This document shows, piece by piece, positions 1-64,000 of a stretch of 64,000 nt of DNA. This DNA is from Thuidium tamariscinum (taxonomy: Eukaryota > Streptophyta > Bryopsida > Hypnales > Thuidiaceae), in assembly GCA_947034885.2 (NCBI GenBank), contig OX344752.2:30548386-30612385 (forward strand). Reading direction: 5' to 3'. The notes below the pieces were generated by a model that was given only the letters and a program-made list of their open reading frames with translations, did not search any database and was not told the DNA's origin. Positions within the stretch are counted from its first letter, which is position 1; each line of letters opens with the position of its first letter. Both the position numbers and the translations under genes were made by a program.

Positions 1-958
1 ACTTTGCAAACATTTTCAAACAACCTTATAAATTTGTAGTAGACTACTATAGGAATTTCTGGAAAAATTCAACCCATTTGTCCATGTAAATTGCGAGATG
101 ATAACATTTGAAATAAGAAAAAACAACACCTTTGGACCCGATCTATAGGATCATTATAGTCAACTTTGTGGAAAAAGAGGCACTATCCAACTTTGTAGGA
201 ACTTAGAGGTAGGTAATGTCTATTACTTGTATATTGATATTCAAAGATAATGAAGGTTTCCAACATACCCCAGAACATGTTGCACAACTTAGAGGTGTCC
301 AATTTCTTAAGGAGAACTCATTTTTGGAAAGAATTAAAATCCTTGTAGTCAATACAAAGATTCACTTCTCTTAATCAAACACTAAAAGACTTTCTTTTTT
401 AAAATTAAGGTTTTTCTAATGAATTTTTACTAGAATTTTTACTAATTGTTCTAAAATTATGTTAAAATTTCCATTATTAGTGAATTGATTGAAAAATAGA
501 ACACACATCTTCTTTCATTTTCAACCACATATTATTATTTTTTACTATCATGAAAGTGTGTGGAAAATATTTTGGCTCATTTGGCTTTATAAATTGCAAG
601 ATATAAGCATTTAAAGTTATTGAAAAACAATTCACAACTTGCTTGATTGCTTGTCCTCTCTATTAGTATGCTATCCAAAGTTGCTTGCCCATAAAAATTC
701 ATTTGATTACTTAATTGGAAAAAAATATTCATTTAGGAGAAGCTTACAAAAATGTGCATTTTTGCTAACAATTTCACTTTCATCCACTCAAAATAGACTT
801 CATAGAAACCTTCCCAAACTTCCAAAAAGCTCTACAAGAAACTTAAAGAATTTAAGGGTTTACAATAAATCCTAAAGAAAAAAATCAAGTATTTTCAAAC
901 AATTTTAGTGTTACAAATTTATTAATGATATATTTACATTATTAAATTGAATTCTAGT

Positions 959-1146
959 CACTATAAGAGGAAGAGGTGTTTTAAATATAGTCCTATAGTT
1001 AATGATCTTTTAGGAGATTTTCAATACAGTTTCATTAAAAATTTGTATATTTTTAAAATATTTTTACTGAAAATCTCCTAAAATATCACTACTTATATAA
1101 CTATACTATTAGGATTATATTCAAAACATCCCTTTCTCTTATAGTA
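959..1146. mobile_element. T5 CACTA-type foldback MITE
   Basis: The segment folds on itself. The left end reads CACTATAAGAG and the right end is a near-complement ending CTCTTATAGT; inner arms around TTTTAGGAGATTTTCA also pair. A second copy is at about 22448-22655, where one end reads CACTACAAGAG on the minus strand. CACTA-type ends suggest a non-autonomous En/Spm (CACTA) element, but the target duplication is too decayed to read. Confidence 0.65.
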
Positions 1147-2151
1147 ACCCCTATTTAACTAATTATGAATATATTTATAGTTTAGAAATAATGTTGCATC
1201 TTTAGGTGAATGATGAAATATAGAAACATACATATGTAAATGTTTCACATGTAGATTTTTGAGTTTAAAATTGATCAAAAATATAATTTTGAATCACATT
1301 AAATTTAAAAAAAAATAAAAAATAGACAAGTGTTGATTGCTAGCCAATACATTTTCAATCACAGAGACTATCTATAATTTGTGAATTTTTCTATAATTAT
1401 TTAAAGATGGATTTAGTGAATGATATTGGTTATTTCTTGAATTTGTAGGGAAATTTGTTTCAAATATGTATTACACCAACGTAATATATTTTGAGACTTT
1501 GACATTTCCTTCTAAGACTAGTTTTTGGCCTTTAATTAATTAATTTTTTTATTTTTTATTTTTTATTTCATTTTTGTCTCTTTTGTCTTTTGTGAGAAAG
1601 AAAAAACAAAGAAGAAAAATTATATTTTCTATAGGGTTCAAATTATGCGAATGTCATTTTCATGAATAGAATCTTTATAAAATTGTTGATGATTTTTATT
1701 CTTATTAAAAGCTTCCAATCATCCCTAAAAATGAATATTACACTATAATTTGAAGCTGTGAACATGCAACCACATTTCAAAGTATAGAGTGGTAAGGAAA
1801 TTTGGTTGATACTATGATATTCCATATATGATTGTAGAGTCTAATGCAACTATAAACGTCTTATTTAAATTTTCTTTTAAAAACTTATAAGACTTCTATA
1901 GCTTGAATGCCCGCTTGAATGTTATTGACCTAAAACAAATAGAAGTTCTATAATTAATGTTTCATGTACATTCTCAGATTCAATGAAGTAAGTAGGCCAA
2001 AATTGCCATTGCTCCAAAGTTGTAAACCCAATTTGAAGATCCAATTCAATACCCTACTATAATAAAATCTATACAATAGTCAACATTATGACAATTCATT
2101 GACTTAAGGGAAGTTTTTGGCAATTACCATTGCAACCGTGTAAAAAATTAA

Positions 2152-3053
2152 TCCCTAAAGTTCTAAGACCTTTTCTTGATAAAACAAACATTCAAAATTC
2201 CCATTTCTATTGCAAAGAACAAAAAAATTTACTTATTTTATTTGTTTATTTTGCATATCCAACCATAAGATTCTTAATGTTAGAATGTATATAGAAGATA
2301 TTTCAAAAACATTGGTTCCTTACATTACAAGATATTTGAGTTTAAAGTTAGAAAAACAAACTTTTTGCACCTTGCTTGATTAGATTTTTTTAGCTTTGAA
2401 TCTTCTAAGCTTAAAATTTTTGCACTACAACTTTTGAATTTCTATTTTTCATATTGAATAACTGAATAAAAACTTCAATATTTAGAAAAAAACAACAACT
2501 TGATTTTCATCCTTAAAAAAATATTATATAAAATAAAATAATATAGAGTACAAGATAGAAAGAAAACTAAATTCTTAATTGTTAAGATGGAATTGAAACC
2601 CACTAATTCCAACAATTAAATTATTCTAGCAAGTATATTAAACTATATAGAACATGTTTCTTCTTCAAATAGTGAAAATTGAGTTAAAATTGAAATCTAC
2701 AGGTTATTTTTCAAAATTTAAGATGCTCTAAGTGCTTGCAAAACAAGACTTTCCATGACCTAGTCTAAATAGAATGAATAAATGCTTTCTATGTAGACAA
2801 AAGTATTTCTACAAGAAACAAAATTTAAACAAAATTATTTTGAGTTCTTGTGATTTTTTTTGTATTGCTTTGCAAACTACTTTTAGGACTCAAGGTAGCA
2901 TAATATTTTATCCTAGGCACTAATTAAAATAGAAATCATATTTCTTAAAAGCTAATGCATTTTTCTATTTTCAAAAAAATTTCAAAAAATTTCATAAAAA
3001 ATAGTGATCATGAAAACTTGTTGAGGTTGAAGGGACATTTAGGACTTTAGGGA
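2152..3053 (+). mobile_element. T1 element (TTAA family), decayed copy
   Basis: It starts TCCCTAAAG just after a TTAA at 2148-2151 and ends CTTTAGGGA just before TTAT at 3054-3057, the expected TTAA with one change. The length of 902 bp and internal stretches (for example around 2560-2610, a 'taagatggaattgaaa' passage) match the better copies at 9096-10018 and 11480-12393. There is no transposase frame, so it is non-autonomous. Confidence 0.7.
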
Positions 3054-3600
3054 TTATAGAAGCTACTTTAGCATGATGAGAGCAAGCCTTTAACAAGGAT
3101 AACAACCAGAAGCTATATAATTCTAATTTGAAGACCTCACAAAATGGCTCTCTTCCCTCAAAACAAATGAGAAATATTCTCTATATTAGAGGTACCCATT
3201 ACTAACAAACACACCATCAATAATAAATAGGGTACCCTATTCCAACCAAGATTGGAATGGATTTCTGTTTTCTCCTTCGAATGTCTTGTCTTTGTGTTTT
3301 TTTCAAGGTTTGGACCTATAAATTAATAACACATAAGTAAGCACAAAAGTAGGAAGTAATTAGTGAAAAATTAGTTCTTGATTTATTAGAATTGAATGAC
3401 TCTAGATGTTGGTCATGAGTGAAGCCTAACTTTTGCCTTTCAAAATTCATAGCAATTTCAATTCTATAGATAAAACTACCAAATTTTTTGCAATCCCCAT
3501 TATTTTTGTCAATGCACCTCTAAAATATTTGCTTTGCTTTGCACTACCGAAGATCATGTCCAAATGTGCTTATTTTATCGGCTATGGGTACCTCTACCAT

Positions 3601-4446
3601 ACTTTGAGGTCTAATTGAAAAATAATTATGAATTCAATAAGTATAAATATGCAATAGTCAAAGGATCGGCAATAGGTCATCCTTCTATTGCCCCTCATAT
3701 GGTAACTAATTTTGTACATTTGAACATGATGGTACAATTCCTTTGTCCAAATCAAGTTAAAATATAGATATCCACTTCTTCAAACTTTGGTCATATGACA
3801 CTTTTCATTGAACTCTTCAATGATCATATTTTTGTTATTTAAAAGGGGTGTTTTTTAATATGAAAGACATGTTTATAGATGTTCCCTATGTATCCATGCA
3901 ATCAAATCAAAAAGATTCATCACCAACTTTTTTACAATAAAATGTTATATAAAATTAGGAAAATTGACTTGAAAACTTCACCAAAAGAAAAGGATTTTTC
4001 ATTTTTAAAACTGAAATTTGGTATGCTTGATTGGGATTCGGTAAAAATTGAGTGATAATTACACAAACTTGTCAAAAAAAAAGCCAATTTTATTCTCTAT
4101 TATGTACGAATCTTGGATCGGCTCAAAAACGCAGTTAGTAAGCTTTTAGGACCCAACTGTACGCTTCAAGCAATAAAAATCACTCATAACAAGAAAAGGC
4201 TCAAAAGTCCGTGTTGCAAAAAGTACGGGAACTCAACAGTTCCAGTTCCCAAGCCGCCAAAATAACTCATTCAAACCTAAGGAACTCCTCTCACCAATCC
4301 ACACATAACTTAAAATGTAAAATTGGGTACTACCAACATCCAGAAGTCCGGTATTGTGTCTGACACTCATCTAGATCTAAACTGATAACTGGAAACTCAT
4401 CTAGATCGAAACTGAATGATGTGCATAAAACGCGTGTTTTGCTCCC
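3601..4446. other. Intergenic, no gene seen
   Basis: The AT-rich part up to about 4090 shows no recognisable feature. From about 4100 the base composition becomes more balanced towards the eRF1-like gene and probably includes its downstream flank. I found no protein-coding exon or RNA gene here. Confidence 0.5.
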
Positions 4447-4714
4447 TCAAATACTTCTCTCAAATGTTGTGTCGAACGCAAAAACCGACCTTAAGGTAAG
4501 GGAAAAATAATGAAAGATCCATAACTTAGTTTCCTCCATTTTAACACCAGCCTTCAGTTCCAAAAGTTTCCCTCGGACGCCTGCCACGACTTTACTCAAA
4601 CCCTTCCGTTGAGCGTATCCCCTGAAGTAATAACCTCGATATAAAGTTAGGGTACCTTCTTCAAGGAAAGGAGAGACGGACATGGGCGACAACCGCAATG
4701 AACGCTCTGCTCAT
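4447..4714 (-). other. Probable 3' region of the eRF1-like gene
   Basis: This sequence lies directly after the eRF1-like stop codon on the minus strand. It holds an 83-codon open frame with no recognisable similarity. Position and composition fit a 3' untranslated region. I did not locate a specific polyadenylation signal. Confidence 0.35.
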
Positions 4715-6720
4715 CTAGTTATCCTCATCACGATCACCGTCCTCTCCATCCGAAACTTCGTCCAACGTACGCATATCCAGCTGGTATCGCAAAATACCTC
4801 CAATACCTCCAAAACCTCGGCAAAACTGCGATCCTTCCTGTAATCACGAACAGAAACAAAATTCCCACAGTTGAATATGTAACATTCCTCCAGGTTGATA
4901 CTTGTCATCTTAATTTGTCTCATGAGAGCAAAGTCATGAAAATGCTAATCAACAAACGCAGTACGTAAAAGCTGTCAAAAATAATATTGGTATCCGGCAC
5001 AAACTACAAAGGTATGCTGCCACGTACTACAGACATCCCTTAACACACCTGTGTGTTCTTCGTCACAAACTCTAACGTGCAGCCAAATTGTTTGTACTCG
5101 TTGGCAAGCCACTCCGGAAGCGATAGCTTTTCCTGAACCTCCAACTCTGCTTCAGTTTCAGCTTCCCTAAAGCTGCAGCAGTTAATTTAGCAGGAAATTA
5201 AACAGTCAGGCTACTGTGTACTGACTCCTTGTGAAACTCTGAAACCAGAGCTAGAAAACAGAACCAGAGATAATATTCAGATAGTAAGTGCTCACATCTC
5301 TCTTAAACCACTACTCGACCCAACCAGTATAAGATAATGCGAAAAAAGTCTAGGTGGTGAAGAAAAAGACTCCCTCAACTGACACCAAACTTCCACAAAG
5401 CGGATAAAAATGTTAGAATTATGCTACTCTATTGGCGGTTCACTGAACTGCCAAGCTTTGCATAGCGAATTTGGGTCATATCAACGCTAGCTTGTGGCAT
5501 ACGTTTGTGCAACAAAATTACAACCCTCCAACAAACTAGTATCCAAACAGCTTCCAGGATCCGAACTTGTCTCCTCGCAAATTAACTTGATGACCTCATA
5601 TCAGCGGTATCCTAAATATAAATAAGATTTCGTTGTTCGTTGTTCTCGCTTCACAACAAGAAAATACAACTACATCACTCCCTCTCCTCGAGAATCCCTT
5701 ATCTCAAGCAAATCACCGAAATCAATTTGGACTACAATAGGGGCAGCATAATTATCTTCTTACATACTTCGATTGGTCGACCTCTTGTTCTTTGCTCAGA
5801 TGCTTGATCACGAGTTCCCCAGTGACTGCGTTCTTCAGAACATACCGATTCGTTTCCAGTCCCTCCCACACGAGCAAAGTCTTCAAGGCCCCCATCTCCA
5901 GAGCCCACAGCGTGTCGTCGACCCCATAGATGTACTTCCCGGTATCCGCAACAATCTCATCGAAGTACTTCCCTAGTACCCTCTTCTCGTGGTACCACTT
6001 CGGGTTCGCAAGAATCTCCGTCGACCACTCGATGGCTCGGTCAAACCCGTCATCTCTACCGTCACGTACGTTCACCACCTCCAGTATTATGTCTTGTAGC
6101 CGAGGGTCAAGCATAGCACCCTTACAAAGCTCCGTCATGAAACCGCGTGAACCGGCAAGGATCAGACCTGCATTGAACACAGGCAACGACGTCAAGAGGC
6201 TGGCCTTAATTAATTTCCTGCAAATGCTGCAACATAACATGCCATCCAAGATCTTCGACTTCTACTACAAGAATCCGACTAGCTGGTCAAAGACGCGCGC
6301 CACTTTGGGGCCAAGTGCCATGCAATTCACAATTAAGAAGCGAGCGAAATCCCGAATCCGAGCTCTAGCTGAAAAAAACGCGATCGGACAACTGCAATAA
6401 TGAACCCTCGCCTTCCAAACCGTCATACCAAACACATTAGGCTGACTTGTTGCTGGATCAATGTAAAACTGAGTCGCCAGCTCTGCCGATTTCCTCATGT
6501 GTTCGTGTATCCTCTCCATTCGCAAAGAGGCAAGACGCAGAGCTAGAGCAGCGTGCCTCGGGTGCCCGCTTGGGTGCCTCCTCGGCAGATCCACCGTCAA
6601 CTTGTGCAACACTTCTCGTGTACTCCCGCACAGTGTCCCGAACAAAGTACCATGAGTACAATTCATAATAATAATGAATCCAAACTTCAAATCGGAATCC
6701 ATGCTTGATATCCCTTCCAT
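4715..6720 (-). CDS. Truncated eRF1-like peptide chain release factor lacking GGQ (four exons)
   Basis: Exons by eye are 6720 or 6702 to 6429, 6167-5768, 5172-5049 and 4837-4715. From the ATG at 6702 they join into 306 codons without a stop (312 from the in-frame ATG at 6720), with phases agreeing at every junction (donors GTATGA, GTATGT, GTGTGT; acceptors end in AG). eRF1 recognises stop codons in the ribosome and triggers peptide release. Visible family blocks: [21 protein letters not shown], then [47 protein letters not shown] and the C-terminal [10 protein letters not shown] with an acidic tail. Usual length is about 435 residues. The N-terminal domain (NIKS, YxCxxxF) is absent, and the GRGGQ loop is replaced by a longer HPSGHPRH stretch, so classical hydrolysis activity is unlikely. 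Transposon-like ends start about 40 bp upstream of 6720. It may be a recent pseudogene or a derived paralogue. Confidence 0.85.
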
Positions 6721-7259
6721 TGGACTCCTTGCAACTCCTTGCAACTCCTTACAAAAATATTTAACCCTTAAATGCCCGGACTGGTGACTGTAGAAATCAT
6801 CGCCTTTTATTTTTATTATTTTTATTTTTATACTTAACTTATTGTGTGACATTGTCTATTTGAAAAAAGAAAAAAGAAGTGAGGGTTCCATAGAATCATC
6901 TAAATAATAGCAATTTTACATGCTTAACCCCTAAAATTGATGGTTTTGACTATGTTTTCAACAAACTCATTCCAAAACTACCATTTCTAATACATGCACC
7001 AAAACTTAGGTAAAGAAACATGATATATATATATATATATATAATATGTATTGAACATTGTTTGGAAATTGGAATCTTTAGTTTTTGTATTTTGTGTTTT
7101 TACATCATGTTAGAGATTTAATTAATTATTTAGAGAAAATTAAATTGATTTAAGAATTGAACTCAAGAAAAATTTCCTCTTAAATACAAATAGTTTTCAT
7201 TATCGTCTTCCTTTAATGTAAGATTAATGCAATTTTTTGAAATTTGACTCATAAGCATA
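6704..7259. mobile_element. Two T1-like left ends upstream of the eRF1-like gene, plus (TA)n
   Basis: TTAACCCTTAAATGCCC at 6761 and TTAACCCCTAAAATTG at about 6923 both resemble T1 left termini. The second continues with text similar to the left part of the T1 copy at 9096. No matching right ends are seen nearby, so both look truncated. A 10-bp unit (gcaactcctt) occurs about three times at 6722-6750, and a short (TA)n tract lies at about 7023-7042. The exon start of the eRF1-like gene is within about 40-60 bp of the first terminus. Confidence 0.5.
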
Positions 7260-8330
7260 AGAGGATTTTTGGGCCTCTAAGAAATTGTTTTAGGATTGTT
7301 CTTGGGTGATTGTAAGAAACACTTGTACTATTTTGTATCACACGTTACATGCAAATCTGTTTTTTGGCTATAACTTTTGTGTTTTGACTTCAATTGACTC
7401 AAGATTTGTAGGGAAGGTACTAATTACTATCATAAACCTTTCATAATTTTTTCATAATTTTCAAAAATAATTTACTATACAAAAATAGACCCCGATTGGA
7501 TGTCATATTGTCACATTTGGTAGTTTAGGGGTTTTAAATACTATGAAGTACCTTTTTTGAATGATTTTGAGGTGAAATTTGAATGAGATGGTATTCTAAT
7601 ATACTTCTAGCTCTCTAGGCAAGGATTTTCAAAAATAGTTAATTTTATGTGGTATGGAGGTCTACAAAGTGAGTTCTCTTCTACTTGTATTTTGAAACAT
7701 ATAAAATATTATTTTGGTGGGTTTTTTCGTGAATGATCATCTCTATAAATTTGTTGCAAATCGCCACTTTTTATTTTTTGAAAATATCTATTTTTACTAT
7801 TTTTTCCTAATTAAAACATGAAGATATGTATTTTCTAGAGGTTTGGCACTTTTCAAGTTTTCCTACTTAGAGAATTTTTCTATCCATTTCCTTTGGTGAA
7901 AACCTTCATTTTAGAAGAATATACATTATTCTTATTTTTTTAATTTTAAATTAATTTTTAAATTTTAAAGTACTCCCGAAAAAATCAACCAAGTGCAACC
8001 AAATTGGCAGATGTTTCTTGCAATCACCGTCCTTGAAATTGTTTCTACTATTGTAGACCAACTTCTATTGGTTTGAATTTTGAATTTTGAATTTCTTTTT
8101 GAATTCCAAATTTTTTAGAATTTATTAAAAATCCAAAAAAATGATTTAAAGAAAATTCAAATTTAAAAGAATTAATTAATAAATAACTCAAATAATTAAT
8201 TAATATTCTCTGACATGTCAATTGCCCAACCCCATTAGCTTGTTGATGTGGCAACATTCACAATGTTTCCATAGTGTTTTTAGCCTTTGGAAACTCACAA
8301 TCTTCTAAACCTGCTAGTAAGAAATCTTCT
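7260..8330 (+). mobile_element. T4 element (TA / AGAGGATTT ends) holding a T3 insertion
   Basis: The left end is TA (7258-7259) followed by AGAGGATTTTTGGG; the right end is GAAATCTTCT followed by TA (8331-8332). It corresponds to the compact copy at 18643-18997 once the nested T3 element at 7305-8028 is removed; the shared inner text runs 'aaattgttt...tagacca...ggtttgaatttt' and a terminal 'gacatgtcaattg' block. No coding capacity is seen. TA duplication suggests a Tc1/mariner-type MITE, but the superfamily is not certain. Confidence 0.65.
7305..8028 (+). mobile_element. T3 element nested in T4, 724 bp
   Basis: Ends are GGTGATTGTAAGAAACACTT and CTTGCAATCACC, an inverted repeat. Flanks GTTCTTG (7298-7304) and GTCCTTG (8029-8035) look like a 7-bp target duplication with one mismatch. 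The intact T4 copy at 18643 reads through this point without the insert, which confirms the borders. Related copies are at 14263-14982 (reverse), 19734-21499, 20101-20855, 21505-22046 and the hairpin form 49561-50653. No transposase frame. Confidence 0.75.
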
Positions 8331-8469
8331 TATACAACTAGTGGGGTCTTGTGCACTTATTCAAGTATTTTCCATAATTAACCTAAGTATTCTTTTAATT
8401 TTTAATTTTTAGAATTTATTTTTAATTAAATTTAATTCATAGAAACAGAATTCAATTCAAAAACCATAA

Positions 8470-9091
8470 CTTTCACAGTTAGAAATCAAAAGTACTAAAG
8501 AACTTTGGTGCATTTCTACTCATTGAGAGCCTTTTGGCAATGCCAAGAATGACATCCAAAGAACTCCTATACTCCATATTCTATAAATTAAATCAATTTA
8601 TTGTCTTAAAAATTGCTCAAAAATCCATCATTCATCCAAAAGCAATGATACAAATTTGATACAATCCTCATCATGTCAAAACTCTCCAATAGGTTAAAGA
8701 AAATGACTAGTGAACACATTGCCACGAATATTGCAACATTGCATTCAAAACAAACTAGAACAAATGTTCTCATTATATCTCTACTTTTACTTTTATTCAA
8801 CTTTTACTTTGCAAACATTTTCAAATTTACAATCATACAAATTTGTAGTAGACTACCATAGGAATTTATAGAAAAATTTCAACCCATTTCTCCATAATGT
8901 AGATTGTGAGATGACAAAGTTTGAAATTAGAAGAAAAAACTTTTTGGCCCTACCTATAGGGTCATTACAGTGTTAGTCAACTTTGTAAAGGAGTCACTAT
9001 CCAACTTTGTAGGAACTTCAAGTATTAGGTAGGTAGTTATGTACAATTTTTATAGGCATATAGGTAGGTGTAAATACTTCATTTTATGGTT
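8470..9091 (+). repeat. Long dispersed repeat, partial copy 2
   Basis: About 8600-9060 matches the reverse strand of about 23900-24280 and the opening bases of the window. The stretch 'aggtaggtagttatgtacaa' near 9030-9052 (one strand) is the empty version of the site filled by the T2 element at 23362, so this copy serves as the uninserted reference. Open frames here (8606-8861, both strands) do not resemble known proteins. Confidence 0.65.
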
Positions 9092-9095
9092 TTAA

Positions 9096-10018
9096 CCCCT
9101 AAAGGACCGAGGCCTTTTTTCTGTCAAAAACCTCTCAAAACTGCCATTTCTGTTGCATTCATCCAAGAAAACAAAAAATATTTTTTTTAAAGAATCTAAC
9201 CGTAGGATCTTGTACTTAACTTGATTGAGATCAAGTGGTAAAAATTTCATGAAGTTTGACCGTACAGATTGGAAGATATGAGCATTCAAAGTTGGAAATA
9301 CAAGTTTTTTTGACTTGTGGTTTGCAATTTCAGATGACTTTGACTGGAATTTGTATTAAAAAATTGCACTATAGACTTTGAATTTATAATTTTTTGTATT
9401 AATAAATTGAGTTGAGAGTCTAGGAAATAAATTTCACACAAAAAACACTTGATTTTCATTCTTTAAAAAATTGTTAAGTAGATGTAGGTCCAAGATTGAA
9501 AGAAAAACTAAATGGTTAATAACTCTAAGATGGGATTGAAATACACTAATCCCAATGGTAAGATTGTTCTAGAAAGTAAACATAACCTTGTCCAACAATT
9601 TCTTTTGAAAAATTGTGAAAATTGCATTAAAAAATGAATCCTATAAGTTATTTTTTCAAGAAATTGTTTAGATTGCCCGAAAAATAAGATTGTCCATAAC
9701 TTTCTCATTATAAGTCCAAATAGAGTGAATCAAAGCTTCACATGTAGGCAAAAATATATTATTTTAGAAAAAAAAATTAAAATTTTTTTTTTTGACTTTT
9801 TGCAAGAAAAAAAATCTGCCCGCCGAATGAAAATTTGGGCTTTTTGTGGTATAACTTTTGCTCCCGGTCACCAATTGAAATAAAAATTACATTCCCATGA
9901 AGCTAATCAGTTTTCCTATCTTATGAGAAAGTTTCAAAAAGATTCATTAAAAATTGAGGTCTACGGAACCTGCCCGAACTCCAAATTGTCCCCCGAGGGG
10001 ACAATGGTCCTTTAGGGG
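9096..10018 (+). mobile_element. T1 element, best-preserved ends, 923 bp
   Basis: Both sides carry TTAA (9092-9095 and 10019-10022). The termini are CCCCTAAAGGACC and GGTCCTTTAGGGG, a perfect 13-bp inverted repeat. TTAA duplication with CCC/GGG termini is the signature of the piggyBac superfamily. The interior is AT-rich with no transposase frame, so the copy is non-autonomous. It lies at the end of the partial dispersed repeat copy. Confidence 0.8.
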
Positions 10019-10022
10019 TTAA

Positions 10023-11310
10023 AGAGGATAATAGGATATTTGTTTATAAAATGCATAAAATATCTAGCCAAGCTTACTATAAATGGTCAACATACATCCT
10101 TAGAAAAGGATACTATGACTAGTTTTCTTTAATTAAGTGTAATTTTCAAATATTAGGCAATATAAAGGGATAATTCCTTAAAAAATTAGGCAAGAATTAT
10201 TAGAATTATTTATTGACAAAGCTACTAATTAGGTACAATATTCCTTACTACAATCCGAACTAATTTTAATTTCAATTACAATTGAATATGTAAAGTTTTA
10301 ACCATTTCTTAATGTTTTCACATTTTTGCTAATATATTTATAAATCTACATTATTTAGGTTAGTCTCATTAAATTGAACAAAAAAGGAAATGTGATTTAA
10401 AAAAAGTTAAGTATTGCTTTGGAAGAATGAAAAATATTATGGTCTAAAAAACCTATGGAAGTTCTTTATTTATCAACCATAATTGGGACATTGGAGAGCT
10501 AAAATAATTAAGTCCCAAGCTACAATGAAAAATTGCTCACACCTAGATTTCATCATAGTAAGCTAATATGAAAATGTCCCCAAAGTTTGTACATGATACA
10601 ATAAATGACACTACTATTGGTCATCTAATTTTGACTTTTGAATTCAAATTCAAATTATCTATTTCTTTGTTGTTTATGTTTATACTAAGAACTTTATTTT
10701 ATTCTCCCTGGATTAAATATTTGTAACATTTGATTTTGAATATCAATATACTAAATTGTTGTAAATAGTGTATACTTTTGCTACATGTATCACCACAATA
10801 TATTTATCTATGTCAATAAATCATTTCCAATGTGCACACTCAAATACTGGATAATAATCTTTCAACTTATTATACAAAATAATGATGAATTAATAAGTAC
10901 TATAGCTTTGATTTCTATACTATGGCAATGATTTCAAATGAAGGTTTAAAGCCAGCTTGGTGATGGAGATTTTCAAATGAATATTAAAGCCAAGAAAACA
11001 TTAGATTTTTATTGAAAATGGGTAGATGCATGGTTGGGTGTCTCAATATATTGTGTCACAAGATTGATTTGAAAAGGAATATGCATTTAAATAAATATCA
11101 CACAAATTATTGTAATTTTATATGCTATTTTCGGATTAAAAAAAATTAAAAAGACATCTATATTATGTTATGAAAACCAATGCTTATCAATATTGGTTTA
11201 TTGACTTTTAAGAGATAAATGTATAGACTATTACAACAATTAAATTTAATGCATATGGATTTTTTTAATACATAAATAAATAGAAATGGTTTATACTATC
11301 TAATGTAAGT
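10023..11310. other. AT-rich intergenic DNA, nothing recognised
   Basis: No exon, structural RNA or inverted-repeat element could be supported here. The stretch is uniformly AT-rich with many stop codons in all frames. Confidence 0.5.
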
Positions 11311-11319
11311 GTACATGAA

Positions 11320-12488
11320 ACAACAATGCTAATATGTGAACATAGAAGTATGAACCTATGAGCCTTGAGCCTAAATATAAGTAAGTACCCTACACTCATT
11401 GAAGGTGTTTATAACATAAACACCTAAAATATAAGTGTTTAGAACATAGATACACTATAATTATTGAGCGGGCCATTAATCCCTAAAAGACCCCAGCATT
11501 TTCGGGCTCAAAACCACTCAAAACTGCCATCTTTGCTATAGTCACTCAAGAAACCCCAAAAAATGTTTTTTTAGAAATCTAACTATAGGATCTTTTACTT
11601 CACTTGTTTCAAATTATGTATTAGAAAACTTCATGAAGTTTGATTCTACTGATTAGAAGATACTAGCATTCAAAGTTGGAAAAGAGAAGTTTTTTGAATT
11701 GTGAATTGTAATTTCAAATGACTTTGACCACCATTTGTGGAATGTATTTGCATTATGGACCATGAGGGTAAAATTTTTTATATTGAAAATTTGAGTTGAG
11801 AGTTGGGGGAATTTAAAAAAAAAAAAAGCACTTGATTTTCATTCATTAAAAAATTGTTAAATAGAAGTAGGTCCAAGATTGTACAAAACACTAAATTGTT
11901 AATAGATTTAAGATGGAATTAAAACACCCAAATCCCAATGGTGAGATTTTTTTTGCATACAAAATTAACCCTATCAAGAAAAAAATTTGAAAAATTGCAT
12001 TCAAAAATAAATTCTATAAATTGTTTTTTCAAGAAGATGCTTAGGTCGCCCAAAATACAAGATTGTCCATAACTTTCTCATTATTAGTCCAAATAGAATG
12101 AATCAAAGCTTTACAAATATAGACCAAAACATAATCTTTGAAAAAAAATTTAAAATTTAAAAAAATTAATGTTTTGTGTTTTTTTTATTCTACCCGGTGA
12201 ATTGTTTTTAGGACTTAGGATAGCATAATTTTTGCTCTTGGACACTGATTGAAACCCTAAATTATATTTTCAGAAAGATAATCTAATTTCCTATCTTCAA
12301 AAAAAGTTTCAAAAAACCATATAAAAAATTTGGGTCACACAAGCCTACCCAGAATCCCAAGTGTCCCCTTAGGGGATTTTGGTCCTTTAGGGGTTAAAGT
12401 GTCTATAATATAGACACCTATACTATAGGTGTATAGAATTCTAGGTTCATAGCCTCACACTTTCTATGCTCACATACTAATAATTGTC
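11320..12488. mobile_element. T7 Mutator-like MITE split by a T1 element
   Basis: Direct repeats GTACATGAA occur at 11311-11319 and 12489-12497, a 9-bp target duplication as made by Mutator-like elements. Inside them the ends form an inverted repeat (left ACAACAATGCTAATATGTGA, right TCACATACTAATAATTGTC). After removing the T1 insertion at 11480-12393 and one TTAA, about 250 bp remains, rich in short palindromic 'atactatag' motifs. A second copy is at 21250-21487. Confidence 0.75.
11480..12393 (+). mobile_element. T1 element nested in T7, 914 bp
   Basis: Flanked by TTAA at 11476-11479 and 12394-12397. It begins TCCCTAAAAGACC and ends GGTCCTTTAGGGG. The interior aligns with the 9096 copy through most of its length, including the passage on 'ccataactttctcattattagtccaaatagaatgaatc' type text near 12065-12105. 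No open frame of note. Confidence 0.8.
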
Positions 12489-12497
12489 GTACATGAA

Positions 12498-14262
12498 ATT
12501 TTTTTTTTTATCAACAAACGAATTCTTTGGTGCCAATATCATTGTATATCATGCGATTATATACTTTTATAGAGTGAAAACTAGGTCAAGCTTTAAAAAG
12601 TCATTTTCGTATGGATTTATTTATTTTATTTATTTTATTTATATAATATATTTGAAGTTTTAAGAAGGCATGATTTTTGGTCAACCACTTATAAAATCTA
12701 TCTTTAAATATGTTTATATAAAGTTATAAAGTCTCTCTTTAAATAACCTTTTTTCTTTGTTAAAATTTATATTTTAGTGAACCAACATTAGACAATAGTA
12801 AAACACCAAACCATGCATCCATACAAATTTAATTTTTCATTGATACTCCCGAGCTATTCATTTGTAATTCTATTCAAAACATTGAAGATTTTTTTATATA
12901 TTGACCAACAATTTTGAAAAATGAGCTTGCAACCATAGAGTGCTTGTGTTTTTATTTAGAATGACATGATAAATAAAGTGATGCACTATGAGATTCTAGT
13001 ATTCTACACTACAATATAAGTGGAGAGATTTTCAAAAAAATTGAACATATTTTGCACTTGTTATAAATTTTTAAATTCTTATTCAAAAATTCATGGTAAT
13101 TTCAAGTTCTTACCAAAAAATTGAACTTTCAATGACTAATAGAAGACTTGAAATTACATATTTGAAAAATGATATTTAAAAAATCAAAATTCATAAAAAG
13201 TTGCAAAGTGAAGTTTGAGAAAATAGTTATAATCTAATTTTTTTCAAGATTATAAGTCTCCTAACTTTAGCTTACAAAGAAGTTTTACCAAATACAAATT
13301 CATTATGGGTCAAATCACACTCAAATGTACCACAAAAGGGGTCAGATACACCAAAATCTACAATGTAACTTCTTTCAATCTATTGTTTTCTAATGCTAAT
13401 CTACTAATTTTAGATAATTTAGTCCTTTTTTATTAGAGCTTCAAGTCATGTTAAGACTAATAGTATTTTATTCATAAAAAAAAGAAAAATTCTTTACTAA
13501 AAATCCAATTGTACTTGAATTGTCAATGCGTCAGCTTTTTAAATGGACAAAAAAGAGTCTAATTTCTAATGAATTATAATGTGATTGAATCCAAAAAAAT
13601 CATATATGTATATATTCATATAATAGAGTAGAAAAGGACATTTTTGACAAAAATTGATTATATTTTTATTTTCTATAATATTCAGAAGTAAGAATTTTTG
13701 AACGTTTTTTTCAATACATAAAATAATCCAAATGATGATTGTGTCAAAACAAAAAGTGTATATATTATTGACATCTAGGTCTCTATATTATTATTTTTTG
13801 AAATTAAATGTTTAATTTTGTTCTTAGAACAAATTAATACTTTGTCAATAATCAATTAATTGATTAAAAAATTATACTATTTTTAGTTTAAAAATCATTT
13901 TCATAAAATCCTTTTTTATAATTGTATACTTGATGAGAATAAAGTTTTTTGATAAAAAGTCTTGCTTAAGTGCTATATTGTAAAATAATTCCTAAATTTA
14001 GCCTGATTTACATCTATTTAAGGATTTTTTCCATGAATTTTTTTTTCAAAATCATCAAAAGAACCCATTGCAATACTACCCATCTATTATTTTCTTTTTT
14101 AAATGACAACATCAAAGTAATTTAAAGCTTTGAAACTTAAAAAAAGGACTCTAGTCATGTCCTACTAAAGTAATGCCTTTGGTACCTTTCAGTGTGTTTT
14201 GACCCTTATGCAAAACTTTGAAGGTGTATATTGCCTAATATTAAAGTAGAAACATCCAGAAG
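12498..14262. other. AT-rich intergenic DNA, nothing recognised
   Basis: Very AT-rich sequence with simple stretches such as a TTTA/TTATT-rich run near 12615-12650. I see no coding exon, RNA gene or element with paired ends. Confidence 0.5.
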
Positions 14263-14982
14263 GGTAATTGTAAGAAACACCTATCAATTTTGTTGTGTTT
14301 TGCAACAATATTCATGATTTTTTTGGAGTGATTTTAAATTAAAAAATTATTTTTTAAAATTAAAAATTATTATTTATTTATATACCTTTAAAACAAAGGT
14401 ACCCAAGAAAGGAAATGCATAGAAATTTTTTGTGATTTGAATAACTTGAAAAGTGCCAAATCTCAAGAAAATAGGTACTTTGATGTTTAAATTAGTTTAA
14501 AATAGTAAAAATAAGTGAATACAAAAGTTTAAAATGTCTATTTGTAACAACTTTATAGAGATGGTCATGCACCAAAAAACCTACCAAAATCATATTTTAA
14601 ATTTTTCAAAATACAAGCAAAAAGAAGCTCACTTTGTAGACTTCCATACTACATAAAATTAACTATTCTTAAAAATCGTTCTCTACAAAGATAGAAGTCT
14701 ACTAGAAGACCATCCCATTTCAAATTTCATCTCAAAATCATTAAAAAAATACTCCTTAGTACTAAAATCCTAAATTGCAAAGTGTGACATTCAATTGGAG
14801 TCTATTTTTGGATAGTAAAATATTTTTGAAAATTATGAAAAATTAGAGAAGGTGTATAATAGTTATAAGTACCTTCCCTATAAATCTTAAGTCATTTGAA
14901 GCCAAAACACAAAAGTGATGGCCAAAAAACATTTCAGCATGCAATGTGATACAAAATAGTACAAGTGTTTCTTGCAATCACC
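14263..14982 (-). mobile_element. T3 element, reverse orientation, 720 bp
   Basis: Ends GGTAATTGTAAGAAACACCT and AAGTGTTTCTTGCAATCACC. The interior is the reverse complement of the 7305 copy, for example the passage near 14880-14960 on 'aagccaaaacacaaaagtgatggcc'. A possible imperfect duplication CAGAAG/CAAAAG flanks it. No coding capacity. Confidence 0.75.
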
Positions 14983-15781
14983 CAAAAGCATCCTTGTTCC
15001 TATTCTTGCACTATAGACTACCACTAAATTTGTTCCTAGACTTTTGTTAATGTCTTCATCAAATGCTTGATTCTAATTTGTTGATGCATTTGAAGGGTAC
15101 ATCTTGAACTTTGATTTGTTGACTACCAGTTTTTGGAGATTTAAGATTAAGATCCACCTATATAGCAATTTCAATGGTTGAGGGAGCCCAAACTTTGAAA
15201 AATCATAGAAATTACATACCACATCCAAAAAATATTTTTTAATTAATATTATGATTATCACTTGTTAATACTATAAAATATTGTTTTTTTTATCAAAAGG
15301 TGCCTTCAACTATGCTAAATTGCTTATATTGTTAGTTTTAGGGATTTTCACTCTACGTCTATTTTTCAAAAAGACCCATGATTATTTTGTATTTGTAATA
15401 ATAAGTTCTCAAATCCAAATGTATAGCCCTCTTACCTCTCTTAGGTCTAGGGTGTTTTTTTTAGGTAAATAAATGTCTAATTTTTTCAAAAAAAAATGGG
15501 CAACTTCAAGCTTATAGAAAAAAATGAGGGTAAATGTGACAAAAAATGACAAACAAAAATAAAAGCCCTCTTTACAATTGCCAACATGCTTCTAAAATCT
15601 CATTTCATCTATCACACAGAGTCAAAATTGCATACAAAAATTACATATTCAAAATTGTATACTCAAAATTGGCCTCCTTCAATTAAAGCCCCCTAAGTTA
15701 AAGAGCCAGTCAACTGAAAACCTTCTTGAAAGGAAGGCCACATCACCATTTGTCTGAAAACCAAAAAAAACACCTTGCTTA
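14983..15781. other. Intergenic, nothing recognised
   Basis: AT-rich sequence with two short open frames (15073-15261 minus, 15281-15472 plus) that have no family features. No paired repeats seen. Confidence 0.45.
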
Positions 15782-16174
15782 GAGCATCCCTATGCCTGAC
15801 TCGGGCAAATGGCTCGGCCATGGCCTACTTGCCGAGCCATTAAGGAAGCCTAGGCCCAGTTAAAACTTTGCCCTACCCCAACATGGCCAACAAGGCGGGG
15901 AAGCAAGCTATTTCAGACTTCGAGGTGCCACCTAAGGAGATTCCGACATGAGAAAGACTTTTTCTAATCCCAAGTGCCTTGGAAGTTGGAAAAAAGGCAA
16001 AAAAAAGGCATGCCGGGTTCACTTGATGGCTCTCTATTTGGCCGAGCCATCACCAAATTTGGCCGGGCCGGCCGTATTTTTTCCTTCCCCATGTGTGCTA
16101 TGGGGCAATTCACATGGCCGGGCCCGGCCACTTACCCAGTTTGCGTCTTGTTTTGCGTAGGCGTGGGGATGCTC
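15782..16174. mobile_element. T6 PIF/Harbinger-like MITE, GC-rich, 393 bp
   Basis: TTA occurs on both sides (15779-15781 and 16175-16177). The ends GAGCATCCCTATGCCT and AGGCGTGGGGATGCTC form an inverted repeat. A 3-bp TTA duplication with GAGCATC ends fits PIF/Harbinger MITEs. The interior is GC-rich with repeated 'ggccgagcca' type motifs, unlike the surroundings. The open frames at 15948-16198 fall inside it and are not considered genes. Confidence 0.7.
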
Positions 16175-16309
16175 TTAGGACCTCAAATGTCTTTTTAGGG
16201 TTAATAGTTCCATGCCATAGTCAAAGAAAAGTACTAGCCTCTGCCATGTAATAAATTAGTCAAATCGCGACAAAATAAAACATTGGAAGGAACACTAAAT
16301 TATTACATG

Positions 16310-16625
16310 GCAGATAGCCACTTCAGATTGAGTTTGTGTTGACCGTCTATGAACCCACATGGATTCTTTGCATCCACGAATGTGCCGAGGAATGTGCAGC
16401 TAGGATGATATTACCAAGTTCCACCAGCCCCACATCCCTACCCTTAGCATTAGAATTAAGTGGTCAAACCCATGCAGCGCGAGCCAGACCATTGATTCTC
16501 CTGAAGTTGTTCGGTCTGTTCGAACATTAAATTTCGGTGCTCAAATGTTTATGATTCTCTGCAATTTAATGTCCTGGTGTGCGTAGACATCACAAATGAA
16601 TACGTCAACAAGTGCATCTCTGCCA
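16310..16625 (-). pseudogene. Decayed duplicate of the 3' end of the GNAT gene
   Basis: On the minus strand, about 16570-16625 can be read as a degraded version of the last codons of the acetyltransferase gene (a GDxLxDxFI pattern matching GDLIDAFI), followed by text matching that gene's 3' flank. About 16310-16540 parallels about 16720-16975 downstream of the intact gene, with shared blocks such as 'caagttccacc' and 'gttcgaacatta'/'gttcaaacatta'. This indicates a local tandem duplication of the gene's end, with one copy now broken. Confidence 0.6.
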
Positions 16626-16699
16626 TGGTCGTGCACAGATAGCTAGTGGACGAATACACGGTCGTGAATCATCAATTGCGGTAAAAGAGGTTTGTGACT

Positions 16700-17031
16700 T
16701 GCCTACCACAACCAGTTCAAATAAAATTTGTATTGACTATCAGCATATATAAATGGATTCCTCCAACATCAAATGTGCACCACGATATCAGCAAGTTCCA
16801 CCTGCCCTACATCCTAAACTTTAGAATTAGACAGCGTCCGCATACTACCACTGCTAGCCAGTTTCGCTTCGCACACTCCTGCCATGCCAAACGCTGGGCT
16901 GCCTCACAAACTAGCTACTCGAACCGATGCTACTCGAGCCGGACCATTATCTGAATTACCAGAAGTCCGGTCGGTTCAAACATTAGATAATTGTCGTTGC
17001 CGATCTCCGGTCCATTATTCATGCCTGCAAT
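16700..17031 (-). other. Probable 3' flank/UTR of the GNAT gene
   Basis: This segment follows the GNAT stop codon on the minus strand and is the partner of the duplication at about 16310-16560. It holds an 86-codon plus-strand frame with no family features. Composition is more balanced than the AT-rich surroundings. Confidence 0.45.
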
Positions 17032-17559
17032 TTACTGTGAGTCCGGAAAAATGGCATAAATGAATGCATCAATCAGATCACCTCGCAACTTCGCATAGTT
17101 CCGCAGCATCCCTTCGCGCTGAAAACCACATTTCTCCAGAACCCGTTGCGAACCGATGTTGGTGGTCGTCGTGTGAGCCTGGATGCGCGCCAGCCCGAAC
17201 TCCTGGAAGCCCGCCTGCACAGCCAGTTGCACCGCCTGCGTGACGACGCCCTTGCCCCAAAACTCCTTCGCCAGGATGTAGCTCAATTCGGCGCGGAAGG
17301 CGTGGGCGTTCGTTCCCATGGCGAAGTAAATGGCGCCAGCCGGCACGCCGTTTACGCAGATGAGTCGGTACCACGGGTGAGGCGCCACCGTCTCGGCGAA
17401 GTAGCGCTCGAGCTCGTCATCCGAGCGAAGACTGGCGTTCGGGGTGGTGCAGGTCACCTCGTCGTCACCGAACCACTTGGCACTCGCTTTCACGTCGTCT
17501 GCAGTGAATTTGCGGAGGGACACGCTCATGGGAGAGCTGCTGCTGCCCGAGCTCCCCAT
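17032..17559 (-). CDS. GNAT (RimJ/RimL-type) N-acetyltransferase
   Basis: A single-exon, 175-residue protein. Proteins of this family move an acetyl group from acetyl-CoA to an amino group; the RimJ/RimL branch acts on protein N-termini or small amines, and plant members usually have unknown substrates. The N-terminal strand is SLRKFTADDV (residues 14-23). The acetyl-CoA motif is LAKEFWGKGVVTQAV (96-110), with WGKG standing in for the Q/RxxGxG loop. The C-terminal motif is TTTNIGSQRVLEKCGFQREG (131-150), a classic NxxSxRVLEKxGFxxEG block. The stop follows FPDSQ. A second Met at residue 11 (MSVSL) sits just before the conserved fold, so the Ser/Gly-rich first ten residues may not be used. Coding sequence is clearly GC-richer than the flanks. 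No frameshift or missing key residue is seen, so it is probably functional. Confidence 0.9.
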   Translation of the reverse strand: MGSSGSSSSPMSVSLRKFTADDVKASAKWFGDDEVTCTTPNASLRSDDELERYFAETVAPHPWYRLICVNGVPAGAIYFAMGTNAHAFRAELSYILAKEFWGKGVVTQAVQLAVQAGFQEFGLARIQAHTTTTNIGSQRVLEKCGFQREGMLRNYAKLRGDLIDAFIYAIFPDSQ

Positions 17560-18642
17560 CCTACGAACTCCTGAATCCTACGATACCCAGATGTTGCCTG
17601 GGCTCTACAGCACAGTATTACGTTCTTCACGTACGCGGGCGCGCCTGCAAAAGACTGGCTCTCGCAGCTCGGATCCCTCCTTGTCGAATGCTGCTTACTC
17701 GGTCACACGATCTTACTTGGCTGCGATTCGCTATCGCAGGGAAACAAAAGGAGCGCAATTCAATCTTTTTGAGATGCTTGCGCAATTGCTGCGGAGCACT
17801 CCGAATTGAAGGGGGAATTGGTGAAGGCTTTGGGGGCTTCGATTCTGTGTGCATGTCTGTTCGCAAAATTTCCAACTGCAGTGGAGCTCTAATGATCTGC
17901 GAACGTATTTGTGTCGCATCTCGATGAAATGAATAGAAAGATTGACTTCAGTACGTCTGAATGCGCACGACGGAGTGCTTGTGTGACCCTCAGTTGAGGC
18001 ATCTCGCATTGTTTACCGTCACATCTGCTTCCGTCATCGACAAGGCACTCGCAACTTTGTACGGGGCATGACCAGGCTCCTCCATCGCATGGAATAGGAT
18101 GGGAAGGCACTTGGGAGAGACTTGTCAGATGCTTCAAGGATTGGGTTAAACTGAGGAGCCATAGAAGATTGTTTTGTTAGTTGTGAGGGTATTTTTTTTA
18201 TTTAATAGTAAAAGGCCCCCCTTGCTTCATTGGTAAACAACATTATGACTTTGAATTCTTTTCATTCTTTGGTGTTTGAAAGTTGGGTTGAAACTGGGAC
18301 TTTGGACGAGTGGTTACAAATGTGTCTAAATCTTGCAAATTTTTTTACTTAGAAAATCCTACAATTACATGCCCACTAAACTTTTGCATCATTTTTGTCA
18401 CATTCTGCATTTGAATTGACATTAGGGAGATGGGTTGTAAATGACTTGGTAGGTTGGGAGTAATTCAATCTCCACACATGAAGTTATTGAATACTTAGAG
18501 ATTTCAACATGAGCACCAAATTTCGAGTTAGGTTGGCTCACTCTAGACTATCTATGTAGATTAACCATACTCTTTGATCCTTTATCTTAGAGCACTTAAC
18601 CTTCTCTCTCCTTCACCACCTTATTGGATTGCCTTTGCCATA
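17560..18642. promoter_or_regulatory. Upstream region of the GNAT gene, then intergenic
   Basis: The first 570 bases or so (to about 18140) remain GC-richer and lie directly upstream of the minus-strand acetyltransferase, so they probably hold its 5' UTR and promoter. Several overlapping open frames occur there but none resembles a known protein. After about 18150 the sequence returns to AT-rich DNA without features. No specific promoter element could be assigned. Confidence 0.35.
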
Positions 18643-18997
18643 AGAGGATTTCTGGGCCCCCAGGAGACTGTTTCAGGGTGTTCCCCGAAATTGTTCCCAC
18701 TGCTGCAGACCAGCCCCCTGCTGGTCTGAATTTTTGAATTTTGAAAAAAAAAAATTAAAATTTTTTTTTTTCAAAAAACTTCAGAATGTATTAAAGAGAA
18801 AAAAAATGATTTAAAAAAATATTTTTTTTTTCAAAAAAATATTATAAAAATATTTAATATTTAATTAAAATTAATAAAAAAATATTATTTTCCGACGTGG
18901 CAGTCGCTCGACCACATCAGCATCGCGTTCCCAGCGTTCCCAATGCGTTCCCAGCGTTTGGGAACTCGCAGTCTCTTACAGGAGCTGAAAATCCTCT
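18643..18997. mobile_element. T4 element, compact copy, 355 bp
   Basis: TA (18641-18642 and 18998-18999) borders AGAGGATTTCTGGG and AAAATCCTCT. Inside are a short hairpin (GACCAGCCCCCTGCTGGTC at about 18709-18727), an A/T-only middle part, and a GC-rich end with repeated 'gcgttcccagcg' units at about 18920-18960. Copies at 7260-8330 and 23468-23741 are the same family. No coding capacity. Confidence 0.7.
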
Positions 18998-18999
18998 TA

Positions 19000-19733
19000 T
19001 GTACCTTAGATCTTGGAGTTAGGTAAGAAAGTTCTAAATAGCTGAAGCTCCATAAGCATTTTCTAACATACAAGTACATATTGCAATCTTCAATGTATCA
19101 ATTGTATTTGTTAGTAAACCATAGCAATGAACATATGAAGAAATGAACATTTGTTAGTTCCATATTTGATTCTAACTTCAATATTCATACCTAAAAAGAT
19201 TTAAAAAAAATTAAAAATGTCTAATTCTATACAAAGGTCCAAAAAAATTGAAATACCTTGGATTAAATGCTACTTTCATTTTTTCTTACAAGTGAAACTA
19301 GGACAAAATTAGAGAAGTTGGCCTTTGTCAAAAATATAAGTGAGTGCTTAATTAAAACCAAATGATACATAAAGGCAAAATAGAATTCATTACATGTTTT
19401 TTGAGGGCTCTAAAAAATTACAAGTTCTTATACTATAAGTATATTGGGGGGGGGGGACTTTAGAAATGTTGCATGGAGAACTCTCCAATGTAAGCAATTT
19501 GGCATAGTTGAAAGACTAATATGTCAAATAATATTAATCAATTAAAATTTTAATTAATTATTAAATATTTTAAAATATTTTTTGAAAGAATAAATAAATA
19601 AATTTTTAGGGTTTTTTATACTTTTTGAAAGTTTAGGAATTTTTTTATGAAATTTTTGTCTTGAAATTCAAAACTTCAAACCACTAATTAATAGATGGTT
19701 CAAAATACAAGAAACAATTTGGATAGCCCCGAA
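19000..19733. other. Intergenic, with an 11-base G run
   Basis: No gene seen. A run of about 11 G lies at 19446-19456, unusual for this AT-rich DNA. The remaining sequence is A/T-rich and featureless. Confidence 0.45.
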
Positions 19734-20100
19734 GGATCATTGCAAGAAAGACTTGCTGAACAACACAGCATTTAATTTGCACAATGCTCATTTTTTTTTC
19801 TTTGGGAGTACCTTACAATTAGTAAATCAATTTTTTTCTTAAAGTGAAATATATGTTTGATGTATATACCTTTAAGAAAAAGGTACTTGAGGAAGGAAAA
19901 GTATAGAAAACATTTTCTAAGTAGGAGAACTAGGAAAGTATAGAATTTCATGAAAATTGTAACTTTCACTATAGTTTCACATTTTATTTCATAAAAAATA
20001 GGAAAAGTAATTTTTTTTAAACTAAACATTCTCCATTTGGAAAGACTTTATGGTAAAGATATTTCACCAAAATAATGATCTAAAAACCATCTTGATTATG

Positions 20101-20855
20101 GGTGATTGCAAGAAACACTTCGCGTTTTTGGCTCAAAATGTTGTTTTTTGGCATAGTACTGGCAGTACTACGCAATCCTGACAATATAGTGCGTTTGATG
20201 CGCACCTGCAAATCTTAAACGTCGATTTCGAGAACTTTCAAATTTGGGCCGTCAATGTAGTACTATGCAGTATTATGCTGTACTCTGAACCACTACAAGT
20301 ACTTCACAGGCCACAGGGAGCAAAAAAATAGCAAAAAAAGGGTCTGTGGACCTTTTTAATTTTAATAATTAAAAAAAAATCAAATTTTTTTAAAAAAAAA
20401 ATGCGTTTTTCTAAACAAAATTGTACATACATTGCAAGAAAAAATTCCTCTAACAAAGTTTTTCCCTCTTCGTAGAGTTTGTACAAAGGAAGGTCACTTT
20501 GACCCCATGTGGACAATAGACATTTTACTATTTTTATAAAACTCATTGTCAATCCTTGAAATGTTAGTAGAACTCCAACTTGTCCAATTTGTGACTTCAA
20601 ATTCGGATTTTTGAGTCAAAAATAGGACTAAAACCCCTCAAAATGGCCAAGGTAGACAGCCAATTGGGGGCAGTTCAAAAATAGTAAACTAATTTTTAAA
20701 AAATTGAAAAAATTATACAACATACAAAACTTTTGTGTGCACCTTCATTCCAAATTTCAAGTTGATAGGGAAAACAATGCAAAAGTTATGAGCAAAAAAC
20801 TACCTATTGGAGGTCAAGGGGACAAAAAATAGGACAAGTGTTTCTTGCAATCACC
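20101..20855 (+). mobile_element. T3-ended element with divergent interior, 755 bp
   Basis: Ends GGTGATTGCAAGAAACACTT and AAGTGTTTCTTGCAATCACC are a near-perfect 20-bp inverted repeat. The left interior (20125-20310) is unlike other T3 copies and contains repeated 'agtact' motifs around 'ggcatagtactggcagtacta'. It may be a distinct subfamily using the same termini. No clear target duplication. Confidence 0.65.
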
Positions 20856-21249
20856 CTTGTTCAAAAATGCGCACGCAAGGGAGGCTTGTTAGCACACATG
20901 TAGAGGAAAGAGGATAATGATTTTTAAAATTTTCTTTGATAGAAACATGCCTACCTAGTGTAGGAATAGAATCTAGAAATCTCAGCTCTAAATCATTAAT
21001 TTAAAGTACTCCCTAGTATTTGAAAACCCTAATCGCAAAGTGTGACAAATTAGCTAAATTTAAATTTAAATATAAAATGATTTTTGAAAATTTCTAAAAA
21101 ATAAGAGCTTTAGTAGTTTGATTACTATCAAGTTATCCATCTCCAATAAAAATTTCAAGTTCAAAAAATTAATGTTTCAAAAGTTATAGCACATGACAAC
21201 TCTGTCACTTAAAGTGTGACGCCAAATAGTACAAGTCTTTCTTGCATTT

Positions 21250-21487
21250 GAGGGGTGCTAATATGTGAGCATAGAAGTGTGAGCTTATGAGCCTCAAAGA
21301 TCATGCACCTATAATATAAGTGCTTATACTATAAAAACCTTCTATGATAAGAGTATATTTATACTATAGGTACCTATATCATAGGTATTTTTACTATAAA
21401 TACCTTCAAAGGTGGTAGTATATCTATTTATATACATACTAAAAGCTTACATGCTTGCATGTTCATGTTCACATACTAGCATCGTTG
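21250..21487. mobile_element. T7 Mutator-like MITE, 238 bp
   Basis: Flanks CTTGCATTT (21241-21249) and CTTGCATTC (21488-21496) are a 9-bp duplication with one mismatch, falling inside the right terminus of a T3 element. The ends pair (left GTGCTAATATGTGAGCATAG; right CATGTTCACATACTAGCATC). The middle consists of repeated 'actataggtacc' type palindromes. Confidence 0.7.
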
Positions 21488-21504
21488 CTTGCATTCACCC
21501 TGAA

Positions 21505-22046
21505 GGATGATTGCAAAAAACACCTATACTATTTTGCATCACACAATGTGTGTGCTAATATGTTTTTTGGTCATAACTTTTGTGTTTTGGCTCTAAATGA
21601 CTCAAGATGTACAAGGAAGTTACTCATAATTATTATACACCTTGACTAGTTTTTTTTGTAATTTTGAATTAGTTGACTATTGAAAAATAGACCCCAATTT
21701 AATGTCACACTTGCCAATATGGAGTTTTTTAGTACTATTTAGCACCCAAAAAAACTAGTTTTAAGTTGAAATTTGGAAGAGATGGTGTTCTAGTAGACTT
21801 GTAGCAAGTGACAAAAAGAATTTCTTAAATAATTATTTTTATATTGTGTAGAAGTTCTCAAAGTAGCCTCTTTCTATTCGCATTTTGAAACATGTAAAAA
21901 ATGATTTTGGTGAGTTTTTCTTGGTGAATGGTCATCTCCATAAACTTAAGTTGTTGCAAATGTTCAATTTTTATTTAAATTAATTTTTATTTTCTATTTT
22001 TTTCAAATTTAAACATCAAAGTATGTATTTTCTTGAGATTTGGTAC
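21505..22046 (+). mobile_element. T3 element, right-truncated
   Basis: It begins GGATGATTGCAAAAAACACC and follows the 7305 copy closely (for example the passage near 21550-21610 on 'ggtcataacttttgtgttttggctc') up to about 22046, where it meets the reversed dispersed repeat. The right terminus is missing. Confidence 0.65.
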
Positions 22047-22447
22047 TTCTCTCTTAGAACCACCCATAACTAATCAATTAAAAGGTATTCTAGACATGAT
22101 TTGGTGTAGTGTAATCAAAAGTAATATTTTTAGAGGTGCAATGATTAAAATGACAGGGATTGTAAGAAGTTTGGTAATTGTATGGCATGAACTAAAATTA
22201 CTATGAATTTTTGAAAGGCCAAAAGTGATGTAGATCCATTGCCAAAGAATTGTTTTTCGTTAGCAATCAACACTTGCCTATTTTTTTAAATTTTTATTTG
22301 ATCCAAAATGATATTTTTGATCCATTTAAAACTCAAAAGTCTACATTTGAAATATACATGTGTGTAACTTCTATAATTCATCATTCACCATAAGATGCAA
22401 TGTTATTTCTAGATTATAAATTTGTTCATAATTAGTTAAATAGGTGA

Positions 22448-22655
22448 TTACTATAAGAAAAAGGGTTGTTTTCAATATTATCCTAGTAGTATAGTCCTAT
22501 AAATAGTGACCTTTTAGGAGATTTTCAGTAAAAAAACTGTTTAAAAAATACATGTAATTTGAGGAAAGTTGTATTAAAAAAATCTTAAAAGATTATTATT
22601 TGTAGGACTATACTACTAGAACTATACTTAAAAGGAACCCTTTTCTCTTGTAGTG
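22448..22655. mobile_element. T5 foldback MITE, second copy
   Basis: The left end is ACTATAAGAAAAAGGG and the right end CCCTTTTCTCTTGTAGTG. It is the reversed counterpart of 959-1146 and sits at the same place in the dispersed repeat, so it was inserted before the repeat copies separated. Confidence 0.65.
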
Positions 22656-23361
22656 ACTAGAATTTAATTAAAGAAAAGAAAAAATTTATTAATAAATTTA
22701 TAACACTAAAATTGTTTGAAAATACTTGATTTTTTTCCAAAGAAGTTTAATTTAAACCCTAAAATTCTTTAAGTTCTTGTAGAGCTTTTTGCAAGTTTGC
22801 GAAGGTTCCTATGAAGTCTATTTTGAGTGGATGAAAGTGAAATTATTAGCAATGATGTACATTTTTGTAAGCTTTTGTCAAATGAATTTTTTTTTTTTCA
22901 ATTAAGTGTTCAAATGAATTTTTATAGCAACTTTGGATGGGATGCTAATAGAGATGACAAAACAATCAAGCAAATCATGAATTATTTTTCAATAACTTTG
23001 AATGCTTGTATCTTGCAATTTGTAAAGCCACATGGGCCAAAATAATATGTGGTTGAAATTGAAAAAGATGTTTGTTCCATTTTCCAATCATTTGACTAAT
23101 AATGGCAATTTTAAAACAATTGTAGAACAATAAGTACAAATTCTAGTGTAAATTCATTAGAGAAACCTTGAGTTTAACAAAAAAATATTTTAGTGTTTGA
23201 TTAAAAAAAGTGAATCTTTCTGTTGACTAGAAGGATTTTGATTCTTTCCAAAAATGAATTCTCCATTAAAAATTGGACACCTCTTTATGCAACATGTTTT
23301 GGAGCATGTTAGAAACCTTCATTATCTTTGAATATTAGCATGCAAGTATTGTACATAACTA

Positions 23362-23893
23362 CACTAAATAGTATATTTAGTGTTGGATTACATTTAGTGT
23401 AATTACCCCCCTACTCCACACAACACTAAATCTCAACTTTGGAGAAATTAGTGTAGTGTTAAACATGAGAGGATTTCTGGGCCAATTTCAAACAGTTCCC
23501 TAAAATTGTTCACATTGCGGTAGACCAAGCCCCCTGCTGGTCTGAATTTTTGAATTTTGAAAAAAAAAATTAAATTAAATTATTCAAAAAATTTGAGAAT
23601 GTATTAAAAATCAAGAAAATGATTTTAAAAATATTTTCAAATTATTTAATAATTAATTAATTAGTATTTTCTGACATGTCAGCCGCTTGACTACATTAGC
23701 ATAGCATTCCTAACGTTCCCAGCATTTGGAAACTTTTCTTCTAACACTAAATGTAAACCTCTTCAAATTTCAAATTGACCATAAAGTACTTTTAGTGTTA
23801 GAAATGAGATTTAATGTTACTTTAGTAGGCTTAATGATATTTAGTGTCATGGTTCATAAATAGTGTTGCTAACACTAAATATACTATTTAGTG
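23362..23893. mobile_element. T2 element (TA / CACTAAA ends), 532 bp, with T4 inside
   Basis: TA lies on both sides (23360-23361 and 23894-23895). The termini are CACTAAATAGTATATTTAG and CTAAATATACTATTTAGTG. The related locus near 9030-9052, read on the other strand, has a single TA and no insert, so the border and 2-bp duplication are shown directly. A T4 element occupies 23468-23741. The TA target suggests Tc1/mariner; the CACTA start could instead suggest En/Spm. Confidence 0.75.
23468..23741. mobile_element. T4 element nested in T2, decayed right end
   Basis: It begins AGAGGATTTCTGGGCC and continues with the family text (tagaccaagccccctgctggtctgaattttt type passage near 23520-23550), then an A/T middle and a 'gacatgtcagccgcttgac' block. 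The right terminus is reduced to TTTCTTCTAA. Confidence 0.6.
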
Positions 23894-24290
23894 TACCTAC
23901 CTAATATTCCAAGTTCCTACAAAGTTGGATAGTGCTTTCTTCTCCACAAAGTTGACCAATACTATAATGACCCAATAGGTAGGGCTAAAAAAAATTTTCT
24001 TCTAATTTCAAACTTTATCATCCTGCAATCTACATCATCAATAAATGGGTTGAAATTTTTCTACAATTTCTTAGAGTACCCTACTACAAATTTGTATGGT
24101 TGTGAGTTTCAAAATGTTTGCAAAGTAAAAGTAGAAATATATTTGTTCTAGTTTGTTTTGAATGCAATGTCGTGATATTCCTAGCCGTGTGCTTACTAGT
24201 CATATTTTTTAGCCTATTGGAGAGTTTTGACATGATAAGGGTTATACTCTTAGGTGAATCACATTCTGCATTTTAAAAACCACATGTGGT

Positions 24291-24766
24291 ATAATATAGC
24301 ATGGATTTTATTGTTTCAAGGTAAAATTTATAAAGGATTTACAAATAAAGTAAGAGGCTTTCAAAATCAAAGATGCATTGTAAGTAAAATAGGTAGCTAA
24401 AAAATCTCAAGTATGAAATTTTTTTACATATAATTTAAGAACTAGAGATTAGAATCTTGAAAATTGTATTTAGTAAGGTTAGTTTTATTTAGAGAGGGTT
24501 GTACAAAGTAGCCAAAGTATAAAGGTGGTACACAATGTTTGCATAGCTAGCTATATAAAATAGTTAGAGTTTAAAGGTGGTACACGATGTTTGCATAACT
24601 AGCTATTGTGTTGTACTAAATAATAGACCTTAGATGGATGAAAATAGGGGCAATAGAGTCGCCGTTGAAGCTATGTGGATAGACTTTGAGCTTCAAGTTA
24701 GGGTTACGTGAACTTTTCATTGTGATCAATGTCTCACTTTTTAAAGCATTACAATTTCTGTAAACC
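24291..24766. repeat. Intergenic with a short tandem duplication
   Basis: Two copies of a unit of about 50 bp, containing 'aaaggtggtacac' and 'gtttgcata', occur in tandem at about 24509-24605. Otherwise nothing is recognised. Confidence 0.5.
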
Positions 24767-24942
24767 ATTGTCTTATTGTAAATTCATACATAGTATACAA
24801 ATATATTATAATATGTTTTATTGAATAGCTTCAAGGTGATGTTAATTCTTTGAGTAATTTCAAAGTGACATTGTTGTATTGAGGAGTATGACATCTATAA
24901 AAGAGGACGGTTTTACTTTATAGCTTCATTGAATTCCATTAA

Positions 24943-25859
24943 CCCTAAAGGGCTAATACGGTTTTGACAATGGAGGTTTTCAATCAATTCTACCACTTTG
25001 ATATTTTTTTGCACATAGATTTAATTGAATTTTTTAATTTTAACCATACAAAAGTAAAGATTAATATATATAGTATGCATGGAATTAATTGTGGAAAATT
25101 TTAACCGTTAGATCTTTAGATTATATAACAATTTTTAATGATCAACTTCATAGGCAAAAAACGTAGTTTTTGAGAAAAAAATTTATAAAAAGATGAATAA
25201 AGATTTTTTAACCCCCTAGAAAAATTTATTTGGAATTCAAAGCAAATTTAGTATTTTTATATGAAAAATTTTGAGAAATAAAAAACTCCCTCATAATTTG
25301 TACACATTTTCAAATACGAAGACTAGAAAGTCAAATCTAAGCAAATTGGATCCCACAAAATTCTTTAAAATTTATATATGGATAAATTTTTGAAATTAAA
25401 CAACTAATGTTATTATCATATTGTTTGGAACATCTCTAAAAAATTTGGAATCATTTTAATTATTTTGTATTGTTAATTACACTAGATTGAACCTTTTATT
25501 CTTAAAATTGTTAAAAACAAAAAGTTGAATTTTTTTTCAAATTTTTTTTGTTTGTATTGATTATAGAATAGAAATGTGTAAGAAAATGGTTTTTTTTCCA
25601 TCTCTACTACTCTTTTCATGAAAAAACATTATTTTTGCTCCCTTTTTCTACTAGACTACATTCTCAACTGCATTACCTAAATGAATTTTTAAATATTTCT
25701 CACATTCAAAATGAAAAAATCGGGAAATGAAAAATGGATGTAAACTTTTTTTTTACAAGATTTTAATTTATAAAATATTGAGATTTGTTTCACCCTTCCG
25801 AGAAATTGCCATTGAAAACTTTGAAGTATAGACATTGTCTCCTCTTAGTCCTTTAGGGG
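24943..25859 (+). mobile_element. T1 element in the 2.7-kb repeat, with an empty-site control
   Basis: Flanked by TTAA at 24939-24942 and 25860-25863; ends CCCTAAAGGG and CCTTTAGGGG; 917 bp. The paralogous uninserted site near 36890-36910 reads GAATTTCGTTAGTGAG, so exactly one TTAA-like tetranucleotide is present there. This is direct evidence that the element duplicates a TTAA target. Confidence 0.85.
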
Positions 25860-25892
25860 TTAATGAGTTTTGTTTTTTATTTTAAAATTAGA

Positions 25893-26353
25893 ATGTCGAA
25901 CTAAAAGTTTTTTTTTCTGAATCTCAACATGAAGAGCCTCAATCGATGGCTGAATTTGAACTTCCATTATCAAACCTGTTAGATCAACCGCTTCTACTAA
26001 GAGATCTTATATTGTCACGTGAGCATTGTTTAGATGAAACTGGGTTTTTTTGACCTTTGAAGTAACCTCGTGTGGAGCAACAGTGGCATGAAAACTTTTA
26101 ACATGATGCTCAAGCTTTAATGATCTTGTTACAAGTAAGGTGTGTTGAGCTTGGAAGTCGTAAAGTGACATTTGAAAAGTGTTTCGAGGGTTTAAATGAC
26201 GAATAATATTTTATTATGGTTTGGCTTATCGAAGGGAGTTGCGGTCATGAACGATGGTTAAAAGAGTTGGTCAATCCCTTAATAAAAGTGGATTGTGATG
26301 ATTATGTTGTCGCGACAATCAAATGCATTCTTAAGTTTCTGCAGATGGAGTGA
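25893..26353 (+). pseudogene. Decayed copy of the repeat-encoded 152-codon frame
   Basis: It corresponds codon by codon to 36930-37388. There is a stop at codon 4 and further stops where the other copy has CAG, CAA, CGA or TGG codons, mostly transitions at C or G. It keeps an intact TGG at the position where the younger copy has TGA, so the two copies complement each other for inferring the ancestral length. Confidence 0.6.
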
Positions 26354-27640
26354 AGCTTCGATTGAAACTCTAGTTTTTTATTTCTCGTAAACATTTATTG
26401 AATTTTAGTTCCTAATTTTATACTTTGAGTATTTTATTGAAATTTCAATATGTAATTATAAATATAGAATGAGAAGTTGATGATAGTAAATTAGTTTAGG
26501 ATTTGAAGATAAGGGAGAGTGTAAATGGGGATGTAGTTAGAATCTTAGGTGGTGATTTAGTAGAGGCATGAGCTTATGTCTTCTACCCCTCAGTTTAAAT
26601 GGAGAGGAAAAATGAGAAAATATGCTTAGTTTTTTATTTAAAAAAAAGGAGAGAAATGAATGTGGATGTTTTGGAGTTTGAAGGCCGAATTTTGAGTTGA
26701 TGTAGCTCATTGAGCATGAAAAATTGAGTAATGAAAATTTAGCATCATATTCCTTGTTTTTAGAGTTTTTGTTTGCAAGATGAATTTGGAGTTGGGACTC
26801 AAAAGTTATTGAGGTTAGAAATTATAAAGACTCAAGGATCTCTATTGAGAGGTTAGAGGCTTCAACAAGCCATAACTTTTGAGATATTTTTTTTTCTTAA
26901 CTTGCAATTTAAGGGTGTATTGTTCTTGTTTATATCATTCAAAAAAGATATTATACTTATCATCTGGAGTTTGTATCAAGAAGTTATGAGGTGCTAAAAT
27001 TTGGATTAAAGATTGGACTTGAAGGAGGGAGGTCGTATCTTCAACTCCTATAACTTTTGGTGAATTTTTTTTACGAAATTAAAACTTTGAAAGGTACCAA
27101 ATCATTATTTTAACTTTTCATATTGAGTTTATTTATATCAAATGGAATTGTAATGCGAAAGTTGTATGGTACCAAAGTATCAAGAATTTCATACTTTCAT
27201 TTTTGAGAAGGCCGAGATTCACCCTTTTATAATTTTTGAACAATATCTTATATAGCTCTGAAATGACATCAAAACACAATAATTTCAATGATGAGATTGT
27301 TTTAAAAAGAAATTTTAACCTTATCATGCAATTTTTTTTTGAAAAATTGTGAAAATTGCATTCAAAAATGAATCCTATATGTTATTTTTTTGAGAAGATG
27401 CTTAAGTTGCCTAAAAAACAAGATTGTTCATAACTTTTACATAACTAATTCAAATAGAATGAATAAAAGCTTCACATGTAGACAAAAATATAATACATAA
27501 AATTAAAAAAGAAATTTAATTTTAATTTAATTTTTTTGTAGATTTATATTTTTGTCTACCTAGTTGAAATTTCAATTGTTTGTGGTATAAGTTTTGTTCT
27601 CCGACACCGATTGAAATCAAAATTATATCCTACATAGCTA

Positions 27641-28196
27641 CACTAAAATTAGTAAATAGTATTGGATGATAATTAGTGTTGTTCCCTATTTTTTACCTCC
27701 AACACTATTATTCAACTTATGTGTAAATAGTGTTGGGGCACTTAATTGCTGCCATAAAAATCTGTCCCTTTCCTGCAGAATTGTAATTTTTGCCTCCCAC
27801 CGTGAAAATCTCTCCCTTTCCAAGAAAATTGTAATGTTTGCCTCCCATTGCAAAAATATGTCCCTTTCCTGCAGAATTGTAATTTTTGCCTCCCACCGTG
27901 AAAATCTCTCCCTTTCCAAGAAAATTGTAATGTTTGCCTCCCATTGCAAAAATATGTCCCTTCCCTGCAAAACTATAATTTTTGCTTCTCGCTTTGAAAA
28001 TCTATCCCTTCTTTGCAAAATTGTAATTTTTGCCTCCCGCCACAAAAATCTGTCCCTTTTCCAAGAAAACTATAATTTACTATAGAGCTAAAATAGTGTT
28101 AGAATGATAAATAATCTTCTAACACTAACCTTGCTAATCACAATTAATGTTATCTCAGCAAATTAGAATTGCCAACACTATTTACCAATTTTAGTG
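27641..28196. mobile_element. T2 element with an internal 48-bp tandem array
   Basis: TA (27639-27640 and 28197-28198) borders CACTAAAATTAGTAAATAG and ATTTACCAATTTTAGTG. The centre is a tandem array of a 48-bp unit (see 27755-28075). Removing the element restores alignment with the T1 copy at 9096 (around 9900). No transposase. Confidence 0.7.
27755..28075. repeat. 48-bp tandem repeat, about 6.7 units
   Basis: The unit alternates in two versions (ccctttcctgcagaattgta and ccctttccaagaaaattgta types), giving a 96-bp higher-order period for the first four units. Because 48 is a multiple of three, frames on both strands stay open (27666-28085 plus; 27686-28045 minus) and show 16-residue repeats such as NLSLSCRIVIFASHRE. 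I regard these as by-products of the array, not genes. Confidence 0.8.
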
Positions 28197-28315
28197 TAGT
28201 TAATTTTCTTATCTTATGATAAAGTTTCAAAAAATTTCACTAAAATTTGAAGTCATTAGAACTTGCTTCAACTCCAAATTATCCCTTGAGGAAACAATGG
28301 GCTTTTAGGGGTTAA

Positions 28316-30144
28316 TGGTAAATGATCTTTTATTATTATTATTGTTATTGTAGTTATTGTTTTATTTGAATATATGCAAAATAAAACAAATATTAAATTA
28401 TTGAGCATCAATGAAGTAAAATAAGATGTATTGACCCTAGAGAATCACCGACAAAATCATATATCAAAGAATGTGGAACTTATTGTAAAGATTATGTTTT
28501 TATTTTAATAGTCTTCATCTCTAAAATATTAAAATTAGCTGTATGGTTTAGGTTTACAAAGAATTTTTATTCTTCATAACATTATATTTGAATAATACAT
28601 TATTTAGTGCATTGAAATCTCTTACAATTGTCAATGAAAATATATTGTACAGTACAGTATTTGCAACAATGGGAAGGAGTACCAACAACAAAAGTAGCAA
28701 ATTTGGTAACAAATTTGTGAAATGCACTAAATTACAATACAATCATACATCTTTAAATCAAAGAGGTCTTTTGTTTTTAGGATTTTAGCAAGTTCCTATG
28801 ATGTCAAATTTTACTCAAATTTCTGAAAATGCATGAATTTTAAATTATTATTTAAAAAAAAAATTCTACATAGAGTATATCAATGTCTACAAATAACTTT
28901 TGATTAGAGGATTTAAATGTCAAATAGATTTTTGGAGATGAAACTTTGTTTGATTTTTCTACCTTTTTTTAGTTCAAAGGTTTTTGATAAAAATATTCTT
29001 CTATGCCTAAATGAGGTCAAAATTCTAGTTTTAACATAATTCTTATCCTAACTTAACTATGAATGGTTGAACTCCTACTTCTAAATCACATATTTCACAT
29101 GGATTGTTTTACTTCCTATGGTCACCTCATGTACATACAAAGAGCTTTTCTTCTCTATACTTATCACAAAAAATAAATGGCTCATAGAGCAAAGCAAGAT
29201 AGTAAGAATTCTATGTTCTCTTTATCTTTTAAGTTCAATATTTGAAAATCAAAATTTAAAGAAAATTTCAAATTTGTCATTTAAAAAGAGGGATACTTTG
29301 GTTATTGCTAACTAGTAATCATGGTAGCATGGCAATGGGCCCAATGACAAAAGCAGGTATAAATGAATGGAAGTTGACAATTTTTTTTTCAAAAGTGACA
29401 AAAGGTTGACATAATTTGGTCCAAAAATACATTCCCATCGACAAAGCAGTTGACAAATTTTTATCAATTCATACATTATCATATAGAACACATAAATCCT
29501 CATAGTATTAGGAACTTCTAATTTTTTTAGTGTAAAATTCATTGTCATGAAGAATTGATTTTTCAAGCCTTCCATATTAGAAAATATTGTGATTGCATTA
29601 GGTAGTAAGATGAGAATTATGCATTCGAATTTTGTTGGTTGGGGTAGTCTAAAACTCTTTGGACTCATAATGCATTGAACACTTTATAAACCACTCCCAA
29701 GAAATCTCAAATTGATTTTGTGGGTAGTTTCTACTGTTCAATCAAGTCATAATGTCCAATTACTGCATGATTTTGCCCACATAATCAGGCATTATGAACT
29801 TTTCATCCAACTTGCAATTGCCATCTTGATTTTTCATTTGATTTGTTGATTTCCAGGTAGTTGTTGATGTTGGGCAATGTCTTTGTTATTAAATATATTA
29901 GGAAAAAATGTGCTTCCTTATCAAGCTCTACCCTCCTCCTCGATGTATTTTTTTCCCATAATCCTTTCTTCTTTGGACATTACTCTATACAAAAATTCCA
30001 AGAAAATTCATATTTTGTTGAAAAAATATAACTTCAATTGCAGTTTTTATTTTTATACTTGTCTTTATGTAAAGAAAAATTGAAAATTTTCAACAATAGC
30101 ATCAAGCCAAATTCCTAATTTTGATCACAATGAATTGTTTTACC
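28316..30144. other. AT-rich intergenic DNA
   Basis: Short open frames (28588-28788, 29118-29315, 29312-29668 minus, 29877-30083) show no family features. No paired terminal repeats found. Confidence 0.45.
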
Positions 30145-30148
30145 TTAA

Positions 30149-30801
30149 CCCCTAAATGCCTAGAGCTTGTTTGAGCTTCTTGGAATTTGTTCAAAGTTGA
30201 ACAAAATGCCAATATTTTAATAAATTGTATCAATTTTCTTAAAATTATAACCGTACAAATTAAAACTAAACATGTTAAAGATTGTATAGGAAAAAAAACA
30301 ATAATATTACTTATAGAGTAAAAGATTATAATATTTGACCATGAAGGTGTTAAAACTGCAAAAGTGATGTGAAGTCTTTCTACCCTCTTTTTACAAGTCA
30401 AATCTGAAAAATTGGTGACCAAAAAAATATGCGGTTAAAAGGCCTAACATGCATAATTCCAATCAATTTATGGCTTTTCAAAATCTACTCTACAATTATT
30501 GTAATTGTAAATGAATTTTAAGTGCGATTTTTTTTTCTTCCAAGATCTAGTGTATTTGAGGCTCATTTTCAAGAGCTCTCAACACTATGGAAAGTTAAGA
30601 TTGCAATGGGTACCCTTGGACAAAGTCTTGAATAGAAAAATCATTAACATTCATTTTCTAGATCAGATTTTTGACATTGAAATTAAACTTCTAAAAAAAC
30701 TTTTCAAAAATATAAATTATTAAAAATAGAAACTTGGTTAGGTTTTATTTAACTTCAAAATTTTGCAAACACTAGATTTGGGTGCCTTGGACATTTAGGA
30801 G
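30149..30801 (+). mobile_element. T1-type element, short divergent copy, 653 bp
   Basis: TTAA lies on both sides (30145-30148 and 30802-30805). The left terminus CCCCTAAATGCC and the right terminus ACATTTAGGAG pair with one mismatch. The ends differ from the main type (TGCC in place of GGACC), so this may be a subfamily, sharing its end with the terminus at 6765. Confidence 0.6.
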
Positions 30802-30805
30802 TTAA

Positions 30806-31300
30806 GTGTTCCAACACTAAAAGTCTAATTAAACCCCACCAGGTCGCTTGCGATTGGTTGGTATATATTCTTACTCTTGCAATGAAATTCTATTTCATTT
30901 GTGGAAAAAAAAAGCCTAATTAAACATTACAAAACTCTACTGGCAGATTCTAACAAAGGGCAGACGTTAAGTACCCCTCCTCAAGCTTTTTGGGGGCTGT
31001 CAATGGACCCTTCTGGCCTGGGCCCTACGACTCCGAGGTCTAGGGCCGAACTCCGTTCCTACCACCTCCGTCGTTGCAGCCTCCGTCCCTCCCACCTCTA
31101 TCCCTCCAACTTCAATCTCTAGATTTGAGATCTCACTCTAGGAAGCTAAATCTTGTCACTTGACCTTCTGCTCCTCAATTAGAATACAACGTTTCCCCCA
31201 ATCCTCTTGAACAACAACCATTTTAGCATCTTGGTCTTATCATTTTGGATTTAGCGATGTCGGATTCCTGTGCTTTTGGAGGTTCGGTGTTTCTGGGGGG
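30806..31300 (+). mobile_element. Retroelement-like fragments
   Basis: Around 30930-31200 the text is GC-richer and matches the reverse strand of about 52990-53200 (blocks near 'ggcctgggcc', 'ctccgtccctcc', 'gagatctcactc' and 'tgaccttctgctc'). Just before it, at 30900-30915, a short A-rich tract follows a sequence that looks like the end of a retroposed element. I infer a non-LTR or gag-type remnant; no reverse transcriptase is seen. Confidence 0.35.
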
Positions 31301-33443
31301 TCATATGGGTTTGTATACTGAGGGCTTGAAGCTGCTAATTTTCAAGAACGATTTATTTGCCAAGTCAAATAATGTTGGGTAGTTAGGGCCATGGAGGGTT
31401 GAGGGATGATGGTGATGAAATTTGTTGTAATAGGAGGTTGCATTGTGGAGGGGGAATTGTACAGTACAAGAGCTAGTGCTCAAGTTTTCTGGAAGAGATT
31501 TGGAGCGTTTGGCTATAGTACTTGAAGTTGTGAGTTGATTTATGTAATCATTTAGACAGGAGGAAGATGCAGATGGAAGGGAGGTAGCTGCAGTTGGAAG
31601 TTTATTCAGGCTAAGCTCATAAATTTGCAATATATCAAGTACCAAGCCTTAGTAAGAAATCCAATATAAGGTTGTTCTTTAAAATTCCAAGTACCCTTAT
31701 GATTAGATTGCAAGACACATTTTTTCTAATCAAAGTTACAAAACTAAATGAGCTATGTGCAACAATAGGAAGAAAGTATATAAATCAATATCGAAGATGG
31801 CACACAATCATATATTTTGACTCGGGAATTGGTGCATACATTGAAAGGAGATTGATGGGTATTGATCTTGAGCCCTTGTAGCAAGCTCTATGTTGCAAAG
31901 GTATCTTAAAAAACTGAATCTATTTGGTTCCTTGGCTTTGATATTAGCAAGCTTCCTCCTCAATGTAGTAAAGAAGTTAACTTAATGGCAACTTGTTTTC
32001 CAATGAAGATTGATTGGAAGATATGACACAATGGCACATGTCAAAGAAGGTTCTAAAACTTGAACTTGTAGGAATTTGTTTTGGATTTCATAAAATTTGA
32101 GTATTCTTTGTTGATTTTCATAATTTTGAATTTCTTTATGAAATATTTAGAATGGATTCGAATCATTTAGTTGAATGTATGAAATCCTTTATCATTTCAA
32201 GAAATATTCTAAAAGTTTGAAAAACCTTGCACCTTAGATTCTTGAGGTGCTGAAGCAACTTGTTTTCATTTTCATTTTTCAAAAATGAACTTTGCATACC
32301 ATTTTTGATCATCATTGGCTAAATGAGTTCTACATATGCCTTCTTTAATTATTTCTATAGATGTCGATCAAAATAAACACGTAACTCTATTAATCCTTCA
32401 AATATTGTTTTTAGTTATGATAAAAAGTAATGACATCTTCATTAATGTTCATGTAAACATCAAGCCCAACAAGCTTGCCTTCTTTGTCTTCAAAAAGCCA
32501 AGGACCTATTTCCTCTCTAGTTTTGCATTTATTGCTTTTAGTCTACTCTATTGAACTTTCAATTAATTTGCTCAAACTTTGGGTTAAAATACTTGTGCTT
32601 TCAAGTTCCAGTACTTGCATTTTGTAATTACATCTTGTTTTCATTTTATAAGAAAAATTCAATTTTGAAATAAGATAAATATCCTCTTATGTCTCCAATA
32701 GGAATACATTGGAATTCATTTTTATTTATTGATATATTCAATTTTTTAGATTGTCATTCAATGGAATATTTAGATGTTACAATGTGAATGGGCTTTGGTG
32801 AGCTTCTTCTATAATAGTATGTTTTTATACTTGATCTATTCATGATCAATTTTAATGTGAATTTGCCATTGATCATATTTTTTAGAAATTATTGTAGGTC
32901 TAGAATGTACTCATTTGTATATTGAAATTCATTAATGATTGTGCACATTAGGGTTTATAGTAACAACTACCACATTTTCAAAATTCCACACAAGATGCTT
33001 ACATTTTGCATATAAAACAAGATTTGCAAGTAAGGGTCTATTATTTGGTTGCATCTACATCACCATACAATGGAAAAAGAAGTACAAGGGTTGTCTAAAG
33101 GCCACCACCATAATTATGAAGAGGACATGCACTTTTTTTGGCTCCGGCATTGGACACACTCCAAAATTGTCTTCTTCTGGAACAATGAACATGAGTATTG
33201 TGCATTTACAATTCGGTGAAGGAGCACTCACAAATGACAACAATACTCTACCACCTAGCTTGCAAACTATTGAAATCACTGATGATGAAGAAAAAACACT
33301 TTTTTTTCCAAAGAGAATGTACATTGATTTCAGCATTAATTAGATACAATCATCCAACATCCACTTGATGGACCCTCTCAACAGAAAGATTTGTTATGGA
33401 CTCTTCATAGAACTTCCAGTTGAGGGATTTATCAAGACTCTGA
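31301..33443. other. Intergenic, no supported gene
   Basis: Open frames at 31301-31645 (minus, 114 codons), 31672-31881 and 32939-33343 (134 codons) were examined. None shows a recognisable domain, though the first is Ser/Thr-rich and continues the retroelement-like composition. No RNA gene seen. Confidence 0.4.
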
Positions 33444-34014
33444 GGGCCGCTTCACACTTGGACTGACCAAGTTGAGAGGCCATGGGAGTTCATGGCCAAA
33501 CTTTGGGCGAGAGGCCAAAGAAATGGACAATAAATGATAGGAATTGGAGCCTTTGGCCGGCCATAGTGTGAAGCCTCCAAAGGCCAAATCCAAAGTCCAA
33601 ACCTACACCATTCATTTACGTTTGATCCTTTTCCATATTAATCCATCCAATTTTTGAAAATTTCATGAAGCATTTTATGAAGCTTCATCCACATGTCATT
33701 TTTGTGAAGCAAAAAATGAAAAAAAAATGAAAAATAGTCAAAATTGGTCATGGAAAAATAATCACAGCACATACTTTGGGCATCAAACAAGGAATAAGAA
33801 GGGGACAAAATCCATAAGAATTGTATGAATGGGATAAGAAAGGTATAAATGAATAAGAGGGTAAAGTTTAGAGGGGCCTCTAGGGGGACATTTAACATTT
33901 AACATTTAACATTAACAAGTGTGAAGGGGCGAGAGGCCAAAGTTGGGGTTTTCTGAATTTTGATTGGTCGAGGCCAATGGACTCTTGACCTTCAGCCCAA
34001 GTGTGAAGCGGCCC
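33444..34014. mobile_element. T6 PIF/Harbinger-like element, 571 bp
   Basis: TGA lies on both sides (33441-33443 and 34015-34017). The ends GGGCCGCTTCACACTTGG and CCAAGTGTGAAGCGGCCC are a perfect 18-bp inverted repeat. A 3-bp duplication with GGG ends fits PIF/Harbinger. A 9-bp unit (acatttaac) repeats about three times at 33890-33913. No transposase frame. Confidence 0.75.
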
Positions 34015-34017
34015 TGA

Positions 34018-35319
34018 GATTGCAGACATTCCACGGAGTCGGCTACAAGATTTTATAGCTGAAAAACAAAACAATGAATATTTCCCTTGCAAATTTACCA
34101 AAGAGACCTTGAAAAGTCAACAAACCTGGTACTTTGCTAAAACCTAGAGTAAACAGTGGCTCTGTGGTGATTAGATAAGATATCACCTTTTCCTCATTGT
34201 ATAACTTCAAATTCTTCAATATATTAATATTAATGACACTTGTGTTCTTTTACATTTCTTTTGTTTCTATAACTCATCTTTGGACATACTAAAATGTACT
34301 TTCAATTTGTTATATTCTTCATTGTATTTATATTATTGGGCTTGTATGTTTACATTCATAGTACTTACTTTGAAGACAATGTTAAATAAATCTCCAAATT
34401 CAATCATCTTTGTTCTTTAACAATAGACCATTGCAAGTTAATTTGTACCATTTTGTGGAATTGGATTTCTATTGACGATTCTACTCAAGCACATATAATA
34501 TTTCTAAAACATTGGCTAAAAGTAAATATTTCTAAATCAAGAAAATTAGAATTTCAAGTAAAAAATAAATGGCATTTGTGTATAACAATATAAATTTTCA
34601 ACAAAATTTAAATTTTTGTTCCTCTAAATAATACAAGATAGACAAATCAATGTATGTGCATGTTGTAAAGGTGTTATTTGAAGACATTTTATTACATTCA
34701 AAGATATAGGTACACTAGAACATTGATAGTTTTAAAATTTTATAGATTCATACTCTTTTCCAAAAAAAAATATTTTCATTTATTTTTCTTATCAATCATT
34801 TTCATTTCAGTAAACAAATTGGTATTCAAAATTACTTCATCAATTTCAATAATATCATTTCCAAGTACATGTAATATGTTTCAAATACCTTTTGTATAAT
34901 GGATTTAAACTTTTTATATATACCCAAAATTATAAAAATTTCAAATTAAAGTCAGAAATTCAAATAATCAACCATTCTTTTTAAGAATTATTTTAGGTAA
35001 CAACTAAGTACAAGTGGAGTAAGTTGGCTATTTGTTTAATTGAAAAAAAACTACTAACGCAAAACAATTATATTCAAGACTAAAATACTATGATTATACA
35101 TTATTATGAGGTTTACATTAAAAAAAAATTAAAAAAGCACACCTATTTTTATACAATTTTTTCTTCTATTTATGTTTTATTTTTTTGTGTGTTTATTCTA
35201 ATTATAAGGCAAGACATTGTCTCTTCACTACTAAAACACATGAATTTATTGAGAATAACTATCAATATAAATTTTGTTATTGCACATTCTATTCTTTATT
35301 TTTCCAACTTTTTTTCTAT
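34018..35319. other. AT-rich intergenic DNA
   Basis: No supported gene. The open frames at 34678-34899 and 35090-35362 are hydrophobic by composition (A/T-rich codons) and show no family features. Confidence 0.45.
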
Positions 35320-36730
35320 AGATATAGGTGCCACTTTGGACCTAAAGACCACTGGAAAGTAATTGTTCATGATATGGATGCTTTGTTACATTCCACTCAA
35401 AAGAATCAAAAGAAAGTGGTAGAAAAAACAAAAAAATGAGGGAAGAAAGTCATTCTAGAATATGATGCATTCAAAGCTAGTAACACCTCTAAAGGGAAAA
35501 AGAAACGTATAGGAAAAAATGAGTCTGGAATGTCTATTAAGCATGGATGCCAACGGTATGTTATTGTCAAACAACCATATTTAGACAATAGTATTTTCCA
35601 AATTATGTATTATCAAACGGAACATGTCAACAAAGAGGAAAAACATTATCATGGGAGTATTGTAAGAGGATTTTGACATGCTATGGGTAGCACCCTTTCT
35701 GATAACATGAAGAAGCGTTTGTCTACAATGTTGAATCTAGGACTATCACCATCCCAAGTGATGGCTCAACACAAAGTAGATGTGCGTGAAATGGCTATTT
35801 TGAATATGCCTATTACTTGAGATATATTTGTAATGCATGAAGATGTGCAAAATTTGTCTAACAAACTTGCAATAGAGCTTTAGCAAAAGCACCTGAGTGA
35901 CCCTATTAACGTGAGCATAAGGGATCAAGGAAAATCCAACTAGTGTTTTCTATTACAAAGAACACGCATTACTAGACTTGAATATAACAATTCAAGATGA
36001 TGTCCCATTCACACTAGGAATACAAACGGAGTGACAACTTGAAATGATGGTGAAGCATGGGCATGGAAGTGCACTTGCATTTGATATTACATTTGGTACT
36101 ACAACGACAAGAGTAAGCTTGTTTATTTACTCCGAACTTCTTGAATTACTGCATGTTATTAAACAATTGATAGTTCAATGTTCAAATGTTTTAACTCTTA
36201 TAATTCTTTGTGATTGTCATGTAATATCCATTTTATACAATCATGGTCTTCGATGAATGGCGGAATGATATACTAGTTGGTTTTTTCATCATCTCTAGAA
36301 CACAAGAAAAAGACTTGCAAATTGTTTTACAAGAATTGAAAAATACAGTGGAGTTTAAAGCTTTGGGATGGAGGCCAAGCTCAATAATTGTAGACAATGC
36401 TCAAGGCAAGATAGACATTCTTAGATTAGTTTTGCAAACTTGTTTGATTTCAAAAAGTCTTCAAGTTTCATTTGAAAATTCAATATTTTTCATTTTGTAT
36501 ATGGATCCTTTCTTCATATTAATTTGTGCTCTTCTTCATTATTTTCATATAGATCAATTTAGCCCGAGGCAAGGATATTTCTATGTCTTTGGCATATTCG
36601 AAAAAGTTGGGCTGAAAATACGGTGAAAAAGATCAAGATAATTGAAGAGAGAGCATTCATTCTAAAGGCACTTGGAGATATAATGTATGGTACAAGAATG
36701 TCTAATGACGACTCTCCTATCAAACGGTGT
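35320..36730 (+). pseudogene. MULE transposase pseudogene, 5' part
   Basis: Mutator-like transposases cut and paste DNA with a DDE-type RNase H fold. A first block (35325-35900) begins CHFGPKDHWK and can be read in one frame if four stops are ignored: 35437, 35674, 35818 (TGA) and 35881 (TAG). The catalytic part follows in other frames: GHGSALAFDITFGT (first Asp, near 36060), VFDEWRND, then SSIIVDNAQGKID (second Asp, near 36390), and CLWHIRKSWAENTVKK (the family's CxWH motif, near 36590). The frame shifts more than once. The gene breaks off near 36730, where the 2.7-kb repeat begins, and resumes near 39490. It is clearly inactive. Confidence 0.75.
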
Positions 36731-36851
36731 CCTGTTGTAAATTCCTACGTAATGTACAAACATATTATAATACGTTTTATTGGGTAGCTTCAAGGTGACG
36801 TTAATTCTTTGAATAACTTCAAGGTGACGCTGTTCTATTGAGGTGTACAAC

Positions 36852-36864
36852 ATCCATATAAGAA
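36852..36864 (+). promoter_or_regulatory. TATA-like element of the 2.7-kb repeat
   Basis: The sequence catataag lies about 70 bp before the ATG at 36930 and is kept, slightly changed, in the older copy (ctataaaag near 24896). Conservation in both copies supports a promoter role for this part of the repeat. Confidence 0.4.
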
Positions 36865-36929
36865 CACGATTTTGCCTTCGAGTTTCATTGAATTTCGTTA
36901 GTGAGTTTAGTTTCCACATTAGAATTAAA

Positions 36930-37388
36930 ATGTCGAATTGGAGGATTTTTTCTGAGTCTCAAGATAAAGAGCCTCAACCGGAGGCTGAATTCAAACTTTC
37001 ATTGTCACAACTACCGGATCAACCTCTTCTGTTGCAAGATATTGTATTGCCACGTGAGCATCCACGGGATGAAGCTGGGCTTTCTCGATCGTCAAAACAA
37101 CCTCGTATGGAGCAACGGTGGCACGGGAACTTTCAGCGAGATGCTCGAGCTTTGGTAATCTTATTGCAAGTTGGGTGTGTTGAACCCGGAAGTCGTGAAG
37201 TGACATTTGAAGGATGTTTTGAAGGTTTAAACGATGAACAATACTTTGGTATGGTGAGGCCTATTGAAGGAAGTCGCGGTCACGAACGATGATTAAAAAG
37301 ATCGATGAATACTTTGACAAAGGTAGATCGTGCCGATTATATCACCGCGACAATCAAATGCATCTTCAAGTTTCTGCAGATGGAATGA
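36930..37388 (+). CDS. Unrecognised protein encoded by the 2.7-kb repeat (one in-frame stop)
   Basis: The frame begins MSNWRIFSES and ends KCIFKFLQME, 152 codons, with one TGA at 37290. In the older copy the same codon is TGG (ERWLK), so the stop is a G-to-A change and the ancestral protein was continuous. The N-terminal third is acidic and Gln/Pro/Leu-rich; the middle (RWHGNFQRDARALVILLQ, about residues 62-79) is probably helical. No transmembrane segment, signal peptide, zinc finger or catalytic motif is visible. I do not recognise the family. The TATA-like element upstream and conservation of the frame in two copies argue that it was once expressed. A gag-like or accessory protein of a retroelement is one possibility. 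Confidence 0.5.
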
Positions 37389-37690
37389 AGCTTTGATTGA
37401 AACTCTAGTTTTTTACCTCTAGTATACATTTATTGAATATTAGTTCTTAATTTTATATTTTCAGTATTTTATTTAAATCACAATGTGTGATTATAAATGT
37501 AGAATGAAGATTTTGTGATAAAAAAATTAGCTTGAGGTTTGATGATAAGGGAGAGTGTGAATGGAGAAGTCATTGGAATCTTAGATGGGGTCTTGGTAGG
37601 GGTATAGGCTGATGTAACCCACCCCCTCACTTATGATAAAGAGGAAAATAGGGAAAAGATGCTTAGTGGTGTATAGAGAGAGAGAAGTGT

Positions 37691-37938
37691 CATTAGAAGA
37701 AATCCCTGTTATTTTCAGTGCAGCACGTTAGGTAGATTGTATTGAGGCCGCGTTGTTGAAAACGTAGAAAAAACACAAAAAACGCAAAAAAATGCGTTTT
37801 CTGTGTTTTTCTATGTTTTTTCTTCGTTTTTTCAGCGTTTTCAGGGTTTTCCTGCGTTTTTAGCAATGCAGTCTCAACACAATCTACCTGGCGTACTGCG
37901 TTGAAATTAACAGCGTTTTCAGTGTTTTTCTTCTAGTG
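37691..37938. mobile_element. T5 CACTA-type foldback MITE, 248 bp
   Basis: TGT lies on both sides (37688-37690 and 37939-37941). The ends CATTAGAAGAAA and TTCTTCTAGTG pair, and long inner arms around GGTAGATTGTATTGAG also pair. The centre has repeated 'aacgcaaaaa' and 'tgcgtttt' text. The older copy of the 2.7-kb repeat lacks it, so the insertion is younger than that copy. A 3-bp duplication with CACTA ends fits En/Spm MITEs. Confidence 0.75.
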
Positions 37939-39490
37939 TGTGTATGTATTTTGGGGAGTTTTTTTGGCCAAATTTCGAGTTGATGTAGCTCATTGAGCAT
38001 GAAGAATTGAGTGATGAAATTTTGGCATAACATTCCTTGTGTTTAAAGCTTTTCAAAGAGTGTTTACAAGTTGGATTTGAAATTAGGAGTCAAAAGTTAT
38101 GAGAGCTTGAAATTGTGAAGACTCAAGGATCTTTATTGAGAGGTCAGAGGCTTCAACAAGCTATAACTTTTGCAATACTTGTTTGTTTAATTTGAGATTT
38201 GGAGGGTGTATTTTATTTGTAAGTATCTTTTTTTTTAAATATGATACTTTCTGTTTAGAGTCTGTATCAAAAATTTATGAGGTGACAAAGTTTGGAGTGG
38301 AGTTTGGACTTGAAAGAGGGAGGTCATATCTTCAACACCTACAACTTTTGGTTAGTTTCTTTTATGGAATTAAAACTTTGAGACATGATAGATCATCATT
38401 TTATCTTTTCAAATTGAATTTATTTATATGAATTGGAGTTGTAATGCAAAAGTTATGTAGTATCAAAGGTTGAGGAATTCCATACCTTCTTATTTGAGAA
38501 GGCCGAAACTTTACCTCTCATAATTTTTGAACAGTATCTTAGATCATTGTGATATTTTCACAAGTTATAAATATTAGTGAGATCTTTCTAAATTGCTCTC
38601 ACACTTAGTGTTTGAAGCTTTCAATCAAAAGTTATTGAGATTTAAGGAGACAATGGTTGGTTAGAAAGAAGAAAAAGGACCTCTACTTTGTTCTTATATA
38701 ACTTTTGGACAGTATCTTATAATAAGCTCAAATTTTGTAAGTGATTAGTTTGTGCTTTTAGATTTCTAAATTGCTAAAGCACTTAGTATTTGAGTTTCTA
38801 GAGCACCTGTAACACTAGATGGAAGGTCGCATCTTGTATGGAACTTAGTTTTACTTAGTTCTTGTTAGGATTTCTTCAAGTTTGAAAGTGAAAGAAGTTT
38901 TCAAGACTCAAGGTTGAAGATTTGGGACTCAAAAGGGGAGAAGATTGAAGATTCGTGTGTATGGCTTGTGGCTTGTTTTTTTTAGCCGGTTTTGGAGGCT
39001 CGTTGTGATTTTCTTGTTTTTCTCAGCCGATTTTGGAGGCTAGTTGTTATTTCAATTTTGCATTTTAAATTTGGTTGCGAGCTATGGAGTCATTCTTATG
39101 ACAGTTATTAACCCCATTTCTTGTTTGTGGCGACGAAGTGCAATTGATCACCCACATGGTCGATCTTCTATGTTGTTCTTACCGGTAAAAGGCACTTCCT
39201 GGTCACCGTAGGTTTAAAGTTTAGGAGCCATTCTTTCGGACGGTCAGCTCGTGGTTTGGCGGTCCCATTTTACCCGTCCGAGGACTTGTTTTTTATTACA
39301 CACCTTTACCTTATTCCTATAGAGCCACTACATGATAGGCCTATGGAAGATTCAAGTAAAGATTGAAGTGAAGATCGAGTGAAGATTCGAGTTTTCGACA
39401 TTACTTGTCACTCACTCAACGACTTGCAGCTAAGCATCGCGCGTGTTTCTTAAGCGTGCTCTTCTCTACTCGACAACGGGCACAACGTCA

Positions 39491-40247
39491 ACTAAATGAT
39501 TTTGCTTTAGCACGACCAGATGATGTTAAATTTATAATTTACATGAATGAATATTAGCGTGGAAAAGCTTAAATGTGGTGTACTAAGTACCGTAACATTT
39601 CTCACACAAGTCAGAATACAAATGCAAGTATAGAATTATATCACAAGAATTTGAAGAGTATCCTGCATTCTAAAAAAGAGAAATTCAGTAGTAGACGCAT
39701 AGATTGGTTGATTTATCATTTGGTTGGAGATGCCATCTCTCATTATTGGTACAATGTGCATTTGAAGAAGTTTAGATTTGCTTGAAACAGTCAAGTCAAA
39801 TTCATCATAGCACTTGCAATTATGTATGCAAAATCTATTCCAGACTTATATGTGTTGCTCTATCCAAATGGTGATGATGTAGCTTTGATTGCCGCAGTGA
39901 ATAATAAACCTAAAGTATAGAGAGTGTATTGCCTTGATTCAGAATGGGTCCAGTGTAAGTGTTCAATTGTAATTGAAGGCTTGATGTGTAAGCATTCAGT
40001 CAAAGTCTTCAAGATGCTCCATCCAGACATAGAAGATGGACTATTTGTTAAAGAAACAGGAACTCGATATGGTGTCAAAAAAGGCACTCTTTTGTCACAA
40101 GGATTAACATTATCACTTCGAGACCATTGTACTACAGAGTTTTCAGTCTTCATTGACAATGGTTTAGGAGTAATGGAGTTTGATTGTACTGATAAAGAAG
40201 CTATGGTGTCTGTGAGCGCTTTTTTACCGACCCTTGCTAAAAAATGA
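39491..40247 (+). pseudogene. MULE transposase pseudogene, 3' part with SWIM zinc finger
   Basis: This continues the transposase cut at 36730. It reads QLNDFALARPDDV, then TSQNTNASIELYHKNLK (the family's NTN...E.YH block, which carries the third acidic residue), RRIDWLIYHLVGD, and a SWIM zinc finger: CKC at about 39957 followed by CKHSV at about 39990. After the finger the frame stays open for about 80 codons to 40247. Stops occur at about 39555 (TAG), 39785 (TGA) and 39918 (TAG). SWIM fingers are typical of plant MULE transposases and their FAR1/FHY3 relatives. Confidence 0.7.
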
Positions 40248-42581
40248 AACACAACCAGATTCTTTTAATTTTTTATGGTTTCTAGTTTATGAGTGTTGTA
40301 ATGGTTGTCCATTGTGCCTTTCAAGCAATGGATCTTTCTAACTCCTAAGTACACTCAAAGCATGCAAAAATCTAATCAAACATATTTCAAAATGCAAGAT
40401 ATCACGTGATTAACCTCTACAATCGAGCTGCTGTAGTTATTTTGCTAAAGTTAGGTCAGACTAAATCTAATTATCTTATCTTGTAGAAGATTAATTCTTC
40501 TTTCCAAAACTATAAAATTAAACCTAATCAGACATTCCAATCAAAAGTTATGAGCGGATGAAGTTGAACCGCTAATCGGTTCTTCAAACTTCATCCCCTA
40601 ATTACTCCTAATCTACAATTCTAAATTTAGTGTTTATTTTGGTTTTGAGTTCTAATTATTAGCTTTATTCTAGTTTACTCAACTTGTTCCAAAGTTTCAA
40701 AACTTATCTAGTTTTCATCCAAATTTACTATTAAACTTCATCCACTTCTATCTTCCTTGTTTTAAATCGGATTTTTACGTATAATGTGTTTTTGAAAACC
40801 TCTAAGCTAATTCTACAGGGGATTTAGTCTCAAAATAGAAACAAAATTCGCCTTAATACTCTGAAGTGTACTTCTAATTCGGCTACTTAGTCTAAATGAT
40901 AAACTTTGAACATCCGAAAGAAATAGAAAAAATTAAGTTCATACCTCGGAATTCACATCGTTGAGAAGGTTGTTGTACACTCCTTCGAATTCTTCATCAT
41001 TCGCCATCTTCCTCACACCCTTGGTAGTTTTGCCCATGGTTTAAAGATGACTTTTTAATACAAATTTGAAGTTTAAACTTCTAACTACTTCTTTTTCTTT
41101 CTGTTCTACTTCTTTCTCTTCAATACTATTCCTCCTTCACTATTGTATTCAAATGATTGACTTTGAAATAATAATTGACCTTTGAAGATCTAAAGTCAAT
41201 TATTATTCTATCTTCTTTTTCTAATGGTTTAAATTCCTTCTCTAAGATTTTCTATCTAATCTTATCAACTTCTAATGACACCTTAACTTCCCAATGAACT
41301 CTTCCATCTCCTTCACTTGTTCTTTGAGGTTGTTTGAACTCCTTCTACTTGACTTGAGAGAGGTTTTTATTTGACTCCTATTTTTTTTCTATGTTGGGAT
41401 TCCCAATTAGTAATGGAAACACTGTTAATTGAGAACTTCTCAACTTCCTACTTTCTAATTGTGACACTTCTTACTCTTTGCGATGCTAATTTTTTTCAAA
41501 TTTTTTTTTCAATTTATATTATTTAGTTAATCACTACAATAATATGAAATTTTTTAGTTTCTTCTTGGCCTCCTATCTAGTGTTTTGAATTTGTATGAAT
41601 TAGAACTTCAACCGGTCATAAAATCAAATTATGCAACCAAGTCGCCCAAGTTCGATTGCAGTCAATTCAATCGCAGTAGTTCAGTTCTGTTCAGTTTAGC
41701 GACCAAGTTCAGCGACCAGGTTCATTTAGTTACAACCGGTTGATGCCCTTGTCATATCCGATTGATATTCTGCTACGACCGGTTGACATCCATCAACTTG
41801 GAGGGTTCTCAAAAGGTCCCTTGTTTGTTTGGAGGACCTGGAGAACCTAAGCCAATAATTGCTTGAAGGCTCGGGCTACCAAACATGTTTTTTAACACGG
41901 GTTTCTAATTTTTAGAGGAATTTGAAACACCGAGAGTTGTTTTTCTCTCGACAACTAATTGTACACTAAATTAGAATGCTAAATTGACACTTGGAGCAGC
42001 AAGTTTTGGGTCTAAACTTTGATGAAATTCCTAATATTTTGGGAACTAGACTTGAAAATTAATTGTAAAGAAGCCAAAGTTTCGCCATATTTTTTCTAAC
42101 ACCCAAAATTCTAAACATAAAAACTATAGCTTCGCTGTATGTTTTAAGAATATTATAGAACTCTTCTAACTTCCAAACAACCAAAGTCAAAGTTTTGCCG
42201 TGATACAAGAAACAAGGAGAATATGAATAACCACAAGGGAAATGATTTGTTAGTAAACAATAAGCTATCAAATGTTGGTGCTAAAATAACTTAAACGACG
42301 CTAGAGAATTTTCCCAAGCGGCATCACTAGTCATAGGGGAAGGAGAATTTAGGATTAATACAAAGTTAGTTCAAAACACTTACAAAACGTCAACAAAATA
42401 CAAGAACTCCAAAAAACATCATCCAAGCTTCAAATAACACATAAAAAATGCCACAAGATGATAGCTAAGCTTGAAGGGACCCCAAGTCCTTCAAGAGAGC
42501 TCCAAAAACAACAACAAAGGAACTTGAAATGCTCCAAAAACGAGGAAATTTAGCAACGTGGCCTAAATGGCCAAAATCCAA
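40248..42581. other. Intergenic, one possible small exon
   Basis: Mostly featureless AT-rich DNA with C/T-rich stretches at 41090-41500. A possible first exon lies at 40945-41037 on the minus strand. No other coding evidence. Confidence 0.4.
40939..41037 (-). CDS. Possible first exon or small protein (32 codons)
   Basis: The frame starts MGKTTKGVRKMANDEEFEG and runs 32 codons to a TGA that lies inside a good splice donor (GAG|GTATGA at 40944-40939), so it may be a first exon instead of a complete protein. Charged, non-repetitive composition stands out from the surroundings. I could not find the following exon. The family is not recognised. Confidence 0.25.
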   Translation of the reverse strand: MGKTTKGVRKMANDEEFEGVYNNLLNDVNSEV

Positions 42582-42585
42582 TTAA

Positions 42586-43444
42586 CCCTTAAAGACAGAA
42601 ATAAAACATTTTTAGAATAATATAACCGTAGGATTTTAGAGTACACTAGTTTGAGAGCATGTACAAAAAATTTCAGAAAATTCCGCCATGTAGATTGTAA
42701 GATAATAGTGTTTGAAGTTACAAAAATCCCTTTTTTATCACTGCGGAAATCCGGGTAGCTGCACTTCAGAAGGCCACATTTGTATGAATTTTTTTTCAAA
42801 ATGGTTGTTACTCTTTGGATTCATTCTTCAATTCAAGTTGGCTACATGCTCAAAAAATTTCAAATCATTTCGAATTGTACAACATGTACAAAAGAAATAG
42901 TAAGTAGAGAGAAGTAGAGAATGATTCAAAACACTAAATGTTTAAGAATTTATTTATTGAATTGAAAAATGCCAATCTCAATGGTTCAAATGTTGTAATA
43001 AACATTCTACACCCAATGTTTTTTGTTTTTTTCAAAAATATTGAAAATTGAGTAAAATAAAGGCTTCAAATTTTATTTTAGAGTAGAAAATCCATAACTA
43101 CCCACAAACTAAAATTCTTCATAACTTTTGACTCATTAATCCAAATGGAATGATTCAAAGATTCCCAAATATATATAAATCTATAAAACCAATTTCAAAT
43201 TTTGGCTTCCAAAAAAAGTGATTTTTTCAGATCTGCCCGAACTGCCCGAGTTGAGAAACAAACAACATATTATGCAATAACTTTTCAACCATGTAGTCAA
43301 AAGTCATGAAAATTGTTGGGCTTGAAAGATACTCCTCGTCCACACCTTCTATTAAATTTTGGTTCCAAAATATAGAAATCTCTAGTCACACGTACCTGCC
43401 CAAAATCGCTATGTTGCCAAAAAAGCACTTTGGTCCTTTAGGGG
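42586..43444 (+). mobile_element. T1 element, 859 bp
   Basis: TTAA lies on both sides (42582-42585 and 43445-43448). The ends are CCCTTAAAGAC and GGTCCTTTAGGGG. The interior shares the family's layout (a 'gtaggattttagagtacac' type passage near 42630 and 'ctgcccgaactgcccgag' near 43235) but is more divergent. The open frames inside are incidental. Confidence 0.75.
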
Positions 43445-43448
43445 TTAA

Positions 43449-45828
43449 ATGAACCCAAATGAAAATAAGGCGGTTCAAAATGAACCTAAGGGGTGAGGAG
43501 AGAGGGGAATGAGTGCCTTATATAATCTTCCAAGGGCACTCCCCCCCCCCCCTCTCTTCCTACATAGTAACTTTATAACTTAAAATTTTCATCCTAATTT
43601 TAAAAAAAATTATTTTCTACGTTGGTCCTATACGGTAACTTTTGGGGAAATACTCCAATTTAAAAATGGATTGGGCCAATGGCTTCAAAAGGCCATTTTT
43701 AGCCCAGAGGACTTTGTATCCCCTTTTCCTACCTCAAAAACCTCATAGATTATAGCAACGACTAGAATTAATCCAAGGTAAAAATCTTAAATGATGGAAT
43801 TTCTATTGTAATCTAAAAATAACTAGCCTAGACTCTTAGATAGGTCCAATTTTTTTTGAAAAGACCCTAAGTTTGCTTCATTCCGATGTCGTATGCTCCC
43901 AAAACGCCAGTAAAGTTGTGAAACTTATCGGAGAGATTTATGATGATAAAAGAATTAAAGAAACTACTGTAATTTTTAGTGAGATTTTATCGCACTCATG
44001 GTAATTTTCACAATTTTACCACGTCGGATTTAAGTAGTTGATTGCTCGAAAAAAGATCTTAGAATGATCAGAAAAAATCGAGACTTTTTGGGGAACCTCT
44101 CATGGAGTTCCTCAAGCTATATGCAACCCCTAATTATACCTTGCACATGTGGAAAAACGAGTAAAAAATTTCACTACCTCCTTCAACTTTCAATGAACAA
44201 AGAATCTTCTACAATTGGAGGAACCTTGGTGCAAGGATTGCTCCGTTGGACTCCTCACACGACTCCCGTTCTAAATCACCTTACTTATGCTGTAAATGCT
44301 CTTCGATGCTCCAATTTTGAGTTTCTTCACCTGCAGGCTAATAATTGGGGTTTCCACTATTTCGTTGATGGAATGGAGAAAGTAAAACCTTTCTTTGGGA
44401 ATCTAAATTAGGATTCTCATATAACTCCCTCAGACCAAGCTAGTCTTTTTGCATCTCATTACACAATAGGTGTAGAGAATTGGGCATTTTCTACTATCAC
44501 AATTTTATGTACAAAAGATGGATTTTTATCCTATTTACATACGGATTTTCATTGGATATGTAAATAATTAGGTTTAAAGTGACTAGAGAGGGTATTGGTA
44601 TGTACAACTTAGATTCAGGTCCAATACCTAATTCTAGCTTTTTAACACCTAAAACTACATTTACAAACTTACAAACAAACGAAAAATAACAGTTGAGTCC
44701 CAAGTGACAAAATTGGGACTCATAGTGTCTAAAGTAAAAGATCATGAAGTATGTAGGATAATTCAGCCTAATCTTCATGTTCTTTTTGAAGAACTACAAA
44801 GTCTAGTAGATGAGCAAACTTGAATGATCATTTGGTAGCTAATCTACAAGCTATTCGAGGGAAGTATTAAAGGACGATAGCATGAAGGGTGGCCAATGTA
44901 AGAGGGTTCAAGAGTATTCGGTCCTTCTATGAATTGGATAGAGATAATAGTTTAGTGCGGCGCAAAAGATTTCTAGAACCGAAGATAAAGAAATTAAGAA
45001 GTTGTATGTCATTACTATTGCTAGGTACAACTTTAGCCTTTCTATTGAATGTTCCAAATATCATCTCCAAATACAATTTTCAAAAGATATAAAAAATATA
45101 CTCCTAAGAATTTTATTAACCATTGACTACAATGAATGCATTTGTAGGTTTGAATTTTCATAGTTTAAAAATGAAGATTTCTTCATGATTTACTTTGCTT
45201 ACTAAAATCATTTCATGGTTACAAATTGTGTGTTTAATTACTCTATTAAAGGTTGTTAACAACTTAAGAAATATATATTGACTTCATTATTTTCAATTTT
45301 TACATGAAATTGTTAGAGTGGATGCCACTCATTATGACATATTTGTAAAGATTTGTTTCATGTCCTTTCCATATAGGATGCCATAATTTAACTTCTTTAA
45401 TTTGAATTTTGTTGTAAATAATATAAAATATATTTAAAAATATTGATTAATTTTTTGAGAAACTATTGATTGATATCTTTTTAGAGATATTTGAACAATT
45501 GGAAAAATTAGAGGGAATTTTTATGTTGTGGATAATGAAATTTTTTTTAAAAGAATTCATCTTCTATTTTTAATTTTCATATACATGATGATTTGGGGAT
45601 TCAAATAAAATAGAAGATAGTCCTTGTCTAAGATAAGACTCTTACCATTGGACTTCACAACTTCTCCTTTCTTATAAACATTATAAAAAAAAAATTCTTT
45701 TCACTATAAAGCACCTTACACTTAATAGCTTTTAAAAAATGAATATAAATTGTTTTAAAGCCATTCTAGTATTTTTTTTAAACAAATTTTTTTGGTTAAA
45801 AATTACACAAGTTACCCCCCCCTCCTTC
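43449..45828. other. Intergenic with an unassigned open frame
   Basis: A run of 12 C lies at 43541-43552. The frame at 44064-44411 (115 codons, plus) and text up to about 45090 look somewhat gene-like (for example EFLHLQANNWGFHYFVDGMEKVKPFFG), but no family is recognised and many stops follow. It may be another transposon remnant. Confidence 0.3.
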
Positions 45829-45870
45829 ACTACAAGAGAAAGGGGTTCATTAAGTGCAATTTTAAAGCAG
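45829..45870 (+). mobile_element. CACTA-type terminus
   Basis: CACTACAAGAGAAAGGGG is a typical CACTA element end. A reversed CTTCTTGTAGTG occurs at about 51487-51498, and text near 50868-50885 (TTGTGCTTAATGAA) pairs with 45845-45862 (TTCATTAAGTGCAA). These could be ends of one large element spanning the gene-like region between them, but pairing beyond about 12 bases is poor. Confidence 0.35.
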
Positions 45871-47779
45871 AAAATGCATAATGAAAGGTCGGGTGTTTTC
45901 AGTAAGATTTTCTTAAAATCATGTGTCTAGGACGCGCTTTAAAATACATGTTTAAAATTCAAGTACAGGTCTTTTAATCAGTTTTAAGTATGACTTATAA
46001 ACCGCCAGACTCTGGATAAATGAAAGCAATTTACTTCGCTGGTGTGGAGGTTTCTCTGCGATTCACTTTTGTAATTTTAAAAAATGCCCCTCCTCTCGAC
46101 ACTTGGCACATGCATAATGGACTGTATACACTTTTGCATTCCTCGTCAACAACAAATCATAGCATTGAATTCCGACCTACAATCAATTTATATACATTCT
46201 CCACGTGTCCTGTGAATTCACCCTCGAAGAAGGTGGAACAATTTAGGCGTAAGGTTTTTCAAAATAGAAATTCCTTTATTGAAAGTGCTTATTTACTGTA
46301 CAAGTTCAACTGCACTTGAGTAGGTGTGCTTGTCTGTGCTCCATGCATCAACATTGAAATAGGTAGTACATCTGCAAAGAAAACTATACGGCACATAGAG
46401 TTGCACCTTAACACACAAAATGTAGTTTGTCTACAAGGTCACAGTTTTTGTGAACATTGGCAGTACTAAATCAATACTTGATAAAGCCGAATAGCATCGA
46501 TACCCAACATTTCAGTTTCCTTGTTTGCATCACATCTGCAGTAGGCTTTGCAGCAGTGAATCCGGTCATACTATTGTTTGACCAGTGGCTTCTTTCAGTG
46601 TTCAGTTGTTGGCTTGATCCGTCCTGTTGGGATGGGACAAGCTTCAGCATATCCAATGCTTGTGTATGAAGTCACTTTCACGCCGCACCAACCTTTGGGA
46701 ATAACTTTCCTGGATAATTTAGATCCAAACAATCCCATAACGATGCCCTTTCTGATACCATTCCAAGACTTCCTAAAAAATGACAATCAAGTATGGGAAA
46801 AAGAGTTATGTGCTCCACATTACACGCAAAGATTTAAACCCTCCCACTCTTCCTCTCATGCATGTGAACAACCCTCACTATACTTCTCTCTGAATTTGTA
46901 TTTTCAGTTTTGTTGAAACTCAGTACATAGATGAAGATCACAATATTCTATAGACTCAACCATTTCGTCAAAACATGAGCCCTAGTATCCATTCTAATTT
47001 CACAAACACAATCAACTTCAAAACTCAAGATATCTGACCTTCAACTCCTTCATGGCATCCTCTAATTCACTTTGAAGTACTCGTCGTGATACATGCAGTG
47101 GCAAACCCGACCTCTTCTCTTCACTTTTTCAGTTTGCTTCCACCTCCTCCGACAGTTTCTTGACTACATCTTTCATGGTCACAACATGAAGGGTATTTGT
47201 AGGCCTCTTGTTTTCCTTCATTCCCTCTAAAGCATACCATATGCGCATAAGGACAAGGAGCCTGACAATTAAGAGTAACATTTGTGCATCAAGGACACTT
47301 TGGTTCCAACTCAAAAACAAAGTAAAAGGAAATGTTCTATTCGTTGTTTTGAGTTTCAAAACATGAAACTCTTCTCAGTGCATGAACTACAATCGCCCAG
47401 TTCCTAAATCATTTGGAGTTCCTCTGCATCTACAATGACAAAATGTCGATCCACATTCTCTTGCATATATAATATTTTACTCTCTTCCTCTCCAATTCTA
47501 TATATGTCCACTTACTACAACAAATTTGAAACAGAACTTCATAATAATCTTCCACTTTTTATCAGCCATAAGTTCCTTTTCAAGTTTTGGAATGAAGTTC
47601 ATATTTTGAATCAAACGAAAGAGCAAAAACTAACCTCTTTCATGTCCTGAAGACATGCTGAAGCGAATCTCACGTCCGCATGCTGTTGTGCTCCTCCACT
47701 GACAATGACACTTGTATTGTGGTCCTTGATAGACGATCCCCTCATTTGAAGCTTCTCTGATGGAAGTGACGACTCTTAC

Positions 47780-47886
47780 ATATTTGCTATTCTTTTGCTA
47801 CGACGGGGTTGGTGATATGCCTTCTTCAAACCAGTGACACTTGCAACTCGTCTCTTCCTATCTTGCGTATTGGGCTCTCTTCTTCT
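47780..47886 (-). CDS. Candidate internal exon with RRSKR block
   Basis: Bordered by CAG| and AT|GTAAGA. It reads RRREPNTQDRKRRVASVTG and then QPRRSKRIANM, a very basic segment that could be a nuclear signal. In the B3-type family a comparable RRSSR-x-N motif follows the N-terminal helix. Phase does not join directly to the 48634 exon end, so at least one exon between them is missing from this model. Confidence 0.3.
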
Positions 47887-48633
47887 CTGAATGTAAACAA
47901 GCAAAGAAGAGAGTGAGGGAATCCCGTCATTTCTTGAAGCCTTGTCTACAGTTTACAATACAGTGCTTAATGAAGGAAAGTTGGACACAAGCACAATATA
48001 GTTATGCCTGAAATTAACCTGCAAGCTTGCCCCCAATCTCAGATTGTCAATTATCAATTACCTCGTCTCCACGAGTCAAGAGATACTACTTTAACATGTA
48101 TTTACGTGAACTCATTGAAAAATAGGTGCATCATATATAGAAAGTATCTCCACATATGACGTGTCTATCCTAACTATAAGTGACAGCATTTAATGTTCAC
48201 ATGGGTTCAAGTAGCGATGACGGCCACTTCCTAATTTTTGACATTCACAAAGAGCCCAAAATTAGCTTCATCTACTGACAACATTCGTTGTCTTTTACTG
48301 CTCCGAACAACAATTTCGCATGAAATTTCGGGCCTTTGTCTTTCTCATTCTTGAAAGGTCTTTTCCATAGCACAGGAAGCCCATGCCAGAATGAAGAGAT
48401 CGTCACTTTAACGTTGAAGAAAACCTCACTGTGAGTGATACAGACCAAATGAAGTGCACAATAGTCTTCTCCATTAAGAACAGCAACCTAACGGAAATTG
48501 AAACAAAAACAAGTTAAGTGTTCACATGAAACATAGCCTTCTCTGGCAATTGCTTCATACACTTCGCATTTTGAAGGTAAAAATAATCATCAAATGACAG
48601 ACGATTACATTTGTAGTATAGAGAGAAACTCAC

Positions 48634-48734
48634 TTTTGCGAATATAATCCAAGCTTCCGAAGTAGTTCTTCATTTTTCTCCACATTTATTCTCCTCAATT
48701 CTTTGTACGCATTGCTTGCCTCCCCTAAAGCCAT
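48634..48734 (-). CDS. Candidate first exon, possibly of a B3-domain-type protein
   Basis: The exon starts MALGEASNAYKELRRINVEK and ends at a strong donor (AA|GTGAGT). The pattern of a helical, charged Y/EExRR...EN...LGL stretch recalls the N-terminus of plant B3-domain proteins of the At5g42700 type, where a basic RRSxR block follows. Such a block is found in the next candidate exon. No B3 domain was found downstream, so the assignment is tentative. Confidence 0.35.
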
Positions 48735-49560
48735 TCAATATGATTGAATTCATATTCGCAGAAAATAACAATTATAGAGTGTGTTGTCTCTTTTGCGATT
48801 AGGTTCCCTGTTAGGTTCTTGTAATTTCAGTTGTTTTCTGTTGTAGAGAAATTTATCTATGCTTTAAAAATGAGATTAACTCTACAGAATAGCAGTAACA
48901 ATATATGCAAGAACTGGAGATGCCCAGAAACGGAGACTGAAGGAAAGCCGGAAGAAGGACATTCGGGTCATTTAAATTTTTCTCTACATGACAAAGTTGT
49001 CTCGAGCAAAAAGAATTGGCAGTGCCGTGGAGATTGACATTAAATACAGTAGAAAGGATTGACGATGAACTGACGAAGTATTTGTGAGAGCTTTTGATTA
49101 GATTTTTTGGAAGAAACAGAAATTCAGCCCGTGCAGAAGTACTGTCATCAGCGAGAAAATTTGGTCCTTAGCAACTTGATATGCTTGCATGAACCCATAC
49201 ACAAAGTTTGGCGTGGTGGAAGTTCAGATGTAGTTGTGTCTGAAGCAGGAAGATAAGGCATCAACTCAATGTTTATGAAATTGTTATGTACAATGGAAGG
49301 TCCTCGGTGATATAAGAGAGCAGAAGCTTTTGTATTCATGCCTTGTCCTTTACGATGACGATCTCTTAACATCTTAGTTGATTTTTATTAACTTCTTTGA
49401 CGTGTGAGTTATGGCTATTGGTTTTCTCTGGTTTCCACGAAATATTGAAATGAAGTTTGACTAATTGAGCAATAAATGTATTGAAGTCAAAAAGTTCCAT
49501 ATGGGACATAGCAGACGTTATTCTATCACGGAAGTGAGTTGAGAATGACTACACAATTTT

Positions 49561-50653
49561 GGATGAATGCAAGAAACACTTAAAGCCTTTTGTCACACCC
49601 TAGTTTTTTATTTTTATTTTAGCCATAATTTTTGTGTTTTAACTCCAAATGGCTCAAGATTTATAGGAAAGCTACTCATAGCTATTATGTATCTACATCA
49701 CAATTTTGGAGATTTTTCAAAAATCATTTATTATTTTTAAATAGCCCCAAAAATTTCTCACAATACTCAATTTAGGGTTTTTTAGCACCACTTATCTCCA
49801 AAAAAACGAATTTTGACCTAAAATTTGGAGAGAATGGTCTCTTAGTAGACTTATACCTACTGTCCAAAGGAATTTAAAAAATACTTATTTTTAAGTGTTG
49901 TAGAAGTCCACAAAGAGAGCTTCATTTTGCATTTTTTTCCAAAGGTATAAAACATTATTTCGGTGATTTTTTTGGTCAAATCTCATCACCAAATTATTTT
50001 TTCAAGTTTTTATTTTTATGTATTTTTCAAAAAGAAATTCTATTTAAAACAAATTAAAATTTGACAAGTTGTATTTTCTTCATCAGAACTTTGGACCTGG
50101 AATTCTCATAGAATTCCGGTGAAGAAAATACAACTTGTCACATTTTAATTTGTTAAAAATAGTACTATTTTTTTGAAAAATAAATAAAAATAGAAAACTT
50201 GAAAAAACTTTTTGGTGATGAGATTTGATCAAAAAACTCACCGAAATAATGTTTTATACCTTTGGAAAAAAATGCAAAATGAAGCTCTCTTTGTGGACTT
50301 CTACAACACTTAAAAATAAGTATTTTTAAAATTCCTTTGGACAGTAGGTATAAGTCTACTAAGAAACCATTCTCTCCAAATTTTAGGTCAAAATTCATTT
50401 TTTTGGAGATAAATGGTGCTAAAAACCCCTAAATTGAGTATTGTGAAAAATTTTCGGGACTATTTTAAAATAATAATTATTTTTTTTTGAAAAATCTCCA
50501 AAATTCATTATAGATACATAATAGCTATGAGTAGCTTTCCTATAAATCTTGAGTCATTTGGAGCTAAAATACAAAAGTTATGGATAAAATAAAAATAAAA
50601 AACTAAGGTGTGACAAAACACAACAAATAATACAAGTGTTTCTTGCATTCACC
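49561..50653. mobile_element. T3-derived long hairpin, about 1.09 kb
   Basis: The left arm (49561-50083) and right arm (50119-50653) are reverse complements over about 520 bases with few mismatches, separated by about 35 bases. The outer ends GGATGAATGCAAGAAACACT and GTGTTTCTTGCATTCACC are T3 termini, and each arm matches the left half of an ordinary T3 element. It is therefore a foldback derivative made of two inverted left halves. A transcript would form an almost continuous double-stranded RNA. Open frames (50165-50398 minus) are incidental. Confidence 0.9.
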
Positions 50654-52209
50654 CTCTTGTACTATGAAAAGTTGTAGTCAGATTTCTCTTAGTGTAGGTA
50701 TAGACATTCAGCTTGATAGGAAAACTGATTGTGTAATTATTCCTATGTCAATTTCATACTTCGAAGTCATCCTTTAGGAATGGTCAAGGTGAATTGGCCT
50801 CCTCACTCGGGCGGCTTTGCCACTCCAAGTAATTTTAGCGGTGCAAGTAAAACAAAAAGCCCCTATTTTGTGCTTAATGAATTCACCTAATGTACCCCCG
50901 TGAAGTATTTTGGGGTCTCTAATTGCAAATATGAATTGAGAATTTGAAAAAAAAAATATTGCAAAAAATAAAAAAATTCCAGCATTTTTCTAAGTAGTCG
51001 AGCGAGGGGGTCAGTTCACCCTGGCCTTAGAAATGGAGCAGTTGTGAATAAGTTGCTGTCATTGGAGTGTGCACGTTTGCGGAAGACGGAGCTTACACAA
51101 ACCAAAAATAGTCCTCTCTTCGGTCTTTGGTCATTTTCATCAGCTTTGTCAGTGGAAACTATGAAGAGTAAAAGTAACCGTTTGTGGAGCCAATGAGAAG
51201 CAAGTGCAAAAGGCTAGTGCTCTCATTATTTTCCTTGCTCTATGGGAGAAAGCGTCCAATGACAACAGTGCCATGTCATGATGCATAACTTTATCCCCAA
51301 TTCCCTAACAAAGGATATCAGCCAAAAAAGAGGTGACTTAAAATGCAATGTCGGTCACTGTTTCCGTGACTAATTAGCAATACCGTACTGAACTTACTAC
51401 ATGCAACTACTGTTTGTGACTTTCTAGTAGTATAAAGGAAATTTCAGTATTTCCTTACTAATCTCCTATCTTGAAAATACCCACTCTTCTTGTAGTGCTT
51501 TCTTAATGAATTGAATGAATGTAGAAGTTCTTGAACATACAAGTTTTTCCAAAACATATTTGAAGACAAAACTTCATTTTTTTTAAAAAGCTATAGAAGC
51601 CTACATGTATAAGTTTGGACATATTGAACTTCTAATAGGTGGATGTATTCATTCTTAAATTCTAAGATAAAGCACTTCAACAATTTAATCTAAAAGATAT
51701 TATGGTTGTTTTTAAGAAAATATTGATGAATTTTGTAAGTTCTGACTTTGTTCCTAGAAGAAGTTGCATATATGATCTATTTGTGCAAATTGGATTTTTT
51801 AAATATATTTATTAAGATCGTAACGTCTCATACTGTAATAGAGCCTTTGCACTCCTTTCTACATAAAAGTCAATTGAGTTTCAAGGAAACTACAAAATTT
51901 GTATTTATAAAAAGTATTTGAATTTTTATTGTATTTAAGATGTGGCAATGATACAAGGTACAATATTGGAATTTGAAGTTAATTTTAAACGGGCCATTGC
52001 AACTTTGTAAGCCCCGCAAGTAATTTGGAAGTCCAACTTCAATTCTTCATATCTTCATTTTATATAATTGTAAGTTCAATTGGTACAAAGTAGATCCAAT
52101 AGTTTACATTAAACTTCATTTAATTTTTTTTTTAAATTGTGCAAATTGTAATTTTTATTATACTTTAAAGATAGTACATAAAGAGCTCAATAATACAACA
52201 CTCTTGAAA
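50654..52209. other. Intergenic
   Basis: A less AT-rich part (50760-51400) contains no recognisable exon. A CACTA-like reversed end (cttcttgtagtg) lies at about 51487-51498. The rest is AT-rich and featureless. Confidence 0.4.
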
Positions 52210-52213
52210 TGAA

Positions 52214-52750
52214 CCCCTAAAAGCCCATTGTCTCTTTAGAGGACAATTTGGAGTTTGGGCAGCTTTCAATGACTTCATTTTTTAGTGAAACTTTTAAAAA
52301 CTTTATCATAAGATATGGTAAGTGATTAATTATGTAGGAAATATAATTTTTATTTCAATTGATGATTGGGAGCAAAAGTTATACTACAAAAAGCTAGAAT
52401 TTATACTTCGTGGGTAGAGAAATAAATCCACAAAAAATTGAAATCAAATTAATTTTCTTAAAATTTTGTAAACTATATTTTAGTCTACATGTGAAGCTTT
52501 GATTAATTCCATGTAGTTGATTTATCTGAAAGTTATAAACAATCTTGTTTTTCAAACAATTTGAGTATCTTCTTGAAAAAATAACTTATAGGATTCATTT
52601 TCCAGTGCAATTTTCACACATTTTAACAAAAATTTCTATTGAGGTTAAAACTGCTTCCTAAATCAATCTCACCATTCACATTATTGTATTTCAATCCTAT
52701 TTTAGAGCTATTATTGATTTCTCTTGAAGAATGAAAATGATATTTGTTAT
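52214..52750 (-). mobile_element. T1 element, reversed, truncated
   Basis: It begins CCCCTAAAAGCCC after TGAA (52210-52213, a changed TTAA) and carries the family's right-half text reversed, for example 'gacaatttggagtttgggcag' type text near 52240. The other terminus is not present. Confidence 0.6.
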
Positions 52751-52969
52751 AGTTTTTTCACATTTTCTTAGAAGCTTATCATTATTTTAAGCATTTTTGT
52801 AATTGCCAAGCTTGTTTTAAAGAAATTTTTGTAATAAATGAATACAATTCAATTTGCTATTTTGTTATTATGAAAAATAAGACTTTCAATTTAAATTTTA
52901 AACATGTAGAAATATATGAAAAAATATATCAACATTTCCAAATGTGTATTTTAATCTATTCATCTAGTG

Positions 52970-53900
52970 GAATTTCAAGAAGTCCAAACCTTGATGAGTC
53001 AAATTGTGTTCATTGTGAAATGGTCGCCATTCAAGAGGATCGGAGAACGATGAACTCCAATCGAGTGAAGAGCAGAAGGTCAAGCGACAAGGTTCAGCTT
53101 TCTGGAGTGAGATCTCAAATCTCGGGACTGAAGCTGGAGGGACGGAGGTAGGACCTGGATCTCGGAGTCATGCGGCCCGGGCCAGAAGTGGGCTAGAAGG
53201 GCCCACCTTCGTCTCTAGCCAGCCTCAAGTTTCAGGAAGGTCTTCCTTCATCGGGGCCCTTCAGTGCATTGACGGACTAGATGCAAGGGCGTGACATGAT
53301 ACGATTTTGGGGAGCGCGTTAAATAATACCATCAAAACCCTAAAAAAACGCTGAAATTTTTTATTTTTTTATTTTTTACTTTTTTCAAATTCAGAATTCA
53401 GATTCAGAATCAGAGACCCCAAATTAGCAAGAGGAACCATAAACATACCAAAAAAACCCAACACAAATATAAACCCCAAACTCTTGTCAACCCCTAGTAA
53501 AATGAGATTTACCACACTGGCCCAAGCAACTTGCCCTTCCATCTGGTCCGTCAATGCCTTGAAGGACCCCGATGAAGGGAGCCCTTCCTGAAACTCGAGG
53601 CTTGGAGGGCCGCACATAACGTCTCCCCTAGCAAAGTGTTCCAACCGTGGCCAACGCTGTCTTCGATAGACGAAGAATTCAACCTAAGACGTGATCCTGC
53701 GTCATGGTGGAAGACCGATACTGGAGTCGATCAAAATACCAGGATTGAGGGATCCACGCTTGATGTGGGAGATCAAGCTGGACCAGAGTTAGAGAAGCCC
53801 GAGGGACAACGAAACCCTAGGCCCAGACTTGTTCGCTTGAGCATGGAAGCTCGATGCTCCCTTCCAGAGCTGATGAACTGCTGAATGTTGTCTCAGAGGA
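52970..53900. mobile_element. Retroelement-like remnant with an inverted segment
   Basis: About 52990-53200 matches the reverse strand of 30930-31200. Within the region, 53216-53288 and 53534-53608 are inverted copies of one another (both contain 'tttcaggaagg' and 'cattgacgga' with 'cttcatcgggg'). The open frames at 52870-53151, 53369-53644 (minus) and 53636-53884 look like pieces of a retroelement gag-type region, but no zinc knuckle, endonuclease or reverse transcriptase is visible. Confidence 0.4.
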
Positions 53901-54256
53901 GGCTCAAGAAGCTTTTCCTTAGTGTAGTTGCTTTGACACCGTAATGAGTTTGGGCATTCTGCCTTTCGGACGAAGACGACGGTCTAGTTTGATTCCCAAT
54001 TGATATGACTTCATCTTCGGCTGAAGGCAGTGGTTTGATTGATTGGGGAGCGTGCCGACCGAGCATGCCGGACGCAAAGTTCATTTTAGCTGAACGGCGG
54101 TATCGATAATGCTCTACCAATCCCCTGCTTTGAGGATCTGCAACCCTAATTTCCTCCAGAGTGTCACTCGAGGAGGGCCCCAGTCCTTCTGTTCTTTGAG
54201 TGATTCAAGTCCTTCTGTTCGCCCTTTGAGAACATTGAATTACGAAACTGATTGTC
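53901..54256 (+). promoter_or_regulatory. Upstream region of the phosphoribosylanthranilate isomerase gene
   Basis: This GC-richer stretch leads directly into the gene. The last in-frame stop before the coding start lies at about 53940. The 5' UTR and promoter are probably here, but I cannot assign a TATA box or start site. Confidence 0.35.
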
Positions 54257-56993
54257 ATGCTGCCTGCGTGCGGGCATAGCCATTGGATTACTGGCACTCC
54301 TGGCCTTTCTCCTGTGATCCCATTTCGTAATCCTGCGTTGACGCCGCGGCTGCGTAATGGCCGTCGCACGTGCGCAAACGGGCGACAAGCGACGCTTGTT
54401 GCGTCTCTACAAGTGCAAGCATCCGGAGAATCGTCACGCCCCTTGATAAAAATGTGCGGGATCACGAGTGCAGAAGATGCAGCCGCAGCTGCTCTCGCGG
54501 GGGCGGATTACGTTGGCATGATCGTGTGGCCGAAGTCCAAGAGGTCTGTGAGTGTGAGTTTGGCAAGGGAGATCGCGGCTGCGGCGAGAGAAAACGGTGC
54601 AGAGCCGGTTGGTGTGTTTGTGGATGAGAGTGCGGTGGAGATCGAGAGAGTCTGTAGTGATGCCAATCTCGCCATCGCCCAGGTTGGCTTCTGAACTTCA
54701 CAGAAAAATCGTTTGGAATCACAAGAGAGGGAAAATCATTATGTTTGGTGTCTCGTCGACGAATTAGCATATTGAGAAAAGTTTCGCTTTCATGTGAAGT
54801 ACACAAGTGCTTCTGGTTTAGGGTTTTTGGCTCGGGAATGCTGGAATGAGGAAGTTTAATTAGAGGTTCCCTGGTCGTGATTGAATTTCAGAGAATAACC
54901 CTGGTCATCACAGGATTGTGAGAATCATTTTGCTTTGAGCCTTGTCAACGAATGAGCAAATCGAGAGATGTTTTGCCTTCCTCTGAAGTATGCAAGGGCT
55001 TAGAGTTAGGGTGTTTGAATCGGCAATGCTGGAATGAGGAGGTTTAACTAAGGGGGGGTCTTTGTCGTGATTGAATTTCAGAGAATAATCCTGGTCATCA
55101 CAAAATTGTGAGAATCATTTTGCTTCTAGTCTTGTTTACAAAAGTTCCCCCTTGTACTTCATTGTTCAGGTGTTTCGGGGTTCTGATTCGACCTTTCTTG
55201 AGTGAGGAAGTTTAACTCAGGGGATCGTGTGGCAGTTTGAATTTCAGAACATGATACTGGCAATCACGAAGGTGGTAGAATTATACTTCAATTGTGTACT
55301 CGATGAATTATTCTTTGGGTTTTCAAACTAAGAGAACCTTTCTCCTCCATCTGAGTTGTGCCAAGTTGCCAAGTTTAGGGTTTAGGGGTTTTGGATCCTT
55401 ATTCTAAGTTGGACTTTGGGGTGTCAGGGTGCAAACAGAAGAGGCGGCTCTCAAACGCGATTTTGATTACTCTAAGCTCTGGGTACTGTATCTAGGATTA
55501 GATTCTGGGGATTTGAATTGCGTGGGGCAAAGTAGAAAGAAATTTGTGAAATCTTGCATTAGAGGTTGAGTTCTGCGATACCCTTATAGGACACAATTGG
55601 GTTTGCGATCAGCCATGCCATCACTTTGTTCGTCTCCAAATTCGGCTACGTGCATTCTGAACTCCATAATCTTGTCTCCATGCACTCGCTTCCTCGTAGA
55701 GATTTCAAATCGGGTCACACCCAATGGGATTTTTTTTAGGAACCTGATTCTGAAACTTCCTGCTTGTGCTCGCCAGCTCTGATACCCCTGATGAGCAAGT
55801 TTTACTCACATGAGACTAGTCGAGAGTTTTTGCTGTGAGTCAACTGCGAGAGGTTTTGCACGAGGGGACAACAAAGCTCTTTCAGGTCTTGATAGTGGTC
55901 TTGGGGCTTACAGTTGCACGGTGATGGCGCCAGAGCATCTCTTCTGCAAGGTTTACCCGCGTCCTTGAAGGTGATCTATGTGTTGCACGCCAACCAAAAT
56001 GGGGTCGTTCAAACTTCCTTCCCCCGAAGTGAAGGTGGTCCTCTCGTGGACTGGGTGCTGGTTGATGGCTTACAAGGGGGCAGGTATGCACGACTGACTG
56101 GTTTCTAAATTTTACTGTTTTTTTGGTCTTGAAAGTGCGTGCATCTGTAGTGCCGAAATGAAATGCTTGGGTAACCCGTCGCTTATTGGTGATTTGGATA
56201 GGTACTATGAAAATAAAAAATCAAGAGTTATTTTTCTGTTTAGACGCTTTAGAGGTATAAATTTAAAAACAGAATTACATATTTTGGATTGTCTTTGTAG
56301 TTTCTGTGAAGTTTTGAAGTGCGAACTTTGCACCTGAATTCTCCATCTTGTCATTCTTGGGCCTTGCCCCACCAAGTAGCACGAGTTAGCGAACTAGGTC
56401 CATTAACTTTTGTAGTTGGAAGTCAAGCAAGGTATTGTGTGATCGCACTTGAAAGCTAACTAATCGGGAGTTGGGCTTTCAAGTTAGCAAACTGCTACCG
56501 CTTGGTTTGTGTGGGCGGATTTCGCACTTCGAACCGTTGGTTTTGGCAGTGTGAGTTGACTTGGCCGAAATTGGCGGATTCAGTGGTGTAGAGTAGGCAC
56601 TGTGAACCCTATTTCAGATATAACAGATATGAGATCTTAGATTCAGATTCATGCTCTTGAGATCTTGGAAGCAGATTTTGGAGAAGAAGCCTAGGTGATT
56701 GAACTGACTGGTGCTTTGCACAAAATGCGTACACAACTTGCAGTGGGGAGCAGTTTGATTGGAGAAATTTTGAAGTTCCGAGTATGAAGAGCAGGAGAGG
56801 CTGGCTTTTGGCGGGGGGACTGACTCCAAGTAACGTTGCCACTGCTCTTTCTCTCTTAACTCCCAATGCTGTGGATGTTTCTAGTGGCATTGCGGGGTCT
56901 GATGGAGTCTGTAAAGACCCTGCTCGTATTCGAGCCTTTGTTCAGGCAGTGCAGGATTCTAGCTTGCTTGTACAGGACAAGTTGTCACGGTGA
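54257..56993 (+). CDS. PAI: Phosphoribosylanthranilate isomerase, plastid type (three exons)
   Basis: This enzyme converts N-(5-phosphoribosyl)anthranilate to the carboxyphenylamino-deoxyribulose phosphate, the third step from chorismate to tryptophan, in plastids. Exons are 54257-54682, 55914-56083 and 56744-56993, joining to 281 codons in phase (donors CAG|GTTGGC and AG|GTATGC; acceptors TTACAG and TTGCAG). Residues 1 to about 63 are rich in Arg, Ser and Thr with almost no acidic residues, as in a chloroplast transit peptide. The TIM-barrel blocks are IKMCGITSAEDA (catalytic Cys), GADYVGMIVWPKSKRSV, VGVFVD, LHGDGARASL, DWVLVDGLQGG with SGEQFDW (catalytic Asp in VDG), GWLLAGGLTPSNV and VDVSSGI (phosphate binding). 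The stop TGA at 56991 overlaps a donor-like GTGAGT, but the family normally ends here. The gene appears intact. Confidence 0.93.
54690..55370 (+). repeat. Tandem repeat of about 165-190 bp in intron 1 of the isomerase gene
   Basis: Units recur with the landmarks 'ggaatgagga-gtttaa', 'gattgaatttcagagaataa' and 'ggtcatcaca': one unit begins near 54840 and another near 55028, with more diverged units before (54700-54838) and after (55190-55370). About four units in all. The repeat lies inside the intron and does not affect the coding frame. Confidence 0.7.
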
Positions 56994-59050
56994 GTAGATG
57001 GTATTTAGTGACGAACAGGTGATATGGCAGTACCTTCTGAAGTCACGTCATGGGGAGGAATGTTTATTAATTCATAGAGCCAGACTCGGAGTGGATGATT
57101 TCATTCGGTAGTCTTTAGTTTCCTTTACATACGGTTGTAAGAGATGACAAATTCAGATCATCGCAATGTAATAGAGAGATGGTGTTAGTGCGAATGAAGA
57201 AGAGTTCCACAGCAAGGACCGAAGCAAAACGTATCATTTATTGTCAAATTGAATGATCTTCCTTTGAGACCGCGGTGATCAAGTGTCTGTCCCTCCGAAA
57301 CTCTTGGTCTACGCCATAAGTTGGAACATGGGTGATTTGAATTTTCTAGTGATACTGCTAAAATATTATTAAACCATATTAGGTTTACATTTACTCTTTT
57401 CTAGTTTCTACTTTTGTTTGTAAATGTTAAAATGACCGAATGTTGTGTCTTTTGTTGTGCTCTCCATGTTCGTGGATCACCAGGCTTACGTGTGAAGATG
57501 AAACATTTACAACGAATGCAATGATTTTCTTGTTAAGAACTGCATTTTCTATGCAATACGAGAATGTACGACATGATTTTTTTGAGGCCAAGTGTCGAAA
57601 ACATAAATAGGACGTGGTAAGACGTGCAACGCTTAATTTGACTGTGTTTGGTTCTTGAAGACAAATCCTGAGTTTCTTTCTTCAATTTCCTTGCACTGCC
57701 TGTTCCGGAGTGTGGCAAGCTTACGTGAGTGCCTCTCCCGTAGCCGAAGCCCGGGTGGTCAGGACAGCGCCCCACTGGCGCCTTCCCTAATAATTTTGAA
57801 TTGTTTTCCTTGCTTGCATGGACTTTCGTTATCATATTGTTAATCTAATGTAAGTTACTGCTGTTGTGAGGAAAGAATCTTCATTATACATGTACAGTAC
57901 TTCAAGTATGAGGAAGGAAGCACTGAGCGGTCGACCGTGTCAACAGCGTACTCTAAGCTACTCCCGAAGTAGAGTTGCCCGCAGAAGGTCCCGCAGAGGC
58001 TGACACCGTTCACGGCCACGTTTAGGGGAAGTACGCTGGGGTTGTGAGAATTCGGGTCGCATGAAGGTAGTATTAACGCCCAAGGAGACGAGCCACTGCG
58101 GAGATACTCCTGATGAGGGTTTTGAAGGTCCCAAGGAACCCTCGCCTGTGCAAACTCGGACTAGCGACGCTAAGTACGCCATAGAGGAGCTTGAGCCGGT
58201 TTCGTCTCCTTTCTATTGATCTCTTCATCTCCTGTTCTTGAGTTGTGTGTGTATTCTGCTCACTCCCTGTGTTGAGGTTGAGTTCCCATGTGTTCCCTCG
58301 TCCTTATTGCTGGTAGCTGCTTGCGTACAACTGAGCTCAAGGCTGAGAAGGTTCTTAAGAGGAACTTGTTTTGATCAGATCTAGTTGCGCATGGCAGTGA
58401 TGAAAATGAAAAGGGGTCGTGAACAAGAGGAGGATCTGTCTGCGGTGCGTTTCTTGCTTCTGGATATGTGATTTTAAACTTTTAAGAGGAAACCACCTAA
58501 TGACTGGCTTGAAGGAATCCTTCTTCTGTGCATGATGAAGAACGATTCGTGCCTGTCGTCTTTTGCAGCATGTTGATTAGATTGAAATGTGAAAGAGAAG
58601 AAATTCGATGGGCCACCTAATTTTAGTGCCTGGTCATTTTTGTTGTATCACTGCAGCTGCTCCAATTTTTGGATGATGAAGCGGCTTTAGGGTCCATCCA
58701 ACAATGGTGACAATGACTGGTGAGATGCTGCTCAGTGATCACATGATGTGTGAAGTTTCTTAGAATGGCTAGTTTGTACTCTGTACCGTAGAGGACTTGT
58801 AGGAAGAAACAAAGAAAGGAAGAAACCCGGTGAGCCCTAGGGTTTCTTCCTCCTAGCCTGATGCTTTCGTGAAAACCCTGAACATGAAGATCTCCTCTTG
58901 GCTTTACCTTAGGTGTTCTTTCCAGTTTATATGTCGAATCCTAAGTCACGGAGCAAGGAGGTTTTGAGATAAGCATAGAACCTTCCGCTTTAGGGTCTAA
59001 TAATTTTTTTAAACCCAAGGGTACATTATCCTCAATCTCATTAACGTTTG
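56994..59050. other. Intergenic, gene-like composition in parts
   Basis: 57650-57800 and 57950-58240 are GC-richer. A plus-strand frame near 58060-58220 (reading TPKETSHCGDTPDEG) is open for about 50 codons but is unassigned and preceded by stops. The first few hundred bases probably include the isomerase 3' UTR. No RNA gene was recognised. Confidence 0.35.
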
Positions 59051-59059
59051 ATTTTTATA

Positions 59060-62000
59060 GATTCACTAGGGTCCTCCAGACCTTGGATTGGAGTTTGTAG
59101 CCTTCCATACCTAGTGGAACACTGGATTTGCACTTAGAGACGATCCACTATTTACACTGTTCATGTCGCTTCAGGCTCGTGGTTCTTGTTCGTTGGCATT
59201 TACCAATTGTTGGTTTTGTCAGGGAACCGGAATCGGAACCAAAACATAAAATCTTTTTAAGTTAGTGGAGTTTAGAAGAACTTCACAGAGCAATTGTGCG
59301 TAGATTTGGAGAGGTGGGAGTACTTGCCGTTCTTTGACAAACGGCCTGATAGTTTACCGAAGGGCCGAAAATTTCCTGAACTCATATTTCAAGCTGCTCA
59401 ACAATGTTGGGTTGCAATATTGGTATTATCTGAAGATTTTTTCACACGGACAAAGTGGCCCATGCTTGAGTTGGAGGCATTTGTACAATCTCAAAAAACT
59501 AATCTTGGAAAACTTGCCATTCTCCTTGTGTATTTGGGACTCTCCCACAATGAATGTACAGGAAATGAAACAAGATGTCAACATTGGCTTTCTGTGTGGA
59601 GAGGTTGGGCCAAACATGACCATAGGATTGATGTAGGCAAGTGGGAGGATGCATTGAAGGTATTGGGTCCTTTGAGTACATGAAATCCTTGGGTGAAGTT
59701 GTATTGAGAGAACAAACTGTGAGTGCTATTTGGCACCTACTTCCACCAAAGAGCTTATGGAGTGATGCACATGTTGAAGGGAGAACATATATACTCAAGC
59801 TGAGAAATTTTTGTGAATACAATGGTAGAGGTTATAAATGTGAATGCTCTTGGACATTGCATGGGATGCTTGCTATTGGCATTGGAAACATGGTTTATGT
59901 AAATTAGGAAATTGATGTACAAAAAGACCAATAGTCCAATTGTGGGATTTACTGTTGTCATTTCTTTTGTCCATGCCAACCTTGGTCTACTTGTATACGA
60001 TTCCACTAACTTTATGGAATGCAAAAAATCATGTCTAATTTTAGAACATGAAGGCATGTAATTTGGTTGACTTGGTTATTAGTGGCAACTTTGAATGATC
60101 TTAGGTGGACTCTTAGACTAAAAAAAAACATATAGTCACTACAGTTTTTCTAGATGAATTTCTTTGGGCCAAAGTAATTTGAATGAGTGTTTCCAACTCC
60201 TAGCTACAACATATGTTTGAATGAAAAGTATCCTCTCTAACTTATTTAAAATGAAGTTATATATGATTTAATCCTCCACACATTATTGAGCTCCTTATAA
60301 ATAAGAAGTTACAACATGATATAAAGCATAATTGAAGTCCAATGTTCCCACATTAATTGTAATAAAAAGTGTAGGGTGAACTATGCAATAAGAAGTAGTT
60401 GCCTAAATAGTTGTAAGCTAATTAACATTGCTTTTGCTTGAATGTAGGCTATAATCAACATGTTCAAGAGTACAAAACCATCTCCACTTTATGGTGTTCG
60501 TATAGTGGGTCTTTATGGTATGGGAGGAATTGGAAAGACCACTTTTTGGAGAGCACTTTGTGATGAGTTGCATATGAAGTTCAAAGGGAGAGTATGCAAT
60601 GCAGAATTGGGTAGTAAGACTTTGATTGAATTGCACAAGGAAGTGTTGCAAAAATCGACTAATATAAACCATGACAACTTGATGTCTAAGGACAAATATA
60701 TGGTTAGTTGAGCATATCCCACCTATATTGAATATGATGTTGATTGGGTGTGATGATGTGTTTATATTCTAATACCTTAATCTTAAAGAAGGTAATAATA
60801 GTTTGGAATTAAAAGTAGTCAACCCAATGTATCAGAGCTTTACATCGTCTTAGAAAAGAATGCTACTTATGGATCTAAAATTGTGCTATTGTAGACTATG
60901 GATCTTCTTAGATGACATCTACATCAACACCAAGTCATCTTGGCTGTAGATAATGTGTGTCAAGAGTTACTAGAACAAGTCAAGGTGTACCTTAGGGTAG
61001 GTTTTCATCCTAGCAACATTGTGATGGTGACGGCTCGCTCTATTGATATACTTGATTACTTAAATATCATCAAAAGTGATTGTCTAGAAAAGCCTAATTT
61101 GGAAGAAGATGCAAAGCAAATCTTTCTTCATAGTGCTACACCTTGCCTTCAACTCATAAGTGAAGGTGATGAACAAAAAATCCAATATTGCATTAGGCAA
61201 TGTCGTTTTCACTAAGGTGCCAATATAGAAGAGCATTTTCATCCTTTAGCACTCAAAGTTTTGGGTGCTCAATTGGGAAGCCTTGGATGCTATCCAAGCC
61301 TTTGGATGAAGAGTTTATCTAAAGATGACAAATTCAACCACTTTCGACAGAAGGACCATCTAATATTCAACATCCTCCGGAAAGGTTACAATTCATTACT
61401 TAAAAAGGACCAATTTTTATTCATGGATGCAATTCTTTTCCATCCATCTCAAAGGTGTTCATCTATTGATAAAGTATTTGTAACTGACGTTAGATTTGAA
61501 GATCATATTTTTTGTCATGATATTTATGAATGGTTAAGCATCGTGTACAACTTGTTGGAAGTGAAGTTCATTAAAGATCGGGTAAGAATTTTGAATAGTG
61601 ATTATTTGAATCATTTGTCTTTTGCAATTTAATGCATCTAGACTTTGTTTGAATCCACTACAACTATGCATTAAATTTTTAGATAATCAATTTGGTTAAC
61701 AAAATTTGTACTACCTTTCTATGTGTTTTTTTGCAAAAAAGTTGGTGTAACAAGGATCCAAGGTCAAGATAGTAAATAAGGTTCTTGAACGATAATCTCT
61801 CCATACCAAAGTAGAGGCAAATTTCTTGATTAATTTGGTTACTTTTATATTTTGGCCTTCCCAATATAGTGTTGTGTTGTGTATTAATTGCAGTTGCAAG
61901 CTTTGAAGGCTAAGTCACTAATTGAAGATATCAGTGATGGTTTCAACAATGTCATTGTTCACAACTTGTATCTTGAGTTTGTCAAATCCGAGGTGAAGAA

Positions 62001-63716
62001 GGGTCCTCTAGATGCCAGATGTTGGATGTGGTATGACAAAGAAGTCGCATATCCTGTTCATCTAGCAAAGAGACTTTAACTTTTGGTGCTTCAACTTTTT
62101 ATTGGTAGGAATGAAGTATTGGATTTGCAAGGTTGAATTTACAATGCCTCAAAAGCCTAGAACTTAGGTAGAATAATGAAGGCTGTAAAGGTTATAGAAG
62201 TAGAAGCCAACTAATTGGACATGGAAAGTTGAGGACACTAGTAGGAACCCCTGTTTAATGTGACAAGCCTAATTTTTCTTGACGGATTTTGCTAGGCATT
62301 AAAAGTAACAACCCGTGTTTTTATGTCAACAAAAACGTTCAACCCAACATCAATGCTGACATAAAAACATGGATTGTTACTTTTGATGCCTAGCAAAACC
62401 CGTCAAGAAAAATTAGGCCTTATCACATTAAACGGGGGTTTCTACTAGTGGGAATCTTGAGTGGCTTGACATGCGAAACATTCATTTTGCCCCGTGTTTT
62501 CAAGAAATTGGTCAGTTGACAAGGCTTAAGGTTTTGCGGTTTAATACAAATTGCTTTGATGAAAGGTGGGATACGAATTGTTGTAAAGAATTCCTACTCT
62601 CGGAGCCTTTACAACCACCAAATCTTAACAAATGCATTGAATTACAAAAACTTGTGCTTGAATGCACATGTCTTATATCATTTCCAGATTTGAGCAAGTT
62701 GACATCGTTGAAAAAGGTTTATCTTTCACAGATGCAAGAATGCAAGAGAGGTGGTTGGATTGAGCTCGCAATTGACTTCCCTACATGAACTCTTGTTGTT
62801 TGATTGCATTTTGTTAAGCAAATGTACCGATTTGAGTGATGTCATTTCATTGCAACAACTTCATGTTCAACATTGTTACGAGCTTAGTCAAACTCTTGAT
62901 TTGCACAAGCTTACAAAGCTACGACGCTTGCATTTAAAGTTAGACAATTTCAATAAGTTGCTAGGGTTGAATGACTCCACGCAATTGTAGGAACTTAGTC
63001 TATGCAATTTTGCAATTGACAACTTGCTTACTTTACAAGTGTTGAAGCATTTACAATGGCTAAGTATGGAATTTGTAAAGACTACAATGATGCCATGTTT
63101 TGACAACTTCATTGCCTTCAAAGAACTCATCCTCAATCATTTGCCAAAGGTTAGGCACATACATGGCATACTTTTGTTGACAAGGTTGAAAAGGTTGACA
63201 ATAAGAGATGCCCCTGATCTATTACAATTGCCTAAGTTGAGTGACTTGATGGCATTACAATACCTCCACCTAAGTGATTGTTGTAGTTTAGGTGGGAAAA
63301 ATGAATTATCAAATCTTTACAACCTCACGAATTTGGAAGTTTTGGAGATTACCTACACCCCAATCAGGAGGATACCAAACTTGCAATGCCTTACGCAACT
63401 CAAGGAGTTGCATTGCACTAGAATTTTGTTGGCCAAGTTACATGTTCTCAATGGTTTGGACAAATTGGAGTCTATCAACCTTTTTGATTGCCCTAAGTTG
63501 ACAAGCTTGGAGAGGGTAGGAAGCTTGCTTGCATTGACTTACATCGATGTTTTAAGTTGTTCTTGTTTGACGAGGTTGCTACATTTTAAAAGCTCTAAGA
63601 ATCTAAGGTTTCTCATCATTTGTTATAATGGAATGAGTCTGGATCTAGAAGACATTAGAGCCCTAGCAACCTTACTGGCACTCAAAATGTATAGTTGGGA
63701 CCATATTTGAGTGCTC
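59060..63716 (+). pseudogene. TIR-NB-LRR resistance gene relic
   Basis: TNL proteins are cytoplasmic or nuclear immune receptors that sense pathogen effectors. TIR: ELHRAIVRRFGEVGVLA and then FFDKRPDSLPKG (59276-59360) with a 1-base shift, continuing WVAILVLSEDFF; another shift near 59670 before EYMKSLGEVVLREQTVSAIW. NB-ARC: P-loop GMGGIGKTT (about 60520), kinase-2 VILAVDNV (about 60935), NIVMVTARS (61015), and HFHPLALKVLG (61240). A good intron runs 61582-61893 (GTAAGA...TTGCAG). LRRs follow to 63710. In-frame stops: 61213 (TAA), 62077 (TAA), 62134 (TGA), 62169 (TAG), 62988 (TAG); a frameshift near 62750; and a MITE at 62236-62450 inside an LRR codon. The N-terminal start of the TIR domain is not clear. 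Not functional as it stands. Confidence 0.85.
62236..62450. mobile_element. T5 CACTA-type MITE inside the LRR exon, 215 bp
   Basis: GGA lies on both sides (62233-62235 and 62451-62453). The ends CACTAGTAGGAACCCC and GGGGTTTCTACTAGTG pair, and the arms continue (ttttcttgacggattttgct against agcaaaacccgtcaagaaaa). Removing the MITE and one GGA joins KLR to NLEWLDM, restoring the leucine-rich repeat in frame, so the borders are exact. Confidence 0.88.
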
Positions 63717-64000
63717 TTTTTTGAGTTATTAGAAAAGATGTCACTGGTAGAGGTCGTATTACATTTAGAAGCAAAGCAACTAGAGTATTTCAGTACATTG
63801 TAGAGAAGGACACCAAATTATATTTGTTGTCATCTACTGGCTGGGCGTAGACATTATAACCTTGTAAACCCTTGAAGCCTTGCAATGTTGCCTCCTAAAA
63901 TTGCTTCAATTATAGTAGACCAACCTATTAGCATCCTGATTACTACCATGATTTTCAATTTGCCTATCTTGGGGTCATTCCAAGAAGGGTACATATTTAT
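63717..64000. other. Downstream flank of the TNL relic
   Basis: No further LRR-like coding is seen. Text near 63888-63960 weakly recalls a T4 passage (tagtagacca type), but the match is too short to call. Confidence 0.4.

Follow-up and report, generated by a model that had tools for sequence, protein, structure and literature searches.

A foldback repeat built from T3 sequence in moss DNA and its probable origin by inverted duplication

The strongest of 12 close inverted pairs in a 64,000-nucleotide stretch of Thuidium tamariscinum DNA (hereafter the window) is a 1094-base inverted repeat at positions 49561-50654, whose two arms are facing copies of the same portion of a short repeated element, T3. 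We regard it as probably a large but ordinary foldback, MITE-like derivative of T3, a non-autonomous DNA transposon, most likely produced by one inverted-duplication event. Foldback or long-TIR derivatives of DNA transposons exist in plants, and hairpin RNA arises naturally from transposon derivatives of palindromic form, which are thought to feed the siRNA and miRNA pathways of plants; the repeat belongs to a known kind of element. The features discussed below are listed in Table 1.

Table 1. Parts of the inverted repeat and other T3 stretches in the window
Feature	Positions	Strand	Remarks
Left arm	49561..50088	+	T3 1 to ~535, T3 5' end outward; BLAST 89.7% inverted match
Centre	50089..50113		~25 bases by BLAST alignment
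Right arm	50114..50654	-	Inverted copy of that T3 portion, T3 5' end to the outside
Terminal motif GGATGAATGCAAGAAACACTT, left end	49561..49581	+	
Terminal motif GGGTGAATGCAAGAAACACTT, right end	50634..50654	-	
Outer 41 bases of right arm	50614..50654	-	Possible T3 3' end remnant (uncertain)
T3 copy A1	7304..8029	+	726 bases, within copy of repeat E
T3 copy A2	14262..14983	-	722 bases
T3 copy B	19734..20856	-	Broken by several hundred inserted bases
T3 stretch x	20857..21248	-	Partial, diverged
T3 copy C	21505..22060	+	Clear T3 match ends at 22051, ~T3 position 550

Inverted arms account for 528 and 541 of the 1094 bases, as in a foldback element. Aligned by BLAST, the left arm matches the right arm, read inwards from its outer end, at 89.7% over 542 columns; paired with itself end to end and with gaps counted, the whole repeat reaches 88.7% over 1112 columns, with a bit score of 1407. 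The runner-up in the set of 12, which was limited to spacers of at most 3 kb and E ≤ 1e-4, has a bit score of 239. Without gaps the arms are 92-93% identical. An alignment carried to the centre contains 564 columns with 494 matches and 36 mismatches (93.2% without gaps; 19 transitions and 17 transversions), together with 10 gap events covering 34 columns in all, and a second arm alignment, taken from a multiple alignment, gives 45 mismatches. The initial annotation had described a near-perfect inverted repeat of about 1.09 kb: the inverted repeat is there, but 'near-perfect' is generous at 88.7-93.2%. Because the 36 substitutions and 10 gaps are spread along the arms, an assembly or fold-back read artefact is unlikely. 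We also considered recent gene conversion in the middle of the repeat, where the arms share their longest exact run (90 bases), and found the case weak, since 3.9% of 5000 shuffles reach such a run.

The middle of the repeat, put at about 35 bases in the initial annotation, is shorter by BLAST (Table 1). It holds GGAATTCT-CAT-AGAATTCC, which makes a small hairpin around a loop of 3 bases; the whole repeat therefore comes close to one palindrome, with about 14 extra bases on the left side of the centre. The inner 621 bases have a predicted fold of -388.9 kcal/mol in the form of one long duplex, compared with a mean of -112.1 kcal/mol (standard deviation 6.4) for 20 shuffles of the same bases; the resulting z of -43.5 excludes chance for the repeat. 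The expectation that read-through would give long double-stranded RNA agrees with this modelling, a long duplex being predicted for any transcript through the arms. The sole stop-to-stop ORF of at least 75 amino acids in the repeat (50168-50428, minus strand, 87 amino acids) is without a Pfam match, and the repeat is thus short and non-coding in the manner of a MITE. The observed/expected CpG ratio is 0.26 in the repeat, 0.54 in the window and 0.59-0.75 in the repeat's flanks. However, depletion is common to the T3 family, with ratios of 0.08-0.43 in four other T3 stretches, and says little about the repeat itself; the TNL region has a ratio of 0.32.

Five T3 stretches occur in the window besides the repeat. 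T3 is clearest in A1 and A2, where it forms an element of 722-726 bases with 21-base inverted ends (GGGTGATTGCAAGAAACACTT), the terminal inverted repeats of a MITE or non-autonomous TIR transposon. Compared with GGRTGATTGCAAGAAACACTT, the 21-base motif has 0-3 mismatches in A1 and A2 and one at each end of the repeat. An exact search for the terminal motif gave no match in genome_contigs and viral_contigs, two collections without plants, and no mention of two 17-base motif strings was found in the literature searched. A1 interrupts a copy of another repeat, E, two other copies of which read on without T3, and this comparison indicates that T3 moved in the past. When the A1 flanks are joined, E continues with about 5 extra bases, and TTCTT/TCCTT, with one mismatch, is a candidate target-site duplication. 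A2 has similar candidates of 5-7 bases, off register, so short duplication matches may be due to chance and the A1 candidate is weak when taken alone.

No transposase tied to T3 was found in the window. A1 and A2 contain no stop-to-stop ORF of at least 75 amino acids; three ORFs of this size lie within B and C or overlap them, and all lack a match in Pfam. Mutator-like (MULE) elements create target-site duplications of 8-11 bases; none of this length was found above our thresholds at the repeat or at A1, and a candidate of 9 bases at A2 is off register and carries 2 mismatches. A weak MULE transposase fragment at 36225-36623 (E = 0.0024, below the Pfam cut-off) has no tie to T3; it adjoins repeats at 36897-38544 that are common to 25859-27253. 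The E family, which starts near AAGAGGATTTCTGGGCC, is present at 18640-19000, at 23464-23760 and around 7250-8360, the last copy being the one that is split by T3 and that offers a comparison of filled and empty sites. At 20857-22060, two T3 5' parts stand head to head around about 256 bases that include tandem and inverted short repeats, and a T3 end motif with 5 mismatches lies at 21480-21500, with 4 bases separating it from the T3 end at 21505.

Alignment of the arms to A1 (T3 positions 1 to 533-543 of 726) and to A2 (1 to 519-534 of 722) bears out their T3 origin. The repeat had been thought to consist of two T3 halves; each arm in fact covers about three quarters of the element. Both arms end at about the same T3 position, the exact stop being blurred by low identity near the centre. 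No T3 sequence from beyond position ~535 was found at the repeat at a significant level. In A1 and A2 some 190 bases more follow this point and lead to a 3' end of the copy's own. Within the window the arms are each other's nearest relatives: in the multiple alignment, identity is 0.916 between the arms and 0.641-0.673 between the arms and A1, A2 and C, and in pairwise local alignments the corresponding values are 0.922 and, for A1, A2, B, C and x, 0.655-0.750. At 64 of 524 ungapped columns both arms have a common state that differs from that of a unanimous outgroup of three. Among the 45 arm differences in the multiple alignment, 22 fall on the left arm and 14 on the right, with 9 unassigned. 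Arms that are 92% alike and only 64-75% identical to other T3 sequence are better explained by one duplication in a divergent T3 lineage, or by a foldback subfamily, than by two insertions.

How might such a structure have formed? We infer a single inverted duplication, caused by an aborted gap repair or a template switch at a T3 copy or close by, which would have set the first ~535 T3 bases back to back without the rest of the element. The product would have had the T3 terminal motif at both outer ends, and so may have been mobile if supplied with transposase. Ageing would have followed, and has left the arms different from each other at about 7-8% of sites. A search within 3 bases of the termini detected no target-site duplication, so any movement of the palindrome as a unit is conjectural. 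Just beyond both ends there is a weak inverted match, equalled by 1.0% of random pairs over 30 bases and 1.5% over 40, and by 4.6%, 8.1% and 33% over 60, 80 and 200 bases; the duplication could have taken in flanking DNA, or the match could be due to chance.

A possible alternative, to which we give a substantial but smaller share of belief, is that the repeat belongs to a foldback subfamily within T3, with long TIRs, whose members either move in palindromic form or have lost the interior between inverted ends of ~535 bases. The arms would then have been made long ago and the repeat would be one copy among several. The terminal motif at both ends is consistent with this, as is the separation of the arms, as a lineage of their own, from the five other T3 stretches. 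Copy C points in the same direction: its clear similarity to A1 (C 1-547 with A1 1-551) simply stops, as would be expected if some 540 bases were a natural T3 module, of the sort found in a long-TIR or foldback subfamily. In comparison with A2, on the other hand, a weak tail of 42-65% identity continues beyond T3 position ~550. The common stop of the arms, which may mark a natural module boundary of the family, thus weighs less as evidence for a one-off duplication. C's stop therefore lowered our confidence in the single duplication a little, to a moderate level, raised that in the foldback subfamily by about as much, still well short of even, and lifted two separate insertions barely above negligible. 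Further palindromes with near-zero spacers in the window (62236-62450, 22450-22654, 928-1174, 27478-27559 and 18739-18776) would also suit a foldback subfamily. Against such a subfamily we count the lack of a target-site duplication at the ends of the repeat, the absence from the window of a second palindrome of the repeat's sequence, and the greater length of A1 and A2, which carry 3' ends of their own. A single inverted duplication remains the reading that we prefer.

The right outer end of the repeat may add a detail to this origin. Nine bases near the end of the right arm are absent from the left arm. Counted from the outside, positions 28-41 (TTTGTTGTGTTTTG) repeat the 3' end of A2 exactly over 14 bases and in the same register, and these are the two places in the window where the 14-mer occurs; inspection by eye gives 9 of the 14 bases in common with A1. 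Over positions 22-41, 15 of 20 bases match the A2 3' end, compared with 8-12 of 20 for five T3 5' ends and with 10 and 5 of 20 for the 3' ends of A1 and B, respectively. The identity with A2 suggests that the right end may be a T3 3' end joined at TTTTG. In that case a T3 copy would have kept both of its differing ends (the 5' end on the left, some 41 bases of the 3' end on the right), with the interior rebuilt as an inverted 5' copy through a switch at TTTTG. We consider this unlikely rather than implausible: bases 22-27 resemble the T3 5' end, the 3' ends of A1 and B match poorly, a 9-base tandem slip accounts for the pattern equally well, the wider match to the A2 tail is not significant, being reached by 10.8% of 241 random stretches (300 draws, from which 59 near A1 or A2 were dropped), and the A1 tail has no match at the repeat. 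Were the chimeric right end real, the repeat would be the fossil of a failed gap repair from which, in a single step, a hairpin gene both mobile and targeting itself had arisen.

Could siRNAs from the repeat act on the other T3 copies? If transcribed, the repeat would give a hairpin RNA open to DICER-LIKE cleavage into siRNAs. The initial annotation saw in it a potential silencer of all T3 copies in trans, a claim that our comparison of the repeat with the T3 copies in the window does not support. Not one of the 1074 21-mers of the repeat has a perfect match in A1, A2, B, x or C, and the longest exact stretch in common with other T3 sequence is 14-17 bases. Within the repeat itself, 124 of the 510 21-mers in the left arm recur without mismatch in the right arm. 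With up to 2 mismatches allowed, 14 (A1), 30 (A2), 8 (B), 9 (x) and 8 (C) of the 1074 21-mers find a match, compared with none for shuffled targets (one for each stretch); the numbers for the 1071 24-mers are 1, 14, 1, 3 and 1 in the same order. On these counts, the window's other T3 copies would be poor pairing partners for siRNAs from the repeat. Looser pairing is common, up to 4 mismatches being found for 33-229 21-mers per stretch (196 of 1074 for A1 and 229 for A2) as opposed to 0-12 for shuffled targets, so partial targeting of T3 copies is possible. Closer T3 relatives may exist elsewhere in the genome. With arms so far diverged from the window's other T3 copies, silencing, if active, is expected to be local or limited to the repeat's own lineage: the siRNAs would act mainly on the repeat itself and on close relatives within its T3 lineage. 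The duplex predicted for the arms makes the repeat possibly a local siRNA source. Silencing of such restricted reach would set a bound, open to testing, on the notion that an inverted repeat keeps its whole family in check.

The model for that claim was Mu killer (Muk) of maize. Passages of PMC3440606 describe Muk as a locus whose ends both stem from a single MuDR end and which carries an inverted piece of the transposase gene, comprising about 1.3 kb of inverted mudrA. The layout is alike in that, in both cases, a part of a transposon next to one of its ends is duplicated in inverse orientation around an inversion point. What fails to carry over is the close match to targets, the T3 copies in the window being too divergent for perfect 21-base pairing; another difference is that no transposase sequence was found here. 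We therefore find it highly improbable that the repeat is a Muk-like trans-silencer, in which read-through hairpin RNA would give siRNAs against all T3 copies, even though the predicted duplex is very stable and the arrangement around the inversion point resembles that of Muk. At most 30 of its 21-mers come within 2 mismatches of any of the five T3 stretches, and no transposase was found in the T3 copies of the window. In a Pfam scan that covered 33 of 105 ORFs, the nearest ORF above the curated cut-off starts at 54239 on the plus strand, 3.6 kb beyond the right end of the repeat, and points away from it. The Muk mechanism itself is less clear-cut than the borrowing implied. Transcripts of Muk have been shown, some reading through from or into the flanking gene, but according to the same passages the flanking-gene read-through transcripts came from plants that failed to silence; short antisense RNAs are proposed there, with a possible contribution from longer hairpin transcripts (PMC3440606). 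This part of the account leaves read-through as the basis of silencing disputed, not settled.

Lowest of all we place two independent T3 insertions lying tail to tail by chance, for which the window does hold several T3 copies but which the sister relation of the arms (92% alike, compared with at most 75% to any other copy) and their common end position disfavour. CACTA-type ends just outside the repeat (TGACTACA...TGTAGTCA) were also considered and rejected, as there is no CACTACA/TGTAGTG there and no matching duplication.

Comparison with other described inverted repeats places the repeat among familiar structures. Inverted repeats of such kind can yield siRNAs in plants (PMC12595863, PMC7649420, PMC10004981). 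For Arabidopsis, the review PMC12595863 counts 634 of 885 inverted repeats at 3 kb or less from a gene; of these 634, about 68% are probably derived from transposable elements and some 486 make 24-nt siRNAs. The MITE-derived repeats of plants described there are, like ours, short derivatives of DNA transposons with duplex-capable arms and genes a few kb away; they yield 24-nt siRNAs, which for the repeat here are a possible product, and no target-site duplication was found at it. In foldback and long-TIR derivatives such as Tetris, Galileo and nematode Tm1, the inverted arms likewise make up nearly the whole element. The long inverted repeats of rice that are likely sRNA precursors (excerpts of PMC7649420) also have inverted arms, a short spacer and a possible hairpin RNA; however, the rice arms measure about 7 kb and come with sRNA data, compared with 528 and 541 bases here.

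The window as a whole has a GC content of 33.7% and looks like plant nuclear DNA. No Rfam family matched at gathering thresholds anywhere in it, and a PDB search with the ORF at 46560-46913 gave no match. TIR-NB-LRR-like gene pieces lie at 59276-63707 on the plus strand, with TIR and LRR above the Pfam cut-offs and NB-ARC more weakly at E = 0.036. For the TIR piece, a PDB search finds the TIR domain of flax L6 (E = 4.4e-05). There are also a GNAT acetyltransferase ORF at 17035-17577, an eRF1-like fragment at 5755-6261 and a PRAI-like exon at 54239. Next to this exon, at 54734-55125, a unit of about 190 bases is repeated in tandem (2.1 copies); at a guess, it is possibly a duplicated exon piece. 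The second-best palindrome of the window, at 62236-62450, measures 215 bases, is 85% self-complementary with almost no spacer and falls within the TIR-NB-LRR-like region. Two repeats of about 1.1 kb, at 213-1342 and 22261-23359, form an inverted pair with 80% identity, and each contains a palindrome (928-1174 in one, 22450-22654 in the other). Finally, a tandem array at 27756-28078 has a 48-base unit in 6.7 copies and can also be read as 3.2 copies of 96 bases.
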